From: Roseimicrobium sp. ORNL1
GTDB taxonomy: Bacteria > Verrucomicrobiota > Verrucomicrobiia > Verrucomicrobiales > Verrucomicrobiaceae
Length of the DNA stretch: 64,000 nucleotides
Direction: 5' to 3'
Assembly: GCF_011044495.1 (NCBI RefSeq)
Contig: NZ_CP049143.1
Coordinates: 6,324,001 to 6,388,000 of the forward strand
Below the pieces are notes generated by a model. It was not told the origin of the DNA. It ran no database searches and saw only the letters and a program-made list of their open reading frames with translations. Both the position numbers and the translations under genes were made by a program. Each line of letters opens with the position of its first letter. Within the stretch, counting starts at the first letter, position 1. Of the stretch, positions 1-64,000 are shown piece by piece.

Positions 1-3000
1 ACCTGTGACCCACTCGCTGTTCCGCAGCGGAGGATAGATGCCGGGCAGGCCATTGCCATCGGGTTGGTGGCAGTTCAGGCAGAGGGCATCATAGATGAGC
101 TTGCCGGGATGCTCCTGCACAGGAGCGGCGTCCGCGATCTTGTGGACGAAGGCCACGTGCGTGGCATTGCCACCGAAGTCGAGCTTCTTCTCCGCGAGCG
201 GCTTGGCCCACTGGGGCTTCAGAGCACGCACACACTGGGCGAGTGAATAATCGATGAAGCGATCCCGCGGCGAATCCAACGCGAGTGCGGCGACCTCCAC
301 CGCCTCGGGCTTTTCCACATAGCTGAGCGCGACGATGGCCTCCAAACGCACACGAGGGTTCTCGTCGCGCACGCATTTGGTGAGCAACCCAAGAGGGTCG
401 GGAAGACGGTCCGCCCACGCGCCAACCACACGGGCTCCATAAGCACGCACGCGTGCATCCTTCGCCGTAAGAAGCTTTTCCAGCATCTTGAGGCGCACGG
501 ATTCGTGCGACTCATACACACCAATAACTTCCAGCAACAAATGCTCATAACCCTTGTCGGCAGCATTCAGTGTTTCCACCCAGGCATCGGTGGCCTTCGT
601 CACTTCCTCAGTGGGCAGGTCAAAGAGAAGACGCTTGGCCTGGTAGCGCGTCCAGCGCTCCGGCGAGCGCAGTTGCTCCAGCAGTTCCGGCGTCTTCATC
701 GCTGCGAGATTCGGCTGTTTCACCGGTTCGCGTCCTTTGTAGGTGATGCGCCAGATGCGGCCACGCGTGCGGTCGCGGCGCGGGTCGGCATAGCTGGCCT
801 GATAGTGGCCAATGATCGGATTGTACCAATCCGCCACATAGATGGCGCCATCCGGACCCACGCTCACATCCACAGGACGGAAGGCGGTGGAGGTGGACTT
901 CAGCAGCTTCGGAAGCTGCTCGGTGACGAAACCAGCGCCGTCATCGATGAATTTGTGGAACTCCATCACATTGCCGAAGTAACCGCCGATCACGGCGTAG
1001 CCCTGCACGTCATCCGGCAGTGCCTTCGTGCCGATGATGTCCAGTGCCGTTGTCTTCGGGTTCGTTTTGAAGAGCGAGCCGATGCCGTGGTATTGATCCG
1101 GGTCCTGTACGCGAATGGTCCCAGGCGTGGTGTAGTAGCCATCGGGACGGTCGCCGGACTTGTGGAAGATTTGATTGTAGTCGTCGAACGCCACGCCCCA
1201 GCAATTGTGGCCGGCTTTGCCACCGTTGAAGAAAGCGTCCATGCGCATCGTGCGCGGGTTCAAGCGCCATACACCGGCCTTGTCGAGACGGGAAAGGCCC
1301 CAGGGTGTTTCCACACGGGAGAAGGCATGCAACCCCTGCGTGAACCACAGGCTGCCATCGGGACCATGGGTGATGGAGTTCACCAGCTGGTGTGTGTCCC
1401 CCACCCCGAAGCCGGAGTAGATGACCGTGCGCTGGTCTGCCTTGCCGTCGCCATCGGTGTCCTTGAGATGAACGAGCTCATCGAAGTCGCACACATACAC
1501 ACCACCCGCGCCGGGCTCGACGCCTTGCACCATGGTGAGGCCTTCGGCGAAACGCGTGGTCTTGTCGACCTTGCCATCGTGATCCGTGTCTTCGCAGATG
1601 AGGATGAAGTCACCCGGTTTCCATCCGGCAAGGATGTGGGGATACGTCGGTGAGCAGGCCACGTAGAGACGACCTTTTTCATCCCACGCCATCTGCGTGG
1701 GCTTCACGAGATCATTTTTCTCCGAGGCGAAAAGCGTGGCCTCATAACCGTCCATCATCGTGAAGGTGGCCTTCTCCGCGTCCGGCGTGAACTCAGGGCT
1801 GTCCGGCATTGCCGTATAACCCGGACTCTTCGGAATGACTTCCGTGGGGGCTTCACCACGCGCCATGGAATGGATGCGCGCATCCAGCGCGGCAATGAGT
1901 GGCTTGTGATGCTCGAAGCTCTCTCGCAGCGTAGGCACATCGCCACCCGACTTGCCAAACAACTGGGCCACACGATCGCCATACACAAAGGACCAGTTCG
2001 CCGGACGCCAGCAGTCAAAGAAGAGGCGGTTCTTTTCAACAATGGCCGTGCGTAGCACTTCGTTGTCCGTGGCGGGCTGGGTGCCAGCGCCGAGTTCCTT
2101 CGCAATCAGCGAAGCCACCACACGCAAGCCTTCCGGATTGAGGTGAAGGCCATTGTCCGTGAGTCGCGGTTCCGTCGCCGAGCGCTCGCTGAGGGGCGTG
2201 AAGAGATCCACATACACGGCGCCACGCTGCTTCGCGATGGCACGCACGGCATCAGCATAGGCCTTCACGTCCGCATTACGCTTCGTGAGGTCCGGCGCAT
2301 GCGAAGCGAGCGGCTTCTCAAAGGGCATGGGAGACACCAGCACGACGCGATGCGTGCGTGCGGCGAATTCATCCAGCAGCTTGTGATACGCCGCCGTGAA
2401 CGCAGGCACCTTCGCCGCGCCATCAAACGCTTCCACCTGGCCGAACTGCGCAATCACCGTGGTCGCACCCGCAGACTCAAGCTGCGAGGTCCAGGAGCCG
2501 AAGTTCAAGTCGCGCCACTGCTCATAGACCGTGTCGCCTTCCCAGGCCATGGAGCGAAATCGGGGCTTTTTTTCGGCAAACGCAGACGTCAGCCAGCCCT
2601 CCAGGTTCGCGGTCTTCTGCTCGCGCACGAAATTCGTCTGGCCCGTGAGCACCAGTACCTCGTTGTCCTTCAGTTCGAACTTCCCATCCTTGAACGCCTC
2701 GGGCGCAGTGCCAGCCATCGCGGGGTCGCCGAAGCGCTGCATGATGACCGACTGCTCAGGTACCACATCGCCCGCGAGTTCCTCAATCGTGATGTTCCGG
2801 TAGGAGACAACGGCCTTGCACTTGCCGTGGATTTGCAGGGCGATAAGGCCCTCCTTCTCGATGCTGCCGTCCGGCTCGGAATAATCGACCGTCTGACGGC
2901 CATTCACAGTCAGCAAGATGCGCGGACCCTCGGCGCGGATTTCGTAGGTGTTCCAATCGCCCGGCTTCTCGAACTCGGCGATTTTGGCCTTGTCCCCCTC

Positions 3001-3402
3001 GGCCAGCATTTTCTTGCGGCGGGATTCGTCGTAGAGGAAGCCGGTATAGCCCGCGCCGATGTCGGCCTGGTAGCCGCTCATTTCATTCGGCGGACTCGGG
3101 ATGCGCTTGCTGCGGAACTGCACGCCGCCATTCACAAAACCCTCCGTGCCCACCAGTTTGTACTCGAACTTCAGGCGGAAATTCTTGTAGGTCTTCTTCG
3201 CGGCGAGGAATTCGTTCTGCGGATTGCCCTCCAGGGAGCCGCCCACGATGACGCCATTCTCCACGCGCCATACACTTGTATTGCCGTCCCAGCCTTCGAG
3301 CGTTTTGCCGTCGAAAAGGGGCACAGGCGCCGCGTGAACAGGGAATACGCTGCCGAGCAGGAGCAGGGCGCTGGTGAAGGAAGTGAGCAGATGGAGTCTC
3401 AT
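1..3402 (-). CDS. DUF1080 / SGNH / PVC-type haem-binding multidomain protein (3' end outside window)
   Basis: An open minus-strand frame runs from ATG at 3402 off the left edge (1134 codons visible, no stop). A Sec signal peptide (about residues 1-24) is followed by a DUF1080 sugar-binding/hydrolase-like domain (DGKTLEGWDG near residue 30). An SGNH-type esterase-like segment follows (GQTNF, QFGQVEAF, and a C-terminal DNGLHLNP holding the expected Asp/His), then a membrane-bound-dehydrogenase-type propeller, HEAT-like repeats and a cytochrome c motif CLNCH near the left edge. PVC-superphylum bacteria carry many such secreted proteins, linked to polysaccharide degradation. The chain is unusually long because several usually separate modules are fused. 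The substrate cannot be deduced. Confidence 0.85.
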   Translation of the reverse strand, partial: MRLHLLTSFTSALLLLGSVFPVHAAPVPLFDGKTLEGWDGNTSVWRVENGVIVGGSLEGNPQNEFLAAKKTYKNFRLKFEYKLVGTEGFVNGGVQFRSKRIPSPPNEMSGYQADIGAGYTGFLYDESRRKKMLAEGDKAKIAEFEKPGDWNTYEIRAEGPRILLTVNGRQTVDYSEPDGSIEKEGLIALQIHGKCKAVVSYRNITIEELAGDVVPEQSVIMQRFGDPAMAGTAPEAFKDGKFELKDNEVLVLTGQTNFVREQKTANLEGWLTSAFAEKKPRFRSMAWEGDTVYEQWRDLNFGSWTSQLESAGATTVIAQFGQVEAFDGAAKVPAFTAAYHKLLDEFAARTHRVVLVSPMPFEKPLASHAPDLTKRNADVKAYADAVRAIAKQRGAVYVDLFTPLSERSATEPRLTDNGLHLNPEGLRVVASLIAKELGAGTQPATDNEVLRTAIVEKNRLFFDCWRPANWSFVYGDRVAQLFGKSGGDVPTLRESFEHHKPLIAALDARIHSMARGEAPTEVIPKSPGYTAMPDSPEFTPDAEKATFTMMDGYEATLFASEKNDLVKPTQMAWDEKGRLYVACSPTYPHILAGWKPGDFILICEDTDHDGKVDKTTRFAEGLTMVQGVEPGAGGVYVCDFDELVHLKDTDGDGKADQRTVIYSGFGVGDTHQLVNSITHGPDGSLWFTQGLHAFSRVETPWGLSRLDKAGVWRLNPRTMRMDAFFNGGKAGHNCWGVAFDDYNQIFHKSGDRPDGYYTTPGTIRVQDPDQYHGIGSLFKTNPKTTALDIIGTKALPDDVQGYAVIGGYFGNVMEFHKFIDDGAGFVTEQLPKLLKSTSTAFRPVDVSVGPDGAIYVADWYNPIIGHYQASYADPRRDRTRGRIWRITYKGREPVKQPNLAAMKTPELLEQLRSPERWTRYQAKRLLFDLPTEEVTKATDAWVETLNAADKGYEHLLLEVIGVYESHESVRLKMLEKLLTAKDARVRAYGARVVGAWADRLPDPLGLLTKCVRDENPRVRLEAIVALSYVEKPEAVEVAALALDSPRDRFIDYSLAQCVRALKPQWAKPLAEKKLDFGGNATHVAFVHKIADAAPVQEHPGKLIYDALCLNCHQPDGNGLPGIYPPLRNSEWVTG

Positions 3403-3505
3403 GGGAAATCGGGGGTGGTGAAAACGGTCCGTCCGGGGAGCTTTTTGCCACGGACAGGAACACATTTTCAGGGTCTTGCACCCGGGGGCGCGGGCGTAGT
3501 ACAGT

Positions 3506-4009
3506 GTGAAGCCCGTGACCTCAACCTCAACCCCCACCCCACGCCAACTCTACCGTGCTCTCGATCGTGGTGAAATCACGAAGGAGGAATTCCGTGCCTC
3601 CATGCGCGAACATGCCCTCGCGCTGATCGAGGAAATGGAAGAGGTGCACCAAAATCCCGTAGCGGCCTGGATTGAAACCCTGCGAAATCGACAGGCCGCA
3701 GCACGCCTGGCACGCGCCCATGGGGAGCATGTGGTGCGGGAGGCATTCATCGCCCTGTCCGAGGTGGCAGACTTCCCGCTGGCCCACTGGCTGTGGAATG
3801 CGGATCACGACCACCTGCCGCTGTACTGCTTTCTGCGGACGCGAAAGGAGCCCATCTTCCGCGTGCTGAAGCTGGTGTCCCAACCGTGGCTCCTGATGCT
3901 GAGCGTGGAATACGGCAGCGCGGCAAAGGGTCAGGCCACGAGGGAGAAGTTCACGTTCTCGCGGGAACGCTTCGGCCGGCTCACGGTGACGAAGCGGGAG
4001 GCGGCGTGA
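3506..4009 (+). CDS. hypothetical protein, 167 aa
   Basis: A 167-residue soluble protein with an apparent GTG start. The N-terminal half is helical and charged (RQLYRALDRGEITKEEF, a short-C-terminal-domain-like start), and the C-terminal half is Trp/Leu-rich without a membrane segment or signal peptide. It lies between two minus-strand genes and so is transcribed alone. Base composition matches its surroundings. I do not recognise a family, and a function cannot be assigned. Confidence 0.55.
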   Translation: MKPVTSTSTPTPRQLYRALDRGEITKEEFRASMREHALALIEEMEEVHQNPVAAWIETLRNRQAAARLARAHGEHVVREAFIALSEVADFPLAHWLWNADHDHLPLYCFLRTRKEPIFRVLKLVSQPWLLMLSVEYGSAAKGQATREKFTFSRERFGRLTVTKREAA

Positions 4010-4150
4010 GTTGCAAGAAGCGGCTCCGCACCCACCATTACCAACCACGGCACTAAGGCTAGTGCCGCTCCTTGAACAATCGCGCCCTTCACATGGAAGG
4101 GCGGGATACGCCGGCCGGAGGCCAGCGCTCCCAGGGCTCTTGAACCTCAG

Positions 4151-5056
4151 CTACACCGTGGCCGTTTCTGCCGTGGCGGGAGCGGGAGCAGGCGCAGCAG
4201 TGGCGCTCGCAGGCACGCGCACGGGATGGACGTCGTCATCGGTCTCGTCCGGCTCGGCGGAGGGAGCGTTAAGGAGGATGCCCTTGGGCTCGCGGTTGGA
4301 GCGGCGGCACCAATCTTCATAGGTGATGACCTCGAAGGTGCGGTCCAGATGCTCCACGATGGCGGTCATGGACTCCACCCAGTCACCGGAGTTGATGTAG
4401 TGGACGTCGCCCACCTTCTTGTCCGCCGGGGTGTGGATGTGGCCGCAGATGATGCCAGCGCAGCCCTTGCTCTTGGCAAGCTCCTGGAGCTGCTCTTCGA
4501 ATTTACCCACGAAGCTCACGGCGCCCTTCACCTTGGCTTTCACCCACTTGGCGAAGGAGAAGGGTTCCTTGCCGCGCCAGTGACGCCAGGCGTTGTAGGC
4601 GCGGTTCAGTTTCAGCAGGGAGTTGTAACCCACCGAGCCGAGCTGGGCCATCCACTTGTGATTTGTGGTCACGTGGTCAAAGCCGTCGCCATGCACCACG
4701 AGGTAGTTGCCATGCGGGGACTCATGGATGTGCTCCTGCACGATCTGCAGGTTGTCGAACACGATGGGCAGGAAGCGCTCCAGCACGTCGTCGTGATTTC
4801 CACGCGTGTAGATGACCTCGATGTTCTCCTTCTCCATCTTGCGCAGCACCGTGCGCACGAAGTGGGTGTGTGGCTTGGTCCACTTGCCACCGCGCTGGAG
4901 GGCCCACGCGTCGATAATGTCGCCGTTCATCACGAGCTTTTCGCAGATGGAATTGCGAAGGAAGTGGCTGGCCTGGGCCGCCTTGCACTCGGGGGCGCCG
5001 AGGTGCACGTCAGAGATGAAGATCGTCTTGAATCGGAGTTTGCGTTTACGGGCCAT
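4151..5056 (-). CDS. LpxH-like metallophosphoesterase
   Basis: Calcineurin-type phosphoesterase resembling UDP-2,3-diacylglucosamine diphosphatase, the lipid A enzyme. Metal-ligand motifs appear in order: SDVHLG near residue 15, NGDIID near 47, RGNHD near 85, VHGDGFDH near 120 and CGHIHTP near 210. The Pro/Ala/Asp-rich tail of about 40 residues is probably disordered. The start at 5056 (MARKRKLRF) puts the first metal motif at the usual distance; the frame extends upstream to 5170 without family similarity. It follows a glycosyltransferase gene 47 bp upstream on the same strand, consistent with an envelope-glycolipid operon. Exact substrate is inferred. Confidence 0.8.
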   Translation of the reverse strand: MARKRKLRFKTIFISDVHLGAPECKAAQASHFLRNSICEKLVMNGDIIDAWALQRGGKWTKPHTHFVRTVLRKMEKENIEVIYTRGNHDDVLERFLPIVFDNLQIVQEHIHESPHGNYLVVHGDGFDHVTTNHKWMAQLGSVGYNSLLKLNRAYNAWRHWRGKEPFSFAKWVKAKVKGAVSFVGKFEEQLQELAKSKGCAGIICGHIHTPADKKVGDVHYINSGDWVESMTAIVEHLDRTFEVITYEDWCRRSNREPKGILLNAPSAEPDETDDDVHPVRVPASATAAPAPAPATAETATV

Positions 5057-5103
5057 GGCGTTGTGGGGGAGTGAGAGTTGGGGAGTTGGATGCCGGGCAC
5101 AGT

Positions 5104-6237
5104 CTAGGAAGCGAATGCAAAAGCCGTGCCTGCCAGTTCCTGTTCGAACTGTTCGACAATGGCGTTCCATGAAAGCTTCTCCGCGGTGCGGGCTGCGGCA
5201 TTGCGCAGATCCACATCCTGCCAGTGCGCCAGGGCGGCGTCGGTGGCGGCAAGGAACGCGGATTCGTCACCAAATGCGGCCGTGTGGCCGTTGTCCCCAT
5301 GCCGCACATGCTGATTCGCGGCGGCATAATCAAAACTCACCGTGCTCAGGCCGGAGGCCAGCGCCTCGGTGAGCACATTGCCAAACGTCTCCGTCAGGCT
5401 TGGAAACACAAAGATATCCGCGCTGGCATAATGGGAGGCCAGGTCCTCACCCCTGCGCGCGCCGGCAAAAATGAATTCGGGATGCGCCTCCATCAAGGAA
5501 GCCGCCTTCGGACCATCCCCGACGAAGACACACTTCGCACCGGGATGCTTCGCCTGGATGCGCTGGAAGGCCTTCACCGTAAGCGGCAAATTTTTCTCGG
5601 CAGCGACGCGACCCACGAACAAAGCCACAGGCGTACTGCCATCCACACCCCAGGAGCGGCGCAGGGATTCATCCCGCCGATCCGGATTGAAAAGGTCGGT
5701 ATCCACCCCGCGGCCCAGCACACCCACATTGTCGATGCCCAACTTCCGGAGCTGCGCAGCGGTGCTTTCACTCGGGGTGAGCGTCCTGGCTGTGCAATTG
5801 TGCAGCCACCTCAGGTACCCCGAGGCGGCGTTCTTCAGAATGGGGACGCGATAGTCTTGTGAATAGGTGTGGAAATTCGTGTGGAACCCCGAGACCACCC
5901 GCACGCCGTGGAGCTTGGCGGCCCGGATGGCGTTGCAGCCCATGATGGTTTCCACAGCCACATACATGGCATCCGGTCGCAGAGACTCGATGTGGCGGGC
6001 GAAATAATTCCTCGAGGCAAAGCCGAGCCGCACCCCGTCATACCCCGGCAGCGGCATGGCGCCCACGGCCTGCACCTTCACGCCATACTTCTTGTTCTCG
6101 TCCCTGGCACCTTCGCTTGTGGTGATGACATGGACTTCGTGCCCGCGTTTTGCGAGGCCGCGCGACAATGTTTGCAGTGTGCGCGCCACCCCGTTGATGT
6201 CCGGCGGGAACGTGTCGGATACGAGCATGAACTTCAT
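5104..6237 (-). CDS. GT4-family glycosyltransferase
   Basis: A 377-residue GT-B glycosyltransferase. The N-terminus SDTFPPDINGVARTL is typical of mannosyl- and sulfoquinovosyl-type GT4 enzymes. The C-terminal domain has FVGRVAAEKN and the donor-binding segment PSLTETFGNVLTEALASG with the expected Glu residues (ExxxxxxxxE). It is cytosolic with no signal peptide and probably acts on a lipid acceptor at the inner membrane. It is co-directional with the downstream LpxH-like gene. Donor and acceptor cannot be fixed from sequence. Confidence 0.85.
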   Translation of the reverse strand: MKFMLVSDTFPPDINGVARTLQTLSRGLAKRGHEVHVITTSEGARDENKKYGVKVQAVGAMPLPGYDGVRLGFASRNYFARHIESLRPDAMYVAVETIMGCNAIRAAKLHGVRVVSGFHTNFHTYSQDYRVPILKNAASGYLRWLHNCTARTLTPSESTAAQLRKLGIDNVGVLGRGVDTDLFNPDRRDESLRRSWGVDGSTPVALFVGRVAAEKNLPLTVKAFQRIQAKHPGAKCVFVGDGPKAASLMEAHPEFIFAGARRGEDLASHYASADIFVFPSLTETFGNVLTEALASGLSTVSFDYAAANQHVRHGDNGHTAAFGDESAFLAATDAALAHWQDVDLRNAAARTAEKLSWNAIVEQFEQELAGTAFAFAS

Positions 6238-6309
6238 CAGTCTGGCCCTCCCATCATACTTTCCTCATGCGCACCTGAACATCTGCAGGTGGTGACGTTA
6301 TCGTCACCT

Positions 6310-6355
6310 CGCAAGATATGGGCATAAACCAATCCCGGCAACGCCATATCTTGCG
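6310..6355. repeat. intergenic inverted repeat (12-bp arms)
   Basis: Perfect 12-bp arms, CGCAAGATATGG at 6310-6321 and its complement at 6344-6355, around a 22-nt loop. They lie between the end of the NAGPA-like gene and the start of the glycosyltransferase gene, both on the minus strand. A second small dyad (GGTGACGTTATCGTCACC, about 6291-6308) abuts it. It could be an RNA hairpin or a miniature mobile repeat. There is no clear T-tract, so I do not call it a terminator. Confidence 0.6.
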
Positions 6356-6359
6356 ATTG

Positions 6360-7115
6360 TCACCTAGGCACGACGAACATCGCCGCAAAGGTGTTCGGAG
6401 TCAATTTGGCATCTTTGTCAGGGTCTACCAGCATGTCCGAAATGTCTCCATCGAGAAACAATGCGTCCTTACATCCGAGGTGGAGGAAGAACTGGCAGAG
6501 CTGGTGAAACGTCACGCGGCCCTTCGTGCGGTCGTCGCGATCATTCATCACGAAGATGACCTGTCCAGTGGAGGCATTCACACCCACGGCGCTGCGCAGG
6601 CGTTTGTTCGGTGAGTTCACGTTGAAGGCGGGATGCAGCACGCCCTTGCGCATAAGTATGGGCCCACTCTGGGTGGCAAGGCGTGGCTTTAATCCGCTGC
6701 GACTGTACTCGACGGACTCCATGACGCTGGCGCCCGTGGTATCATCCACGTAGAAGACGCCGTTAGGCTTGAGGTAGAAATTCCCTTCTGCATCCTTCAG
6801 GCTGAGCGGCACCAGTTCCTTCCCGGCGCAGATGGTCAGACCGCAGGGCTTGGGACCGTTTTCGTAGATGCCCGCGTTCGTGGCGAAGGCGATCTCTTTG
6901 CCTTCGCTTGCGAGTTCTTTGCGCAGTCCTTCAAAGTCGCGGAGTGGCTGGCCGTCTTTTCCGAGCCAGCGGAGTTCGAGCGTATTCAGTTTGTCTTTAT
7001 CAATGCGATGCACGTGATAAAGCGCGCCTTGGAACTCAACCTTCTCGGAGGCTTTCAACGTGGCTGTTGCCGTGGAGGCAATTCCGAGAAGTGTGACAAT
7101 CCAACGAGGGAGCAT
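6360..7115 (-). CDS. phosphodiester glycosidase family protein (DUF2233/NAGPA-like)
   Basis: A 251-residue exported protein with an N-terminal hydrophobic signal segment. Its core matches the NAGPA/DUF2233 phosphodiester glycosidase fold: ATNAGIYENG near residue 80, KPNGVFYVDD near 113, TQSGPILMRKG near 143 and FLDGDISDMLV near 225. The family removes sugars linked by phosphodiester bonds. It is co-directional with the downstream glycosyltransferase but separated by an inverted repeat. The in vivo substrate is unknown. Confidence 0.8.
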   Translation of the reverse strand: MLPRWIVTLLGIASTATATLKASEKVEFQGALYHVHRIDKDKLNTLELRWLGKDGQPLRDFEGLRKELASEGKEIAFATNAGIYENGPKPCGLTICAGKELVPLSLKDAEGNFYLKPNGVFYVDDTTGASVMESVEYSRSGLKPRLATQSGPILMRKGVLHPAFNVNSPNKRLRSAVGVNASTGQVIFVMNDRDDRTKGRVTFHQLCQFFLHLGCKDALFLDGDISDMLVDPDKDAKLTPNTFAAMFVVPR

Positions 7116-7172
7116 ATGCGGCGTGAAATCGTGGCTGTAGTTTTTGTCGTACTGCGCTTGGGCTGAAAACCA

Positions 7173-7583
7173 TTAGTACAATTCGCCCTTGATGAGAGCC
7201 CCGAACATCGCAGCCAACGTTGGCCTTGGCGAAGAATCTATAACGGAAGAGTGAACAAAGCCCATAGGAAATCGGATTACTTCAGCCTGCCCCCCTCCAA
7301 ACCTGAGAGCGTAGAAGTGGGCGCTGTCATCTCCGATCGCGATCACCTCCGGAAGGTGAGTCTGAATTCCATATCCTTCGTTGAGGTTGCTCACACTTTC
7401 ACAGGGCCAAATCGAGAAATACACATCCCCTACTGGCCCCTCTCCTCCGTTCGCCCACCGCAGAAGAGCCAGATAGTCATCTGGCAGTGGAAGGGTGGCC
7501 CAGTTGGTGAGCCTCCTCAATAAATCCTCGGAAGCGGGAGGATTTGGCAACCACGGCGGTGGGAGAACAGATTCCCAAGTCAT
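7173..7583 (-). CDS. SMI1/KNR4-family protein
   Basis: About 136 residues from the start at 7583 (MTWESV); the frame continues upstream but would overlap the next gene. PLPDDYLALLRWANGGEGPVGD and the C-terminal IAIGDDSAHFYALRFGGG are the SMI1/KNR4 (SUKH-like) signature. Many bacterial members are immunity proteins of polymorphic toxin systems, but no toxin gene is adjacent, so an orphan-immunity role is only possible. Confidence 0.7.
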   Translation of the reverse strand: MTWESVLPPPWLPNPPASEDLLRRLTNWATLPLPDDYLALLRWANGGEGPVGDVYFSIWPCESVSNLNEGYGIQTHLPEVIAIGDDSAHFYALRFGGGQAEVIRFPMGFVHSSVIDSSPRPTLAAMFGALIKGELY

Positions 7584-7629
7584 GAGAGGAGGTTTTCGCA
7601 GCTTCGCATCGCGATATGGATACGACCTT

Positions 7630-8817
7630 TCAAGTCGCCGGAATCTCAATCACCTTCCCATGCCGCTCCTGCTCTTCCTCAGGACGCGTTTCCACATTTT
7701 CGACTTCCTTGTCTTCTTCCTTCAGCACCGGCTCTTCCGTCTTCGCCGTTATCGCTTCCTCCGTTGATTTTTGCGCATCCACCTGTGCCACCTTCTCACT
7801 CTCACGCGTCGTCACCATCTCATTCAGTCTTGTAACAACCGCTTCCACCAGATCGCTCTGTCCGCGACGAAAGCGAAATACCGCACGCATCGCGGAGCCT
7901 TCGAGGATGAGGTTCTCACTGAGGAATCTTGGATCCACACGCACGGAAACATCCGCCAGCGGCAATGAAAAAAGACGATCCCGCATGCCCTTGGTGGCTG
8001 CAAACCACCCTGCGTTGGGATTGGAGGTCAGCACCAGCACGCCATCGAGATTCGTTTTCAGACCAGCCACGCCCTTGCAGCGCGCGCTCAGGCAGCGCAC
8101 CGCCACTTGCACCTGCGCCTCTTCCACATTGCCGTGAATGCGGAGCAGATCACGAAGCGGATTGTTCACCACCTGCTTGAGTTCCACGGTCTCGTTGGAA
8201 AGGAGACGCTTGGCCGGCAACTTCACCTTCTGCCACATGAGCCACATGGTGGTCTTCGAGGTGCGCCACAGCCTTGGCAGCAGCAGCCACAGCACCACGA
8301 GCAGAGCAGCAAAGACGGCCAGCGCCACGGCGGGATGCATCAAGGTGAGCGCCACGCCGCCGGCCACCCCGGCATCCTCCGCCACACTGAGGGTGATATT
8401 GCTCACCGGTTCTGGAGAATGATTCACCGCGAGCCGCGTCCCCGCCTTCGCCGTGTGCGTGGTGAGCGAGGCACCACCCGCGACCAAAGCTGCCGCCACC
8501 TGCATCCAAACCGGCATGTCCCCCACGGCCTGCAAACTCAACAGCACGCCACCCACGGGTCGGATGAACGTATGCACGCTGTCCCACATCGAATCGACCC
8601 AGGGGACCTTGTCCGCCAGAAACTCCATGGCAAAAAGAAGTCCGGCCACAATGAGCACCACGGGGTGCCCCAGCTCTTGTAGAGCCTGATGCTGCTCCGC
8701 CAGGTGCAGCCAATTGAACCGCACCGCCAGTCCTGTGAGGAAGACCGTGAGGTACAAATTAACCCCGGCCAGCGTCGCCAGCCCGAGCGCCACGCCAAGT
8801 TGATCAAGAATGTGCAT
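7630..8817 (-). CDS. DUF4126 domain membrane protein
   Basis: About 395 residues from MHILDQLGVALG at 8817. The first 210 residues hold several hydrophobic helices with the DUF4126 pattern (ATLAGVNLYLTVFLTGLAVRF, then FLADKVPWVDSMWDSVHTFIRP and the HTAKAGTR loop). A soluble C-terminal domain of about 150 residues follows, ending in a Glu/Lys-rich tail. The molecular role of the family is unknown. No operon partner is evident. Confidence 0.75.
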   Translation of the reverse strand: MHILDQLGVALGLATLAGVNLYLTVFLTGLAVRFNWLHLAEQHQALQELGHPVVLIVAGLLFAMEFLADKVPWVDSMWDSVHTFIRPVGGVLLSLQAVGDMPVWMQVAAALVAGGASLTTHTAKAGTRLAVNHSPEPVSNITLSVAEDAGVAGGVALTLMHPAVALAVFAALLVVLWLLLPRLWRTSKTTMWLMWQKVKLPAKRLLSNETVELKQVVNNPLRDLLRIHGNVEEAQVQVAVRCLSARCKGVAGLKTNLDGVLVLTSNPNAGWFAATKGMRDRLFSLPLADVSVRVDPRFLSENLILEGSAMRAVFRFRRGQSDLVEAVVTRLNEMVTTRESEKVAQVDAQKSTEEAITAKTEEPVLKEEDKEVENVETRPEEEQERHGKVIEIPAT

Positions 8818-8932
8818 GGGAGAGGAGATGAAATGCCAAGGCAATAGACTTGGCGTGTACTCAGCTTGTTCAATCAAGCCTCCTGAGCAGGTAGGCTTGA
8901 CGCGCTGTCTTTAAGAGCAATCATTCTCTTCA

Positions 8933-9526
8933 ATGCGTGTAGACCTCAGCGAGAGCCTTGTGCACTTCACCAAAGGGGAAAGCGAGGAAGATGCGTATGA
9001 AACCTTGAGGAAAATACTTTGGGAACAACGCTTAGTTGGCGGGAGCAAATTCATTCGAGGAGGCCATCGCTGCGTTTGTTTTTCAGAGACACCTCTGGGC
9101 GCGTTGAGTTCTGGGCTAGTCAACACGCAGGGTTTTTCGCGGTACTCGCCATTTGGAATTCTATTCCAGAAAAATTACATTTTCTCAATCGGAGGACGGC
9201 CGGTAATTTATCAGCCCGATAGCGAGTTCAGTCTTTTACCGCCTGAAATTCAATGGCGTCATGTTCGGCTTGAACTGGAATGTACTCCTCCAATCGACTT
9301 CACCTGGGAACGTGAATGGCGGATCCCAATAGAGGTGTTGGAGTTTTCCCCTGCACAGGTGATTGTAATCCTGCCAAATGAGTCATTCAAGAGGAGGCTT
9401 GATGCAGAGATTTGTGGAGAGAGCTTTTACTACGCATGGTCTTTGACCACTGTCTTGGGAGACGTCGGCTGGATGTATGACACTGGCAACCCATGGCTGA
9501 TGGATTCCATAAATACGCAAGATTGA
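8933..9526 (+). CDS. hypothetical protein, 197 aa
   Basis: A soluble 197-residue protein. VHFTKGESEEDAYETL at the N-terminus, CVCFSETPLGAL in the middle and a later FTWEREWRI segment recall uncharacterised proteins often annotated as possible ADP-ribosyltransferase-like or abortive-infection factors. I cannot confirm this. Composition is more A+T-rich than the flanking genes, which suggests a mobile accessory gene. Confidence 0.6.
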   Translation: MRVDLSESLVHFTKGESEEDAYETLRKILWEQRLVGGSKFIRGGHRCVCFSETPLGALSSGLVNTQGFSRYSPFGILFQKNYIFSIGGRPVIYQPDSEFSLLPPEIQWRHVRLELECTPPIDFTWEREWRIPIEVLEFSPAQVIVILPNESFKRRLDAEICGESFYYAWSLTTVLGDVGWMYDTGNPWLMDSINTQD

Positions 9527-9590
9527 ATCTAATCACTACACCCGATACAGCGATCGGCGCCCATTTTCTCCATTCGATCACACATCCTGC

Positions 9591-11747
9591 CTACCGGAAC
9601 AACCCACCAAACACCCGCTTCAAAAAGCCCGGCTTGCTGTCCCCCTGACGACGCTCCACCACGACACCGGCTCCGTGGGCGTTGCAATAACCGGGAGGGA
9701 CCATCTCGGGAGGCAGGTCATCGGCATAGGCGTGACCAGCGGCACGGCAGCCTTCCGTGGCGAGCAGGCCGGTGAGGCGGCAGAGATTCACGCGTGCAAG
9801 AACGGGCTCAGCCTTCTGCACCTCCTGCTTATATCCACTGGCCACGGCGGCGTTCATGCTGTCCGCCCAGATGGGCAGGGCGAGTTTCCCGCCATAGCCA
9901 CCAGGGATGATGGTGTCCGGCTGATCCAGGCCCACCCACACGCCCGTGGTAACTTCGCTGGTGAAACCGACGAACCACGCGTCCTTGTAGTCATTGGTCG
10001 TGCCCGTCTTGCCGCCGGCCTTTTCCTTGAAGCCGTATTCCTTCCGCGCCGGAGCACCGGTGCCTTCGTTCATCACCTTTTCCATCAGACGCTCGGTCAC
10101 GAGCGCGGCGGAGGCAGGCAGGCCTTCGCTTTCCAACACCGGCGTGGAGTAGACGACTTCTCCCGAAGCGTCCGTGATGCTGGAGATGAGGAAGGGGCGA
10201 CGGCGGATGCCGTTGTTGGGGAACACACTCGTGGCACTCGTGAGTGACTTCAGGCTAGTGCCCATGTTTCCAATGAAGATCTGCGGAGTGCGGATTTCCG
10301 GCTCGCCCAGGCCCGTATCACGCAGCGTCATGAGCACACTGTCGAGCCCGGCGAAATTTCCCACACGCACGGTCATGGCATTGCGACTGCGGATGAGTCC
10401 CACCGAGGCAGGTTGGAGACCGAGGAATTTTCCGTCCGCATTGCCCGGGCTCCAGTAGCCGTCAGAATCTTTGAGTTCGCCCTCACGCATGGGTGCATCT
10501 TCCACGAGGGAACCGGGCAGCAGGCCGTGCATGAACGCGGTCGCATAGATGAAGGGCTTGATGGTGGAGCCTATGGGCCTGTTCCCCTGCAGCGCGCGAT
10601 TGAACCGGCTCTGCGGATAGCTGCGACCACCCACCACCGCGAGAATGCCGCCAGTGCGGTTGTTGAGCATGAGCACGGCCCCTTGCAGGTAGGGTGTCTT
10701 GGGAGGCTCACTCACGCCGTCCCATGCCGCATCGAACTGCGCCTTCGTGGGGTGTGTGTATCCCTTCTGCTTTTCCACTTCCGTCAGACGCTTCTCCAGG
10801 GACTCCTCTGCCGCCTTCTGCAAATCCAGATCCAGCGTGGTGTGCACAATGAGGCCGCCGTCTTCGATCTCCGACTCCTCAAGAATCAGTTCCAAATCAC
10901 GGCGCACCGCCTCCATGGCGTAGTTGTCCTGATTGCTGATGATCGGCTGGGCGACCACAGCGATCTCCTCTTTCTTCGCGGCATCGGCATCCGCCTGGGT
11001 GATCATTTCCTTCGCCACCATGCGGTTCAGCACATCGTCACGCTCGGCGAGCGCGCCCTTCCAGTTCCGGAACGGCGAAAAACGATTGGGACTGCGGATG
11101 ATGCCCGCGAGCATGGCTCCCTCCCCTGCGGTGAGCTGGGAGGCGCTCTTGCCAAAGTAGGCCTTCGACGCGCGCTCGATGCCATACAGCCCGCTGCCGA
11201 AGAAGATGCGGTTCACATACAGCTCGAGGATTTCGTCCTTGGTCTTCTCCGCCTCGATGCGGCGCGCCAGCATCACTTCCACCAGCTTGCGGTTCAGGGT
11301 CTTTTCGTTGAGCCCGTCGAAGCTGTTGCGCGCGAGCTGCATGGTGATGGTGCTCGCGCCCTGCACCGTTTTCTTGTCCTTGAAATTCCGCACCGCGGCG
11401 CGCGCCACGCCCACATAGTCCACGCCACCGTGGTCGTAGAAACGGGTGTCCTCACGCGCCAGGAGGGCATCGATGAAATGCTTCGAGACTTGGGACAGCG
11501 GCACCACCACGCGGTTCTCCCCGTGGAGTTTCCCCAGCTCGCGACCCTTCGCATCGAGCACCACGGAGCGCTCTTTCATTTCCCCCAGCTTGGCCAGATC
11601 ATACTGCTTCGCCAGATTCCCGTAGATGATGATCCCCACAGCCAGCCCCGCCAGCCCCATGAAGAAGAGCATGAGCACCAGCGTGGTCAGGATGCGCAAC
11701 CCGCGACGGCGGGGTCGCGGGGTAGAGGGAAGGGGCAGGTCGGACAT
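9591..11747 (-). CDS. class A penicillin-binding protein (PBP1A-type)
   Basis: About 718 residues from MSDLPLPS at 11747. A Pro/Arg-rich cytoplasmic tail and one membrane helix (about residues 15-40) are followed by a GT51 transglycosylase domain (EDTRFYDHGGVD near 105, GASTITMQLARN near 150) and a transpeptidase domain with SxxK as GSTIKPF, SRN as RSRNAM and KTGT as GGKTGTTNDYKDAWF. It polymerises and cross-links peptidoglycan in the periplasm. Both active sites are complete. It is monocistronic and divergent from nadC. Confidence 0.93.
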   Translation of the reverse strand: MSDLPLPSTPRPRRRGLRILTTLVLMLFFMGLAGLAVGIIIYGNLAKQYDLAKLGEMKERSVVLDAKGRELGKLHGENRVVVPLSQVSKHFIDALLAREDTRFYDHGGVDYVGVARAAVRNFKDKKTVQGASTITMQLARNSFDGLNEKTLNRKLVEVMLARRIEAEKTKDEILELYVNRIFFGSGLYGIERASKAYFGKSASQLTAGEGAMLAGIIRSPNRFSPFRNWKGALAERDDVLNRMVAKEMITQADADAAKKEEIAVVAQPIISNQDNYAMEAVRRDLELILEESEIEDGGLIVHTTLDLDLQKAAEESLEKRLTEVEKQKGYTHPTKAQFDAAWDGVSEPPKTPYLQGAVLMLNNRTGGILAVVGGRSYPQSRFNRALQGNRPIGSTIKPFIYATAFMHGLLPGSLVEDAPMREGELKDSDGYWSPGNADGKFLGLQPASVGLIRSRNAMTVRVGNFAGLDSVLMTLRDTGLGEPEIRTPQIFIGNMGTSLKSLTSATSVFPNNGIRRRPFLISSITDASGEVVYSTPVLESEGLPASAALVTERLMEKVMNEGTGAPARKEYGFKEKAGGKTGTTNDYKDAWFVGFTSEVTTGVWVGLDQPDTIIPGGYGGKLALPIWADSMNAAVASGYKQEVQKAEPVLARVNLCRLTGLLATEGCRAAGHAYADDLPPEMVPPGYCNAHGAGVVVERRQGDSKPGFLKRVFGGLFR

Positions 11748-11883
11748 GGGTGGGGGGCGCAGCGTCGGAGAGGAGCTTGTCAGAGCCTCATTTGGTGCGA
11801 CAGAATGGAAATCATGAGAATGCTGCGCGAATTCATGATGAAATCGCGGTGAAACCGCCAAACGTGCGCAATTTCACCCCACC

Positions 11884-12735
11884 ATGTCAGACACGCAACT
11901 CCCGCTCTCCGTTGTCACCCTGATTCAGCTCGCCCTCATGGAGGACGTGGGTCCTGGGGACGTGACCTCCAAGTACTTCGTGCCGGAGGAGGCCACCGCC
12001 AGCGCCCGCATCTTCGCCAAGGAGGACGGGGTCACCGCCGGCATCGAGGTCGCTGCCGAGGTCTTCCGCCAGGTGGACCCACTGCTTTCCGTCCGGGTCG
12101 CAAAGAATGACAGCGAACCCTTCGGCAAAGGAGACACCCTGCTGCAAATCGCCGGCCCCACCCGGAGCATCCTCACGGCGGAACGCACTGCGCTGAATTT
12201 CCTGCAGCGCCTCTGCGGCGTGGCCACCCAGACCCGCCGCTACGTCGAGGCGGTGAAACCCCATGCCACGAAGATCCTGGATACCCGGAAGACCACGCCC
12301 GGCTGGCGCTTACTGGAAAAGCAGGCCGTGGCCGCCGGCGGCGGGACGAATCACCGCATGGGGCTCTACGACATGGCCATGGTGAAGGACAACCACCTCC
12401 TCGCCGACGATGCCCAAGCCGATCTTCAGGCCGCCATTGATGCGGTGAAGAAGGACCATCCCGGCATGCGCGTGGAACTGGAGGCAGACACACTGGATCA
12501 GGTGAAGCGTTTCCTCTCGCTGCGCGGGCTGGATGTCATCCTCCTGGACAACATGGGCACGGAAACCATGCGGGAAGCGGTGGAACTCGTGAAGGGCAAG
12601 GTGGAGCTGGAGGCCAGCGGGGGCGTCACCCTGGAGCGCATCGCCGAAATTGCCGCCACCGGGGTGGATTACATCTCGTCCGGCGCACTCACGCACTCGG
12701 TGCGCTCGGTGGATCTGTCGCTGGAGCTTTCCTAG
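11884..12735 (+). CDS. nadC: nicotinate-nucleotide pyrophosphorylase (carboxylating)
   Basis: A 283-residue quinolinate phosphoribosyltransferase that converts quinolinate and PRPP to nicotinate mononucleotide, CO2 and PPi in NAD synthesis. Signatures: EDVGPGDVTS near residue 18, LNFLQRLCGVAT near 105, KILDTRKTTPG near 130, GGGTNHRMGLYDM near 153, VKDNHL near 167, LLDNM near 220 and LEASGGV near 240. Length and motifs are normal. It starts 137 bp from the divergent PBP gene. Confidence 0.95.
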   Translation: MSDTQLPLSVVTLIQLALMEDVGPGDVTSKYFVPEEATASARIFAKEDGVTAGIEVAAEVFRQVDPLLSVRVAKNDSEPFGKGDTLLQIAGPTRSILTAERTALNFLQRLCGVATQTRRYVEAVKPHATKILDTRKTTPGWRLLEKQAVAAGGGTNHRMGLYDMAMVKDNHLLADDAQADLQAAIDAVKKDHPGMRVELEADTLDQVKRFLSLRGLDVILLDNMGTETMREAVELVKGKVELEASGGVTLERIAEIAATGVDYISSGALTHSVRSVDLSLELS

Positions 12736-12764
12736 GCCTCACCTTCGCTTGCCGTGTTGGCGGC

Positions 12765-13433
12765 ATGATGTTTCATCCGGGCATGCTTCACGCGCGCGAC
12801 CTGCAATTCTCCTACCCTTCCGGCGGGTTCAGGCTGCGCGTGCCGGAGTTGAGCGTGGCAGAAGGCGAGACGGTGGCCCTGAGCGGACCCAGCGGCACCG
12901 GCAAGACGACGCTTCTGAAGCTGCTCGCAGGCATCCTGCCTATTCAGAATGGAACGCTGACGTTGCAGTCGCAGGAAATGACACAGGCAGCGCCCTCGAA
13001 CCGCCGTGCCCTGCGCCGGCAGCAGATGGGGCTCGTGTTTCAGGACTTCGCCCTGCTCGACTACCTGAGCGTGCGGGACAATGTGCTGCTACCCCTGCGA
13101 CTGGCGGGCGAACTCAAACCTGCCCATGAAGAACGCGCGAAGGAACTCGTGGAACAACTGGATCTCAAGCGGCACTGGCAGCACCTCGCAGGAGAGCTTT
13201 CCCAAGGGGAACGCCAGCGTGTGGCGGTGGCTCGCGCGCTGGTGCATGAGCCCAAGCTGGTGCTGGCGGATGAACCTACCTCCGCGCTCGACCCGAAACG
13301 TGGCTCGGTGGTGATGGATCTCCTGATACACCATGTGAGGGAGAAGCAGGCCGCACTCATCATGGTGTCTCATGATGCAGGACTCATGTCTTCGCTGGAT
13401 CGCACCGTCAGTGTGGAGGCATGGACGTCATGA
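12765..13433 (+). CDS. ABC transporter ATP-binding protein (LolD/MacB-type)
   Basis: A 222-residue ATPase with Walker A GPSGTGKTT near 46, Q-loop FQDFALLDY near 95, signature LSQGERQRVAVARAL near 147, Walker B LVLADEP and H-loop VSHD near 205. The LDYLSVRDNVLLPL segment is typical of the MacB/LolD/FtsE branch. Start could be 12765, 12768 or 12783. Its stop overlaps the next start (ATGA at 13430), so the two are translationally coupled with the permease. Confidence 0.88.
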   Translation: MMFHPGMLHARDLQFSYPSGGFRLRVPELSVAEGETVALSGPSGTGKTTLLKLLAGILPIQNGTLTLQSQEMTQAAPSNRRALRRQQMGLVFQDFALLDYLSVRDNVLLPLRLAGELKPAHEERAKELVEQLDLKRHWQHLAGELSQGERQRVAVARALVHEPKLVLADEPTSALDPKRGSVVMDLLIHHVREKQAALIMVSHDAGLMSSLDRTVSVEAWTS

Positions 13434-14614
13434 GCCTGTCCGGCAGTCTTCACCTGGCATGGCAGTATGTGGTGCACCATCGCGTGCGCACACTGCTGCT
13501 GGCCTTGGCGCTCGGGCTCACATTGGCCCTGCCGCTCGCGGTGCGCACCTTGCTGCGCATGGCCCAGGCAGAGTGGCGCGCACGGGCGCAGGCCACGCCC
13601 CTGGTGCTCGGCGCCAAAGGAAGCGCGCTGGAGCTCACGCTGAATGCACTCTACTTCCGCCGGCAGGGGGTGGATACCATCCCGGTGAAAAGCACCCGCG
13701 TGATACGCGACATCGGACTGGGGGAAGCCATTCCGCTGCTCGTGCAGTTTCATTCGCAGGAGAGTCCCATCGTGGGGACCTCGCTGGACTACTTCGACTT
13801 TCGCGGGCTGAAGCTCGCCGAGGGCCACACGCTGGGTCGCCTGGGTGACTGCGTAGTGGGCGCAGAGGTGGCGAGGAAAAGAAACCTGAAGCCCGGCAGT
13901 TCCGTCATGTCCTCACCGGAGCAGGTCTTCGATCTGGCGGGCGTGTATCCGCTGAAGATGCGAGTCACCGGCATCCTCGCCGAAAATCATAGCGCGGATG
14001 ACCAGGCCATCTTCGTGGATGTGAAGACCGCGTGGCTCATCGAAGGCATCGCCCACGGCCACGAGGATCTGGTGAAGACCGTGGACACGGCGCAGATTCA
14101 GGAAAAGCAGGACGGCAACGTGGTAGGCAGCAAGGCGGTGCGCATGTATGCCGAAGTCACCGATGCCAACATCGGTGGCTTCCACTTCCACGGAGACTCG
14201 GACACGTTCCCGCTGACCGGGGTGCTGGTCGTGCCCCGGGATGCGAAGGCGCAGGCGCTGCTACTAGGCAAGTTTCAGAACAAGGAAGACACGCTCCAGC
14301 TCGTGCAGCCACCCCAGGAGATGGATGCCCTGCTGGCCACGCTGGTGCAGGCGGAGCGTTTTGCCCTGGTGCTGCTTCTGGTGCTCGGCACGGCGGTGGT
14401 GCTAATCGTGATTCTCGTCTTCGCCCTTTCGTTCCGGCTGCGCCGCAGGGAATTCAGCACACTGGAAGACATCGGCATCAGCCGCGGCACCATCGCGCTG
14501 GTGAAGACCTGCGAGATCCTGCTCGTGAGTACGGCATCACTCGCCATCGTGGCCGCCACCCTGTGGCTCATGCAGCACTACGGTGCGGTGCTGGTGCGGG
14601 CTGGGGTGCAGTGA
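13430..14614 (+). CDS. ABC transporter permease (FtsX/MacB-like)
   Basis: About 394 residues. An N-terminal membrane helix (LLLALALGLTLALPLAVR) precedes a large periplasmic domain. Two C-terminal helices follow, LVLLLVLGTAVVLIVILVFALSF being clear, with the FtsX-like segment RRREFSTLEDIGISRGTIALVKTCEILL. I chose 13430, which gives an ATGA overlap with the ATPase and a GGAGG about 11 bp upstream; 13421 is the alternative. Together they form a lipoprotein- or peptide-export type ABC system of unknown cargo. The typical fourth helix appears short. Confidence 0.8.
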   Translation: MSLSGSLHLAWQYVVHHRVRTLLLALALGLTLALPLAVRTLLRMAQAEWRARAQATPLVLGAKGSALELTLNALYFRRQGVDTIPVKSTRVIRDIGLGEAIPLLVQFHSQESPIVGTSLDYFDFRGLKLAEGHTLGRLGDCVVGAEVARKRNLKPGSSVMSSPEQVFDLAGVYPLKMRVTGILAENHSADDQAIFVDVKTAWLIEGIAHGHEDLVKTVDTAQIQEKQDGNVVGSKAVRMYAEVTDANIGGFHFHGDSDTFPLTGVLVVPRDAKAQALLLGKFQNKEDTLQLVQPPQEMDALLATLVQAERFALVLLLVLGTAVVLIVILVFALSFRLRRREFSTLEDIGISRGTIALVKTCEILLVSTASLAIVAATLWLMQHYGAVLVRAGVQ

Positions 14615-14687
14615 GCGAAGCGCAAGATGACCGCGCTCTCAGAATGGTTCATGCGGTTGAGCATCCATTCCGCAATGACATGGCATA

Positions 14688-14845
14688 GGCCCAAGGAGTG
14701 GGAACGCCTCGTTCCCATGCGTGACAGGGTTCAGGACTTTGAACTACCAACCCATGTCTCAAGAATCCACAAGCGCTATGCGGCATGCAACATCACAAGA
14801 CGTAGTACCCGCTGACGGGAACGAGGCGTTCCCGTTCCTTGGGCC
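14688..14845. mobile_element. MITE-like element with 29-bp terminal inverted repeats
   Basis: Arms at 14688-14716 and 14817-14845 are inverted copies matching at 27 of 29 positions (outer bases GGCCCAAGGA, inner GGGAACGCCTCGTTCCC). They enclose about 100 bp without a coding frame, placed just after the ABC permease gene. The architecture fits a non-autonomous miniature element. I cannot verify a target-site duplication. Confidence 0.6.
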
Positions 14846-14895
14846 TGCGGCAGCACCACGGGAAAGTTCGTCTCGCTGAGCCCGGTTTTCGCACC

Positions 14896-15792
14896 CTACT
14901 TCTTCGGCAATTCCTGCTGCACCACGCTCGCGAGCAAGTGGGCCTTTTCCTTCAGGTCCTTCACTTCATCCAAGGTGAAGGCCTTGCCTTCAGGCACGTC
15001 GAGAATGGGAACCATGGCCTCCAGACCATCGTGCAACGTCTGGATGGCAGGCTGGGCCTGAATTTCCGGGTGCAAGGACTCGAGGCTGTTGAGGAAATAC
15101 TCCACCACGTCCGACCTGCCGAGCGCACGGCTCTTGTCCTCGGAATAGTTCGCAGACACGGCTTCCGTGGCGATTTCAAAGGCGCGCAGCCAGCCACCGA
15201 GGGCAATCAGGTGGGCCACGTCAGAATCACGGAGCTGCACCATTTCCCCCTCCACATCCGCCTGGGTGGAGGCCAGCTCGGTACGCAGCTTGTCCCAGTC
15301 CCCTTTAAGGCTGTTTTCCAACAGGCTCTGGCTGTGCTTGTTGATCCGCAGACCGGCGCCGAGGGCCTTGGCGTATTTCAGGATGGCACGGCCCACGTTT
15401 TCCATTTCCTCGATCTTCTCGCACTGCACGACGAGGAAGCCGTCGCCAATCAGGGTGCCGAGGCCGAGGGCCAGGAGCACACGGTCGGTGGGGGCCTTGT
15501 CTGAAATGGGGCGCTTGAGCTGGTCGTAGGGCAGCGTGCCCAGGGCATCGAGGGAATCAAACACCTTCCGGATGCTCGGCGTGGTGAAGTCGTTGACGCC
15601 GAACTCCTCACGCACGTGCTCGTCACCCACAAGTCCTTCCGGGACCTTGGGCTTGCCCTCCTTGGCTTCTTTGGTCTCTTTAGACTTGGCAGGCTTGCCG
15701 GTTTTTTCCTGCGCCCCTGCGGTGATGCCGAGGGAAAAAATGAGAACCGGAAGCAGAAGCGCGCGGCAGAGGGCGGAGGACGAAAGGCGCAT
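14896..15792 (-). CDS. secreted hypothetical protein, 298 aa
   Basis: A clear Sec signal peptide (residues 1-27, cleavage after AGA/AQE) is followed by a Lys-rich linker and an alpha-helical domain without cysteines. DVAHLIALGGWLRAFEIATEAVS resembles periplasmic helical proteins of Verrucomicrobia, but I cannot name the family. The gene stands alone after the MITE-like element. Confidence 0.65.
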   Translation of the reverse strand: MRLSSSALCRALLLPVLIFSLGITAGAQEKTGKPAKSKETKEAKEGKPKVPEGLVGDEHVREEFGVNDFTTPSIRKVFDSLDALGTLPYDQLKRPISDKAPTDRVLLALGLGTLIGDGFLVVQCEKIEEMENVGRAILKYAKALGAGLRINKHSQSLLENSLKGDWDKLRTELASTQADVEGEMVQLRDSDVAHLIALGGWLRAFEIATEAVSANYSEDKSRALGRSDVVEYFLNSLESLHPEIQAQPAIQTLHDGLEAMVPILDVPEGKAFTLDEVKDLKEKAHLLASVVQQELPKK

Positions 15793-16036
15793 GAGCGGAA
15801 AAACTGGCTGGCTGGCGGAGGGAAAACCGTTTAGAAACCTTAAACGCGGTCATTTAGAAATTCCAGCAACGAATGGCCTGACAGAACCATACGGCCACCT
15901 GCCAATGTGGGGGCGAGATCTTGCACGGTTCCTGCTATTTCCTTGCTTTGAGGGATTTGTTGCGGTCGGAAAAGCCGCTTGACGGTGCATTTGCCATGCC
16001 CATGCTATTGCCCACCTTTTCCCTGCCCTGATTAAT

Positions 16037-17560
16037 ATGTCTGAATGGAACGTGACGCTCTGGCTCGCCTGCTATGTGGCGGTCTTTGCTGGCCTGAGTG
16101 TTTTTGGCATCCATCGCCTCCGCATTCTCTGGTTGTACGCCCGGCACCGCAAAGAGGAGCCGAAACCTTTGAAAAAATTTGAGGACCTCCCGCTCGTCAC
16201 GGTGCAGCTCCCGCTCTTCAATGAAATGCATGTGATCGAGCGGCTGCTGCATGCCGTCGCCCGTCTCGATTATCCGAAGGACAAGCTGCAGATTCAAATC
16301 CTCGACGACTCTACGGACGAAACCGTGACTGTGTGTGAAGAGGCCACCGAGCAACTCCGCAAGCAGGGATTCGACGTGGAGTACCGCCACCGTACGGACC
16401 GCACGGGATTCAAGGCGGGCGCTCTTGAAGCTGCGACCCCCACTGCAAAAGGCGACTACCTGCTGATTTTCGATGCCGACTTCGTCCCGCAGCCGGAACT
16501 GCTGAAGGAACTCATCCACCACTTCACCGACCCGAAGGTGGGCATGGTGCAGGCCCGGTGGGGGCACCTGAACGAAAAGGAAAGCCTGCTCACCCGCCTC
16601 CAGGCCATGATGCTGGACGGCCACCTTGTGCTGGAACAGGCCGGACGCAGCCGCAGCGGACACTTCTTCAACTTCAACGGCACGGCCGGCATGTGGCGCA
16701 AGCAGTGCATCGTAGACGCCGGCGGCTGGGAGCATGACACCCTCACTGAGGACATGGACCTGAGCTACCGCGCCCAGATGAAGGGCTGGCGCTTCGTGTA
16801 CCTGAAGGATGTGGTGGTCCCCGCGGAGCTACCGCCGGACATGGATGGCTTCAAGAGCCAGCAGCATCGCTGGACGAAGGGCTCCATCCAGGTCTGCAAG
16901 AAGATCTTCAAGAAGGTGTGGACCAGCGAGGAGTCCGTGGGCATCAAGATCGAGGCCACGGCCCACCTTGGCGCGAACTTCGCCTACCTCCTGATGTTCG
17001 GCGTGCTGGTGCTGGTGTACCCCGCGAACTTCATGTTCCAGAACTCGTGGCTGAAAGCTGTGCTGCTGGACATTCCCGTGTTCCTCTTCGCGACCGTTTC
17101 CGTGATCGTGTTCTACCTCGCGGCACAGGGAGCCCAGCGTCCTTGGGGCTGGCTGCGCGCGCTGCCGTACCTTCCGCTGCTGCTGGCACTGGGCATTGGC
17201 ATGAGCATCAACAACGGCAAAGCCGTGCTCGAGGCGCTCTTCAACCGCCAGTCCGACTTCGTCCGCACGCCCAAGTACGGCGAGCAAACGGCACCCAAGC
17301 GCCGCCGCAGCAAGTACAAGGCGGCACGCTCCATCACCTTCTGGCTGGAGGTCAGCCTGGCCGTCTACTTCTCCTGGCTCGTCTTTGCCGCCCTGCGCAA
17401 CGGCCAGTGGATCAGCGTTCCCTTCCTGGCCATGTTCCAGTTTGGGTTCCTGTATGTGGTGCTTGGCAGTGTCAGCAAGTGGGTAAACTTCCCCTCCTGG
17501 ACCCTGCCGCCGTCTCCCCCCGAGGAACCTACCTCGGACTCGGACCCGGCTATTGCATGA
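16037..17560 (+). CDS. processive GT2 glycosyltransferase, cellulose/beta-glucan synthase-like
   Basis: A 507-residue inner-membrane enzyme. An N-terminal helix is followed by a GT-A domain with LPLFNEM near 57, DDSTDE near 90, DADF near 143, TLTEDMDLSYR near 235 and QQHRWTKG near 273, the D,D,D,QxxRW set of processive beta-glycosyltransferases. Four hydrophobic helices follow, between about 305 and 480. There is no PilZ domain. It could make cellulose-like, glucomannan-like or glycolipid products; the sugar is not deducible. It is monocistronic. Confidence 0.88.
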   Translation: MSEWNVTLWLACYVAVFAGLSVFGIHRLRILWLYARHRKEEPKPLKKFEDLPLVTVQLPLFNEMHVIERLLHAVARLDYPKDKLQIQILDDSTDETVTVCEEATEQLRKQGFDVEYRHRTDRTGFKAGALEAATPTAKGDYLLIFDADFVPQPELLKELIHHFTDPKVGMVQARWGHLNEKESLLTRLQAMMLDGHLVLEQAGRSRSGHFFNFNGTAGMWRKQCIVDAGGWEHDTLTEDMDLSYRAQMKGWRFVYLKDVVVPAELPPDMDGFKSQQHRWTKGSIQVCKKIFKKVWTSEESVGIKIEATAHLGANFAYLLMFGVLVLVYPANFMFQNSWLKAVLLDIPVFLFATVSVIVFYLAAQGAQRPWGWLRALPYLPLLLALGIGMSINNGKAVLEALFNRQSDFVRTPKYGEQTAPKRRRSKYKAARSITFWLEVSLAVYFSWLVFAALRNGQWISVPFLAMFQFGFLYVVLGSVSKWVNFPSWTLPPSPPEEPTSDSDPAIA

Positions 17561-17730
17561 TGCAATTTTGAGAAAAAGTTGCTTTTCCGGGCTGGAAAAA
17601 TCCAACGGAAACGCACCTTTTATGTCTCCTACCCGCCCTTACGGCATGGAATCCGCTGGGAAGTGGGTTATATTTTTTGCATCCGTGCCGATCGCCAGTT
17701 GCAGCAATGCTTAAGATTTGTTAAATTATA

Positions 17731-18705
17731 ATGTCCAGCCACGATTCCCCCGTGAAACGCGCCCCCTCGCATCTTCATCGTCTGGTGACTGCCCTCAAAT
17801 GTGGCGCGCTGGCTGGCTCAGCAGCTCTCCTCAGCCAGTGTGCTGGCAGCCCCAGCCCAGGAAAGCATGCCGATGTGGTGGTGAGTGTGAAGGACCAGAA
17901 GCTGGCGGTGTATGACAAGAAGGGGAACGTGACGAGGACCTACCCCGTCTCCACGTCGAAGTTTGGCGTGAATGACAAGCCCGGCAAATTCGGCACCCCG
18001 CTGGGCACGCATGAGGTGGTGGCCAAGATTGGCCAGGGAGCACCTCCCGGAGCCGTCTTCAAGAGCCGCCACTGGACTGGCGAGGTCATCAAACCCGACT
18101 CTCCTGGTCGCGACCCCATCGTTTCCCGCATCCTGTGGCTGCGTGGTCTGGAGAAGCAGAACCAGAACGCCTACGCCCGCTGCATCTACATCCACGGCAC
18201 CGCCGAGGAGGTGAACATTGGAAAGCCCGTGAGCTATGGCTGCGTCCGCATGAAATCGAAGGACGTGATCGACCTCTTTGGCCGCCTGCCGATCGGCTCC
18301 CGCGTGACCGTGGTGACCACGGGGCTGCCCAAGCACGTGCCCACGCTGCCCACTGCCGTTCCGGTTTCGACTCCTGCCGACCAGCGTCCTCCGATCATGC
18401 TGACCCCGCCGAAGCAGGCTGAAAAAGAAGCCCCTCTCCTCGCCGAGAATACCAAGGCGCCTGCCTCAGCCTCCACGGACTCCCCCTCCCCGACTCGCGC
18501 TCCGGCACCCACGAAGCGCCATGCCGCCACCGTTTCCACGGATGCCCCGGCCCCGACCGAAACGGCAAACGCGACGCCTCCGAAGCGCCGTGTGCAGCAT
18601 TTCCAGGCTGGAGAGAACGTATTGTACGCTGCGCCCGCCGCAGCGGTGAATGGACCCGGAGTGGTCCTTCGCTCGAAGCGGAGTGCCTCGCAGAATATTG
18701 AGTAG
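17731..18705 (+). CDS. L,D-transpeptidase (YkuD), probable lipoprotein
   Basis: A 324-residue protein. The N-terminus has a basic stretch, hydrophobic helix and lipobox-like LLSQC near residue 35, suggesting lipidation. The YkuD domain spans about 45-200 and ends with the catalytic signature IHGTAEEVNIGKPVSYGCVR (His, Ser, Cys, Arg present). It forms 3-3 cross-links or attaches proteins to peptidoglycan. The Pro/Ala/Thr-rich tail of about 120 residues is probably a disordered wall-spanning extension. Confidence 0.88.
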   Translation: MSSHDSPVKRAPSHLHRLVTALKCGALAGSAALLSQCAGSPSPGKHADVVVSVKDQKLAVYDKKGNVTRTYPVSTSKFGVNDKPGKFGTPLGTHEVVAKIGQGAPPGAVFKSRHWTGEVIKPDSPGRDPIVSRILWLRGLEKQNQNAYARCIYIHGTAEEVNIGKPVSYGCVRMKSKDVIDLFGRLPIGSRVTVVTTGLPKHVPTLPTAVPVSTPADQRPPIMLTPPKQAEKEAPLLAENTKAPASASTDSPSPTRAPAPTKRHAATVSTDAPAPTETANATPPKRRVQHFQAGENVLYAAPAAAVNGPGVVLRSKRSASQNIE

Positions 18706-18718
18706 TGGCAGTGACCCT

Positions 18719-19117
18719 ATGTTTTACGATGGTCGACTGACAAGGCGAATGGTTGTCAGCCTGTTTTGGGTGGGATGGATGGCGTGGGCCAATCTCATTA
18801 TGTCGCAGGCACCCGAACAAAATCTCGTGTTGTCTATCTTTCGCGAATGTTCCTCAGAGAGACTCGATTTAACGCCGGTGATATCATCAAGGTCAGCTCG
18901 TTATAAACTGCCTTCAAATGCACTAAATTTTTTCGCCCTACCACGCGCTGAGAGAGAGCGACTGCTGGTTGAGTTTGAGGCAGGCTATCGCGATGATTTT
19001 TTTGCCCGTTCGTTGGCATCTATTCTTCGGGAAATCGGCATGAAACCATTGAGCGTTGTTGAATCTGATGTGAAAGATGACTCACGCTTCAGGTACTTTT
19101 TCATCACTGAGAAATGA
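18719..19117 (+). CDS. hypothetical membrane-anchored protein, 132 aa
   Basis: From ATG at 18719 the product has one N-terminal hydrophobic helix (MVVSLFWVGWMAWANLIM) and a small polar domain ending in RFRYFFITEK. Start choice is uncertain because the frame continues to 18650 inside the preceding gene. The sequence is more A+T-rich than its neighbours. No family recognised. Confidence 0.45.
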   Translation: MFYDGRLTRRMVVSLFWVGWMAWANLIMSQAPEQNLVLSIFRECSSERLDLTPVISSRSARYKLPSNALNFFALPRAERERLLVEFEAGYRDDFFARSLASILREIGMKPLSVVESDVKDDSRFRYFFITEK

Positions 19118-19236
19118 GCTACGTGAAACGGCCTCAGTGTTCGGCAGCTAGGTAAGTCGATAGCCAAAAAGGATTCCTCTGAAAGTCAAAGTAGGCGCGA
19201 CGGCCAGCGGATGGCGAGTGGGCTGCGTGCCATCCG

Positions 19237-22026
19237 TTATCGATAGATGCGCACGACGCCATCCGCTGCAAGGATGGCCAGTGAGTCGACCGACCACGGT
19301 GCGTAGTCGACTGCGGCAAAGGCGTGGGTCATGGAGCCCAATGCCTTGCTCGAGAGTGATTGGTACATCAACGCCGACTTGGAGTCGCCCGCGATGATCC
19401 TACCGTCTCCAAGGAAAGCTGCATAGGAATGGGCCTCCGCACCGCTGAAGACACGCACTGGATCCGTGCTCTCGCCCAATGGCAGCAGAAACACCTGTCC
19501 TGGGAGCGAGGCCAAGACAGTCAGGGACTGGGTGGGAGGTGCGATGTCCAGTCTCAGCACCGACCCGTTCAATTCGATCTCCTTGTCCACCCGGCCATTC
19601 ACGACGTGCACGACCGTGGTTCCCGCTGAAATGAAGACCTGCTCACCATGTGCCACCATTTGAACCGGGCCTCCGGGTAGATCTCCCTGCGTCATTCCCA
19701 AGGCATACGTCCGTCTCAGTTTCCCCTCGTGGGTGGAATACGAAAGGTCAATGGTGCCACGCTCCCGCGCGTGGAGGACCCACACACCATCTTTGGTCGG
19801 GAAGACAGCAATCACCGCAGGCGGCATCCAGGCGAGCCGGGAAATCAAAAGGTCACGACTGACTGGCGGATTGCGAAAATCGTCGAGACGGGCACAGCCA
19901 TAACAGGCCGCCTCAGCCGGGTCCGGACGCAAGAAGGGCAACCAGGCAGTGGAATCCCGAAGGAGGTGTGGCTGCAAGCGCTGCGGTGAAGGCCAGCTTG
20001 TGCCGGAAGTCAGTCTTCCCATGGTCTTGTCACCACTGCCGAGCATCCAGAGTTCCTGCTGGGACCTCCCGTGAGATCCGCGCGCCAGCCAGGAATCACC
20101 CGAAGTAAGAAAGCGGTTCCACTCGATGCCACCTTCCCTCTGGAGGGACCATTGATGAATCAGGGTGAGTGGCACTGAGCCCTTTGCCGGACGGAGCGGT
20201 GGCCTGATGGATGAAGAGACCTCACGCACACGGTCTTCTGCGTACCGCACCGCATCACGACGCAGCAGCAGGTCGGAAGGTTCGATCTGATGCAACACCA
20301 TGGTAAAATCGTGGACCTGCCCGGGAGCACACGCTTTCAACGCGCGGCCGATGGTGGTGATGGCCACGGTGCCCAGTCTCTCTCGTACGCGGGCATCGCT
20401 CTGCTTTTCGCGGATGGCGTGCAGGGCGCGGGCCATCTCCAGCGGTGGCTGGAGTTGATTCCTGGCCTCACTCAACTGCATTGTCAGAGTGAGGGCATCT
20501 TCGTGAGCTTCGAGACGATGGAGGTACTCAAAGTGGGTCTCCAGACAAGCCCTTGCCTGGCTCGAGCCGGGCCAGCCACTGGCCAGCACCGCGACGGCGA
20601 GTCCCGGCTGGTGCAGCTTCTCATACAGGATGCGGGCATCGTGGATGCGATCGGTGCTGCCGGACAGCGCCCGGTTGTAGGCCGCCACGGCATCACGCTC
20701 GCGCCCGAGCAAGCGCAGCAAATCGCCGCACTTCTCATGACGTTCGAGGTCCGCATAGAGCAGGACGGCTTCTGCGAGCAGGCCACCGTCTTCGAGGCAT
20801 TTGGCGGCGAGCGGTTTGTTGTTGAGTTTCTCCTCGTAGATGCGCGCGGCTTCCTGAAAACGCTTCCCCCGCACGAGGGCGCCGGCGGCCGCGTGCCAGT
20901 CACCCAGAAGATGGGCGAAGATATAGGCCGCACGATCGAAGTGGCCCATCGCCAGTTCACGGTTGGCAAGATCGAAGTATTTCTGGCGCAGCGCCCATTG
21001 GGTGTGCTCGGAAAGGTTCCAGATGTCCGCAGGCCCCCAACCGCCTCGTGCACCAAAGGTGGGATTCCGCAGGCCCAATTTTCCCGAAGGCGGCGCAATG
21101 CCACGGCTGGCATCCCCTCCCCCGCCGAGGGGAAGGGCGTAGCGCAATCCGTTCTCGGGATCCTTTTCCAGAAGCTTGAGCAGCCGCTGGATCTCGCCCT
21201 CGCGCTGAAGCTGGAGCTTCTTGAATTGCTCTGCGGTCCAGTTCTGGATCTTGTTCCAGAGTTGGGAGGGGCGCTTGGCACCTTTGCCTCCGGCGCCGCC
21301 TTGCTGACCTTGGGACGCGTCGGATTCACGACCGCCCTCGCCCGAGCCACCCAGTTTCGAGAATCCGGACATGATCCAGCTTCCAAATGAGCCAATGGCC
21401 TTGCCCATCGCGTCCTTTGCCCAGGCGCCTTTCCCGGCATCGCGTTGCAAGTCCTTGGGATTGGAGGAGCCGATGTCTTCCGAAGCTTCACCAAACAGAC
21501 TGTCGAAGTCAGGAGGAAGGGCAAGCGCCACATGCTGCAACTCCGGCAGCGGCGGCCGGCCTGGCATGGCGTGCATCCAGGAGACCGACGTGGGCAATGG
21601 TGGTACCACCAGAGCTTCGGGCAGGATGGCATCCGACTCCTCAAACGCAATCAACCCGATGGACGGATGGAAAAAATAACAGGTGTAGTTCAGCATCCGT
21701 TCCGCCTCCTCCCTCGTCATCTGCGGATCCAATTGCATGCTGAGCGGCACCGCGACACAACCATGTTCCATCGCAGCCGGTTGCACTCGCGGACCGAAGG
21801 ATACGGGAGTGTTGCCAGAGGTCGCAGGCACCATGAGCAGACCGCCAGGTTCCAGATCTTCCGCCGAGCCGGGCACGATGAAGAATTTCATCTCCGGATG
21901 GCGCGCCATCTCCTCAAGCCACGCCGCCACGTCGCTGCCCGGCAAAAATCCCGCACGCGGCACGCGTGGTGCCGTGGCTGGAATCATTCGCAGTGGAAGG
22001 GAGATGGGCATGCGGAAGTGAGTCAC
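19237..22026 (-). CDS. ternary-system partner protein with helical repeats and C-terminal propeller-like region
   Basis: A 929-residue soluble protein, last of a minus-strand cluster; its ATG overlaps the upstream stop (ATGA at 22026-22023). The N-terminal 170 residues form an alpha/beta domain. A Gly/Ser-rich linker with GGAGGKGAKRPS leads to a TPR-like helical stretch (about 360-560: YFDLANRELAMGHFDRAAYIFAHLLGDW). The C-terminal 250 residues show repeated beta-propeller-like strands. By context it is a variable component of MoxR-vWA-beta-propeller ternary conflict systems (bpX-type). Domain naming is inferred. Confidence 0.7.
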   Translation of the reverse strand: MTHFRMPISLPLRMIPATAPRVPRAGFLPGSDVAAWLEEMARHPEMKFFIVPGSAEDLEPGGLLMVPATSGNTPVSFGPRVQPAAMEHGCVAVPLSMQLDPQMTREEAERMLNYTCYFFHPSIGLIAFEESDAILPEALVVPPLPTSVSWMHAMPGRPPLPELQHVALALPPDFDSLFGEASEDIGSSNPKDLQRDAGKGAWAKDAMGKAIGSFGSWIMSGFSKLGGSGEGGRESDASQGQQGGAGGKGAKRPSQLWNKIQNWTAEQFKKLQLQREGEIQRLLKLLEKDPENGLRYALPLGGGGDASRGIAPPSGKLGLRNPTFGARGGWGPADIWNLSEHTQWALRQKYFDLANRELAMGHFDRAAYIFAHLLGDWHAAAGALVRGKRFQEAARIYEEKLNNKPLAAKCLEDGGLLAEAVLLYADLERHEKCGDLLRLLGRERDAVAAYNRALSGSTDRIHDARILYEKLHQPGLAVAVLASGWPGSSQARACLETHFEYLHRLEAHEDALTLTMQLSEARNQLQPPLEMARALHAIREKQSDARVRERLGTVAITTIGRALKACAPGQVHDFTMVLHQIEPSDLLLRRDAVRYAEDRVREVSSSIRPPLRPAKGSVPLTLIHQWSLQREGGIEWNRFLTSGDSWLARGSHGRSQQELWMLGSGDKTMGRLTSGTSWPSPQRLQPHLLRDSTAWLPFLRPDPAEAACYGCARLDDFRNPPVSRDLLISRLAWMPPAVIAVFPTKDGVWVLHARERGTIDLSYSTHEGKLRRTYALGMTQGDLPGGPVQMVAHGEQVFISAGTTVVHVVNGRVDKEIELNGSVLRLDIAPPTQSLTVLASLPGQVFLLPLGESTDPVRVFSGAEAHSYAAFLGDGRIIAGDSKSALMYQSLSSKALGSMTHAFAAVDYAPWSVDSLAILAADGVVRIYR

Positions 22027-24572
22027 AGGGTCCCGGCTTGAGAAATATCATCCCGGGAACCGCAGGAGGGCAATGGTGGTGGCGGGACGGATGAAGGGCC
22101 GCCCAAGAGTGGCCGGCATAGCCGCCTCGACATCGCAACCAAGTGAAGGGGCGCGTACATCGCTTCATCCCACAGATAGGCGCGGTCACCGAAGTGATGT
22201 CCCTCCTTCAGCCACACAGCGGTGTTTCCTTTCACGACGGCCACGCTGAGTTCGTGGTTGCTGCGCGGGTCCACCATATGCATGAAGCCACGGGGGTCAT
22301 ACACGACGCGGCGGCCGTCTGCGAACTCCGCCTGGCGAAGACCGACGTCCGGCCACTGAGGTGTATCGAGCCGCTCCAAGGGACGAAAGACAACGTCCGA
22401 ATCCGCATGGCGGCCGCAGACACGCCAGCACGGCGTGCGATCCGTAGCCACATCCAGATGATACGTCATGCCGCTCTGCTTGCGGAAGTGCAGTCCATTC
22501 GTTGGTCCGAATCCCACCTCGGTGATGTTGGTGTGCCGGGAAACGTGGTGGGCACGCGGCATCCGCGTGGAGGCCAGACGGTCCGAGAGCGGCACGGGAC
22601 GCGCATCTTCACGGAATGAAGAACCGTCAAACCAACGCTGGCGGGGAACACCGCCGCGGTAGGACACCAGCAGCAGGCCGGTCTCCGCGGAGAACGCATC
22701 ACATCCATGGGAATGATACACCACCAGCGCACCCGATTGGAGGGAGACCCCGGAGACATACGCCTGGCCAAAATCTCCGGCACACAATACGGATGGCCTG
22801 CGGCCATGGACATCGCAGACCAGCAGTTCGCAGTTGGTAAAGGTGCCGAACGCAAGCGCCACGGTCCCCGGATCGGCGCCATCCACCAGCATCACTCGCT
22901 GCGCCTCAGGTGCCGGCGCATACGGCCACAGCACACGTCCGCATCGGGCGGATGTTCTCCAGTAACACACGCATCGATCCGGAGTCACTCCCACGTGCCC
23001 AGTCTGCGGAAGCTCAAAGGCAACCTGTCCGGCAGCAATCATGGGATAGTAGAGCGGCCAGGGAAGCCGGTGGTAGAAGGCGGGCAGGCGTGCCATTTCA
23101 TCCGTGAGCGCCAAAGATGGACGCCGCTCCGGAGGGCCTTGCAGAAGGGCATCCAGATCAACTTGCGCCTGGCTGAGCGTGCGTGAGCCCGCGACGGAAT
23201 GGCGGGACAACATCAGCAAGCCATGACGGTCCACCTGGATGGAATGCAGCAGGCATGTGGCCGCGAGCTGCTGCCAGGAGGGCTCACGAACCAGCAAGGC
23301 CATGGCATCCGGATGCGACACCAAGAATACTTCCTCACCCGGCTCGGCCTGTGGCATTTCGTTTTGTACAAAATGGGCCAGTGCCTCCGACGGGAAGGGA
23401 GCGGGTTCGAGTTTGGCGAGCTGAGTCCGCACGTCTTCCACGGTGCGCAGGGAGACAGGAGCGAACTGATCGTCTGCCAGCGTGTAGACATCCCCGCCTT
23501 GATCGCCTGCCGCAACGCCGGATCTTTTCAAATGACGAACCAGTGCGAGAACCGCACCCAGCGCGAACAGCCTGGGTTTTCCCCAAAGATGAATGCCCGT
23601 ATCCAGAAGGATCTTCCGTCTGGGCGGCGGTTCTGAAGGTGGAGATTCCCGGCGTGAATACAGCGCCTCTCCCTGCGCAAGCCGCGAGGCAAAGGTGAGG
23701 TCATCCCAGGCGAGTTCCGTCAGAAGAAGGCGATCCGGTTCACCTCGATTCGTAATGTCTGAAACGCCACCCACCGGTAGATCATCCTGCTGCGACACGG
23801 GTTTGGGCACGTGAAGAACGGCGGAGAGACGGCGCGCCACGCCGGCCACCTGAGCTAGTTGCCCACCTTCCTTCTCAAGGGCTGCGAGCAAGTCGTCCGG
23901 TATCTCGATGGCAGGCGGCTCGGGCTTGAGATCCTCAAGCGGCAACTCGATCTGGTCCCCAAGATCTCCATCGAGACCGGTGCGCAGGCGATGCTCCAAC
24001 TGCGAAGGCGGAAGACGATCAAAGGCCTTGGCCAGGGCGCTCAGGTCTCGCAGCAGCCGTGCCTGACCATTGATGTCCGGGGCGCGCTGCATGAAGGGCT
24101 CAAGGTCCGGGGTCTTCTTGAACTCATCGAGAATCGACTCGGACAGATCCGGAGGAAGCCGATTGAAGGCGCCCTCAAACACCATGCGCACCAAGGTGCG
24201 CTTCGCAGCCGCGTTCTTCAGTTCAGGCGGCAGATTGCTGATGGCATCCAGCCCACGGGTCGCATGCATCCAGAGACTGGCCAACGTGGAAGGCAGAGGC
24301 TCACCGGATTTCCAAACGCCGCAGGCATGCTGCAGTTCGGTGTGAATGACGACGCCGTCCCAAACGGTCTGGGCCGCAGCATTCACCAACACCACGGCAC
24401 CCAGGGGTGGCAGGCCATCTGGAGCCAGTGCTTCCAGCAGATCGACCAGCGTGTCCCGAGAGCCAAGGAAGTTTCCGAGCACGGAACCCATCGCCGAGCG
24501 GAATTCACCGTGCCAGGTCCAGAAGTGACCCGGAGGCGCGCAGAAGTAACCCAATGTGGCTTTGCTGTGCAT
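22023..24572 (-). CDS. vWA-like plus beta-propeller protein of ternary system
   Basis: About 849 residues from MHSKATLGYF at 24572, 8 bp after the preceding stop. The N-terminal 320 residues are mainly helical. The middle contains a degenerate vWA-like strand (KILLDTGIHLWGKPRLFALG near 365) with no intact DxSxS. The C-terminal half has repeated WD/propeller-like strands (VMLVDGADPGTVALAF, LLVCDVHGRRPSV). This matches the vWA-propeller component seen beside MoxR ATPases in ternary systems. It is translationally coupled to the 929-residue gene downstream. Confidence 0.7.
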   Translation of the reverse strand: MHSKATLGYFCAPPGHFWTWHGEFRSAMGSVLGNFLGSRDTLVDLLEALAPDGLPPLGAVVLVNAAAQTVWDGVVIHTELQHACGVWKSGEPLPSTLASLWMHATRGLDAISNLPPELKNAAAKRTLVRMVFEGAFNRLPPDLSESILDEFKKTPDLEPFMQRAPDINGQARLLRDLSALAKAFDRLPPSQLEHRLRTGLDGDLGDQIELPLEDLKPEPPAIEIPDDLLAALEKEGGQLAQVAGVARRLSAVLHVPKPVSQQDDLPVGGVSDITNRGEPDRLLLTELAWDDLTFASRLAQGEALYSRRESPPSEPPPRRKILLDTGIHLWGKPRLFALGAVLALVRHLKRSGVAAGDQGGDVYTLADDQFAPVSLRTVEDVRTQLAKLEPAPFPSEALAHFVQNEMPQAEPGEEVFLVSHPDAMALLVREPSWQQLAATCLLHSIQVDRHGLLMLSRHSVAGSRTLSQAQVDLDALLQGPPERRPSLALTDEMARLPAFYHRLPWPLYYPMIAAGQVAFELPQTGHVGVTPDRCVCYWRTSARCGRVLWPYAPAPEAQRVMLVDGADPGTVALAFGTFTNCELLVCDVHGRRPSVLCAGDFGQAYVSGVSLQSGALVVYHSHGCDAFSAETGLLLVSYRGGVPRQRWFDGSSFREDARPVPLSDRLASTRMPRAHHVSRHTNITEVGFGPTNGLHFRKQSGMTYHLDVATDRTPCWRVCGRHADSDVVFRPLERLDTPQWPDVGLRQAEFADGRRVVYDPRGFMHMVDPRSNHELSVAVVKGNTAVWLKEGHHFGDRAYLWDEAMYAPLHLVAMSRRLCRPLLGGPSSVPPPPLPSCGSRDDISQAGTL

Positions 24573-24579
24573 CGATGCG

Positions 24580-25302
24580 TCAGTGAGCTTCTTCTTGATG
24601 CAAGGACTGGCGAAGCGCAGAGCGTGTGGCCTCGACAAAGGCCTCGTCCGGCAGGACTTCCACGCTGGCGTCCTCGTGGACGAGCGCGAGGGCATGGGGC
24701 GCGAGCTTCAAGGAGACAGCCACCAGCGCGGCGGTGACACCGCGTGGCAACGCCCATCCCGCAGGCGTGGCGACACCCTTCTCCACACACCATGATACAC
24801 CCGGCAGGGATGGCAGCACCGGACCACGCACGCAGGCCCTGCCGTCATCCGACTTCGCGAATTTCAGATTCTTCAAGCGTACGGAGGGCGCGCTCAATCC
24901 CCAGGTGGCGAATGCTTCGAATGAAAGCGTGAGCAGTGCCGGCTCGCGATACTCCCGGGAAGGAACCAATGCCCACGCGAGCGGCATGACTGACTGCGCC
25001 GGCAAGGCGGCGGCGGGAGGGCGCACCTTCAGAAAGTCCGGCAGTCGCATCCAGATCGCTTCCGGCAGACGCCGCACTGGCACCAGATCCCCTTCTCGTG
25101 TGAGCCGGCCGGAGTCATCCGCAATGAAACGATCCAGAGCGGGCATCAGGGCCCATCTCCCGTGGTTTGTGCTGCCACGCACCCAGACATGCCCTTCGGC
25201 CTCGCAGGCTTCAAAGCCCGGCAGCGTGCGCCACCGGCCCAGCCAGGCGGCGTCTTCCGGGGCAAGCATCGCCACCAGGGTCATGTCATGCGCAACGCTC
25301 AT
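24580..25302 (-). CDS. bpX2-like small component of MoxR ternary system
   Basis: A 240-residue soluble protein starting at 25302, 1 bp after the MoxR stop. LAPEDAAWLGRWRTLPGFE and EAEGHVWVRG near the N-terminus resemble the bpX2-type partner of MoxR-vWA systems. No catalytic motif is visible. Its place between the ATPase and the vWA-propeller gene supports the assignment, which is from memory of the family and not from a search. Confidence 0.6.
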   Translation of the reverse strand: MSVAHDMTLVAMLAPEDAAWLGRWRTLPGFEACEAEGHVWVRGSTNHGRWALMPALDRFIADDSGRLTREGDLVPVRRLPEAIWMRLPDFLKVRPPAAALPAQSVMPLAWALVPSREYREPALLTLSFEAFATWGLSAPSVRLKNLKFAKSDDGRACVRGPVLPSLPGVSWCVEKGVATPAGWALPRGVTAALVAVSLKLAPHALALVHEDASVEVLPDEAFVEATRSALRQSLHQEEAH

Positions 25303-25303
25303 C

Positions 25304-26431
25304 TCAGGCACCCGCCTTTCTCCAAAGCGCCTCCACTTTCTCCTGCAGGGCATTGCGCGCCTCTGCCTGCTGGACCCATGGCACACGCGCCGCAAGGGCG
25401 GCGAGCTGATCCTTTGCCACGCCCGGCACGGCCTCGTCCCAACCGGCATCAAGCGCTTCCAGATCTCTGGCCAATGCTTGGGGATCTGGAGCCGAGGAAC
25501 CGTAGGCCTGCGGATGATCCGTGGCGGTGGGTTCAGCCTTCGTGAGCGTCTCCTGCACAATGGAGGCCAGTAACTCGCGCTGCTCCTCACGATCCCAGAT
25601 GCAGCGCATGACCCAGAGGTCCGACACCTGCGCGGCCATGCGCCCGCACATGAGTGCGCTGGCCGCGATGACACGCTGCAACTTCACTGCGCGGCGGTCA
25701 GAAACATCAATGCCGCCCGCACGCAGTCTGGAGACCAGGGCGAGGTAAGCAGGACGTACCGGGGTGAGATCCACCAACGGCAGGGCTTCCTGAAGCGCTC
25801 GGATATCGTTCGCGCCAATACCACAGGACGGCACCACGCCGCGGCGGCTCTTTTCGATTTCCCAACCCGCTTCGATCACCGCGCCCAAAGCTTCGCCGGG
25901 GACATAGCCACAATGCACGCGCAGCAGGAAGCGGTCGAAGAGAGCACGCAAGGCCTCCTCCTCAGGAAGATGATTGCTGGCACCCACCACCATGAGCGCA
26001 GGAAGCTTGCGCGTCTCGCGACCGCGACGGAAGACGCGCTCGTTCAGCACCAGCAGCAGGCTGTTGAGAATGGCACTATTCGCATTAAGGATTTCATCGA
26101 GGAACACGAAGTCCGCCTCGGGAAGCATGCCATCGGTGTTCGTGACGAGATCCCCCTCGCGAAGCCGGCGGATGTCGAAGGGGCCAAACAACTCACTCGG
26201 CTCCGTAAAACGCGTGAGGAGATAGTCATAGGAGCGGGCCTCCAGGCGGCGCGCGACTTCATGGACGAGGGCGCTCTTCGCCGTGCCGGGCGGGCCGTGC
26301 AGGAAGAGATTCTCGCCGCCTACGAGGGCGATGCCCATGACATCAATGACTTCGTCCTTTCCTACGAAGAGGTTCTTGAGGGGGCGCAGCAGGTGTTCGG
26401 AAAGCCGGTTCGCAATAACTGTGGGTTCCAT
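25304..26431 (-). CDS. MoxR-family AAA+ ATPase
   Basis: A 375-residue AAA+ protein (RavA/MoxR clade): Walker A HGPPGTAKS near residue 46, RFTEPSELFGP near 75, Walker B DFVFLDEI near 107, sensor 1 VVGASNHLP near 148 and arginine finger ALFDRFLLRV near 165. It lacks a signal peptide. MoxR ATPases remodel vWA-containing partners; here the partner is the vWA-like/propeller protein two genes downstream. It is the central gene of the 19.2-27.1 kb cluster. Confidence 0.88.
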   Translation of the reverse strand: MEPTVIANRLSEHLLRPLKNLFVGKDEVIDVMGIALVGGENLFLHGPPGTAKSALVHEVARRLEARSYDYLLTRFTEPSELFGPFDIRRLREGDLVTNTDGMLPEADFVFLDEILNANSAILNSLLLVLNERVFRRGRETRKLPALMVVGASNHLPEEEALRALFDRFLLRVHCGYVPGEALGAVIEAGWEIEKSRRGVVPSCGIGANDIRALQEALPLVDLTPVRPAYLALVSRLRAGGIDVSDRRAVKLQRVIAASALMCGRMAAQVSDLWVMRCIWDREEQRELLASIVQETLTKAEPTATDHPQAYGSSAPDPQALARDLEALDAGWDEAVPGVAKDQLAALAARVPWVQQAEARNALQEKVEALWRKAGA

Positions 26432-26467
26432 AAGGAAGCGGAAACAAAAGGGATAAAGAAACGGGAG

Positions 26468-27130
26468 TTAGGCAGCAGCAGCCAGGGCCAAGCGCTGGGC
26501 AAGGGAATGATGCGCCCCGAGGGCATCACGGACGGCGGCCTTCACTTCGGGATCGGTCAGCCGTGACTCGTCCTGACGCTCTATCACACGGTCGACGTAC
26601 CATCTCCAGATCTGCGGATGGCGTTTCAGAGGAGCCAAGTCCAGCGGCAGAGGCAACGGACCCATGCCGACGGATGAGAGGGGAAATCGCAAACCGATGG
26701 CGGAAAGCCCCAAAACCAGCGGATCATCGGCGCTCAGGGACTTCGCCCAACGATGGATCGTCGGCAGATGGCGCAGCGCGACATCGGCGGAGAGCATGTC
26801 CCCCGCATCGACCGGGGCAGGCGGCATGTCGGAGAAGATGTCCTCGATGTCGCCAGCAGGCAGGGCGCGATCCACCAGCCCATGACAGATGCGATACAGG
26901 CAACGCAGGGCATCCAGCGCCACGTCCGGTTTGAAAGGGGGATGTTGGTGCTGGTCCGTCCCAAGATCTGCCAGGTCATCCAGATGGGCTGTGAAGGCCT
27001 CCTGTAGGAGCAACATGGCACCGGGGTCACTTCCCCTGAGATCAGCCTCGCGCCGGACCAGAACCTTTCCGGTGGAGGATAATCCGGAGGCGAACTCAGC
27101 CAAGGGGGAAGCTGTATCTGGGGGCACCAT
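26468..27130 (-). CDS. first gene of the MoxR ternary cluster, hypothetical
   Basis: A 220-residue helical, soluble protein without cysteines or an obvious motif, directly upstream of the MoxR gene (36-bp gap) and co-directional. Position and size fit one of the small bpX-type partners of MoxR-vWA-beta-propeller systems. The upstream 190 bp would hold the operon promoter and contains a dyad with CCGGCAAC and GTTGCCGG arms (about 27208-27275). Function is not visible. Confidence 0.55.
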   Translation of the reverse strand: MVPPDTASPLAEFASGLSSTGKVLVRREADLRGSDPGAMLLLQEAFTAHLDDLADLGTDQHQHPPFKPDVALDALRCLYRICHGLVDRALPAGDIEDIFSDMPPAPVDAGDMLSADVALRHLPTIHRWAKSLSADDPLVLGLSAIGLRFPLSSVGMGPLPLPLDLAPLKRHPQIWRWYVDRVIERQDESRLTDPEVKAAVRDALGAHHSLAQRLALAAAA

Positions 27131-27324
27131 GAACGCGCGAAGCTAACGTGAGCCGGGACAATGGCAAATGTCGGGCGGCGACAAGTTCACCACGGTTTTG
27201 CCATCTTTCCGGCAACGAACTACTCTTTCGCGGAAAAAACGAGGGTTGCCGGTGTGCGATTGGTGTCTCGCCGCGAGTCTGGAGCTCTCGACCAGAGGAA
27301 CATCAAAAGATGAACTGGTCACAT

Positions 27325-27846
27325 TCACTCCGATAAAACGAACTCAAACCGGTAATGCCGGAGAAGTTCGTCGGTATGGTCGTAGGCGTCTGCCAGCTCA
27401 AATTTGTATTCCAACCCGGCGAGACTTTGCTGCTCTGGCGTTTCTGTGTTTGCGTCATCGCGATCCATCCACGCATTCAGCCCCGCACTTCGCTTCACCC
27501 GAGTTGCCGGAATGACATTGCTTGGGAAGGCCCGGCACGACAGCTCAACAGCATAGGCAACATCTGCCTTGCCCAACAGCCGGAAGCCATAAGCGGCACG
27601 TTGGATCATTTCCGCGCAGCATGTTTCATAGGCCTTGAACAAGCCACCGTTGGCCATATGCCCAGTGGACATCCAGGCGCAATAGACTGCTGCCACGACG
27701 GGATTTAGGTTTTGCAGGAAGACTGCCATTTCCTCGTCATTCGAGTCATCTGGAACGTCGTCAGAGATCGCAAACACCACCTCTTCGACGATTTGACGCG
27801 TGCCCATCGACCTCGCTCGCTCTTCGGTTACTCGGTAGTCTTTCAT
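27325..27846 (-). CDS. DMP19-family (DUF4375-like) protein
   Basis: About 173 residues from MKDYRVTEER at 27846; the frame runs further upstream without similarity. GHMANGGLFKAYETCCAEMIQRAAYGFRLLGK is the recognisable DMP19-type NGG core. Family members are often DNA-mimic or immunity-like proteins. It lies next to another immunity-like gene, so the pair may be leftovers of a polymorphic toxin locus. The upstream gene ends about 110 bp before it. Confidence 0.6.
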   Translation of the reverse strand: MKDYRVTEERARSMGTRQIVEEVVFAISDDVPDDSNDEEMAVFLQNLNPVVAAVYCAWMSTGHMANGGLFKAYETCCAEMIQRAAYGFRLLGKADVAYAVELSCRAFPSNVIPATRVKRSAGLNAWMDRDDANTETPEQQSLAGLEYKFELADAYDHTDELLRHYRFEFVLSE

Positions 27847-27958
27847 GTCATCTAGAGTCGATTTGCGCGTCATCTGGCAGAGCAATACGAGGTGTTTCTC
27901 CCTTTGGAGCAGACTGTCCAAAATTCCCCTCAGTTCACAAGCGTCGCATGGAAATCGT

Positions 27959-28879
27959 TCATGGCTTCCGAACTTCCGGCTGACGGCAATCAGGCATGAG
28001 TTCGGGCGGGCCGTACCTCGGCTCATCACAAATGGTGCCAGAGCCCGGCGGCCATTCGCAGTCCTCGTGGAAGAACAGTTTCCAGAGACGCTGCTGCATG
28101 TGCCCTTGCTCACCGTCCGGTCGGGTGAAAGCGTGCGGCCAGCACTTGAGGTAAAGGTAGTGAGGCGTGTCTCGCTTCTCGATGAAAAAGTCTGCCGCCA
28201 ATGCTTCTTCCTTTGTGCATTTGGCATACTGCCAGAAGTGCGGGCCGAGCCACATCTCGGCGGTGGGGTAGAAGCTAACCATAGGCAGCAACGTTTTCGG
28301 GCGCCCAGGATTTAGGGAGACATCAAGAAGTGTCCTTCCTGGGCCGATTCCATCGATACTCGCTTCATGGGTGCGTCGAAAGCCCGGTGGAATGGGACCA
28401 AAAATCTGCTCATATCCCAAGTCCACTCGACAGTTCCACTGCCAGGACTGGTAGTATTGCCTCCACTGCCAAGCCCCAATACTCGGAAATCTGTTCATCA
28501 AAGAGGTGATTAAAGCGCCCCAATCATCAGGAGCCTGTGCATTTTTTTCAATGCGGCATCGTAGTTCCGACTGCGGTCCAGCATCTTTCGCGTGAAGGAG
28601 GGAAAAACCGACACTTCGTGCGGAATAGCCACTGTTGACCCAAAAGCCGTCCAGATTCCGCTCCGCTATCAGCGCAGCCACGTCACTTGGAGACAGCTTG
28701 AGATCTTCCTCGCTTTTGAATCGTTCAGCATGTCCCGCTGTTTGGTGAACTTCAAACTGTCTGGGCAGCGAACAGGCCTCTTTCAGATGACGCGTCAGTT
28801 GCTCCCAAACCTCAATGACCGAACTCGGCACAAAAGGAAAGCCTATGGCGAAGTGGATTCTATCTGGGTACGGAATCAT
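27959..28879 (-). CDS. hypothetical immunity-like protein, 306 aa
   Basis: A 306-residue soluble protein rich in Trp and Tyr, starting MIPYPDRIHFAIGFPF. The Trp-rich middle (QWRQYYQSWQWNCRVDLGY) and absence of enzyme motifs are reminiscent of large Imm-type immunity proteins, but I cannot name the family. Its base composition is lower in G+C than the flanking operons, consistent with horizontal acquisition together with the DMP19-like gene. Confidence 0.55.
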   Translation of the reverse strand: MIPYPDRIHFAIGFPFVPSSVIEVWEQLTRHLKEACSLPRQFEVHQTAGHAERFKSEEDLKLSPSDVAALIAERNLDGFWVNSGYSARSVGFSLLHAKDAGPQSELRCRIEKNAQAPDDWGALITSLMNRFPSIGAWQWRQYYQSWQWNCRVDLGYEQIFGPIPPGFRRTHEASIDGIGPGRTLLDVSLNPGRPKTLLPMVSFYPTAEMWLGPHFWQYAKCTKEEALAADFFIEKRDTPHYLYLKCWPHAFTRPDGEQGHMQQRLWKLFFHEDCEWPPGSGTICDEPRYGPPELMPDCRQPEVRKP

Positions 28880-29009
28880 GGCGGAGACTCAAGTCGGCGG
28901 GCAGTAGAGGCCATCTAGCCGTGCGCTGCGCGTACAAAAATCCGATTGACTTGAACGGAAAATGAAAGAATTGCTACTGAGACCGAGTTTCAGTAGCGTA
29001 TCCAAAGCG

Positions 29010-29486
29010 ATGACTCTGACCACCACCCAGTCTTCCTCCAGCCTCACCAGCACGCAGCACCCTCATTTCGTGGGTCTTGCGCAGCTGCGGTCGCTGCTGG
29101 CGCATGAAGATGTGGCGTCCGACTCGGCCAAGAGCGATGCGGTGCTGGACATGATCGCCATCCTCCTCCGCCAAGGGAATGCCCGGAACGCTGTGGAGGC
29201 GTTTTGCGACCTGAAGAAGGTGTGCGGCTCCGTATGCTACATGGCCCAGTTCCGCCTCCGTAACTGGCTGGAAAAGCAAGTCATGGTGCGCACGGGTGAT
29301 GCGGGCTGGCAGCCGCTGGAGCTTGGTTTTGGTGACTTCCGCCGGCTCGTGCAGGCCTACCGCCATAAAGAATGGGAATGGCAGGAAGCAGCTGGCTCTT
29401 GGGAAAACATCGAAGTGGTCTTCGCGTGGAGTGGAGTGCCGGAAGTGATGGAGCAAGCAGAGGCTGAAGAAGCCGTGGCTGCCTGA
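29010..29486 (+). CDS. hypothetical protein, 158 aa
   Basis: I chose MTLTTTQSSS at 29010; the frame can begin at 28962. A Ser/Thr-rich N-terminus is followed by a helical domain (AKSDAVLDMIAILLRQGNARNAVEAF) and an acidic Trp-containing tail. There is no signal peptide or membrane helix. It stands alone. No known family. Confidence 0.5.
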   Translation: MTLTTTQSSSSLTSTQHPHFVGLAQLRSLLAHEDVASDSAKSDAVLDMIAILLRQGNARNAVEAFCDLKKVCGSVCYMAQFRLRNWLEKQVMVRTGDAGWQPLELGFGDFRRLVQAYRHKEWEWQEAAGSWENIEVVFAWSGVPEVMEQAEAEEAVAA

Positions 29487-29661
29487 GTCTAGCTGGGTGG
29501 AACAAAGGCTGCGCCGGTACGTGGCGATCATTTTAGTGCATGGCATCGATGCGGTCCGGCATGCCTGCCCGCAATTGCGCGCATCACATCATAAACACTC
29601 ACGCCATGATATCGCGACACGGTATCAAAATTAGCAGCCTGGAGATCTGTGAGACTGCGAA

Positions 29662-29868
29662 TCAATCTGCGGTTTCCACATGCTGATGCTCATCATGCTC
29701 GCGTGAGGGATCATGCGGCAGGGCCATCGGTTTGCAGAGATGTTTATCCTTGTGAGCGGCACGAGCGCACTTGCGGCACACGTAGCGGGGATCGCGCACG
29801 ATCTCGGCCAGCTCCTCGATGTCATCGACGATCTCGCTCTTCTTCCATTCGCAAAGAGTTCTGGCCAT
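29662..29868 (-). CDS. small CxxC protein, 68 aa
   Basis: A 68-residue protein: helical N-terminus (IVDDIEELAEIVRDPRYVCRKC) with CRKC and a later HLC, ending in a His/Asp-rich tail. The Cys pattern could bind a metal ion. It is divergent from dps with about 95 bp between the genes. Small size and lack of known homologues keep confidence moderate. Confidence 0.5.
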   Translation of the reverse strand: MARTLCEWKKSEIVDDIEELAEIVRDPRYVCRKCARAAHKDKHLCKPMALPHDPSREHDEHQHVETAD

Positions 29869-29963
29869 AACAGATCAATCGTAGCACATTGATTACGCCA
29901 GAAAAAGAACTTGCGATGCAGACCTCCATGGCGAGGTTCAATCACGATACAAAGGAGGAACTT

Positions 29964-30434
29964 ATGGCTACCAAAACCATCTCACAAGGAGTGGCCGCCG
30001 ATCCAGTTGTGACGGCCTTGAACAAACTGCTCGCCGATAGCTACAGCTTGATGGCGGATACACACCTCGCCCACTGGAATGTGGAAGGAGCAGACTTCTT
30101 TCAACTGCACACGGCTTTCCAGTCGCAGTACGAGGAGCTCTTCGAAGCCGTGGACGAAATCGCCGAACGCATCCGTGCGCTGGGCAGCTATGCCGAAGGC
30201 GGATTGGCACGCCTTTCCAAACTTTCCGACGTGGCTCCGCTGCCCGGAGGACGCCTTCCTGCGAAGGATTTCGTGGCGCACCTGATTGAGGGTCATGAAA
30301 AGGCCTCCGCCTCGTGCAAGGCCCTGGAAGGTGCTGCTCAAGATGCCGATGATCTGGAAACCCAGGACCTCGCCATCAAGCGCCGCCAGACCCACCAGAA
30401 GACGCTCTGGATGCTGAACAGCTTCCTGAAGTAA
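29964..30434 (+). CDS. dps: Dps-type ferritin-like DNA-protection protein
   Basis: A 156-residue four-helix ferritin-like protein. TALNKLLADSYSLMADTHLAHWNVEG carries the first ferroxidase-site His of Dps, followed by FHxxF-like FFQLHTAF and EELFEAVDEIAERIRALG with the partner Asp/Glu. It oxidises Fe(II) with peroxide and shields DNA. An AGGAGG about 7 bp before ATG 29964 decides this start over 29889. A strong terminator follows. Confidence 0.88.
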   Translation: MATKTISQGVAADPVVTALNKLLADSYSLMADTHLAHWNVEGADFFQLHTAFQSQYEELFEAVDEIAERIRALGSYAEGGLARLSKLSDVAPLPGGRLPAKDFVAHLIEGHEKASASCKALEGAAQDADDLETQDLAIKRRQTHQKTLWMLNSFLK

Positions 30435-30474
30435 TACTTCGCGCGCTCAGCAACAATAGAACCATTTTGAGAAG

Positions 30475-30509
30475 CCGTTCCGGTCCCGTGCCGGAACGGT
30501 TTCTTTTTT
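30475..30509 (+). terminator. rho-independent terminator after dps
   Basis: A perfect 9-bp stem (CCGTTCCGG at 30475-30483 with CCGGAACGG at 30491-30499), 7-nt loop, followed by TTTCTTTTTT. It lies 40 bp after the dps stop. Confidence 0.9.
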
Positions 30510-30677
30510 GCCCTGCGAATCGCGGCCAAAAGGGCAGCAAGATAGTACATGCCCCACGGCACTTTTTCGATTCAGAAGGGGGAAGCGATCCCGTATAATA
30601 GCGGTCTGAAAAGACAAATCCGTCTTCCCGGTGGCTTCGCCGGGTCAGTTCAGTCCACCCACTCCGCTCCGCTCCCC

Positions 30678-32054
30678 ATGTTCAAGTTCTCCGGCAAGGG
30701 ATCCATCACCACCTGCGATGGTGTATCACGTCGTGATTTCCTCCAGGCGGGCACGCTCGGCGCCCTGGGACTGACGATGCCCTACTTCAACTCGCTGCGC
30801 GCCATGGGCGCCGTGGACAAGAAGAAGGACGACAAGGCGTGCATCATGATTTTCAACCTGGGCGCTCCCAGCCAGATGGACACCTGGGACCCGAAGCCGG
30901 ATGCCCCTCGAGAAGTGCGTGGTCCTTTCAAGGCCATCTCGACCAATGTGCCGGGCATCCAGCTCACGGAGATCTTCCCGCAGATGGCGAAGCTCGCGGA
31001 CAAGTTTTCGCTGGTGCGCAGTGTGTATCACACGGCTGCAGCGGTGCATGACACCGGCCACCAGATGATGCAGACGGGCCGCCTTTTCACCGGTGGCATC
31101 AACACACCGCACGTCGGCTGCGCGCTGGAATTCCTGAAGGGACGCAAAAACGAGATGCCCGCGCATGTGATCCTGCCGGAGCCGATGGGTCCCACCGGTG
31201 GCAACATGCCGCACGGACAGGACGCGGGCTTCCTGGGCAAGACGTACGATCCCTTTGTGCTGAATGCGGATCCTTCGGCGAAGGATTTCAAGGTGCCGGA
31301 TCTGCTGCCCCCGAGCGAGATCAGCGAAGTGCGCCTGGATCGCCGTCGCAGTCTGCGCCAGCTGGTGGATGATTCCGTGAAGAACTTCGAGGCCAGCGAG
31401 GCGGCGAAGCTGATGGATACGAATTTCAACGATGCGTATCGACTGATGACGAGCAGCACGGCGCGAGAGGCCTTTGACCTGACGCAGGAGAAGCCGGCGG
31501 TGCGCGAGCGTTATGGCATGAACCGCTTTGGCCAGTGCTGCCTGCTGGCGCGTCGTCTCGTGGAGCGCGGTGTGCGCTTCGTCACAGTGAACAGCTTCAT
31601 CACCGTCTTCAATGAAATCACCTGGGACATCCACGGCAGCAAGCCCTTCACTAGTATCGAAGGCATGCGTGACCTCGTGGCGCCCATGTACGATCAAGGT
31701 TACAGCGCGCTCATCGAGGACCTGCATCAGCGCGGCATGCTGGATGGCACGCTGGTGTGCAATCTTGCTGAATTCGGCCGCACGCCGAAGGTGAATCCCG
31801 CCGGTGGCCGGGACCACTGGCCTGGAGTGTGGACCGTCGGCTTTGCCGGCGGTGGCGTGAAGGGCGGACGTGTGGTGGGCAAGAGCGACGAAATCGGCGC
31901 CTATCCCGCCGAGCGTGCCGTGACGCCCTCCAACGTGGTGGCGACCATCTATGAGGCCATGGGCATTGATCTGGAGACAGAGTTGCCCGGCCCGCAGAAC
32001 CGTCCCTACCCCGTGGTGGATCGCGGGTTCGATCCCATCAAGGAGCTGTTCTAG
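30678..32054 (+). CDS. DUF1501 secreted protein
   Basis: About 458 residues from MFKFSGKG at 30678. A Tat signal (SRRDFLQAGTLGALGLTMP) is followed by a DUF1501 sulfatase-like fold: MIFNLGAPSQMDTWDPKPDAP, FPQMAKLADKFSLVRSVYHTAA, NLAEFGRTPKVNPAGGRDHWP and the C-terminal TIYEAMGIDLETEL. In Planctomycetes and Verrucomicrobia such proteins are paired with DUF1549/DUF1553 cytochrome-like proteins, as here (next gene 84 bp downstream). The enzymatic activity of the family is not established. Confidence 0.88.
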   Translation: MFKFSGKGSITTCDGVSRRDFLQAGTLGALGLTMPYFNSLRAMGAVDKKKDDKACIMIFNLGAPSQMDTWDPKPDAPREVRGPFKAISTNVPGIQLTEIFPQMAKLADKFSLVRSVYHTAAAVHDTGHQMMQTGRLFTGGINTPHVGCALEFLKGRKNEMPAHVILPEPMGPTGGNMPHGQDAGFLGKTYDPFVLNADPSAKDFKVPDLLPPSEISEVRLDRRRSLRQLVDDSVKNFEASEAAKLMDTNFNDAYRLMTSSTAREAFDLTQEKPAVRERYGMNRFGQCCLLARRLVERGVRFVTVNSFITVFNEITWDIHGSKPFTSIEGMRDLVAPMYDQGYSALIEDLHQRGMLDGTLVCNLAEFGRTPKVNPAGGRDHWPGVWTVGFAGGGVKGGRVVGKSDEIGAYPAERAVTPSNVVATIYEAMGIDLETELPGPQNRPYPVVDRGFDPIKELF

Positions 32055-32138
32055 CGCTCCGCGATTTCAAGAGGCCGCCCGGGCATCGTTGGCTCGGGCG
32101 GCATTAACATCTGTGCTGATAGATCTGAGTTTCTTCTC

Positions 32139-34355
32139 GTGATGCGATTGCATACGTCCATCTTCCAAGTTGCGCTGCTTGGCGCGGCTCTTCTTCACAC
32201 AAGTCAGGCGTCCGCCGCGGAGGTCTCCTTCCGCAACCAGGTGCAGCCCATCCTGGCACGCTTCGGATGCTCCAGTGGGGCGTGCCATGGCGCTGCGGCG
32301 GGACAGGGAGGCTTCCGTCTTTCCCTGCGTGGCTACGATAATACGGGCGACTTCCTCAGCATCACCCGCTCCGCCCAGGGACGTCGCGTCACGCTGGAGG
32401 AACCTTCGCGCAGTTTGCTGCTGATGAAGGCGACCAAGGCGGTGCCACACAAGGGCGGTGAAAAGATCAAAGTCGACTGGCCGGAATATCAGATCCTCGC
32501 CGAGTGGATTGCCAACGGCGCGCCCGGTCCGCAAGAGAACGATGCGCGCATCCAGCGCATCGAAGTTTCTCCCGCACATGTGACGCTGAAGGCAGGAGCA
32601 GCGCAGCCGATCAAGGTGACGGCGTTCTTCAACAACGGGAAGAGCGAGGACGTCACGCGCTGGGCGAAATATACTGCTGGCAACACTTCCGTGGCCACGG
32701 TGGATGACGACGGCAAGGTGAAGGTGGTGGGCCGCGGCGAAGGCACGGTGACCGCGTGGTACCTGAGCCAGCTCGCGATTGCGACCATCTCAGTGCCTTA
32801 TGAACAAGAGGTGCTGACGAAGGCGTTCGAGACTTTCAAACCGCGTAACGTGATCGATGAGCGCGTGAAGGAGAAGCTGGTGGAGCTGAACATTCCGCCC
32901 TCGGAACGCAGCACGGATTCGGAATTCATTCGTCGTGCGTTCCTGGATACCATCGGGATTCTGCCGACCTCCGAAGAGACGCGTGCCTTCCTCGCGGATG
33001 AGAAGGCAGACAAGCGGGATCGATTGATCGAGCGCCTGCTGCAGCGTCCGGAGTTCGTGGATTTCTGGAGCTACAAGTGGAGCGACCTGCTGCTGGTGAA
33101 CAGCGACAAGCTACCAGTGCAGCCCATGTGGAGCTACTACCAGTGGATTCGCCGGAATGTGGAGCTGAACACTCCCTGGGATGTGATGGTGCGTGACCTG
33201 TTGACCTCCACGGGCAGCACTCTGGAAAATGGTGCGGGGAATTTCTTCACACTGCACGATGAACCCACACGCCTGGCGGAGACGGTTTCCACGGCGTTCC
33301 TTGGCATGTCCATCGCCTGCGCGAAGTGCCACAACCACCCGATGGAGAAGTGGACCAACGACCAGTACTTCGCCTTCGCGAATCTCTTCTCACGCGTGCG
33401 TGCGAAGAACGGCGGCGTGACGGATGAGCGCGTGATCTTCGCCGCGACAGAGGGTGACATCGTGCAACCTCTCACCGGGCGCGCGCAGACCCCCACCCCC
33501 CTGGATGCCAAGCCCGTGAGCCTGACCTCGACGAAGGATCGCCGCATCCCCCTGGCGGACTGGCTGACTGCGCCGGAGAATCCCTGGTTCGCGCGTGCCA
33601 TCACCAATCGTGTGTGGAAGAACTTCTTCGCCACCGCGCTTGTCGAGTCCGTGGATGACCTGCGCATGACCAATCCGGCGAGCAATGAAAAGCTGCTGAG
33701 TGATGCCGCGGGATATCTGGCAAAGAACAAGTTCGACCTGAAGGCGCTCATGCGGCTCATCATGCAAAGCGAGACCTACCAGCGCAGCAGTGTGGCGTTG
33801 CCCGAGAACAAGGACGACACGCGCTTCTACTCGCGCTACTACCCGCGCCGTCTGATGGCGGAGGTGATGCTGGACTCCGTGAGCCAGGTGACGGCGGTGC
33901 CCACCAAGTTCAACATGGACAAGCGCAATGCGAACAAGGGCATCGGTGCCGCCTACCCCATGGGTTACCGCGCGATGCAGCTTCCTGATTCAAATACGGT
34001 GAGCTACTTCCTGAACAGTTTTGGCCGTCCGGATCGCGTGCAAACTTGTGACTGCGAGCGCACGAATGAGCCGAGCATGGCGCAGGCCTTGCACATCGCC
34101 AATGGCGACACGCTGAACCAGAAGCTCGGTGAGAAGGAGAATCGCGTGGCTACTTTGCTGGCCTCTGGCAAGGCGGACAACGACATCGTGAATGAAGCCT
34201 ACCTGCTTTGTGTGAGCCGCCCTCCCACCGACAAGGAGCGCGCCAGCGTGCTCAAGGTGCTGGCCGATGCCAAGTCCCCTGAGGACCGTCGCCATGCATT
34301 GGAAGACGTGTTCTGGGGCCTGATGAGCTCCCGGGAATTCTTGTTCAATCACTGA
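32139..34355 (+). CDS. DUF1549/DUF1553 protein with bacterial Ig-like domain
   Basis: A 738-residue exported protein. The signal peptide (residues 1-22) is followed by a cytochrome-like segment with CSSGACHG near 42, a bacterial Ig-like (Big_2-type) domain about 140-215, and the DUF1549 region (IPPSERSTDSEFIRRAFLDTIGILPTSEE). A second CAKCHNHPMEKW haem-type motif lies near 395. The DUF1553 part begins around RRIPLADWLTAPENPWFARAITNRVW. It is the typical PVC-type partner of DUF1501 proteins. A hairpin with GCCGCCCG arms lies in the gap before it. Confidence 0.87.
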   Translation: MMRLHTSIFQVALLGAALLHTSQASAAEVSFRNQVQPILARFGCSSGACHGAAAGQGGFRLSLRGYDNTGDFLSITRSAQGRRVTLEEPSRSLLLMKATKAVPHKGGEKIKVDWPEYQILAEWIANGAPGPQENDARIQRIEVSPAHVTLKAGAAQPIKVTAFFNNGKSEDVTRWAKYTAGNTSVATVDDDGKVKVVGRGEGTVTAWYLSQLAIATISVPYEQEVLTKAFETFKPRNVIDERVKEKLVELNIPPSERSTDSEFIRRAFLDTIGILPTSEETRAFLADEKADKRDRLIERLLQRPEFVDFWSYKWSDLLLVNSDKLPVQPMWSYYQWIRRNVELNTPWDVMVRDLLTSTGSTLENGAGNFFTLHDEPTRLAETVSTAFLGMSIACAKCHNHPMEKWTNDQYFAFANLFSRVRAKNGGVTDERVIFAATEGDIVQPLTGRAQTPTPLDAKPVSLTSTKDRRIPLADWLTAPENPWFARAITNRVWKNFFATALVESVDDLRMTNPASNEKLLSDAAGYLAKNKFDLKALMRLIMQSETYQRSSVALPENKDDTRFYSRYYPRRLMAEVMLDSVSQVTAVPTKFNMDKRNANKGIGAAYPMGYRAMQLPDSNTVSYFLNSFGRPDRVQTCDCERTNEPSMAQALHIANGDTLNQKLGEKENRVATLLASGKADNDIVNEAYLLCVSRPPTDKERASVLKVLADAKSPEDRRHALEDVFWGLMSSREFLFNH

Positions 34356-34438
34356 CCTAGACGCTCATGGCGACGCCTTAACGCGGGCGCTTTGCCACCT
34401 TCAATTTCAGTTCGCCAATTCAGACACCGGGGTTTCTC

Positions 34439-37400
34439 ATGATGCACCTCTTTAAACATCGCGCCGCTGCGCCACTGGCTCTGCTCACGGCATGCGCCTG
34501 CACTGCGCAGATCCATGCCGCATCCACCGCAGCGCCCGTGGATTTCGACGCCAAGATTGCTCCTCTGTTCCAAGAGCATTGTGTGGACTGCCATGCGGCG
34601 GATGATCCGGATGGTGAGTTCGCGCTGGATACTTTTGCTGCATTGATGAAGGGCGGCAAAGGAGGCAAGGCCATTACGCCGGGCAATGCGCAGGAGTCCC
34701 TGCTGGTAAAGTTTCTGGAAGGCCGCAGTGGTGTGGAAGGCAAGAACCAGTTCATGCCACCGGGGAAGAAGGAACATCTGAAGCCCGACGAGATCGCGAT
34801 GATCCGCCAATGGATTGATGGAGGTGCGCTGCCACCCGCGACACCGGCGAAGCCTGCCGATGTGCTCTCCAAGCTGCCGAAGGTCGCTGCGAAGCCGGGA
34901 CTGAAGAATGCCATCCAGACGCTGGCGTATTCACCCAAGTCGAAAACACTGGCTGCAGGAATGTTTGGCGCGGTGCATCTGCTGAATCCGCAGACGCGCG
35001 AAGTGCTGCGCAAGCTGGATGGCGTGGCAGGCAAGGTGAATGCGCTGGTGTTCTCCGCAGACGGCACGCAACTCTTCGCCGCCGCAGGTGATGCCGGCAT
35101 CAATGGGGTGGCTTATCAATGGAAGGTCGCGGATGGCACGCTAGTGCGGAAGTTCGAGGGGCACACGGATGCCATCTATGGATTGACGCTTTCACCGGAT
35201 GGACAGACGCTGGTGACAGGCAGCTATGACCAGAAGATCAAGTTGTGGAATCTGGCTAGCGGTGCGGAAGCAGCCACGCTCACGGGGCACAATGGCGCGG
35301 TGTTTGGCTTGAGCTTCCGTCCAGACGGCAAGGTGCTCGCAAGCGTGAGCGCGGATCGCACGGTGAAGCTTTGGGAAATGCCCTCGGGCAAGCGACTGGA
35401 TACCTTCTCGCAGCCACTCAAGGAGCAAACGGCGGTGAGCTTTTCTCCCGATGGCAAGACGGTGGCGGCGGGCGGCGCGGACAATCGCATCCGCCTGTGG
35501 AATGTGAGCGCGCGTGCGCTCGAAGGTACCAACAAATTGCAGCAGACGCGCTATGCGCATGAGGGTGGCCTGCTGAGCCTGGTATTTTCTGCCGATGGAA
35601 AATCCATCTTCACTGCGGCAGCAGATCGTGGCGTGAAGATCTGGAACGCGGCAGACATCAAAGAGCTGCACCTCCTGGAGAAGCAACCTGACTGGTCTCC
35701 GGGCCTCGCCGTGCTCGACACGGGCAAGCTGGCGGTCGGCAGGCTCGATGGCACCCTCGCCCTCTACGATGCCACCACGGGTGAACCCGAAGTCAAGCCC
35801 ATGGCGAAGGCCAAGGCTGCTCCGAAAGCGATGGCGCCAGCCAAGCCTGAACTCGTGCGCCTGGAACCTCGCGGTGTGCAAAGCGGTAGCACCGCGCGCG
35901 TCAAGCTCACGGGCAAGGGCCTGAAGGATCTCAAGGCTGTAAAGCTCGCGCACGGCGGCATGAAGGCGGCCATTGTCTCAGTAAATCCCGAAGGCACCCT
36001 GGCCGAGGTGGATATCACCACGGACAAGGAGGTGCCACGCTCACAGGTCAATCTTTCCCTCGTGACACCCGCAGGCGAATCCGCTCCCGTGAAGGTGCTT
36101 GTCGACTACCTGCCACAGGTCATGGTGACGAAGTCTGCGGAACCTCTGCTGCTTCAGCAACTGCCCATGAATGTGTGGGGTACTCTGACGGACATCGGCC
36201 AGGTGGACAGCGTGCGCTTCACCGCGAAGCGTGGCCAGACCATGGTACTCGACATGGCAGCGCGTCGTGTGGAATCGAAAGCAAGCTCACCCCGTGTGGA
36301 GGTCCTGAATGCACAAGGCAAGTTGCTCGCAGCGAACAACGGTCTCGACAGTGGCAGCGATCCTTTTGTGGCCTTCACCGTGCCTGCGGATGGCGACTAC
36401 ACTGTGCACATCAGGCAGATCACGCTCGATGGATCCGCAGACCACTTCTACCGCCTCTCCATTGGGGAGCTGCCGTATGTGACCGGCTGGTGGCCGTTGA
36501 GTGTAACTGCGGGCACGAAGGGCAAGATCCATCTCGTGGGACACAACCTTCCTCCGAATACCACGATTGAAGCCGATGCTACAGACACCAAAGGCATGGA
36601 CACCATCAGCCTGCCGCTGGACTCGGACAATTACCGGAGCCGCGTGAGCATGACCGTCGCCGTGAGCACTCTGCCTGAGCAGCTGGAGTCCGAACCGAAT
36701 GACACGCTTGAAAAAGCGCAGCCGCTTCCTGGAAACGTGTCGGTCAACGGACGCCTGATGAGCAGCGTGGGGCCAGATGAGCCCGATGCCGACCTTTATC
36801 GCATTGAAGCAGAGAAAGGTCAGGAATTCATCATCGAAACCCGTGCCGCCACGCTCGGTTCTCCTGCCGATACCAAGGTCGAAGTGCTGAATGCCAAGGG
36901 TGATGCCGTGCCCATGATGACACTGCAGGCCACAAAGGATTCCTGGATCACGCTGCGCAGTGAAGATGCCAACGACCCCGCGGTGCGCCTGGGCCAATTC
37001 GCCGAACTGGAACTCAATGACTACATGTACTTCAACGGTGAGGTACTGAAGGTCTTCCGCCTCGCGCGTGGTCCGGATGCGGACACCATCTACTACGCGA
37101 GCGGCGGCAAGCGTCGTGCCTACTTCAACACCAGCCCTGCTGCACACGGCCTGGATGACTACTGCTATGCGGTGCAACCCTACAAGCCAGGCACCAAGCT
37201 GGTGCCCAATGGCCTTCCCATCTTCGAGCTGTACTATGCCAATGATGATGACGGGGAACGCGAACTGGGGCGTGATTCACGCCTGCGCTTCGTAGCCCCC
37301 GAGAAAGGATCCTATCTCCTGCGTGTCAGTGATACACGGAGCTGGGGCGGCGATCGATTTGCTTATCGCCTCATCGTACGTCCGGTGGTGCACGGTTATG

Positions 37401-38152
37401 CAGCCAAACTGCGCGGACCGGCCATGATGAACGTGCCCTCCGGCACCGGCAGCCAGTTCTCGGTGACGGCGAACCGAAAGGATGGCTGGGATGGCGATGT
37501 ACGCGTGGACATCACCGGAGTGCCTGCAGGATTCTATGTTTCCAATCCGCTCATCATCGAGGCGGGCCATCTGGAAGCCGGCGGATCAATCTTCGCCTAC
37601 CCCACTGCCGCCATGGGTGAGCATGACTTCTCCAAGGTGAAAGTAACGGCCACTGCCATCGTCGATGGCAAGGAAGTGAAGGAAGATCTTGGCGCCTTCC
37701 CCAAGGTCGCGGTCACCGCAGCACCCAAGCGCGCCCTGTTCATGGAGCCCGATCTCGCAGGAAGTCCTGCGGGTGATGGGAAGAATGCCCCCACGAAGCC
37801 CTATGAAGTCACCATCGCCCCGGGCAGCACCGTCTCTGTCTGGCTGCGGGTGGATCGTCGTGGAGACGATGCGCTGCTGGGATTGGACGTGGAGAACCTG
37901 CCGCACGGCGTCATCGTGGACAACATTGGTCTCAATGGCGTACAGATCCGTGCAGGTGAAAACGTGCGCGAGATCACCCTCGCCTGCGCCAAGTGGGTGC
38001 CGGAACACGATCGCCTCTGCCACATGTTGGTTGGCAACGCTCGCAACGACGCCGTGAAGACGGACGGAGCGCAAACGAGCCTGCCGGTTCTGCTCAAGAT
38101 TCGCAAGCCGGCACCGGTTGCAGCGAACGCTCCGCAATCATCAATCAAATGA
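34439..38152 (+). CDS. cytochrome c-like / WD40 / pre-peptidase C-terminal protein
   Basis: A 1237-residue secreted protein. The signal peptide (to about 28) is followed by a PVC-type cytochrome c domain with CVDCHAADDPDG near 44 and FMPPGKKEHLKPDE. Seven WD40-like blades (about 150-440; TDAIYGLTLSPDGQTLVTGSYD) come next, then an IPT-like segment and several pre-peptidase C-terminal beta domains (EPNDTLEKAQPL near 755). It is the third gene of the DUF1501/DUF1549 operon. The stop codon lies inside a 27-bp palindrome that opens the RNA island. Confidence 0.85.
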   Translation: MMHLFKHRAAAPLALLTACACTAQIHAASTAAPVDFDAKIAPLFQEHCVDCHAADDPDGEFALDTFAALMKGGKGGKAITPGNAQESLLVKFLEGRSGVEGKNQFMPPGKKEHLKPDEIAMIRQWIDGGALPPATPAKPADVLSKLPKVAAKPGLKNAIQTLAYSPKSKTLAAGMFGAVHLLNPQTREVLRKLDGVAGKVNALVFSADGTQLFAAAGDAGINGVAYQWKVADGTLVRKFEGHTDAIYGLTLSPDGQTLVTGSYDQKIKLWNLASGAEAATLTGHNGAVFGLSFRPDGKVLASVSADRTVKLWEMPSGKRLDTFSQPLKEQTAVSFSPDGKTVAAGGADNRIRLWNVSARALEGTNKLQQTRYAHEGGLLSLVFSADGKSIFTAAADRGVKIWNAADIKELHLLEKQPDWSPGLAVLDTGKLAVGRLDGTLALYDATTGEPEVKPMAKAKAAPKAMAPAKPELVRLEPRGVQSGSTARVKLTGKGLKDLKAVKLAHGGMKAAIVSVNPEGTLAEVDITTDKEVPRSQVNLSLVTPAGESAPVKVLVDYLPQVMVTKSAEPLLLQQLPMNVWGTLTDIGQVDSVRFTAKRGQTMVLDMAARRVESKASSPRVEVLNAQGKLLAANNGLDSGSDPFVAFTVPADGDYTVHIRQITLDGSADHFYRLSIGELPYVTGWWPLSVTAGTKGKIHLVGHNLPPNTTIEADATDTKGMDTISLPLDSDNYRSRVSMTVAVSTLPEQLESEPNDTLEKAQPLPGNVSVNGRLMSSVGPDEPDADLYRIEAEKGQEFIIETRAATLGSPADTKVEVLNAKGDAVPMMTLQATKDSWITLRSEDANDPAVRLGQFAELELNDYMYFNGEVLKVFRLARGPDADTIYYASGGKRRAYFNTSPAAHGLDDYCYAVQPYKPGTKLVPNGLPIFELYYANDDDGERELGRDSRLRFVAPEKGSYLLRVSDTRSWGGDRFAYRLIVRPVVHGYAAKLRGPAMMNVPSGTGSQFSVTANRKDGWDGDVRVDITGVPAGFYVSNPLIIEAGHLEAGGSIFAYPTAAMGEHDFSKVKVTATAIVDGKEVKEDLGAFPKVAVTAAPKRALFMEPDLAGSPAGDGKNAPTKPYEVTIAPGSTVSVWLRVDRRGDDALLGLDVENLPHGVIVDNIGLNGVQIRAGENVREITLACAKWVPEHDRLCHMLVGNARNDAVKTDGAQTSLPVLLKIRKPAPVAANAPQSSIK

Positions 38153-38175
38153 TATACCATAATATGGTATATCAT
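38149..38175. promoter_or_regulatory. 27-bp perfect palindrome, possible operator
   Basis: Arms ATGATATACCATA and TATGGTATATCAT flank a single central A (13+1+13). It overlaps the stop codon of the upstream gene. The 11-bp half TGATATACCAT recurs at 44060-44070, directly in front of the TROVE gene. There is no T-tract, so a protein-binding site is more likely than a terminator. Confidence 0.55.
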
Positions 38176-38341
38176 TGATGAGATGCCGCTGGTGCCGCCT
38201 GCATTCATCCGCTCCAAAGTAGCGGCTTAGTTATACATAGTTCTCCTACCGGAATTGCCGGTGTCGAAAAAAAGGTTAAAATAACTATTGCCGCTCTAAG
38301 AACACGGTGGTAGTCTCGTTTTACCTTCACAAGAACACGCC

Positions 38342-38485
38342 ATGAACTTCCATTGGACAATATCCTCAGCATCGCGCCCGACGAAACGGTCGTGCGAGGC
38401 AGGGATCATGCGTCCAGTACAAGGCGCCGGCTTTGGAAGGCCCTATACCGAGGGCAGCGATCTTAACCAGGAGGCTTGCAGGTAG
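38342..38485 (+). CDS. possible 47-residue peptide, or body of a small RNA
   Basis: A short frame from ATG 38342 lacks a convincing ribosome site and has no recognisable family. It lies inside a 200-bp stretch that ends in a strong terminator, so the stretch may instead be a small non-coding RNA. I list it because it is the only frame in the leader bounded by a terminator. Low confidence. Confidence 0.2.
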   Translation: MNFHWTISSASRPTKRSCEAGIMRPVQGAGFGRPYTEGSDLNQEACR

Positions 38486-38512
38486 TTTACTATCGGAATT
38501 CACCGTACGTAG

Positions 38513-38544
38513 ACCCTGCTCGCCGAAGGCCAGCAGGGTTTTTT
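38513..38544 (+). terminator. rho-independent terminator in the island leader
   Basis: A stem of ACCCTGCT with AGCAGGGT plus an inner GCC/GGC helix and GAA loop, then TTTTTTG. It ends a plus-strand transcript starting somewhere after 38176. Confidence 0.85.
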
Positions 38545-38636
38545 GTTTCTTAATTTTCTTAGTTCCAGCGAGTTACGCGAACCACAACCAGGAGGTTTCC
38601 TCCCCATCTAGTCCACACCCCCATTTCCCCTGGGTG

Positions 38637-38672
38637 AAAAAAAGCCCCGCCATCAGCTGCAACTGACGGCGG
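38637..38672 (-). terminator. minus-strand terminator bounding a short antisense transcript
   Basis: The hairpin CCGCCATCAG / CTGACGGCGG (38647-38672) is preceded by seven A on the plus strand, that is, followed by seven T when read on the minus strand. It implies a minus-strand transcript from roughly 38815 leftward, about 180 nt. No convincing protein fits inside, so a small RNA is likely. Confidence 0.6.
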
Positions 38673-38972
38673 AGCGGAATCGGTCACCCACTCCCTCCAG
38701 TCCCTTTGCGAAAGACAGAAGTTGGCCGGCAACCGTAGTACGGTCGCCGTAGCAGCCGCCTTTGTCAAACCGCCGGAGTCCTCTGAACGGACTTTCCGGA
38801 CCGGAGGAGCCATGACCTGATTCCCGTTATGCGGACCATATCGATTTCAGAATTACAGCTTCAAAGGCTTATGCATATGCACTTGTATAAGGTGCGTGCG
38901 CAATGGGAGGTGTGCCTCAAACACCGAAAAATCCGCCGTGAAAACGTCCTGCGGGTGTGAGCTCTCCGAGCT

Positions 38973-39002
38973 GGCAGCGGTGTTTGTTCTTTTTAGTCGT
39001 GA
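38973..39002 (+). repeat. 30-bp element repeated in inverted orientation at 49782-49811
   Basis: Starts GGCAGCGGTGTTTGTTC and ends TTTTTAGTCGTGA. The copy at 49782-49811 is reverse-complemented with two mismatches. Here its CGGTGTTTG also pairs with CAAACACCG at 38918-38926, forming a long hairpin followed by TTCTTTTT. Confidence 0.6.
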
Positions 39003-39052
39003 GCGGCGCAGGACACTGCCTGAGGGCAGAACTCCCTGCGCCGCTCCTTTTT
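39001..39052 (+). terminator. strong hairpin with T-tract just before the first tRNA
   Basis: A perfect 12-bp stem (GAGCGGCGCAGG 39001-39012 with 39035-39046) capped by a second CTGCC/GGCAG helix and followed by CTTTTTAT. It looks like a terminator or attenuator 3 bp before the first tRNA gene, so transcription of the array may be controlled here, or the hairpin may be a processing signal. Confidence 0.55.
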
Positions 39053-39054
39053 AT

Positions 39055-39128
39055 GCGGCCATCGTCCAAGAGCAGGACGCCTGAACGCCATTCAGGGGAT
39101 GTCGGTGCAATTCCGGCTGGCCGCTCCA
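39055..39128 (+). tRNA. tRNA-Gly(GCC), altered elbow
   Basis: Perfect acceptor helix GCGGCCA/TGGCCGC; anticodon loop ACGCCAT (C33, unusual). U73 fits glycine; CCA encoded. The D-loop AAGAGCA lacks GG, and the T-loop TGCAATT has G at position 55. First gene of the array. Confidence 0.85.
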
Positions 39129-39156
39129 ATTTTCATCTCTCATACAAAAAGAGAAC

Positions 39157-39230
39157 ACGGCGGGCGCCAGCCTGCGCAACGGAGTCTCCAAAACTCTGTG
39201 GGACCGGGGCAGCACCGGGACGCCGTGCCA
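39157..39230 (+). tRNA. tRNA-Trp(CCA), altered elbow
   Basis: Anticodon loop CTCCAAA gives CCA; A1:U72 and G73 fit Trp identity. Acceptor pairs 6 of 7. D stem GCGC/GCGC has a 6-nt loop without GG. T-loop GGCAGCA (G55, no A58). CCA encoded. Confidence 0.8.
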
Positions 39231-39359
39231 ATTCAAATCATTGATGATTTGTGATGAGTGATTTTTTGATTTCGGTCCGATGCGGCCATGCAAAGGCGCA
39301 TTTGTGAAGACAGACCTCCAATCAAAAATCATCAATCGTAAATCATAAATTTTACCAAC

Positions 39360-39435
39360 TGCGGAATCGCCAAGGGGTAAGGCAGCGGCCTCATAAGCCG
39401 CTTACACGCGGGTTCGAGTCCCGCTTCCGCTACCA
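39360..39435 (+). tRNA. tRNA-Met/Ile2(CAT) with canonical elbow
   Basis: The only array member with a normal T-loop (TTCGAGT) and GG in the D-loop (AAGGGGTAA). Anticodon stem GCGGC/GCCGC, loop CTCATAA. The body around TCGCCAAGGGGTAAGGCA resembles bacterial tRNA-Gln. U1-U72 mismatch, A73, CCA encoded. Met versus lysidine-modified Ile cannot be settled. Confidence 0.85.
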
Positions 39436-39442
39436 TTTTCAT

Positions 39443-39517
39443 GGGCTGCTCGATCATCTAGAAGGTCACCCGCCTCGCACGCGGGAGAGCAGGGTGCAAC
39501 TCCCTGGCGGTCCACCA
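39443..39517 (+). tRNA. tRNA-Ala(CGC), altered elbow
   Basis: Acceptor GGGCTGC/GCGGTCC contains G3-U70, the alanine identity pair; A73 and CCA present. Anticodon loop CTCGCAC. D-loop ATCTAGAA has AG in place of GG; T-loop TGCAACT has G55. Confidence 0.88.
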
Positions 39518-39534
39518 ATTTCAAACAACACAAT

Positions 39535-39607
39535 CGCGGGAAGGTTGAGCAACCGCGGAAGTCTCATAAGCTTCCTCATCGTGGCGCGACTCCACGTCCC
39601 GCAACCA
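39535..39607 (+). tRNA. tRNA-Met(CAT), initiator-like C1-A72, altered elbow
   Basis: Acceptor CGCGGGA/TCCCGCA leaves a C1-A72 mismatch, the bacterial initiator hallmark. Loop CTCATAA. The D arm is GGTT-GAGC-AACC with only a 4-nt loop. T-loop CGCGACT (G55). The anticodon stem lacks the three G:C pairs usual for initiators. A73, CCA encoded. Confidence 0.8.
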
Positions 39608-39627
39608 ATTTCATGTCACCACGTCAT

Positions 39628-39712
39628 GCGGTGGTAGAGCGCTAAAGATGCGCACTGGTCCGTAAAACCAGAGTCTCAGACCGGCCAGGGGCAGTACCTG
39701 GACGCCGCACCA
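39628..39712 (+). tRNA. tRNA-Tyr(GTA), class II, altered elbow
   Basis: Anticodon stem CTGGT/ACCAG, loop CCGTAAA (C33). A long variable arm (GTCTCAGAC) marks bacterial Tyr. T stem CCAGG with loop GGCAGTA. A73 and CCA present. The last acceptor pair is mismatched. Confidence 0.85.
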
Positions 39713-39730
39713 ATTTCATTCATTCATTAT

Positions 39731-39807
39731 GGCCTGTTAGCTCAGCCACGAAGAGCAACCGCCTGTCGAGCGGAAGGTCGCGGGAGCAATGCCCGCACAG
39801 GCCGCCA
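39731..39807 (+). tRNA. tRNA-Asp(GTC), altered elbow
   Basis: Acceptor GGCCTGT/ACAGGCC perfect; anticodon loop CTGTCGA; G73 fits Asp; CCA encoded. D arm GCTC/GAGC with loop AGCCACGAA (no GG). T-loop AGCAATG has G55. Confidence 0.88.
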
Positions 39808-39835
39808 ATTTCATCCAGCCTCGCTTTTTTTTCAT

Positions 39836-39911
39836 CGCGTGCGAGGGAGCCAACGAACCCGCCTCGTTTGGAGCGAGGAGGCGCCCGGGGTAGCACCGGG
39901 GCACGCGACCA
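39836..39911 (+). tRNA. tRNA-Pro(TGG), altered elbow
   Basis: Acceptor CGCGTGC/GCACGCG with C1:G72 and A73, as in bacterial Pro. Anticodon stem CCTCG/CGAGG, loop TTTGGAG. D-loop AGCCAACGAA; T-loop GGTAGCA (G55, U56). CCA encoded. Confidence 0.87.
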
Positions 39912-39927
39912 ATTTATCCTCATCCAT

Positions 39928-40003
39928 GCTCCCGTGGTCGAAGAGATGAGGCATCCGTCTTCTAAACGGAGATATGCAGGTGCAAGTCCTGCCGGGAGCA
40001 CCT
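39928..40003 (+). tRNA. tRNA-Arg(TCT), altered elbow, no encoded CCA
   Basis: Acceptor GCTCCCG/CGGGAGC perfect; anticodon stem TCCGT/ACGGA, loop CTTCTAA; A73. The 3' end reads CCT instead of CCA, so CCA would need to be added or repaired. T-loop TGCAAGT (G55). Confidence 0.83.
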
Positions 40004-40022
40004 TTCCAATTTTCTTTTCAAA

Positions 40023-40097
40023 TGCCCGCTGATGTCAAAGTAGCAATGGCCGCCTGTTAAGCGGCATGTCGTGGTGCGAGTCCACGGCGGGCAGCCA
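40023..40097 (+). tRNA. tRNA-Asn(GTT), altered elbow
   Basis: Acceptor TGCCCGC/GCGGGCA with U1:A72 and G73 as in Asn; anticodon stem GCCGC/GCGGC, loop CTGTTAA. The D arm is weak (loop CAAAGTA). T-loop TGCGAGT (G55). CCA encoded. Confidence 0.87.
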
Positions 40098-40117
40098 ATT
40101 TCTTGCCAATCATTTTT

Positions 40118-40206
40118 GGAGCACGTCCGGCCAGACGAGGACGCGGTCTTGAAAACCGCTGTTCCACTTCGTGGAATTCGGGGAGCGAGTCCCTGGTGCT
40201 CCGCCA
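40118..40206 (+). tRNA. tRNA-Ser(TGA), class II, altered elbow
   Basis: Acceptor GGAGCAC/GTGCTCC perfect, G73, CCA. Anticodon stem GCGGT/ACCGC, loop CTTGAAA. Long variable helix TTCCAC/GTGGAA identifies Ser. T-loop AGCGAGT (G55). Confidence 0.9.
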
Positions 40207-40226
40207 TTTTCGTGATCATTCATCAC

Positions 40227-40301
40227 GCCCGCATGGTGCAACAGTCAGCACATCCGACTTTCTATCGGAAAATCCCGGGGCAGCACCGGGTGCGGGTGCC
40301 A
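40227..40301 (+). tRNA. tRNA-Glu(TTC) copy 1, altered elbow
   Basis: D stem GTGC/GCAC with loop AACAGTCA; anticodon stem TCCGA/TCGGA, loop CTTTCTA; G73; CCA. T stem CCCGG/CCGGG with loop GGCAGCA. Near-identical to the next gene, so a recent tandem duplication. Confidence 0.88.
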
Positions 40302-40322
40302 CTTTCAAGGTTCATCCTTCAC

Positions 40323-40396
40323 GCCCGCATGGTGCAACAGTAGCACATCCGACTTTCTATCGGAAAATCCCGGGGCAGCACCGGGTGCGGGTGCCA
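40323..40396 (+). tRNA. tRNA-Glu(TTC) copy 2, altered elbow
   Basis: Identical to the preceding gene except for loss of one base in the D-loop (CAGTAGCAC against CAGTCAGCAC). All helices are intact; G73 and CCA present. About 96 bp separates the two starts. Confidence 0.88.
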
Positions 40397-40424
40397 CTTT
40401 CGAAGTTCATACATTCATCCTTCA

Positions 40425-40498
40425 CGCCTGATAGCTCAAAAGGAGAGCAACCGGCTCACATCCGGAAGACAGCGGAGCATTACCGTTTCAGGCGACCA
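40425..40498 (+). tRNA. tRNA-Val(CAC), altered elbow
   Basis: Acceptor CGCCTGA/TCAGGCG perfect; D arm GCTC/GAGC with loop AAAAGGA; anticodon loop CTCACAT; A73; CCA. T-loop AGCATTA (G55). Confidence 0.85.
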
Positions 40499-40508
40499 TT
40501 TTTTTATT

Positions 40509-40582
40509 CCCTCTGTAGCTCAATAGCAAAGCACCCGCCCGATAAGCGGAAGACCGCGGCGCAATACCGTGCGGAGGGACCA
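40509..40582 (+). tRNA. tRNA-Ile(GAT), altered elbow
   Basis: Acceptor CCCTCTG/CGGAGGG with one U-G; anticodon loop CCGATAA (C33); A73; CCA. D-loop CAATAGCAA has AG for GG. T-loop CGCAATA (G55). Confidence 0.85.
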
Positions 40583-40594
40583 CTTTCTTTTCAC

Positions 40595-40670
40595 CGCTGA
40601 ATGGCAGAGTCAGTCAATGCGGCCGATTGAAAATCGGCAAATCCTGGTGCGATTCCAGGTTCAGCGGCCA
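40595..40670 (+). tRNA. tRNA-Phe(GAA), altered elbow
   Basis: Acceptor CGCTGAA/TTCAGCG; anticodon stem GCCGA/TCGGC, loop TTGAAAA. The base before CCA is G, not the A73 usual for Phe. An eighth acceptor pair with the preceding C is possible. D stem GCA/TGC; T-loop TGCGATT. Confidence 0.83.
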
Positions 40671-40684
40671 TTTCGTTTATCCAC

Positions 40685-40758
40685 GCGCCATTGGTGTAGT
40701 AGCAGCACGTCATCCTTCCAAGTTGAGAGTGCCGGGGCAGTACCGGCATGGCGCTCCA
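40685..40758 (+). tRNA. tRNA-Gly(TCC), altered elbow
   Basis: Acceptor GCGCCAT/ATGGCGC perfect; U73 as in Gly; CCA. Anticodon loop CTTCCAA (one U-U mismatch in the stem). D-loop TAGTAGCAG; T-loop GGCAGTA (G55). Confidence 0.85.
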
Positions 40759-40770
40759 CATTTTTCCATT

Positions 40771-40847
40771 GCTCCCGAGGTGTAAGAGATCTGCACGCGG
40801 TTCTGCGAAGACCGAGGCACGAGGTGCGAATCCTCGCGGGAGCACCA
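40771..40847 (+). tRNA. tRNA-Arg(GCG), altered elbow
   Basis: Acceptor GCTCCCG/CGGGAGC perfect; anticodon loop CTGCGAA. GCG is unusual because bacteria normally use ACG (inosine) for this box. A73, CCA. D stem GTG/CAC; T-loop TGCGAAT (G55). Confidence 0.85.
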
Positions 40848-40863
40848 ATTTCTTAGATGCAAT

Positions 40864-40939
40864 TCCTCCGTGGCAGAGTCAGCAATGCACCGCTCTCGTA
40901 AAGCGACCCATGCCGGGGCAGCTCCGGCCGGAGGATCCA
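40864..40939 (+). tRNA. tRNA-Thr(CGT), altered elbow
   Basis: Acceptor TCCTCCG/CGGAGGA perfect; U73; CCA. D stem GCA/TGC with loop GAGTCAGCAA. Anticodon loop CTCGTAA. T stem GCCGG/CCGGC, loop GGCAGCT (G55). Confidence 0.86.
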
Positions 40940-40958
40940 TTTCGTTATCAACCACAAT

Positions 40959-41034
40959 TGCCCTGTAGCTCAACTAGTGGAGCGCCCGACTCTGACTCGG
41001 GAGGTTGACGGTGCGAATCCGCCCGGGGCTGCCA
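40959..41034 (+). tRNA. tRNA-Gln(CTG), altered elbow
   Basis: Anticodon stem CCCGA/TCGGG, loop CTCTGAC; G73. The first acceptor pair is U-U, echoing the weak 1:72 pair needed by GlnRS. D arm GCTC/GAGC with loop AACTAGTG; T-loop TGCGAAT (G55). CCA encoded. Confidence 0.85.
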
Positions 41035-41052
41035 ATTTCCCACGGTAAGAGA

Positions 41053-41148
41053 GGAGACCAAAGCGGACCAGCGTGCCGCCGCCGGTTGGAAGCCGGATGA
41101 ATCCGCGAACCCTCGCGGGTAGTGGAGCATGTCCACTGGTCTCCGCCA
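41053..41148 (+). tRNA. tRNA-Ser(GGA), class II, altered elbow
   Basis: Acceptor GGAGACC/GGTCTCC perfect; G73; CCA. Anticodon loop TTGGAAG. Long variable helix CCGCG/CGCGG. T stem AGTGG/CCACT with loop AGCATGT (G55). Confidence 0.87.
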
Positions 41149-41168
41149 TTTTCAGATTCACGGTCGAT

Positions 41169-41243
41169 GGGCCGCAAGCATTGCCAGCGATGCAGCGGGC
41201 TTTTAATCCGCAGAACACGGGGCAGCACCGTGGCGGCCCACCA
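41169..41243 (+). tRNA. tRNA-Lys(TTT), altered elbow
   Basis: Acceptor GGGCCGC/GCGGCCC perfect; A73; CCA. D stem GCA/TGC with loop TTGCCAGCGA. Anticodon loop CTTTTAA. T stem CACGG/CCGTG, loop GGCAGCA (G55). Confidence 0.88.
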
Positions 41244-41290
41244 TCATCAGGACATTTCGAGTGTTCGTATCACTCACCTCCATCTTCAAT

Positions 41291-41366
41291 GGAGACCATG
41301 GTGTAATAGTACGCATCCAGTTCTGTGAATGCTGTGGTACGGGTGCAATCCCCGTTGGTCTCCCCA
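41291..41366 (+). tRNA. tRNA-His(GTG), with encoded G-1:C73, altered elbow
   Basis: An extra G precedes the 7-bp acceptor and pairs with C73, the hallmark of tRNA-His. Anticodon loop CTGTGAA. T stem ACGGG/CCCGT, loop TGCAATC (G55). CCA encoded. Confidence 0.88.
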
Positions 41367-41387
41367 ATTTCGTTTCGTTCCGTTCAT

Positions 41388-41463
41388 CGCGCGAAAGGTA
41401 AAGTCGTCGAGCCGTCGGTCTGCAAAACCGACTTACCCGGTGCGAGTCCGGGTCGCGCGTCCA
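41388..41463 (+). tRNA. tRNA-Cys(GCA), altered elbow
   Basis: Acceptor CGCGCGA/TCGCGCG perfect; U73 as required for Cys; CCA. Anticodon stem TCGGT/ACCGA, loop CTGCAAA. The D arm is a short GG/CC helix. T-loop TGCGAGT (G55). Confidence 0.87.
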
Positions 41464-41484
41464 TTTCATTCTAACAAACACACA

Positions 41485-41559
41485 CGGGCCAGAGGAAGAA
41501 AGTAATCCGCAAGTCTGGGGGACTTGAGAGAGCCGGAGCGTTACCGGCTGGCCCGACCA
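41485..41559 (+). tRNA. tRNA-Pro(GGG), altered elbow
   Basis: Acceptor CGGGCCA/TGGCCCG with C1:G72 and A73 as in Pro; CCA. Anticodon stem CAAGT/ACTTG, loop CTGGGGG. D-loop contains AAAGTAA. T-loop AGCGTTA (G55). Confidence 0.87.
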
Positions 41560-41581
41560 TTTCTTCAGTTCCATCCTTCAC

Positions 41582-41652
41582 GGGGTCATCGTTCAACAGA
41601 AGGACAGCGTCATGGCATGGCGCGGATCGGGGTGCGACTCCCCGTGACTCCA
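41582..41652 (+). tRNA. tRNA-Ala(GGC), altered elbow, no encoded CCA
   Basis: Acceptor GGGGTCA/TGACTCC carries G3-U70; A73 is followed by CTT, not CCA. D arm GTTC/GGAC with loop AACAGAA. Anticodon loop ATGGCAT. T-loop TGCGACT (G55). Confidence 0.83.
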
Positions 41653-41679
41653 CTTCACGATTCAACTCATTCCTTTTCT

Positions 41680-41754
41680 CGGGCACGAGGAAGACAGCAA
41701 TCCGCGGCGTTCGGATCGGCGAGATACCCGGAGCATCCCCGGGGTGCCCGACCA
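41680..41754 (+). tRNA. tRNA-Pro(CGG), altered elbow
   Basis: Acceptor CGGGCAC/GTGCCCG with C1:G72, A73, CCA. Anticodon loop TTCGGAT; the anticodon stem has one G-G mismatch. D stem GGA/TCC with loop AGACAGCAA. T-loop AGCATCC (G55). Confidence 0.84.
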
Positions 41755-41784
41755 CTTTATACGCAGGCACATCCCATATCGAAC

Positions 41785-41857
41785 AGCCCTGTAGCTCAAC
41801 TCGCAGAGCGCCCGGTTTTGGCCCGGGAGGTTGATGGTGCAAATCCATCCGGGGTTA
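41785..41857 (+). tRNA. tRNA-Gln(TTG), altered elbow, no encoded CCA
   Basis: Anticodon stem CCCGG/CCGGG, loop TTTTGGC. D arm GCTC/GAGC, loop AACTCGCA. T-loop TGCAAAT (G55). Acceptor AGCCCTG pairs with two U-G; the 3' end reads ATCG, so CCA is absent. Confidence 0.78.
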
Positions 41858-41882
41858 TCGATTGCAAGGTGCGTCTCATGCC

Positions 41883-41957
41883 GCGCCAATAGCTCAATAG
41901 AAGAGCGCCGTCCTGACACGGCGGAGGCCGGCGGGGCAGAACCGTCTTGGCGCACCA
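41883..41957 (+). tRNA. tRNA-Val(GAC), altered elbow
   Basis: Acceptor GCGCCAA/TTGGCGC perfect; A73; CCA. D arm GCTC/GAGC, loop AATAGAA. Anticodon loop CTGACAC. T stem GGCGG/CCGTC, loop GGCAGAA (G55). Confidence 0.86.
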
Positions 41958-41986
41958 CTTCACTTCCATTTCATTTCATCAACAAT

Positions 41987-42062
41987 GCTCCCGTAGCTCA
42001 ATGTATAGAGTGCCGCGCTTCGAACGCGGAGGTTGCAGGCGAAAGTCCTGCCGGGAGTACCA
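41987..42062 (+). tRNA. tRNA-Arg(TCG), altered elbow
   Basis: Acceptor GCTCCCG/CGGGAGT (one G-U); anticodon stem CCGCG/CGCGG, loop CTTCGAA; A73; CCA. D-loop AATGTATA lacks GG. T-loop CGAAAGT has G55 and A56, the most divergent of the set. Confidence 0.86.
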
Positions 42063-42075
42063 CTTTCAATTTCTC

Positions 42076-42151
42076 CCCGGCGTAGTCCAACAGCAGAGAC
42101 AATCCGCTCAGAACGGATGCAGTGCGGGTGCAACTCCTGCCGCCGGGACCA
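42076..42151 (+). tRNA. tRNA-Leu(CAG), short variable arm, altered elbow
   Basis: Acceptor CCCGGCG/CGCCGGG perfect; A73; CCA. Anticodon loop CTCAGAA. The variable region is five bases (GCAGT), although bacterial Leu is normally class II. D-loop contains AACAGCAGA. T-loop TGCAACT (G55). Confidence 0.84.
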
Positions 42152-42153
42152 TT

Positions 42154-42366
42154 TCAAGTGTCTAAAAATAGGCACTCAATCCGATAGCATGGTTCAAAAA
42201 GTATCAGTTGCCAATGCGCATCAGGTCCCACGTTTGACCGTGGTCCATATAAGACAGGTCGAACAAGCAGGTACAGTCCCACATAGCCAGCGATTAAGAA
42301 TGTCGCCGCAATGATGGCTATCGCTGATGAGCGACTGTGTTTGCCATACGGATCGGTCTGAGACAT
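42154..42366 (-). CDS. small single-helix membrane protein inside the tRNA array
   Basis: A 70-residue frame opposite to the array, in the largest gap between tRNA genes. SAIAIIAATFLIAGYVGLYLLV forms a clear membrane helix after a polar N-terminus (MSQTDPYGKHSR). GGAG lies about 13 bp upstream of the start. No family recognised. It could be a regulator, toxin-like peptide or chance frame. Confidence 0.4.
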   Translation of the reverse strand: MSQTDPYGKHSRSSAIAIIAATFLIAGYVGLYLLVRPVLYGPRSNVGPDAHWQLILFEPCYRIECLFLDT

Positions 42367-42422
42367 CGATCACAACCAACTCCGTGGCGGCAACTAGTCA
42401 ATTTTTCTAACGCCAATTCAAC

Positions 42423-42498
42423 GCCCACGTAGCCCAACAGCAGAGGCAGCGATCTCAAACATCGTACAGTGCGGGTGCGACTCCCGCCGTGGGCACCA
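42423..42498 (+). tRNA. tRNA-Leu(CAA), short variable arm, altered elbow
   Basis: Acceptor GCCCACG/CGTGGGC perfect; A73; CCA. Anticodon loop CTCAAAC. Variable region ACAGT only. D arm GCC/GGC with AACAGCAGA. T-loop TGCGACT (G55). First tRNA after the 270-bp gap. Confidence 0.84.
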
Positions 42499-42522
42499 TC
42501 AATTTCCATTTTTGCCATCCAT

Positions 42523-42617
42523 GGAAGAGAGGCGACTAGCCAGGTCGTCGCGCTTGTTTGCTAAACAGGTGTTCCCTTCATCGGGAACTGCGGGGGCAGC
42601 ACCCGCCTCTTCCGCCA
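42523..42617 (+). tRNA. tRNA-Ser(GCT), class II, altered elbow
   Basis: Acceptor GGAAGAG/CTCTTCC perfect; G73; CCA. Anticodon stem CTTGT/ACAGG, loop TTGCTAA. Long variable helix GTTCCC/GGGAAC. T stem GCGGG/CCCGC, loop GGCAGCA (G55). Confidence 0.87.
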
Positions 42618-42645
42618 CTTTCATCAGTGTTTGTAATTTTCCGCC

Positions 42646-42791
42646 CCATGATTCCTGCAGGGGCCTCGCAATCGACGGCATCGAGCTCCGGCACCATCAC
42701 CAACTATCCAGCATGATCTGGAAACTGTGGGTCACGGGATGGCAGATCGAAAGCTCGTGCTCATTTTGCGGGCCCCCTGCAGGAATCATGG
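42646..42791. repeat. long inverted repeat in the tRNA array
   Basis: Arms of about 20 bp (CCATGATTCCTGCAGGGGCC at 42646-42665; complement at 42771-42791 with one extra C) flank 105 bp without a tRNA fold I can complete. It could be a miniature mobile element or a long RNA hairpin between Ser(GCT) and Leu(GAG). Confidence 0.6.
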
Positions 42792-42818
42792 CGGGACATT
42801 TCGATTCATCCTTCTCAT

Positions 42819-42894
42819 GGTCGCGTAGCCCAATAGCAGAGGCACGGCGTCGAGAGCGCCGGTAGTGCTGGTGCAAGTCCAGTCGCGACTACCA
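42819..42894 (+). tRNA. tRNA-Leu(GAG), short variable arm, altered elbow
   Basis: Acceptor GGTCGCG/CGCGACT (one G-U); A73; CCA. Anticodon stem CGGCG/CGCCG, loop TCGAGAG (C33). Variable region GTAGT only. D arm GCC/GGC with AATAGCAGA. T-loop TGCAAGT (G55). Confidence 0.84.
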
Positions 42895-42915
42895 TTTTCC
42901 CAGTTCATCATTTAC

Positions 42916-42990
42916 GGGCTTGAAGCTTTGGCAGCGAAGCAACCGCCTCTTAAGCGGAAGAGCAGGGTGCATATCCCTGCGAGCCCACCA
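42916..42990 (+). tRNA. tRNA-Lys(CTT), altered elbow, last of the array
   Basis: Acceptor GGGCTTG/CGAGCCC; A73; CCA. D arm GCTT/AAGC, loop TGGCAGCG. Anticodon loop CTCTTAA. T stem CAGGG/CCCTG, loop TGCATAT (G55). The Y-RNA-like genes begin 3 bp after its CCA. Confidence 0.86.
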
Positions 42991-42993
42991 ATT

Positions 42994-43090
42994 TTCCGGC
43001 AGTCAGGTATCGGGATACTTCGGTTCTTACAGGTTCGACTCCTGTCACCTCCACCTACGGGGGTGATGCCCGCGCCACTTTTCTCCGGAA
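42994..43090 (+). ncRNA. Y-RNA-like gene 1
   Basis: Basal helix TTCCGG (42994-42999) with CCGGAA (43085-43090), bulged C at 43000, then AG paired with CT (43083-43084). Inside are a canonical T arm (ACAGG-TTCGACT-CCTGT) and the helix CACCTCC/GGGGGTG closed by a 6-nt loop, which is a permuted acceptor stem. The D arm is degenerate. A Ro60-binding role is inferred from similarity to its six neighbours and the adjacent TROVE gene. Confidence 0.7.
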
Positions 43091-43096
43091 TCCACT

Positions 43097-43226
43097 TTGC
43101 GGCAGTAAGACCAGAGTTCCTTCGTCAATTGAATCGTTCGGGTAACCCTGAATCTTCAACGTGGGTGCAAATCCCACAGCGTGCGGAGCAATCCTCGCGT
43201 GTGTCTCGGGTCAACTTTCTCCGCAA
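43097..43226 (+). ncRNA. Y-RNA-like gene 2
   Basis: Basal helix TTGCGG/CCGCAA, bulged C at 43103, AG:CT pair as in all copies. Second helix GACCAGAG with CTCGGGTC (7 of 8 pairs). It contains GAGTTCCTTCGTC and a T-arm-like GTGGG-TGCAAAT-CCCAC, whose loop has the array-type G55. The acceptor-like part is imperfect. Confidence 0.68.
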
Positions 43227-43276
43227 TCATCACTTTCGGCGGCAAGGCTTCTGGAGAGGCCTCCTACATTCAAATT

Positions 43277-43409
43277 TCGAGGTAGTGAAATTGGAGATCC
43301 TTCGTCCAAACACGACAGGTCGCTGGTTCGAGTCCAGCCGATGGCTTATTCGATGCCATCGTAGCTCAGGGGTTAGAGCGGTATCGGCTCCGATTGGTTT
43401 TCTCCTCGA
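43277..43409 (+). ncRNA. Y-RNA-like gene 3 with a circularly permuted tRNA module
   Basis: Basal helix TCGAGG/CCTCGA with bulged U and AG:CT; second helix ATTGGAG/CTCCGAT. Inside, in order: hairpin TCGT/ACGA, T arm GCTGG-TTCGAGT-CCAGC (43322-43338), acceptor 3' strand CGATGGC (43339-43345), 9-nt joining loop, acceptor 5' strand GCCATCG (43355-43361), TA, D arm GCTC-AGGGGTTA-GAGC. That is a tRNA opened in the anticodon region and joined at the acceptor end, as in YrlA-type Y RNAs. Followed by TTTCTTTTTT. Confidence 0.8.
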
Positions 43410-43466
43410 TTTCTTTTTTGTATCATCTGATGGCGGCGCATCTGAAGGTGCGTGCCACGTTCCCTT

Positions 43467-43631
43467 TCGGGGCAGTGAGACTGGAGTTACTTCGACTCGT
43501 AATCGACAGGTTGCCGGTTCAATTCCGGCCATCGGCGCCCATTTCTCAGCTGATGTAGCTCAATGGTAGAGCGGTAGGCGGCATCGTGAGATTCATGGTG
43601 CCGCCATTCCTCCGGTCATTGTTCTCCCCGA
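43467..43631 (+). ncRNA. Y-RNA-like gene 4 with a circularly permuted tRNA module
   Basis: Basal helix TCGGGG/CCCCGA with bulged C and AG:CT; second helix GACTGGAG/CTCCGGTC (8 bp). Inside: anticodon-like arm TCGA-CTCGTAA-TCGA, T arm GCCGG-TTCAATT-CCGGC, acceptor 3' strand CATCGGC, joining loop GCCCATTTCTCA, acceptor 5' strand GCTGATG, TA, D arm GCTC-AATGGTA-GAGC, then hairpin GGCGGCA/TGCCGCC. The elbow is canonical. The joining loop resembles the CCA-TTTC spacer of the tRNA array. Confidence 0.8.
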
Positions 43632-43696
43632 TCTTTTCTATGTATCAAACGGGGCTGTGAGCGTCTGCCATGTGCGGCGCTCTGCCCCAACCCTTC

Positions 43697-43763
43697 GGGG
43701 TAGTGAGGTTGGAGTTCCTTCGTCTGCTCTTAACAAACAAATACTCCGGCCACTGTTCTCCCC
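43697..43763 (+). ncRNA. Y-RNA-like gene 5, minimal form without tRNA module
   Basis: 67 nt: helix GGGG/CCCC, bulged U, AG:CT, small internal loop, then an extended helix pairing GGTTGGAGT (43707-43715) with ACTCCGGCC (43743-43751). The apical loop contains TCCTTCGTC. It lacks a T arm or acceptor, so it shows the bare stem presumed to bind Ro60. Followed by AATATTTTT. Confidence 0.7.
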
Positions 43764-43781
43764 AATATTTTTCAATCAATT

Positions 43782-43925
43782 TTCGCGGTAGTGAAGACGG
43801 GACTTCTTCGCAACCTCCACCATCCATCACACCGATCGCCATCGCCTGTCGGAGGAATGCCGGAAACGGCATCAGGTTCGATTCCTGACGATGCGGTGTG
43901 AGAGCCTGTCTGCTTTCTCCGCGAA
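43782..43925 (+). ncRNA. Y-RNA-like gene 6 with a non-permuted mini-tRNA module
   Basis: Basal helix TTCGCGG/CCGCGAA with bulged U and AG:CT; second helix GACGGG/CCTGTC. Inside, helices CACACCG/CGGTGTG and CATCG/CGATG enclose, in normal tRNA order, a small D-like arm CCT-GTCGG-AGG, an anticodon-like arm ATGCCG-GAAA-CGGCAT and a canonical T arm CAGG-TTCGATT-CCTG. It differs from copies 3 and 4, where the order is permuted. Followed by eight T. Confidence 0.75.
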
Positions 43926-43993
43926 TTTTTTTCATCTCATTTCCTATGCCTGCGCCGAGCGCGCCGGCATGCCACGCCGCAGCAAAATAAACT

Positions 43994-44053
43994 GCGGGGC
44001 AGTGAGACCATGTGCCTCTTCGGGAAATAGAGGCCGCTCATCGTGCTCCCCGT
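43994..44053 (+). ncRNA. Y-RNA-like gene 7, minimal form next to TROVE gene
   Basis: 60 nt: helix GCGGGG/CCCCGT, bulged C, AG:CT, TGAG/CTCA and an apical hairpin CCTCT/AGAGG. No tRNA module. It ends 21 bp before the TROVE start codon, with the palindrome half-site TGATATACCAT between them, so it may also act as the mRNA leader. Confidence 0.68.
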
Positions 44054-44059
44054 ACACCC

Positions 44060-44070
44060 TGATATACCAT
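44060..44070 (+). promoter_or_regulatory. half-site TGATATACCAT upstream of TROVE gene
   Basis: Exact 11-bp match to one arm of the 38149-38175 palindrome, placed 4 bp before the TROVE ATG. It could be a shared operator half-site or RNA/protein recognition sequence. No second arm is visible here. Confidence 0.4.
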
Positions 44071-44074
44071 CACC

Positions 44075-45505
44075 ATGAAGTTCAATATCCTCAAGACCGG
44101 CCGTGCGCGTGGCAACACCCTCAACAAGGCCGGTGGCGAAGCCTACGTCGAAACGGCGAAGCTCGAACTCGCCTCCCTGCTCTTGACGAGCATCCTGGGT
44201 GACCAGTACTACCGCACAGCGAATGCCGCTACGAAGCGCATCAAGGAACTCGTCGCGCAGACGGGTGACAAGAAATTCGTGGCCAAGGCTGCGCTCTACG
44301 CTCGTAAGGAAGCGGGTATGCGCTCAGTCTCCCACCTCGTGGCGAGTGAACTCGCCCACGCGGTGAAGGGTGAACCGTGGACTGCGACGTTCTACGACCG
44401 TGTCGTGCATCGTCCGGATGATGCGCTGGAAACGCTGGCGTGTTACGTTGGCACGTACGGCCGCCCGATCCCGAACGCCCTGAAGAAGGGTCTCGGCAAG
44501 GCGTTGGCCCGTTTCGACGAATACCAGATCGCGAAGTACCGCAAGACGAACGCGGAGATCTCCCTCGTGGACCTGGTGAACCTCGTTCACCCACCGCACA
44601 CGGAGGCCCTGCGCAAGCTGGTCAACGGCACGCTCGCTCCTGCGGAAACGTGGGAAACGAAGCTGACGCAGGCCGGTGCGAATGCGGAAAGTGATGCCGA
44701 ACTGGCGGATCTGAAGAAGGACGCCTGGACGGAGCTCATCCGCATGCGCAAGCTGGGCTACTTCGCGCTTCTGCGTAACCTGCGCAACATCGTGGCCACA
44801 GCGCCCGATGCGATCGATGACGCGATCGTGATGCTCACGGACGAGCGTCTCATCAAGAAGTCGCTCGTCATGCCGTTCCGTTTCACGACAGCGCTCGAAG
44901 CGCTGCAGGGCTCCGGTCTTCCGGGTGTCAGCCGCGTGCTCGCCGCGCTCAGTGATGCGGTGGATGCTTCCCTCGCCAATGTCCCGCGCTACGAAGGCAA
45001 GACCCTCGTGGCCCTGGATGGCTCAGGATCCATGATGGGCAAGCCGATCAAGATCGGTGCACTCTTCACGGCGACGCTCGCCAAGGCGAACGATGCCGAC
45101 GTGCTTCTCTTCAGCAATGATGCGAAGTACGTGTCCATCAACAAGCGCGACTCCACCCTGACGGTGGCCAACTGGCTGGAACGCCAGTGCGCCTCCGCCG
45201 GCACGAACTTCCACGCGATTTTCAACCGCGCGGCGAGTTCCTACGACCGCATCATCATCCTCTCTGACATGCAGGGCTGGATCGGCCAATATACGCCGGT
45301 CGCCAGCTTCGATGCGTGGAAGGCGAAGTATGGTGCGTCCCCCAAGGTCTTCTCCTTCGACCTCCAGGGCTACGGCACGCTGCAGTTCCCGCAGCGTGAT
45401 GTGTACTGCCTGGCGGGTTTCTCGGACAAGACGTTCGACACGCTCCAGCGTCTTGAGTCTGATCAGGCGGCGTTCCTGAAGCAGATCGAGGCGATTGAGC
45501 TGTAG
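44075..45505 (+). CDS. rsr: TROVE-domain protein (Ro60/Rsr orthologue)
   Basis: A 476-residue TROVE protein. Residues about 20-300 are HEAT-like helical repeats that form the RNA-binding ring in Ro60 proteins (DKKFVAKAALYARKEAGMRSVSH, DALETLACYVGTYG). Residues 305-476 form a vWA domain with the MIDAS motif LDGSGSM near 315, lacking other enzyme motifs. Ro60 proteins bind Y RNAs and misfolded RNAs. Direct adjacency to seven Y-RNA-like genes supports this function. There is no obvious Shine-Dalgarno. Followed by a terminator-like hairpin. Confidence 0.92.
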   Translation: MKFNILKTGRARGNTLNKAGGEAYVETAKLELASLLLTSILGDQYYRTANAATKRIKELVAQTGDKKFVAKAALYARKEAGMRSVSHLVASELAHAVKGEPWTATFYDRVVHRPDDALETLACYVGTYGRPIPNALKKGLGKALARFDEYQIAKYRKTNAEISLVDLVNLVHPPHTEALRKLVNGTLAPAETWETKLTQAGANAESDAELADLKKDAWTELIRMRKLGYFALLRNLRNIVATAPDAIDDAIVMLTDERLIKKSLVMPFRFTTALEALQGSGLPGVSRVLAALSDAVDASLANVPRYEGKTLVALDGSGSMMGKPIKIGALFTATLAKANDADVLLFSNDAKYVSINKRDSTLTVANWLERQCASAGTNFHAIFNRAASSYDRIIILSDMQGWIGQYTPVASFDAWKAKYGASPKVFSFDLQGYGTLQFPQRDVYCLAGFSDKTFDTLQRLESDQAAFLKQIEAIEL

Positions 45506-45519
45506 CAAAACCACTCACC

Positions 45520-45560
45520 GTGCCCGCCTGATGCACGTCATCAGGCGGGCACTCTCTTTT
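45520..45560 (+). terminator. terminator or attenuator between TROVE and ligase genes
   Basis: A perfect 14-bp stem (45520-45533 with 45539-45552), 5-nt loop CACGT, then TCTCTTTTC. The ligase ATG follows immediately, so the hairpin may limit read-through into the repair genes. Confidence 0.75.
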
Positions 45561-45561
45561 C

Positions 45562-46332
45562 ATGAAGCCACTCCTCACCCTCGCAAACCTTTCCCGTCTC
45601 AACTCTCTCACCAAGTATCCGTCCATCCCGACCTACCATGCGTTGGGTGACAAAGGGCGGCTCACGCCGGAGGTGAATGTGGCCTTCACCAGTGATGTCC
45701 ATGTCACCGAAAAGGTGGATGGCACCAATGCGCGGCTTGTGTGCACTCCGGAAGGGGTACTCATCGGCAGTCGCGAAGATTTGCTCTGGGCCACTGGCGA
45801 CCTGATTCACAACCCGGCACTCGGCATTGTGGATACACTTCGTGACTTTGCCCACCAACTGCGTGACCACAGCTTCACAGAAGCCGTCGTGGTCTTCTAC
45901 GGTGAAGTCTACGGTCACGGGGTTGGTGCGGCGGCGAAGCAGTATGCCAGTCAAGGCACCAGGGGCTTTCGCCTCTTCGATGTCTGTCTTCTGAAGGCAG
46001 ACCTGGTCAGCGACATGCTTGCCAGACCCGCAGAACAGATCTCTGCCTGGCGGGAACACAGCGGACAGACCTTCGCGTCTGTGTCCGCTTGTGATGCGCT
46101 GGCCGCTCGTTTTGGCTTCGCGCGCGTACCCATGTCCGGAGTCTACTCTTGCGATGTGTGGCCACGAGGTCTCACCGATGCGCGGGACTTCCTGAATGGT
46201 TTTGCGGAGAGCAAGGCCAGGCTGGACGGCGCTGCTCTGGGCAAGGCGGAAGGCATCGTGGCTCGCACGGCGGATCGCAGTCAGATCGCCAAGCTGCGAT
46301 TTGAAGACTATCAGCGCACCCTTGGCAGGTAA
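45562..46332 (+). CDS. ATP-dependent RNA ligase (Rnl2-like)
   Basis: A 256-residue nucleotidyltransferase-fold ligase. Motif I is EKVDGTN with the adenylated Lys near residue 51, motif III is FYGEVYGHG near 113, motif IV is AEGIVAR near 231 and motif V is KLRFEDYQR near 245. There is no C-terminal accessory domain, so the enzyme is short, as in small Rnl2/DRB0094-like ligases. It would seal 3'-OH/5'-phosphate nicks in RNA, chemically distinct from the RtcB reaction encoded 4 kb downstream. Confidence 0.85.
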   Translation: MKPLLTLANLSRLNSLTKYPSIPTYHALGDKGRLTPEVNVAFTSDVHVTEKVDGTNARLVCTPEGVLIGSREDLLWATGDLIHNPALGIVDTLRDFAHQLRDHSFTEAVVVFYGEVYGHGVGAAAKQYASQGTRGFRLFDVCLLKADLVSDMLARPAEQISAWREHSGQTFASVSACDALAARFGFARVPMSGVYSCDVWPRGLTDARDFLNGFAESKARLDGAALGKAEGIVARTADRSQIAKLRFEDYQRTLGR

Positions 46333-46390
46333 TCCTGCCGAGTACATCAATTCTCCAAGCATGTCATAAGCGGCCCGCCGGTATCACCGA

Positions 46391-46500
46391 CACGGAGTTC
46401 CGCGCATCGTGACACTCTTGGCTTCATCTGGCTCATAACCGGAAGGGAAACTGGGTTCGACTCCCAACAAGCAAGTCACGCCAGCGGCCTGCACCCCGTG
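46391..46500 (+). ncRNA. structured RNA with tRNA(CAT)-like tip between ligase and slipin
   Basis: Nested helices CACGG/CCGTG, CCGC/GCGG and CGTGAC/GTCACG (46408-46413 with 46475-46480) lead to CTTG/CAAG. The tip holds an anticodon arm CTGG-CTCATAA-CCGG and a canonical T arm TGGG-TTCGACT-CCCA, with no D arm. It shares GGAGTTCC with the Y-RNA-like genes. A Y RNA or tRNA decoy is the best guess. Confidence 0.55.
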
Positions 46501-46608
46501 CGAGCCCCGACATGGCCATGCGCGACGGGCATTTGCCACGTCGCCCGCCATGAAGCGGCGGCCGCTGTCGTGATTACCTCTTTCTCAATCAACCACTCAA
46601 CAACTCCC

Positions 46609-47406
46609 ATGAATCTCGAATACCAACTTCTCATCCTGGCTGCGTGCCTTATCACGGCACGTGTGCTGTGGGTGCGCTACCACTACGAATGTCTTATCAC
46701 TGAGGGCTGTGAAGGTCTCCTGTACCATGAAGGTCGGCTGGTGGATACACTCCGCGCGGGTCGTCATGTGCGCTGGGGCCGCAACTTCCGCGTCGATGTG
46801 ATTGGCGTGCGCAAGACGCTGCTTCAGGTCGCCGGCCAGGAAGTGCTTACAGCGGACAATGTGAGCGTGAAGCTGAGCGCGGTGCTCACCATGCAGATTG
46901 TCGATGCTGCGAAGAGTGTGCTCGTGGCGGATAGCTACCTCACCCATCTCTACAACACCACCCAAGCCGCGATGCGCGTGGCGGTGGGAGGCATCACTGC
47001 GGAAGCGTTGCTGGAACAGCGTGCGGCCATCAGCGAGCAGCTTCGTGCCGGAGTGCAGACGGTGGCGGAATCCGTCGGCGTGCAATTGCATGCGGTGGAA
47101 GTTCGCGACGTGATGCTGCCTGGTGACCTTCGCAAGGCTTTCAGCGAAACGCTCAAGGCCAAGCAGGAAAGCCAGGCCGCCCTGGAGCGTGCCCGCGGAG
47201 AATCCGCGGCGCTGCGTCATCTCGCGAACACCGCCCGCCTGATGGAAAGCCATCCAGGACTCACCACGCTGCGCTTCCTGCAAACGCTCGAAGCGAAGGG
47301 CGCAGGGCAGACTTACATGATGAATGATCTGTCCGCGCTGCTGCCAGTCTTGCGAGGGCGCGGCGGAGTGAATACCGATAACAGTGATGATGCGAGCGCG
47401 GTGTGA
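46609..47406 (+). CDS. SPFH/band-7 (slipin-like) protein
   Basis: 265 residues from ATG 46609; the longer frame from 46498 would run through a hairpin. An N-terminal membrane helix (residues 5-20) is followed by an SPFH domain (GRHVRWGRNFRVDVIGVRKTLLQVAGQEVLTADNVSVKLSAVLTM) and a coiled-coil (LKAKQESQAALERARGESAALRH). Slipins form membrane microdomain scaffolds. Its position between RNA ligase and RlaP suggests it anchors the repair proteins, which is inference. Confidence 0.85.
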   Translation: MNLEYQLLILAACLITARVLWVRYHYECLITEGCEGLLYHEGRLVDTLRAGRHVRWGRNFRVDVIGVRKTLLQVAGQEVLTADNVSVKLSAVLTMQIVDAAKSVLVADSYLTHLYNTTQAAMRVAVGGITAEALLEQRAAISEQLRAGVQTVAESVGVQLHAVEVRDVMLPGDLRKAFSETLKAKQESQAALERARGESAALRHLANTARLMESHPGLTTLRFLQTLEAKGAGQTYMMNDLSALLPVLRGRGGVNTDNSDDASAV

Positions 47407-47433
47407 TTCTCCTCGTGATTCGACGTCCTCATT

Positions 47434-47538
47434 TTGGGTAGACCTCAGGAGACGTACACAGCAGCAAGCTGCCTCGGGAAGCTGGAGCAAGCTCAGCACT
47501 CCAAGTGATGCTGCGCATCAATGCGGCCGTCTCCCCAA
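47434..47538 (+). ncRNA. multi-hairpin intergenic RNA candidate between slipin and RlaP
   Basis: TTGGG (47434-47438) pairs with CCCAA (47534-47538), followed by a U-C mismatch and AG:CT as in the Y-RNA-like family. Inside are hairpins GCAG/CTGC, GAGC/GCTC, CACT/AGTG and GATGC/GCATC. There is no complete tRNA fold. It ends about 40 bp before the RlaP start. Confidence 0.4.
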
Positions 47539-47578
47539 GCCAATCAATTTCTCTCAACCCCACACCGATAGAAGCCCC

Positions 47579-48361
47579 ATGTTCGACTCCCAAGTATATC
47601 AACGCGTCCGAGAAACGCTTTCCAATCTCGAAACCGAACGCGGACTACGCGTGCTCTATGCCTGTGAAAGCGGCAGCCGTGCGTGGGGATTCGCCTCCCG
47701 TGACAGCGACTATGACGTGCGCTTCCTCTATGTGCACAACCGTGACTGGTACCTCTCCGTGGATGAACGTCGCGATGTCGTGGAGCTTCCTGTTTTGGAT
47801 GAGCTCGATGTCAGTGGCTGGGAGTTGCGCAAAGCTCTCAAGCTTCTGAGGAAGAGCAATCCGCCCCTGCTGGAGTGGCTGAAGTCGCCGGTGGTTTATC
47901 ATCGGGATCCAATGTTCACCACGGAGTTCAGCACGCTGGCGGAGGAGTTCTACTCACCGCGGCGATGCTTCGCGCACTACCTGCACATGGCCTTTGGCAA
48001 CTGGCGCCACTACCTGGAAGGTCGTGAACGCGTGAGTCTGAAGAAGTACCTGTATGTCTTCAGGCCGCTGCTGGCCTGTCGCTGGCTGGAGCGTGAGCTT
48101 GGCCAGGTGCCGATGCTCTTCTCTGAGCTGGTGGAAGCCGCGCTGGAGGAGCCGGAGGTGCGTCAGGCACTCGATGCGCTGGTGCAGCGCAAGCAGGCCG
48201 GTGATGAACTGGACGAAGCAGCGCCGGATGAGGTGCTGTCGCGTTTTGTTCGCGAGGAACTGGCCCGGCTGGATGCGCTCAAGGAGCCGCAGGATGCGGC
48301 GGGTGATGTGGAAGAGCTGAATCGGTTCTTCCGCAGGTATGCGCTTGAAGGGGTGTCGTGA
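47579..48361 (+). CDS. RlaP-type nucleotidyltransferase (COG3541)
   Basis: A 260-residue polymerase-beta-superfamily protein. The catalytic signature ESGSRAWGFASRDSDYDVRF (residues 30-49) contains GS and the DxD acids. A helical C-terminal region follows (RRCFAHYLHMAFGNWRHY, KKYLYVFRPLLACRWLE). RlaP proteins are named for association with RNA ligases and are thought to add nucleotides to RNA ends before ligation. Here one lies two genes after a ligase, supporting RNA end repair. Confidence 0.85.
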   Translation: MFDSQVYQRVRETLSNLETERGLRVLYACESGSRAWGFASRDSDYDVRFLYVHNRDWYLSVDERRDVVELPVLDELDVSGWELRKALKLLRKSNPPLLEWLKSPVVYHRDPMFTTEFSTLAEEFYSPRRCFAHYLHMAFGNWRHYLEGRERVSLKKYLYVFRPLLACRWLERELGQVPMLFSELVEAALEEPEVRQALDALVQRKQAGDELDEAAPDEVLSRFVREELARLDALKEPQDAAGDVEELNRFFRRYALEGVS

Positions 48362-48421
48362 ATGATTGGCCTGTCGGTGGTGCTCGGTGAAGCATCGCCG
48401 ACAGGCATATTCACATTCTCC

Positions 48422-48535
48422 TTCGCCCCTTCAGGGCGATGAGTTTATTTTATCCTGACCCAGGGTGTCGGTCGCTAAGGCTCCCTAACCCTGGGCTGGG
48501 TTCCTGCTGTCTTTCAGACAGCGAGCTTCATTGAA
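48422..48535. repeat. intergenic repeat with nested dyads
   Basis: CGCCCCTTCAGGGCGATGAG, then ACCCAGGGT and ACCCTGGGCTGGGT around a short loop, then GCTGTCTTTCAGACAGC. This dyad combination resembles dispersed repeats of Planctomycetes and Verrucomicrobia genomes. The rest of the gap to 48645 holds another hairpin (CGAGTTTC/GAAACTCG, about 48588-48606) and no gene. Confidence 0.5.
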
Positions 48536-48645
48536 TGGGTTGGTGTACCTGCTTGTGAGGTCATCGACAGGGGCTGCTCAGCGCGCAGCGAGTTTCGGAG
48601 AAACTCGGCCACGATGCCGGAGCAGCATCTTGGGCAGCTATTGTA

Positions 48646-49686
48646 TCAGGCGGTCGCAGTCGGGAACGGATTGCGTTCGCCGAAGCCGGCTTGGTGCCAG
48701 TAGGGATAGGTCAAGGGCACAGCGCTGGCGGCGTCGAGCTTGGCGACCTGCTCCTTGGTGAGATTCCAACCCACGGCGCCGAGGTTCTGGCGAAGCTGTT
48801 CCTCATTACGAGCGCCGATGATCACGCTGGAGACGGTGGGTCTTTGCAGGAGCCAGTTCAGCGCGATTTGAGGTACGCTCTTGCCGGTCTCCTTGGCCAC
48901 TTCATCGAGAGCGTCGACAACTTTGTACACATACTCGTCCTCGACTTGGGGTCCCATATCAACCGCGATCTTCTCGTTCAAGCGGCTGGTCTGGGGCTTC
49001 GGCTGGCCGCGGCGAATTTTGCCGGTGAGTCTTCCCCACCCCAGCGGACTCCACACGACGGCGCCGACTTTTTGGTCGAGTCCCAACGGCATGAGTTCCC
49101 ATTCGTACTCGCGACCAATGAGTGAGTAGTAGGCCTGATGCGCCACATAGCGGGAGAATCCGTATCTCTCGGAGACGGACAAGGCCTTCATGAGATGCCA
49201 GCCGGAGAAATTGGAACAGCCGATGTAGCGAATCTTTCCTGCTTTCACCAGGTCATCCAGGGTACCCAGCACTTCCTCCGCAGGGGTCAGGGCGTCATAG
49301 CCATGGAGTTGAAAGAGATCAATGTAATCCGTGCCGAGGCGCTTGAGGGAGCCTTCAATGGCACGGGTGAGATAGTGGCGGGAGGAACCCACATCATTCG
49401 GGCCTTCGCCACTGCGGAAGGTGGCCTTCGTTGAGATGAGCACCTTGTCGCGTCGACCTTTAATAGCGCCGCCCAAGATTTCCTCAGATGCACCGTCGGA
49501 ATAGATATCCGCCGTGTCGAACATGGTAAGCCCGGCGTCGAGGCAGATGTCCACGAGTTTGGTGGCCTCTGCCACGTCCGTAGAGCCCCATGTTTTGAAG
49601 AACTCATTGGTACCACCGAAGGTACCGGTACCAAAAGTGAGCGCGGGGACCTTGAATCCTGAACCGCCGAGAAGTCTGTATTCCAT
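48646..49686 (-). CDS. aldo/keto reductase
   Basis: A 346-residue AKR from MEYRLLGGSG at 49686 (the frame continues to 49854 without similarity). Features: DTADIYSDGASEEILG with catalytic Asp and Tyr near 55-60, the catalytic Lys in LISTKATFR near 86 and the His in DLFQLHGYD near 128. C-terminal PQIALNWLLQRPTVSSVIIGARNEEQLRQNL binds NADPH. It is the only gene of the RNA island on the opposite strand. A link to RNA repair is not evident. Confidence 0.88.
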   Translation of the reverse strand: MEYRLLGGSGFKVPALTFGTGTFGGTNEFFKTWGSTDVAEATKLVDICLDAGLTMFDTADIYSDGASEEILGGAIKGRRDKVLISTKATFRSGEGPNDVGSSRHYLTRAIEGSLKRLGTDYIDLFQLHGYDALTPAEEVLGTLDDLVKAGKIRYIGCSNFSGWHLMKALSVSERYGFSRYVAHQAYYSLIGREYEWELMPLGLDQKVGAVVWSPLGWGRLTGKIRRGQPKPQTSRLNEKIAVDMGPQVEDEYVYKVVDALDEVAKETGKSVPQIALNWLLQRPTVSSVIIGARNEEQLRQNLGAVGWNLTKEQVAKLDAASAVPLTYPYWHQAGFGERNPFPTATA

Positions 49687-49781
49687 GTGATGATAGATGA
49701 ATGGTGGAGTTGGGGGTTGCCGTCTAGGGTACGCTTTCAGCAGGCGGGAGGTTGAGTTAAAAAATTTTGGGACTCGTCCCA

Positions 49782-49811
49782 TCACGACCAAAAAGAACAA
49801 ACACCGCAGCC
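49782..49811 (-). repeat. 30-bp element, inverted copy of 38973-39002
   Basis: Reads on the minus strand GGCTGCGGTGTTTGTTC followed by TTTTTGGTCGTGA, 28 of 30 identical to the copy in front of the tRNA array. It lies between aldo/keto reductase and rtcB. It could be a promoter-type site, end of a mobile segment or protein-binding site. Confidence 0.6.
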
Positions 49812-49908
49812 GGAGGTCTATCCACATCCCGGGATCTTTGTCATCATGGAGCATCCCTCTCCTTCCCTTTTCTCTTTTTACTTATCCCTATTTCACTCTC
49901 ATTTTTTC

Positions 49909-51330
49909 ATGAATACCCAAGACCTCATCCGCATCGGCGTTCCGGCTGGAGAAGCCGTGCATCTCGCCCATGAATTCATTCGCAACTTCATGGCTCAGGG
50001 AGGTGTGGGTGCGCAGCTCGAAGGCGAAGTCACGAAGATCGTGGCGGAACCTGCTGCGTACTTCGCGGATGAACTCCGTGCTCCTTTCGCCCAGGCGCTC
50101 AGCCGCCCTGCCTATGTCCCACGCGCGGAACCCGCGCCGTGGCGTCAGTGGGGTGCTGATCTCGATGCAAACGCCGTGCAGCAGATGGCGAACGCGTGTG
50201 TCCTGCCGGTGGCAGTGGCGGGCGCGCTCATGCCTGACGCGCACCTCGGTTACGGCCTGCCTATCGGCGGCGTACTCGCCACGGACAATGCGGTGATCCC
50301 GTATGCCGTGGGTGTGGACATCGCGTGTCGCATGAAGCTCTCCGTGTATGACCTGAAGGCGAACAGCATTCCGGGTCAGAAGGACCGTCTTGCCAACCTG
50401 CTGGAGAGCGAAACGCGCTTCGGCATGGGCGCCGAGTTCAAGCAGCCTCGCAACCACGAGGTGATGGACGAGGACTGGAGCATCACGGGCGTGACGAACC
50501 GTCTCAAGGACAAGGCGTGGAGCCAGCTCGGAACGAGCGGAAGTGGCAACCACTTTGTCGAGTTCGGAGCGTTCACTGTGACGGATGATCAGGCGTATGA
50601 GCTGCAGGCTGCTGGAAATGGCGGACTGCGCGCGGGCGAATACCTCGCGCTGCTTTCCCACAGCGGATCCCGTGGTACGGGCGCCCAGGTGTGTGACCTG
50701 TACAGCAAGCGCGCCATGGCCCGCCATGACGATCTGCCGAAGGAACTCAAGCATCTCGCGTGGCTCTCACTCGATGAGGAAGACGGCCAGGAATACTGGG
50801 CCGCCATGAACCTCATGGGGCGTTACGCCGCGGCGAACCATGGGGTGATCCACAAGTACATTGCGAAGAAGCTGGGTGCGGATGTGATCCTCGATATCGA
50901 GAACCATCATAACTTCGCCTGGAAGGAACGCCATGTCGTGAACGGCAAGGAACGCGAGGTGATCGTGCACCGCAAGGGCGCGACGCCGGCCGGTTCCGGT
51001 GTGCTCGGCATCATCCCTGGCTCCATGGCCACCGCAGGATTCGTCGTGCGTGGCAAGGGTCAGCCTGAGTCCCTGCACAGCGCGTCCCACGGTGCAGGCC
51101 GTGTGATGAGCCGTAGCAAGGCCCTGCAGTCCTTCACGTGGAGTGGCGTCAAGAAGCAGCTCGCCGCCGCCGGTGTCGAGCTCCTCTCCGCCGGCCTCGA
51201 TGAAAACCCCGGTGTCTACAAGGACATCCACACCGTGATGGCCGCCCAGACGGATCTGGTCGATGTGCTCGGCAAGTTCGAGCCTCGCCTGGTGAAGATG
51301 GCGCCTGCGGGTGAAAAGGCGGAGGACTAG
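49909..51330 (+). CDS. rtcB: RNA-splicing ligase RtcB
   Basis: 473 residues from ATG 49909 (the longer frame from 49846 adds an unlikely hydrophobic stretch). RtcB joins 2',3'-cyclic phosphate or 3'-phosphate ends to 5'-OH with GTP and Mn2+. Motifs: MPDAHLGYGLPIGGV near 109, metal Cys in GVDIACRMK near 137, GSGNHFVEFG near 210, SHSGSRGTG near 248, HHNFAWKERH near 337, HRKGATPAG near 360 and the guanylylated His in SASHGAGRVMSRS near 397. All key residues are present. Confidence 0.95.
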   Translation: MNTQDLIRIGVPAGEAVHLAHEFIRNFMAQGGVGAQLEGEVTKIVAEPAAYFADELRAPFAQALSRPAYVPRAEPAPWRQWGADLDANAVQQMANACVLPVAVAGALMPDAHLGYGLPIGGVLATDNAVIPYAVGVDIACRMKLSVYDLKANSIPGQKDRLANLLESETRFGMGAEFKQPRNHEVMDEDWSITGVTNRLKDKAWSQLGTSGSGNHFVEFGAFTVTDDQAYELQAAGNGGLRAGEYLALLSHSGSRGTGAQVCDLYSKRAMARHDDLPKELKHLAWLSLDEEDGQEYWAAMNLMGRYAAANHGVIHKYIAKKLGADVILDIENHHNFAWKERHVVNGKEREVIVHRKGATPAGSGVLGIIPGSMATAGFVVRGKGQPESLHSASHGAGRVMSRSKALQSFTWSGVKKQLAAAGVELLSAGLDENPGVYKDIHTVMAAQTDLVDVLGKFEPRLVKMAPAGEKAED

Positions 51331-51345
51331 CCGGTGCGACAGTGG

Positions 51346-51448
51346 TCCGGTGAGCGGTAGGACGGTGGTGAGTGTCTCAAGCAGTAGGTGACCAAGAGGT
51401 CGCTGGTCACTTGGGTGCCGCCGCTGTTCCGCTCATGGGTCAACCGGA
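51346..51448 (+). ncRNA. structured RNA between rtcB and HNH gene, Y-RNA-like architecture
   Basis: TCCGGT/ACCGGA and GAGCGG/CCGCTC form a basal stem, then U, AG:CT, a GTT internal loop and a second helix CGGTGG/CCGCCG. The apex has GTGACCA/TGGTCAC. The order of helix, bulged U, AG:CT and upper helix matches the seven Y-RNA-like genes, but there is no tRNA module. Confidence 0.5.
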
Positions 51449-51528
51449 GTGCCAGAAGCCAGACTCACATTCAGTATCATTTCACATCATGTTTTATCCA
51501 CTCATCCTATACCGACAATCTTGATCCT

Positions 51529-52104
51529 ATGCACCTTCATCTCCCAACTGTTCTTGTGCTGAACCGAAACTGGCAGGCGATTCACGTGAAGACTCCGGCT
51601 GAGGCGTTCTGTATGATGTCCACTGGTGCCGCCACCGGTCTTGATGTGCAAGACGATGCCTCCATCATCCCCGTGACATGGGACCAGTGGCAGAAGCTGC
51701 CGGTGCGTGAGCATGACCAGTCGGTGCGCACCACAAGCGGACCGCTGCGTATTCCCACGGTGATCGTGTCTGCGCACTATGCCAGAATGCCCCTGCGACG
51801 CCCGCGCTTCAGTGCGCGTGGCATCTGGCAGCGTGACGGTGGCCTGTGCCAGTACACGGGCCGCAAGCTCGCGCCCGGCGAAGGCAACATCGACCACGTC
51901 GTTCCGCGGTCCCGCGGAGGCAAGTCCACGTGGGAAAACTGCGTGCTCGCGCACCGTGAAGTGAACTCCCGCAAGGGAAGCAAACTTCCGCAGGAAGCGG
52001 GACTTCGCCTGCGCCAGACGCCCGTGACACCGCGGGCGATCCCGGCCAGCATGGCGATTCGAAACCTACACGGCGTGCGCGACTGGGAACACTTCCTCGG
52101 GTGA
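51529..52104 (+). CDS. HNH endonuclease family protein
   Basis: 191 residues from ATG 51529. The N-terminal half (VLNRNWQAIHVKTPAEAFCMM) is a small alpha/beta domain. The HNH core is CQYTGRKLAPGEGNIDHVVPRSRGGKSTWENCVLAHREVNSRKG at about 115-160 (written with gaps: CQYTG, DHVVPRSRGG, WENC, CNxxK-like REVNSRKG). Such single-domain HNH proteins follow a pattern seen in RtcB neighbourhoods, but the target is unknown. It ends the island. Confidence 0.82.
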   Translation: MHLHLPTVLVLNRNWQAIHVKTPAEAFCMMSTGAATGLDVQDDASIIPVTWDQWQKLPVREHDQSVRTTSGPLRIPTVIVSAHYARMPLRRPRFSARGIWQRDGGLCQYTGRKLAPGEGNIDHVVPRSRGGKSTWENCVLAHREVNSRKGSKLPQEAGLRLRQTPVTPRAIPASMAIRNLHGVRDWEHFLG

Positions 52105-52220
52105 TGGCCGGGAAAGTTGAGAGTGGATAGCTAAGTGTTGAGAGCCTGAGGAGAGATCCTTGGGCTCTTTTCCCTTTTTGGCGGTCTCCGCCATCTGCGT
52201 TGTGCGGAAATTTGCAGGCC

Positions 52221-52607
52221 TCAATCCATGTCCGCCAGCGAACCACGCTTGTACGCTGCTGTGGCGATGCCCACGAGTCCTCCGATGGTTTTCCAAGCAC
52301 CAATGGCAGCACACACCCAAACGATCATCAGCACATTCCTCGTGATGCCTCCCACGCCATACCAGAAGGCGGAGAATAGTCCGGCGGCTCCGGCAAACCA
52401 CAGAAGGCCGAAGCCTGCCTTCTTCGCGCAGTCCCCACGAATGGACGCAATCCTCTCGCTCCTTGCCTGGCGGTACATCCCTTCACCCTCAGCCCCTTCG
52501 AAGCCATTCACGAAGAGCTTCTTGAAGATGGCTTCCTTGGGCTCGTCCCAAATGACCATTTTCAGAATGGCCTCGTAGATGACCTCTTTCTTTTCCTCGG
52601 GCGTCAT
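52221..52607 (-). CDS. hypothetical membrane protein, 128 aa
   Basis: A soluble helical N-terminus (EEKKEVIYEAILKMVIWDEPKEAI) is followed by two hydrophobic helices (FGLLWFAGAAGLFSAFWYGVGG and VLMIVWVCAAIGAWKTIGGLVG). It starts 18 bp after the next upstream gene ends, in the same direction. No family recognised. Confidence 0.6.
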   Translation of the reverse strand: MTPEEKKEVIYEAILKMVIWDEPKEAIFKKLFVNGFEGAEGEGMYRQARSERIASIRGDCAKKAGFGLLWFAGAAGLFSAFWYGVGGITRNVLMIVWVCAAIGAWKTIGGLVGIATAAYKRGSLADMD

Positions 52608-52625
52608 CCCTCAAAAAGCCAATGG

Positions 52626-53222
52626 CTAGAACGTCCCGCTACCCACGTAGCGTGCCGTGGTGCTGCCCCACTGGGCTACCTGACCTTTGGCAGGGGGTGA
52701 GGATATATCATACACATTGTTGCCCACGAAGCGCTGGGTCTCGGTATTCCAGAGCATTACCGTGCCTTCGCCCTGGAGGCGTTTGTCCGGGGTAGTGTCC
52801 ACGGCAATGATCGAGGTGCCAGAGCTCGCGCGGAGAGCAGCGGCCGCCACCTGCACTTCGCTTGCTTCAGATTTCGCGGGAATGCTGTCGATGACCACGG
52901 TGCCCCGTGCATCGGGATTGCCACCGCGATCGACGGTCTTCACGTTTGTCTTCTTGCCTTCACGGCGTGCAATGGTCGCCACGGCCGTGCGTGCACGTTG
53001 TTCCGCGACTTGGGTCTGCTTGGGAGTGGCAGGGTAGGTGGCGAGCACCATCACCTTCACCACTTCCGGCAGGCCGCTGAACTGCACGCCCGTGCCGGGC
53101 CGGCGCATGCGGTCGCCCAGCTGGGCTTCCGCACGGCGGACGGCATCCATGTTGCAACCCGCCAGAAACACCGGACCTCCGGCGATACCGGCAATCTTCA
53201 AAAGTGTTTCACGGCGGGTCAT
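52626..53222 (-). CDS. Tat-exported probable lipoprotein, 198 aa
   Basis: The N-terminus MTRRETLLKIAGIAGGPVFLAGC joins a twin-arginine motif to a lipobox (FLAGC, Cys near 23). The mature part is a mixed alpha/beta domain (VVKVMVLATYPATPKQTQVAEQ). It lies 36 bp after a beta-barrel-like gene on the same strand, suggesting an outer-membrane-associated function. Family not recognised. Confidence 0.65.
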   Translation of the reverse strand: MTRRETLLKIAGIAGGPVFLAGCNMDAVRRAEAQLGDRMRRPGTGVQFSGLPEVVKVMVLATYPATPKQTQVAEQRARTAVATIARREGKKTNVKTVDRGGNPDARGTVVIDSIPAKSEASEVQVAAAALRASSGTSIIAVDTTPDKRLQGEGTVMLWNTETQRFVGNNVYDISSPPAKGQVAQWGSTTARYVGSGTF

Positions 53223-53258
53223 GGTGGGAATCGCTTTCTTGTTTGTTACGCGATCGGA

Positions 53259-54074
53259 TCAGAAGCTGAGTTGCGTGCCGATGCCGAAGAAGAAGCTTGG
53301 CTCATCCACGAAATCGAGCCCGGGCTCGGTGAAGGCTGCGCTGATATTGATGCCACCCAGACGCCACTGCACGCCGAAGGCGTAGGGCGTTTCATCGCTC
53401 AGGTCTTCATCCTTGGTGGAGACTTCACCCACGAGGTAAAAGCGGAAGGGAAGCTCCACTTCGAGACCGAAGTAACCCACCGGCGTGTCGCTGGGATCAT
53501 CACCGGGCTTTTCAATCCAGGTCTGGCGCAGACCCGCATGGAAGCCCACGGAGCGAAGGAAGCCATCCTGGGAGATCTCGCAGCGCTTGAAGAGGGCGAT
53601 GAAGGCATTGTAGTTCTCTTCGTCGCCAAGGAAGATGTAGCTACCCACGCTCAGTTCGGGCATGGGGCCTTCATCCTTGAGTAGGCGCACACGCACCATG
53701 GGACCGCCGGAGAAGAGGTCGCCACCTGCGTCGATGTCCTTTGCGCCAAAGAGGCCACCGACTTCCAGCCAATCGGTGACTGCGTAGGAAAGTAGCGCGC
53801 CGTGAGCCATCACCGGATCCGAATCATTGTTCGGCAGGAAGAAGCAGTACTGCGCGGTGAAGGACCCCGCCGGCATGGTGCCAGAGGTGGGGTTGATGAA
53901 GAGACCCGTGGGGCCCTGGATGGTCAGCAGGCCACGCCCGCCGACGTAGTCTTCGATGGGGGGCGGTGGTGGGATTGGATTCTTGGAGGAGAGGGTCACC
54001 TCACCCGCCTGCGCGGGAATGGAAAGCGCGGCCGCGGCCAGCGCACTGAGAGTCAGGAGAAACGTCGGTCTCAT
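53259..54074 (-). CDS. outer-membrane beta-barrel-like protein
   Basis: 271 residues from MRPTFLLTLSALAAAAL at 54074 with a Sec signal peptide ending AQA. A Pro-rich stretch (IPPPPPIEDYVGG) is followed by alternating amphipathic strands, Gly/aromatic-rich, ending in a C-terminal Phe (GIGTQLSF), typical of outer-membrane barrels. Divergent from the kinase gene. Confidence 0.7.
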   Translation of the reverse strand: MRPTFLLTLSALAAAALSIPAQAGEVTLSSKNPIPPPPPIEDYVGGRGLLTIQGPTGLFINPTSGTMPAGSFTAQYCFFLPNNDSDPVMAHGALLSYAVTDWLEVGGLFGAKDIDAGGDLFSGGPMVRVRLLKDEGPMPELSVGSYIFLGDEENYNAFIALFKRCEISQDGFLRSVGFHAGLRQTWIEKPGDDPSDTPVGYFGLEVELPFRFYLVGEVSTKDEDLSDETPYAFGVQWRLGGINISAAFTEPGLDFVDEPSFFFGIGTQLSF

Positions 54075-54229
54075 GGTTGATGTGGGCTGTTGGTCGATGC
54101 GACACCAGCCTACATACCGCGACCGCAGCCCGACAAGCAAAAAAGGTTTCATACAGCGGTGTCGGGCCGCCGAGTCCCGGGCGTGCGACGAGGTGGACAA
54201 AGGCGGAACCACTACTAGATTCCCTTTCT

Positions 54230-57200
54230 GTGGATGAACGAGCGACAGGCCAGCCACTCCGCTTTGAGCACTACCGTGTGGCCACGGATGAGCAAGGCCG
54301 TCCCCTGAAACTGGGGGAGGGCGCCATGGGCGTGACGTACCTGGCGGAGGACACGAATCTCAAAGTCCGGGTGGCGCTCAAGGTCATCCGCCCCCAGCTC
54401 CTGGGCGACGCGGAAGTAGGCCAGCGCTTTCAGCGTGAGGCACAAGCAGCCGCCCGGCTGAGGCATCCCAATGTGGCCGGCGTGTACCACCTGGGCATGG
54501 TGGACAACACCTTCTTCTACGCGATGGAGTTCGTGGAGGGGGAGACGGTCAAGGACCGCGTACAGCGGGGCGGCCCCATGCCAGTCAAGGAAGCGCTGGA
54601 GGTGACCCTGCAGGTGTGCGAGGCGCTCGGCGCCGCGGAGAAACACAAGATGGTGCACCGCGACATCAAGCCGGCGAACATAATGCTCGAGCCGGTGGAG
54701 GAGGACATCCTGCGGGTGAAGCTCATCGACTTCGGCCTCGCGAAACCACTCCATGCAGAGGCGCAAAACTCCATGGCACTGCAAACGCAGGCAGGCATCT
54801 TCCTGGGCACACCCGTCTTTGCCAGCCCGGAGCAGGTGCAGGATGTGCCACCGGACAGCCGCTCCGACTTTTACGCCCTGGGCCTGACCCTGTGGTACAT
54901 GCTGGAAGGGCGCACGCCTTTCGAAGGTTCACTGCACAAGGTGCTCTTTGACCAGGTGCACACCGCTCCCCCTCTGGGCCGCCTGCTCTGGGTCCCCGCC
55001 GAAGTGCGCGACCTGCTGGGCAAGCTGCTGGAGAAGGAACCGGTCAATCGACCGCAGACCGCGAAGGAACTGCGGCAGAAAATTCACGACTGCCTGCGTG
55101 CGCTCGCCACATCCGGCACCAGCTACACGGAGTGGCAGCAGCGTTTCCAGGTGGAGGGAAACCCACGCAACAAACCGTGGGGGATGATCTATGAAGGGCA
55201 GGACACGCTGAGCGGAGCCGTGCGGCTCCACCTTCTGCGCAATGATCGCTTCAGCGACCCCAAGGCCGTGCAGGGAGTGATTGCAGATGCGCGGCGTGCG
55301 ATCGACATCCACCACCCCAACATCCTGCGTCACCTCACGGTCTTCCCCACGAGCGGCGGACAAGGCGCGGGATGGATGGTGGTGACCGAACATCCGGGCA
55401 ACCAGACCCTGCTCGATCACCTGCGGAAGGTGAAGCAGCTCCCGCTCGCTGAGGCCATCGGCATCATCCACCGCCTGGCCTCTGCCATCGACACCTGCAT
55501 CGCGAATGATCTCATCACGGCGGATCTGGATCCAGCCGGCATCTTCCTGAAGCACGTGCCGCGCACGGAGATGCATCCACTCACGCAAACGGCCTCCTCT
55601 TCGGTGACGGCTACATCCTCTGCCGTGACCTCGCTCACCACCGAAACCTTCGAGGTGGTGCCGAAGCTCAGCCCGATCAACTACTCCTTCCTCACCACGC
55701 TGCGCCCGGCGGATGAGACAGCCATCGGCCTGACCCAGGGGCCCTTCCGGATGGAAGCCACCACGCCGCAGGAGCTGGTGCAACGCCTGGCCCTGCTGGC
55801 CTACCAGTGCCTGGGTGGCGCCGTGCCCAGCACCTGGTCGCGCGTGCCACGGTTCATTCCTTTGGCCACCCTGTCCCAACGCCAGAATGACACCCTGCGC
55901 ACCGCGCTCACGGACTCCACCTGGACGCGGGCGGAGGAGTTTGTTGAAGCTCTTCAACAGACCCGGGCCACGCGCCGCACGGACGAGACTTCACGAATCA
56001 CCACTTCTGCCGAAGCCACCGTGATGCTGACCTCGTGGCGCATGCTCGCGGATCTGGCGGCAGCAGACTCGAGCGAATTCTCCACAGAGCACGCGAAAGA
56101 GTTCACTGGAAAAATCGAGAAACAGAATCTAGCACCCTCGAGCGAAAGCGGAAGTGAACCGGCAGCTGGGACAGAGCCCGACGCTGCACCCTCAGCGCCT
56201 GAGGCAGAAGCGACACCTCCTGTCGAGGAAGCTCAGCAGAGCCCCGCGACCACCTCCAGCGAGAGCTCAACTTCGAGCTCGGCTACGGTGCAGAACTCCA
56301 CGCCCGGTGTGGAGCAGACCCAGACCTGGAACCGCGGACAAGAATCCACCGAGCCTGCTGCCGAAGCCAAGTCACCGAACGAGACGGAAACCATCATCCT
56401 GCCCTCGCGGACGACATCACAGCGCTTGGAGACCGCTGCTTCGCCGGAGATCAAGGAAGAGGAAAAGAAGGAAGATAACGATAACGTCGAAGCGACTGCT
56501 GCAGCCGAGAGCACCACGGAGAAGAACGAGGCGGAGGCTCCTGCTGACACATCGGCCTTGTCCGTGACTGCATCCTCCGGCTTGGCAGAGGATGATTTGG
56601 AATCAAGCCTGGAGCAAAAGATCTCCGCTGACGCCCCGGTTCCGCCTACACAGATCGTTGAGTCCTCCGTCACAGACGCGACTACCTCGACGAATGGCTT
56701 CTCTGCTCCTGCAGCGGAATCGAGGGAGAAGAAACAGGAGGAGGAAGAGGGAGAAACAGAAGCGCAACAATCTGAAACGGCTTCTTCCACACTCACCTTC
56801 ACCTCCACGTCCTCATCGAGCATTGCAGAACTCTTCGAACAGCAGGACACAGCCGAAGAAGCCTCGCCGGCTTCCGCTTCCAATGCCAGCGTTGAGGATG
56901 ATTCCGATACCGTAGAGGCATCTTCGTCTACCGCTGCTGCTGCGTCAGAGGTCGTCACCACCACACCGCCATCATCTCCATCAAGTAGCGAGATCCCGAG
57001 CACACCTCCATCGCAAACAGAGGGCACACCTACCATCACTCCCCTGCTCCAGACGCCCACAGTGACGTCTGCCATCCCGCTGCCCCCCGTCCCACCGGTG
57101 AGCTCGGCACCAACGGCAGCAGCAGCACCCAAGGCGAAAAGATCAGAGTCTGAGGCAAAGCAATCTGCTCTTCCGCGTTGGTTGCTGCCCGCCGCAGGAC

Positions 57201-58720
57201 TCATGGTGGCAGCCGCTTTAATTACAGGAGTCGCCTTGTGGATGCTCGGTGACAAACATCAGATTGACGACCGGCCTCCCGATGCGGAGACGCCTCCTGT
57301 GGTGGTAACTCCGCCACAACCTCCTCCTCCCCCGCCTGGCCCGACACTGGGCGAGCTCCTCACCACTGCCGGCAGCGCAGCTGCCACCGGAGAAGTGCCC
57401 GTACTGGATGAAACACTGGGCAAGATTCGCGAGCGATTTCCCAATCAGTCCTGGGACACTGACCCTGCTGCAAGCGTGTTTCGTGAGAAGCTGTTCCGTG
57501 CCTACCGGGACAAGACACTCGGGGACGGCACCGAGGCAGCGCGGAGGTATCACGACATCCTCCTGACTGCCACTCTCGCCAGGGAGTCTGACATTCCCCT
57601 GCTGAAACAGATCTGCACCGATCTCTCCTCACCCTCTGATGCCGCTCGGGCAGAACCGTTTGAAAAAGCACTGTTGAACTCACTGGCGGCGGATTCTTCG
57701 CGCAAGGAAGAGCGCATGAGAGAAGCCCTCGCTCTGCTCAAGAAAGGTCCGGACAGCACCGTGACGGAACAGGCACGTGGAATCCTCTCCGCCGAACTCA
57801 AGGAATGCGTGGACTTCCTGGAGCAGGTACCGCGTGACGATTCGCAGGATCAATACCTCAAGAACGCCATCCCCGTACTGGAGCCCCACCTTCAAGAGAT
57901 CGCGAACGCTGGTGTTGCGGAGGCCTACTACATCCTCGGAGACAAAGCCTACCGGGCAGACAGGCGTACAGAAGCCGAGCGATATTTCGACCAGGGAGCA
58001 GAACTGCTCCATGGCCCATGCATGAGGCGCTACGGGAATGCCCTCACGAACTATGTAGGCAGCCGCCCTCCGGACATGAAAGCCGCCGCCTACTACCTCA
58101 AGAACGCCAGCGCCCAAAATGACGTGAAGGCCAAACTCTTGCTGGCAGACATCTATCTTCCGAAACACCCCACGGAGTCCCAACCGTGGAAAGGCAGGGA
58201 GGGTGCCGAGCTGCTCATCGAAGCAATGAAGGATGGGGTTAGCGAGGGAGAATATTTGTATGGGGCCATGCTCACAGACTTCAAACCAGACGATCCAAGC
58301 CAGCCATTTGCGCCTGAACTTACCGGCAAAAAACGTTGGGACCAGGCTCTGGGACACCTGAGAAACGCTGTGGCAAAGGGTCTCTCACAGGCCTATCCCG
58401 TCCTGGCGATGGCACTTCTGAAAAATCCCCACGGAAAGGATATCTCCGGGGCCAAGGACATCTTGGAAAAGGGCATCAAGCTCAATCCACCAAATCCCTA
58501 TTGCATGCTGTATCTCTCCGGACTCATCAGCGGTAATCACTCCGATGATGGACGGCCATTCAAGGCGGACGAGGTGGCTTCCGCAGGAATCCTCGCGGAT
58601 CCGATCCAGGCTGAAAAGCTTCGCATGGATGCGATCAAAATTCTGCGTGAGGCCGCGGAGCGCAAGGAAGCCCACGCCATTCGATGGTGCGAGCTCAACG
58701 GCATTCCCTACAGGAAATGA
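54230..58720 (+). CDS. giant Ser/Thr protein kinase with Sel1 repeats
   Basis: About 1496 residues from GTG 54230, which leaves promoter space; the frame is open from 54077. The kinase domain has LGEGAMGVTYLAED, VALKVI with the ATP Lys, HRDIKPANIML and DFGLAKP, all intact. A second kinase-like region lacking these motifs follows (about 300-580). Then comes a Ser/Thr/Glu/Pro-rich linker of about 480 residues, a membrane helix (LLPAAGLMVAAALITGVALWML) and a C-terminal Sel1/TPR-like domain (AAYYLKNASAQNDVKAKLLLADIYL). A membrane signalling kinase is likely. Confidence 0.85.
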   Translation: MDERATGQPLRFEHYRVATDEQGRPLKLGEGAMGVTYLAEDTNLKVRVALKVIRPQLLGDAEVGQRFQREAQAAARLRHPNVAGVYHLGMVDNTFFYAMEFVEGETVKDRVQRGGPMPVKEALEVTLQVCEALGAAEKHKMVHRDIKPANIMLEPVEEDILRVKLIDFGLAKPLHAEAQNSMALQTQAGIFLGTPVFASPEQVQDVPPDSRSDFYALGLTLWYMLEGRTPFEGSLHKVLFDQVHTAPPLGRLLWVPAEVRDLLGKLLEKEPVNRPQTAKELRQKIHDCLRALATSGTSYTEWQQRFQVEGNPRNKPWGMIYEGQDTLSGAVRLHLLRNDRFSDPKAVQGVIADARRAIDIHHPNILRHLTVFPTSGGQGAGWMVVTEHPGNQTLLDHLRKVKQLPLAEAIGIIHRLASAIDTCIANDLITADLDPAGIFLKHVPRTEMHPLTQTASSSVTATSSAVTSLTTETFEVVPKLSPINYSFLTTLRPADETAIGLTQGPFRMEATTPQELVQRLALLAYQCLGGAVPSTWSRVPRFIPLATLSQRQNDTLRTALTDSTWTRAEEFVEALQQTRATRRTDETSRITTSAEATVMLTSWRMLADLAAADSSEFSTEHAKEFTGKIEKQNLAPSSESGSEPAAGTEPDAAPSAPEAEATPPVEEAQQSPATTSSESSTSSSATVQNSTPGVEQTQTWNRGQESTEPAAEAKSPNETETIILPSRTTSQRLETAASPEIKEEEKKEDNDNVEATAAAESTTEKNEAEAPADTSALSVTASSGLAEDDLESSLEQKISADAPVPPTQIVESSVTDATTSTNGFSAPAAESREKKQEEEEGETEAQQSETASSTLTFTSTSSSSIAELFEQQDTAEEASPASASNASVEDDSDTVEASSSTAAAASEVVTTTPPSSPSSSEIPSTPPSQTEGTPTITPLLQTPTVTSAIPLPPVPPVSSAPTAAAAPKAKRSESEAKQSALPRWLLPAAGLMVAAALITGVALWMLGDKHQIDDRPPDAETPPVVVTPPQPPPPPPGPTLGELLTTAGSAAATGEVPVLDETLGKIRERFPNQSWDTDPAASVFREKLFRAYRDKTLGDGTEAARRYHDILLTATLARESDIPLLKQICTDLSSPSDAARAEPFEKALLNSLAADSSRKEERMREALALLKKGPDSTVTEQARGILSAELKECVDFLEQVPRDDSQDQYLKNAIPVLEPHLQEIANAGVAEAYYILGDKAYRADRRTEAERYFDQGAELLHGPCMRRYGNALTNYVGSRPPDMKAAAYYLKNASAQNDVKAKLLLADIYLPKHPTESQPWKGREGAELLIEAMKDGVSEGEYLYGAMLTDFKPDDPSQPFAPELTGKKRWDQALGHLRNAVAKGLSQAYPVLAMALLKNPHGKDISGAKDILEKGIKLNPPNPYCMLYLSGLISGNHSDDGRPFKADEVASAGILADPIQAEKLRMDAIKILREAAERKEAHAIRWCELNGIPYRK

Positions 58721-58774
58721 AAGATGGCAGATGCCCGTCCTTGAAACTTCATCCCATCAGTGGTACGCGATCTC

Positions 58775-59974
58775 ATGAGTCAGCAAACGGAAGGCTCCCC
58801 CAACCTGCCGGGCGGCGCATACTCCGAGCTCGTCATCGGACCTTATGATGAGACACGCGTGCAGGCAGCGGCGACGCGCGCCCATGATCACTTGCGCGGA
58901 AAGGCGGGCATCGCTTTTGTTTTTGTCTCGTGTGACTACGAGCCGCACGTGCATGACCTGACGGAGCTCATCCAGATTCATGCCCGCTGTCCGCACGTAG
59001 TGGGCTGCTCCGCCGGCGGACTCATCGGCACCGGCCATGAGGATGAAAATGAAAGCGGCTTCTCACTGCTCGTCCTGCAAGTGCCGCAGGACGAAGTGGC
59101 CGTCTTCGAACTGCCACCAGAATCCACCGGTCCGGTGTGGGAGCAGGCAAAGCGCTTCAATCGTGACGAGGCCAATGGGTGGATCCTGCTGGGGAATCCC
59201 GTCATGCTCGGCGAGGACTGGATGGGCCGATGGAATGAAGCCATGGGCGGCACCCCTACCTACGGTGGCTTGGTGAGTGGCAGCTTCCGCGGGGAAGAAC
59301 TCTTCGTTTTCACCGACAAGGAACTGAGTGCCGCGGCGGCCATTGCCATCGGCATCCGGGGAGATCTGCATTTTGGCGGGCTCGTGAGCCAGGGCTGCCG
59401 TCCCATCGGCGAACCGCTCACCATCACCAAGGCCGATCACAATTTGATTCACCAACTCGCCTCCGTGAATGCTTATGAGCAGCTCCAGGCGGCGTTTCAC
59501 AGCCTGCCGGATGACCTGCGCGAGAAGGCCCAGGGAAACATCCTCGTGGGACTGGCGATGACGGAGTACGTGGATGAATTCCACACCGGAGATTTCCTCG
59601 TGCGCTCCATCCTCGGCGGCGATCCGAGTCAGGGCATCCTCGCCGTGGGTGCGATGCCGCGCGTCGGCCAGACCATGCAGTTCCAGCTGCGCGATCGCGA
59701 AGCCGCTGACAACGAACTGCGCGAGATGCTGCTGCAGAAGCGGCATGATCTGCGCACACTCCCCTTTGCCGCGCTGCTCTTCGCGTGTGCCGGACGCGGG
59801 AATCAACTCTTCGGCACGCCCAGTCACGATGCGGGCTTGATCCGCGAGGTCTTCGGCGAGGTCCCTCTGGCGGGCTACTTCTGCAACGGAGAAATCGGCA
59901 GCGTGGGCCAGCGGGCGTACCTGCACGGCTTCACCGCCAGCGCCGTCTTGTTCGTACGCCGCGAGGACAGTTGA
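58775..59974 (+). CDS. FIST-domain protein
   Basis: About 399 residues from ATG 58775 (GTG 58760 possible). FIST_N region: VFVSCDYEPHVHDLTELI, VVGCSAGGLIGTGHEDE, GGLVSGSFRG. FIST_C region: GILAVGAMPRVGQTMQFQLRD and the C-terminal LAGYFCNGEIGSVG. FIST proteins are thought to sense small ligands. It follows the kinase gene by about 55 bp, so the two may form a signalling pair. Confidence 0.87.
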   Translation: MSQQTEGSPNLPGGAYSELVIGPYDETRVQAAATRAHDHLRGKAGIAFVFVSCDYEPHVHDLTELIQIHARCPHVVGCSAGGLIGTGHEDENESGFSLLVLQVPQDEVAVFELPPESTGPVWEQAKRFNRDEANGWILLGNPVMLGEDWMGRWNEAMGGTPTYGGLVSGSFRGEELFVFTDKELSAAAAIAIGIRGDLHFGGLVSQGCRPIGEPLTITKADHNLIHQLASVNAYEQLQAAFHSLPDDLREKAQGNILVGLAMTEYVDEFHTGDFLVRSILGGDPSQGILAVGAMPRVGQTMQFQLRDREAADNELREMLLQKRHDLRTLPFAALLFACAGRGNQLFGTPSHDAGLIREVFGEVPLAGYFCNGEIGSVGQRAYLHGFTASAVLFVRREDS

Positions 59975-59998
59975 TTTGAGGCCGGGGCCGCCCGGGTT

Positions 59999-60451
59999 TC
60001 AGGCGGCCTTGGGCAGCATGGTGTAGGGCACCACCAGAACTGGGCAAGTCGTCTTGCGCAGCACGGCATCCGTCACGCTTCCCACGAGCAAATGGTAAAG
60101 CGCTCCGTGCCCGTGGGATCCCATGACGATCAGGCCCGCATGGACGTGCCTGGCCTCGCGCAGAATCACCTCTGCAGTCGAGCCTTCGAAATGCAGGTAA
60201 CCCGCAGCCAGTCCACGGGAGGCAAGGTCCGAGCGAATTTTCTCCAGCTTCTCATGATCCTCCTTGAAGTCGCGCTCCACGGCCTCCTGCACCACCACCG
60301 GGCCCGCTTCAAAACCGACAAACGCTGGATCCGGCAGCGCTACATGGAGGAGGGTAATTTCATCACCTCTCGCCTCGGCAAGCGATGCTGCGGTCTCCAC
60401 CACTTTCGAACTAATGTCCGAGAAATCCACGGGAACAAGAATCGTGCTCAT
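59999..60451 (-). CDS. universal stress protein (UspA family)
   Basis: About 150 residues from MSTILVPVDFS at 60451. The C-terminal nucleotide-binding signature GLIVMGSHGHGALYHLLVGSVTDAVLRK with the VLVVPY tail is typical of ATP-binding UspA proteins. Cytosolic, single domain. Convergent with the FIST gene. Confidence 0.88.
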   Translation of the reverse strand: MSTILVPVDFSDISSKVVETAASLAEARGDEITLLHVALPDPAFVGFEAGPVVVQEAVERDFKEDHEKLEKIRSDLASRGLAAGYLHFEGSTAEVILREARHVHAGLIVMGSHGHGALYHLLVGSVTDAVLRKTTCPVLVVPYTMLPKAA

Positions 60452-60601
60452 AGGCTTGGCGTGGTTGTTCAATCAAGTCTGACCACCCAAACAGGCGATC
60501 CATTCGAGAAAAGATGCGGTCGGAGAGCCCGATTCTTTCTGTTTTAAGAATGATTCACGGGCCGCAGCGGCATCACCCCTGGGGCCACTCTGCGCATCGC
60601 T

Positions 60602-61627
60602 TCAGGCTGCCACCACCATCACCAGCACAGGCACGGCTATCGCCACGTCCGCCAGCACGTGACACAGCTCCGGGGACATGCGCTTCGCGAGATGATGCAC
60701 CACGCCCAACAGGATGGTGCTGAGCAGCACTGCCACTGAGAAAAGAAAGAGCGACAGAGGCATCTTGTGGCTCAGCGTCCAGCTCACCGCCACCGCCAGC
60801 GAAACCAGCAGCATAGGATACAGGCGCGCGATGTGCGGCCACATTTGGGTGATGCCATCCGGATCGGGATGCGTCTTCGCCGCACGCTCGTAGCAGGAAA
60901 CGGCGATGCAGTTCAGCGAGCACAGAAGCGCCAGCATCAGCACCTCCGGTGAGAAAGGATGCGCCCGCTGATCGCCGGCGAAAAAATTCACGCTCAGTGA
61001 ACTGCCAAGGGCAAAGAGATAGCCGCACACGACCTCCTTCGGAAGGATGCGGAATGAGTCCCCCGCACGCCGTCCCACTGCGAGCGCGAGGAGCGCCATC
61101 AGCACGGTGCCATACAGAATCTTGAATGGCACAGGCAATGGCAGCGACCACAAAAGCACTCCTCCCATCGTGCATGCCACGATGTTTCCCACCGTGTAAA
61201 TCGCACGATTCCCGCGCGCTGCGAAGTGCAGCAGATACAGCCCGACAATGAATCCCAGAGCCAGGCCACGCCAGAAGATGCCTTCGGGGATTTCCGCAAG
61301 CGCAAGCCATAGCGTCGTGAGTCCTCCTGCCGGCACCACCAGAAAAAGAAACAAGCGGCGATGCCTGCGGTAAAACGCATGGCGGGCGGACAGAGGTTTC
61401 CCCTGCGGGATCGACATGCCATCCAGCACGCGGTCCAGCACATAAATGAGCCACACCACGAGGAAGAGAATCCAGTACACCGAAGGGGGCATCGCCACCT
61501 TGTGCGCCCGCGCGAGTGCCGCCTGACAGAGCACCGCCACGATGGGCGCATCCAGGCTCAGCACATTCGGCCACAGCCACCAGGGGATGGCTGGCTGATC
61601 TGCTGCGGAAACGGTGGCCGAAGACAC
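60602..61627 (-). CDS. UbiA-like polytopic membrane protein
   Basis: A 341-residue protein with eight to nine hydrophobic helices. WLIYVLDRVLDG near residue 60 resembles the first Asp-rich motif of UbiA prenyltransferases. A second such motif is not clear, so catalysis is uncertain. It is divergent from the SixA-like gene. Confidence 0.65.
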   Translation of the reverse strand: MSSATVSAADQPAIPWWLWPNVLSLDAPIVAVLCQAALARAHKVAMPPSVYWILFLVVWLIYVLDRVLDGMSIPQGKPLSARHAFYRRHRRLFLFLVVPAGGLTTLWLALAEIPEGIFWRGLALGFIVGLYLLHFAARGNRAIYTVGNIVACTMGGVLLWSLPLPVPFKILYGTVLMALLALAVGRRAGDSFRILPKEVVCGYLFALGSSLSVNFFAGDQRAHPFSPEVLMLALLCSLNCIAVSCYERAAKTHPDPDGITQMWPHIARLYPMLLVSLAVAVSWTLSHKMPLSLFLFSVAVLLSTILLGVVHHLAKRMSPELCHVLADVAIAVPVLVMVVAA

Positions 61628-61808
61628 AGCCCGTATCTTCAGGGAACGGCAGGGGAATGTCCACCCATTTGACCTTTGCTTTGCGCTCGCATCATGGCAT
61701 TATTTGTGCCACGGTTTTGAAATCCGCCAGCCAACCATTTGGCCCGGCCTTCCAAGTCTGCACGACTGGATTTCCTTGTTGTCAGCTCTCTTCCTTTTCC
61801 CAGAACGA

Positions 61809-62405
61809 ATGAAATATCTTACCGTCATCCGGCACGCCAAGTCTGACTGGAGCACCGGAGTGAGCGATCACGAACGACCGCTGAATGAACGGGGACTGAG
61901 GAACGCGCCGGTGGTGGCGAGGTTTCTGGGAAGAACGTATTTGGGCACGAACGAAACGCCCGCCCTGCTGCCACGTCCGGAGCGTCTCGTCACGAGCACC
62001 GCGATGCGCGCCAAGACGACCGCGCGCATCATGCAGGAGGAACTCGGCTACAATCCCGGCATCGTGGTGGAAGAATCCCGCGTCTACCTCGCCGAGGCCA
62101 AAGCGCTGCTGGCCATTGTCCGCGAGTTCGACGATGCCTGGAGCCACGTGATGCTCTTTGGCCACAATGATGGACTCAGCGACTTCGTGCGAAAACTGCT
62201 CCAGCGTGATCATCTCGGCAAAAGCATGCCCACCTGTGCTGCCGCACTGCTGGAGATCCCGTGGCCTTCGTGGGCCGCGGTGGATTGGAATGAAGCCAGG
62301 CTCGTGGGCTATGTCACTCCGAGGTTGATTGAAAAACGCTTCCCCGAGAGTGAGCGCGTGGGTGAGGACTCCAAGCCAGCCGTAGACGAGTCTCCAAGTC
62401 AATAG
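61809..62405 (+). CDS. SixA-type histidine phosphatase
   Basis: 198 residues from MKYLTVIRHAKSDWS at 61809. RHAKSDW (phosphohistidine motif), RPLNERG and VTSTAMRAKTTA, then the second His in LFGHNDGLSDF, match SixA phosphatases of the histidine phosphatase superfamily. They can dephosphorylate His-containing phosphotransfer proteins. Its own role is not established. Confidence 0.85.
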   Translation: MKYLTVIRHAKSDWSTGVSDHERPLNERGLRNAPVVARFLGRTYLGTNETPALLPRPERLVTSTAMRAKTTARIMQEELGYNPGIVVEESRVYLAEAKALLAIVREFDDAWSHVMLFGHNDGLSDFVRKLLQRDHLGKSMPTCAAALLEIPWPSWAAVDWNEARLVGYVTPRLIEKRFPESERVGEDSKPAVDESPSQ

Positions 62406-62407
62406 AC

Positions 62408-62437
62408 AAAAAAAAGCAGGTGGGATGTGCCACCTGC
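62408..62437 (-). terminator. terminator of the nucleotide-sugar dehydrogenase gene
   Basis: Stem GCAGGTGG/CCACCTGC with a 6-nt loop; eight A on the plus strand before it become eight T on the minus strand. It lies just after the minus-strand gene ending at 62470. Confidence 0.85.
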
Positions 62438-62469
62438 TGTTGCGTGAGTTTCGTGAGAGCTGAGGAACC

Positions 62470-63774
62470 CTATTGCCAGCAGACGCCCTCGTAGTTCCAC
62501 GAGAGCGTCTTGAGTTCCCGCCAGCCGTTCACGTCGATCGCCCACTGATCTTTCCGCACCACGGATTGCAGTTGCTCTGGCTTCGCTACTTTTTGCGCCG
62601 CGACGATGATGTCGCATTTCGCAATCACCTCCTCCGGCGTGTCGCGGAGAAGTTGTGTCAGGTGGGGCATGCGTCGTGAAATTTCAGCTTCATTCGCGCC
62701 CACCAGCTTTGCGGGATTCAGGTTCGCATCATAGACATGAATCTCATACCCCCGGCCAAGAAGCGTCTCGGCTACGGAAACCATGGGACTACCGCGCAGG
62801 TCATCCGTATCCTTCTTGAACGACAATCCCAAGATGCCCACCTTACGGCTCGGCTTGGAGGTGATCATCTTCAGCAGCCAGTCGAGATGCGCCTGATTTG
62901 AGTTCAGCACATTGTCCAGCACCGGCAGGCTCACGCCTTCCATGCGGGCAAAGGAACCCAGCGCGCTCACGTCCTTGGGCAGACAGGAACCACCAAAGGG
63001 ATTCCCCGGCTTCATGTAGTAGCGTGAGATGTTGAGCCTCTCATCGCGGCAGAGCACATCCATCACCTGCGCGCCATCCACGCCCACGTGGCGGGCGATG
63101 CGGCCAATCTCGTTGGCAAATCCCACCTTGAGCGCGTGGAAGTAGTTGCAGGAGTACTTGATCATCTCCGCGCCTTCCCACGCAAGGATCTCGGCATTCT
63201 CACCCAGCAACTCCAGCGGTTCGCGACCGATGACATTGCTGCCATCATGCGTGCCCACCACGCAGAGAGAGGGTACACGAAAGTCCTTCACCGCGGTGCC
63301 TTCCCGGAGGAACTCGGGACAGTAGTAGATGGTGACCTGTCCCGCCTTCAGGAGATCCGCGAAGAAATCCTGCACCATCGAGCGCGTGCTGCCAGGCAGC
63401 ATGGTGCTGCGGAAAATGATCACATGCGGACTGCCCTTGGCGCGGATGCCATCCGCAATCTGCAGGGACACCTTGCGCACGAAGTCGAGATTCAGCCGTC
63501 CAGATTCGAGCGAGGGAGTGCCCACGCATATGATGGAGACATCCGAGGAGCGTACGGCTTCGAGGGAATCGGTGGTGGCGCGCAACCGGCCCGCATCCTT
63601 CGCGGCGCGCATGAGTTCGTCCAGCTCTGGTTCCACGATGGGAGAGAGCCCATCATTGAAGGCCTGCACCTTGGGTTCCTGCACATCCGCCCCGATGATG
63701 GAGTGTCCGCGCTCCGACAGGCAGGCGGCAGTGACGGCGCCCACATAACCCAAACCGAAGATGGATACGTTCAT
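62470..63774 (-). CDS. UDP-glucose/GDP-mannose dehydrogenase family protein
   Basis: 434 residues from MNVSIFGLGYVG at 63774. GLGYVGAVTAACL binds NAD, CVGTPS and FRSTMLPGS follow, and the catalytic Cys lies in NPFGGSCLPKD near 265. The C-terminal domain has GLSFKKDTDDLRGSP. The enzyme oxidises a sugar nucleotide to its uronic acid for exopolysaccharide, with GDP-mannose dehydrogenase-like features (YYMKPGNPFGGSCLPKD). Confidence 0.9.
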   Translation of the reverse strand: MNVSIFGLGYVGAVTAACLSERGHSIIGADVQEPKVQAFNDGLSPIVEPELDELMRAAKDAGRLRATTDSLEAVRSSDVSIICVGTPSLESGRLNLDFVRKVSLQIADGIRAKGSPHVIIFRSTMLPGSTRSMVQDFFADLLKAGQVTIYYCPEFLREGTAVKDFRVPSLCVVGTHDGSNVIGREPLELLGENAEILAWEGAEMIKYSCNYFHALKVGFANEIGRIARHVGVDGAQVMDVLCRDERLNISRYYMKPGNPFGGSCLPKDVSALGSFARMEGVSLPVLDNVLNSNQAHLDWLLKMITSKPSRKVGILGLSFKKDTDDLRGSPMVSVAETLLGRGYEIHVYDANLNPAKLVGANEAEISRRMPHLTQLLRDTPEEVIAKCDIIVAAQKVAKPEQLQSVVRKDQWAIDVNGWRELKTLSWNYEGVCWQ

Positions 63775-63919
63775 GATTGGAAAAGGATGGCACTGCCTAA
63801 ACCCAAGGATTGGCATTCACGCAACTGCGGAGAAAGAATCCGGGGCAAGTTTTGCAATAGGTCTGGAGGTCCCACTCATGAAGACCAGCTTCATCTGAAG
63901 CGGCAGCCCGGTGTTCTTA

Positions 63920-63945
63920 CCGGTCATAAATAACCCGCTTTTGCG
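63920..63945 (-). terminator. terminator-like hairpin
   Basis: CCCGC-TTTT-GCGGG hairpin. Read on the minus strand it is followed by TTATTTAT, and it lies between the partial gene at the right edge and the dehydrogenase gene. Confidence 0.5.
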
Positions 63946-63960
63946 GGCTGCCTTCCGCAC

Positions 63961-64000
63961 TCAGGAGGCGAATGCTTTCTCCACCCAGTCGCACAAGATG
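63961..64000 (-). CDS. C-terminal end of a gene cut by the window edge
   Basis: On the minus strand the last residues are ILCDWVEKAFAS followed by TGA at 63961-63963. The tail resembles the C-terminus of sugar-nucleotide epimerases, but 12 residues are too few for a call. It is co-directional with the nucleotide-sugar dehydrogenase. Confidence 0.35.
   Translation of the reverse strand, partial: ILCDWVEKAFAS

What the first reader, a model, noticed from the sequence alone, without database searches (positions are those of the whole stretch)
42994..44053. Seven tandem Y-RNA-like genes with a covarying basal helix directly upstream of Ro60
Seen: each has NNGG-Y-AG at the 5' end pairing with CT-CCNN at the 3' end, with an invariant bulged pyrimidine. 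The terminal pairs differ but compensate (TTCCGG/CCGGAA, TTGCGG/CCGCAA, TCGAGG/CCTCGA, TCGGGG/CCCCGA, TTCGCGG/CCGCGAA, GCGGGG/CCCCGT). A second helix around GGAG also covaries. Several copies share GGAGTTCCTTCGTC and are followed by T-runs. Known: Ro60 binds a bulged helix at the base of Y RNAs. Seven copies is more than the one or two usual per genome.
Basis: partly seen in the sequence, partly recalled or inferred. Interest (0 to 1): 0.9.

Follow-up and report, generated by a model that had tools for sequence, protein, structure and literature searches.

The report
Seven tandem tRNA-mimicking Y RNA genes
A bacterial genome carries seven small-RNA genes in a row, just before the gene for the RNA-caring protein Ro60; several look like transfer RNA in different ways, and they sit beside a long array of unusual tRNA genes and RNA-repair genes.

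Summary
Seven stem-defined RNA genes (42994-44054, +) lie end to end before a Ro60/TROVE gene. Counting this locus, the stem occurs upstream of close Ro60 orthologues in 26 of 32 loci of the order (70 copies). A strict scan finds none in control DNA; a relaxed census finds 89 in 28 of 32 loci and three in controls. Flank pairing not used for selection far exceeds shuffles.
They are Y RNAs in architecture: a covarying terminal helix with a bulged pyrimidine, an upper helix, then an exchangeable module. Modules differ: circularly permuted tRNA (Y3, Y4), linear tRNA-like with the Y stem in place of the acceptor (Y2 class), T-arm forms (Y1, Y6), minimal (Y5, Y7). Tandem Y arrays are not unique: three alphaproteobacterial plasmids have 4-5.
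Upstream the array continues as tRNA genes. In 437 of 494 tRNA-like genes found by structure alone, T-loop U55 is G, coupled to A18 in place of G18; 47 of 47 scored housekeeping tRNAs have U55. This argues against the published reading of similar clusters as decayed. Expression, Ro60 binding and function are untested.

The parts
39055..42987 (+). tRNA-like gene array on one strand; most members have an exchanged elbow (A18, G55)
   Evidence: 22 Rfam tRNA matches at or above gathering (18 with the default filters); 13 ARAGORN genes; 28 cloverleafs by structure-only search, all with G55 (it misses a TTC gene at 39360); 48 Rfam tRNAs elsewhere in the genome, read by ARAGORN as 20 amino acids
42994..43090 (+). 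Y1: terminal helix TTCCGG/CCGGAA, bulged C; T-arm (TTCGACT loop) plus hairpin, no D-arm
   Evidence: 92% identical in the sister species
43097..43226 (+). Y2: terminal helix TTGCGG/CCGCAA; its class is a linear tRNA-like (D-arm, anticodon-like arm, T-arm, Y stem in place of acceptor); here the D-arm is lost
   Evidence: class alignment of 12: 18 pairs with double changes, shuffle mean 8.2, max 14; D/T-loop coupling
43277..43409 (+). Y3: terminal helix TCGAGG/CCTCGA, bulged T; circularly permuted tRNA module
   Evidence: Rfam YrlA 30.7 bits at 43315-43382, gathering 69; 95% identical in the sister species
43467..43631 (+). Y4: terminal helix TCGGGG/CCCCGA, bulged C; circularly permuted tRNA module with a hairpin in anticodon position, plus an extra long hairpin
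   Evidence: Rfam YrlA 31.8 bits at 43506-43575, gathering 69; class alignment of 18
43697..43763 (+). Y5: minimal Y stem, GGGG/CCCC with bulged T
   Evidence: the sister copy has four outer pairs
43782..43925 (+). Y6: terminal helix TTCGCGG/CCGCGAA, bulged T; cruciform containing a T-arm
   Evidence: class of 11 loci in three genera; pairs with double changes 4, shuffle max 4
43993..44054 (+). Y7: minimal Y stem, terminal helix TGCGGGG/CCCCGTA, 20 nt before Ro60
   Evidence: 85% identical in the sister species
44075..45505 (+). Ro60/TROVE protein, 476 aa, with MIDAS-type DGSGS (D315, S317, S319)
   Evidence: Pfam TROVE 64.5 bits, cutoff 23; Foldseek ranks 1-13 all Ro60/Rsr/TROVE
45562..46332 (+). 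RNA ligase; not detected in the sister species' stretch
   Evidence: Pfam RNA_ligase 61.8 bits; no tblastn match in L030 at 1e-10
46408..46480 (+). tRNA-like RNA directly before the Band_7 gene
   Evidence: fold, and 85% identity over 68 nt with the sister species
46498..47406 (+). SPFH/Band_7 protein
   Evidence: Pfam Band_7 96 bits
47384..48361 (+). RlaP nucleotidyltransferase
   Evidence: Pfam RlaP 296.7 bits
49846..51330 (+). RtcB RNA ligase
   Evidence: Pfam RtcB 290.7 bits

Best explanation
The seven genes encode bacterial Y RNAs. Shown by sequence: each has a terminal helix ending in GG/CC that covaries among copies, a bulged pyrimidine, an AG/CT step, an internal loop, an upper helix and a module that differs between copies; they stand directly before Ro60, and several classes recur in other genera. 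Inferred: the neighbouring Ro60 ring binds each through the bulged terminal helix. Also inferred: the tRNA-shaped modules bring to the Ro60 particle enzymes that read tRNA (an exonuclease, as PNPase in Deinococcus, or the co-encoded RNA ligase, RlaP and RtcB), or mimic tRNA to block tRNA-cutting enzymes, so that one Ro60 serves as a tRNA-damage handling scaffold with several interchangeable RNA adaptors.
For: Position and controls; pairing beyond shuffles with selection that did not use pairing; upper helix of at least 6 contiguous pairs in 80% of 70 copies, 54% when 3' arms are taken from random copies; double changes beyond shuffles in the classes of Y1, Y2 and Y4; sub-threshold Rfam YrlA matches in Y3 and Y4 and in 5 of 5 other loci; same stem type on a Deinococcus plasmid, where one copy also matches YrlA at 40.8 bits; D-loop/T-loop states that switch together in the Y2 class; Ro60 fold; RNA ligase, RlaP, RtcB and Band_7 alongside. 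Published for other bacteria: Rsr on the lower Y stem, tethered to PNPase (PMC4726728, passages); a tRNA-like YrlA domain proposed as competitive inhibitor of an anticodon nuclease (PMC7790460, passages).
Against: No match reaches the Rfam YrlA gathering score; in Y3 and Y4 only model positions 24-84, the tRNA-like part, match. Y5 and Y7 have no tRNA module. The Y6 class has few double changes. The structures tested were predicted from the same alignments, which favours them. In 4 of 32 loci no Y stem was found even in the relaxed census; two of these have under 2 kb upstream. No sigma-70-like promoter was found in 42700-44100, so transcription from upstream is assumed. Y genes are not uniformly better conserved than spacers between the two sister species. 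The ligase is not detected in the sister, and the repair neighbours found by tblastn vary among loci. Shuffles ignore relatedness; the tree-based test has only 4 independent pairs (p 0.125).
Confidence: 0.82

Rival explanations
1. The copies are decaying remnants of one ancestral Y RNA inside a decaying, horizontally acquired tRNA cluster, without function.
For: Published view of tRNA clusters in Planctomycetes as partially degraded and perhaps dispensable (PMC4807772, passages). Y2 has lost its D-arm here although the sister keeps it. Between the two species Y2 is 68% and Y5 71% identical, spacers 47-97%.
Against: Compensating changes in stems; classes shared between genera; D/T-loop states switch together; array tRNAs show coupled 18/55 and 54/58 changes and G3:U70 in 12 of 12 Ala-type genes, 6 of 425 others.
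Confidence: 0.08
2. The RNAs do not work through Ro60 tethering: they act mainly as decoys of tRNA-cutting toxins, together with the tRNA array. This overlaps in part with the best explanation.
For: Modules imitate both linear and permuted tRNA; hairpins in anticodon position (inferred); RNA-repair neighbours; a competitive-inhibitor role was proposed for Salmonella YrlA (PMC7790460, passages).
Against: Y5 and Y7 carry no tRNA module; what all copies share is the stem, not the tRNA part.
Confidence: 0.25
3. The stems are cis-acting elements (leader or processing hairpins) of one long tRNA-Ro60 transcript rather than separate RNAs.
For: No internal sigma-70-like promoter; short gaps of 6-67 nt.
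Against: Each unit is a closed structure of 62-165 nt, most with a module of their own; which class stands next to Ro60 differs among loci.
Confidence: 0.07

Closest known systems
YrlA (Rfam RF02553), Y RNA-like of bacteria
   Same: Beside rsr/Ro60; terminal stem plus a tRNA-like domain in the order T-arm, acceptor hairpin, D-arm, which Y3 and Y4 match
   Different: Below gathering score; another terminal stem (GG-Y-AGTGA/CTCC here, CGAATG/GTCG in the Rhizobium-type loci); an extra hairpin in anticodon position; other copies have linear or no tRNA module
Vertebrate Y RNAs
   Same: Terminal helix with a single bulged C as the Ro60 site (PMC4726728, passages)
   Different: No sequence relation shown here; the vertebrate GGUCCGA motif (PMC11277228, passages) is not the motif of these stems
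Salmonella rsr-yrlBA-rtcBA operon
   Same: Ro60, more than one Y RNA and RtcB together (PMC7790460, passages)
   Different: Two Y RNAs, named between rsr and rtcBA; no tRNA array in the passages read
Archaeal tRNA gene clusters with TROVE genes
   Same: TROVE gene in 20 of 29 clusters; in one genome 17 of 31 cluster tRNAs called pseudogenes (PMC6333295, passages)
   Different: In two haloarchaeal plasmid clusters read here the cluster tRNAs found have TTC T-loops (10 of 10 and 11 of 11) and there is no GGYAGT-type stem
Degenerate tRNA gene clusters of Planctomycetes; Anabaena trn operon
   Same: Clusters of many partly degraded tRNAs (PMC4807772, passages); a 26-gene trn operon, silent until translational stress, under one repressor with rtcB (PMC10272220, passages)
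   Different: No Ro60, Y RNA or 18/55 exchange in the passages read

Membership tests
Bacterial Y RNA | Gene next to a Ro60/TROVE gene | tested here: met
   20 nt to 1.1 kb before Ro60; 28 of 32 loci
Bacterial Y RNA | Terminal helix with bulge, conserved by covariation | tested here: met
   220 of 264 pairs, shuffle maximum 172; bulge C 73, T 8, A 2 when not imposed
Bacterial Y RNA | Bound by Ro60/Rsr | not testable with these tools
   -
Bacterial Y RNA | Stable transcript | not testable with these tools
   -
YrlA, Rfam RF02553 | Score at or above gathering, 69 bits | tested here: not met
   30.7 and 31.8 bits, Y3 and Y4 only; 32.7-44.5 bits in five further loci
YrlA, Rfam RF02553 | Permuted tRNA-like domain | tested here: met
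   Y3, Y4 and their class of 18; not met by Y5 and Y7, other topology in the Y2 class
Ro60/Rsr (TROVE) | TROVE domain | tested here: met
   Pfam 64.5 bits, cutoff 23
Ro60/Rsr (TROVE) | Ro60 fold with vWA and MIDAS | tested here: met
   AlphaFold pLDDT 84; Foldseek 2nvo E 9e-14, 2i91, 1yvp; D315, S317, S319 invariant in 17 sequences. Pfam vWA_Ro60 20.3 bits, below its cutoff 27.7
NCBIfam RNA-bind_Rsr equivalog | Score at or above 900 | tested here: not met
   27.1 bits: a distant relative, not this equivalog
RYPER (Ro60-Y RNA-PNPase) | Y RNA tethers Ro60 to PNPase | not testable with these tools
   -
Ordinary elongator tRNA (array members) | G18-U55 and G19-C56 elbow | tested here: not met
   U55 in 50 of 494; C56 kept in 466 of 494

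The most novel reading that the evidence does not exclude
The Y RNAs and the tRNA-like array form one Ro60-centred system: a near-complete second tRNA set whose elbow has been re-coded (A18 with G55 in place of G18 with U55, G19-C56 kept), so that it is distinguishable from housekeeping tRNAs by enzymes that read the elbow, and is deployed, guarded or repaired through Ro60-Y RNA particles when normal tRNAs are attacked. The Y2-class RNAs carry either elbow code and switch both halves together.
Probability: 0.35. Interest if true: 0.92.

Novelty: new variant of a known kind. Interest (0 to 1): 0.74.

Why it matters
Bacterial Ro60 function is largely open: one paper says that bacterial Ro60 and Y RNAs had been studied only in Deinococcus (PMC7790460, passages). 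A locus with seven Y RNAs of several tRNA-mimic topologies beside RNA-repair enzymes gives a natural series for asking which module recruits what. The coupled 18/55 exchange in hundreds of array tRNAs suggests that clusters set aside as degenerate may be a functional, structurally re-coded tRNA set, which tRNA sequencing and aminoacylation assays can test directly.

Tried and rejected
Rejected: chance (controls); protein-coding content of the Y region (only ORFs such as 42865-43569 and 43230-43532 that overlap each other on opposite strands); seven copies as a unique trait (4-5 in three of the 13 other TROVE loci scanned for YrlA-type stems; matches inside the TROVE or RtcB genes of two of them were not counted); the TROVE-tRNA cluster link as new (PMC6333295).

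Tried without use: fixed-spacing tRNA patterns tested locally (the first had an offset error, the second was insensitive); an uncultured huge phage's TROVE gene with 49% identity had no stem of this type and no convincing tRNA array; the one genome-contig scan gave 7 distant loci, 32-54% identical; Padloc named none of the five Ro60/repair proteins. The papers of Chen 2014, Sim and Wolin 2018, Sim 2020 and Burroughs and Aravind 2016 are not held; what I say of the last is recalled.

Not settled: the organism's name (handles bear none); whether elbow-exchanged arrays occur in genomes without Ro60.

Weak points: impose motif and pairing, so only one search is independent of pairing. One of the 33 genomes with a close orthologue (G127, match at a contig start) was not fetched. 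One search tests structures predicted from the same alignments. D/T states were entered by hand, one T-loop (L035) by eye, and the Y2 copy of this genome (no D-arm) was left out. One search set aside 96 of 494 genes with odd D-loops and 66 'other'. The structure-only finder misses the TTC gene at 39360 and one of 48 housekeeping tRNAs; one of its 494 hits overlaps a Y stem. One search read 18 of the 22 Rfam array matches.

Full report
Observation. The seven copies are present at 42994-44054 on the + strand, 62-165 nt long, the last ending 20 nt before the Ro60 start at 44075. Each has outer pairs, GG, a single pyrimidine and AGT at the 5' end, and CTCC plus the complement at the 3' end. Six copies have 4-5 outer pairs; Y5 has two here and four in the sister species. 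The sister genome (same genus, Ro60 95% identical) also has seven, its first written GGCAGCGAGG.

Relatives. A Ro60 search of 57 relatives found matches in 22, nine of them close, this genome included. A search of 288 genomes of the order found close orthologues (E up to 1e-60) in 33, in 11 of 50 genera. I fetched the loci of 32 of these 33; the match left out begins at a contig start. With strict motif and pairing, 70 Y stems lie in 26 of 32 loci, up to seven per locus; without this genome, 63 in 25 of 31. A relaxed census gives 89 in 28 of 32, with 1 on the other strand and 2 downstream; that census drops Y5 of this genome because of its short helix.

Is it chance? Using GGYAGT plus at least four pairs, 65 sites lie in 60,264 upstream sense bases, none in antisense, downstream or far-upstream control DNA, and 4 in 1.2 Mb shuffled letter by letter. 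Selecting by the 5' and 3' motifs only, 66 sites from 25 loci form 57, 56, 54 and 53 pairs at the first four outer positions; shuffle means are 28.6, 46.3, 40.7 and 31.1. Six sites without a 3' motif by that rule were set aside. Relatedness is not removed by this shuffle.

Stem anatomy. In 70 copies the core reads GG, C (61) or T (9), AGT, G (61), A (8) or C (1), A (C/T and part of the core imposed). With the bulged base free and at least 4 bp, it is C 73, T 8, A 2, and no unbulged version was found. CTTCG follows within the first 48 nt in 63 of 70. The upper helix has at least six contiguous pairs in 80% of copies, 54% when 3' arms are taken from random copies. [quoted passage not shown]

Modules. 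Class alignments show these kinds. Y4 class (18 rows, includes Y3): a hairpin, then T-arm, acceptor hairpin and D-arm, that is a circularly permuted tRNA opened between D-arm and anticodon arm; 16 pairs with double changes, shuffle maximum 13. Y2 class (12 rows): linear D-arm, anticodon-like arm, T-arm, with UUCG/CGAR in place of the acceptor; 18 pairs, shuffle maximum 14. Y1 class (9 rows): T-arm or hairpin forms; 11 pairs, maximum 9. Y6 class (11 rows): a cruciform with a T-arm; 4 pairs, maximum 4, though 96.6% of cells pair against a shuffle maximum of 95.2%. Y5 and Y7 are minimal. The structures were predicted from the same alignments, which favours them over shuffles. Rfam YrlA matches Y3 and Y4 at 30.7 and 31.8 bits, gathering 69, over the tRNA-like part only, and matches copies in 5 of 5 further loci at 32.7-44.5 bits. 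Reading the first hairpin of the Y4 class as an anticodon arm is my inference from its place and from loops such as CUCAUAA.

Other TROVE loci. I scanned 21 named loci with TROVE genes, 2 kb on either side where held. The GGYAGT stem is upstream of TROVE in 2 of 21: a Deinococcus taeanensis plasmid (two copies, one also a YrlA match at 40.8 bits) and a Saprospiraceae contig (one copy). Of 13 loci scanned for the YrlA-type stem, Rhizobium sp. Kim5 has five, Methylosinus trichosporium four and Novosphingobium sp. THN1 four after the TROVE gene, not counting matches inside neighbouring genes; the rest have none by that rule, although Rfam finds weak YrlA matches in some of them. So tandem Y arrays are a wider theme, and this stem is one of at least two types. 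In Streptomyces phage BRock the TROVE gene also lies among annotated tRNA genes.

Ro60 and neighbours. The protein has a TROVE domain (64.5 bits), an AlphaFold model of pLDDT 84 whose 13 best PDB matches are all Ro60, Rsr or TROVE entries, and D315, S317, S319 invariant in 17 sequences. It is far from the NCBIfam Rsr equivalog (27.1 of 900 bits). Downstream stand an RNA ligase, Band_7, RlaP, an aldo-keto reductase on the other strand, and RtcB. A tRNA-like RNA precedes Band_7 (46408-46480) and is 85% identical over 68 nt in the sister. Burroughs and Aravind 2016 described Y RNAs and a tRNA-like RNA with TROVE and Band-7 modules in RNA-repair systems; this is recalled, the paper is not held.

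The tRNA array. Upstream lie 22 Rfam tRNA matches. The genome has 48 other Rfam tRNAs, which ARAGORN reads as 20 amino acids. T-loops begin TTC in 47 of 48 of these and in 1 of 18 array genes examined. A search by cloverleaf geometry alone found 494 genes on the sense strand upstream of Ro60 (7.5 kb at most; 31 of 32 loci) and 20 on the other strand; position 55 is G in 437 and U in 50, position 56 is C in 466; the same search on housekeeping genes gives U55 in 47 of 47 found. Without this genome it is G in 409 of 466. The D-loop partner changes with it: GG with U55 36, GG with G55 3, AG with U55 1, AG with G55 292, after setting aside 96 odd D-loops and 66 others. Positions 54 and 58 also covary (T-A 214, G-G 75, A-T 65, C-A 31 of 417; mutual information 1.06, at most 0.037 in shuffles). 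Among G55 genes, all 12 with Ala anticodons have G3:U70 and 6 of 425 others do; U33 is kept in 382 of 437; CCA is encoded in 344 of 437, as in 36 of 47 housekeeping genes. Against full identity: 29 of 37 Gly-type genes carry A73 where housekeeping Gly has U73, His-type C73 in 9 of 28, Phe-type G73 in 9 of 21, and positions 8 and 15-48 are looser than in housekeeping tRNAs. Ser-type genes are nearly absent (1 of 437). Shared descent of isotypes inflates these counts.

Link between the two. In the Y2 class, copies with GG D-loops have UUC T-loops and copies with AG have UGC, 11 of 11 that keep both arms (one T-loop read by eye). On the Ro60 tree both traits change five times, and in four independent pairs they go together; four pairs cannot reach significance in a sign test (p 0.125). 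All 18 Y4-class rows have GG and TTC.

Mechanism. Best supported: Ro60 binds the stems and the modules determine what the particle meets. Shown: gene order, covariation, tRNA mimicry in sequence. Inferred: binding, expression, partners. Likely partners are enzymes that recognise tRNA shape: PNPase as in Deinococcus (PMC4726728, passages), or the repair enzymes next door; a competitive-inhibitor role has been proposed for Salmonella YrlA (PMC7790460, passages).

Prior print. Ten searches of an open-access library led to TROVE genes in 20 of 29 archaeal tRNA clusters (PMC6333295) and degenerate tRNA clusters in Planctomycetes (PMC4807772), both seen as passages. No title or abstract start listed showed the 18/55 exchange or linear tRNA-like Y RNAs; most subscription papers are not held, so this is weak evidence of absence.

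Verdict. Real, and a new variant of the bacterial Y RNA kind: an array with several tRNA-mimic topologies, continuous with a re-coded tRNA array, before Ro60.

Noticed in passing
39055-42987 and loci L030-L037, L067-L089: Array tRNA-like genes with A18/G55 elbow exchange, coupled to each other, and with covarying 54-58.
   Followed up: partly
46408-46480: tRNA-like RNA directly before the Band_7 gene, conserved in the sister species.
   Followed up: partly
38150-38175 and 44059-44070: An inverted repeat with half-site GATATACCAT lies before the tRNA array; one half-site recurs just before the Ro60 start. A looser form of the repeat was not found in the other 31 loci.
   Followed up: no
43410-43466, 43632-43694, 43926-43992: Spacers between Y genes contain imperfect palindromes (e.g. 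GGCGCATC...GGTGCGTGCC), read by eye; their role is unknown.
   Followed up: no
43277-43409 (Y3) against L030: Y3 is nearly identical between the two species except for its first hairpin loop, which is wholly different.
   Followed up: no
45562-46332: The RNA ligase gene is not detected in the sister species' stretch, where Band_7 follows Ro60 closely.
   Followed up: no
51388-52104: Small protein with a C-terminal stretch that weakly matches Cas9, IscB and PtuB models, probably an HNH domain (the HNH label is my inference).
   Followed up: no
L143:2928-3277: A tmRNA match of 169 bits lies on the Deinococcus taeanensis plasmid near its TROVE gene and Y stems.
   Followed up: no
L138:9532 and 9620: ATACTTCG, like the CTTCG core of these Y RNAs, occurs twice upstream of the huge phage's TROVE gene, which has no GGYAGT stem.
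   Followed up: no
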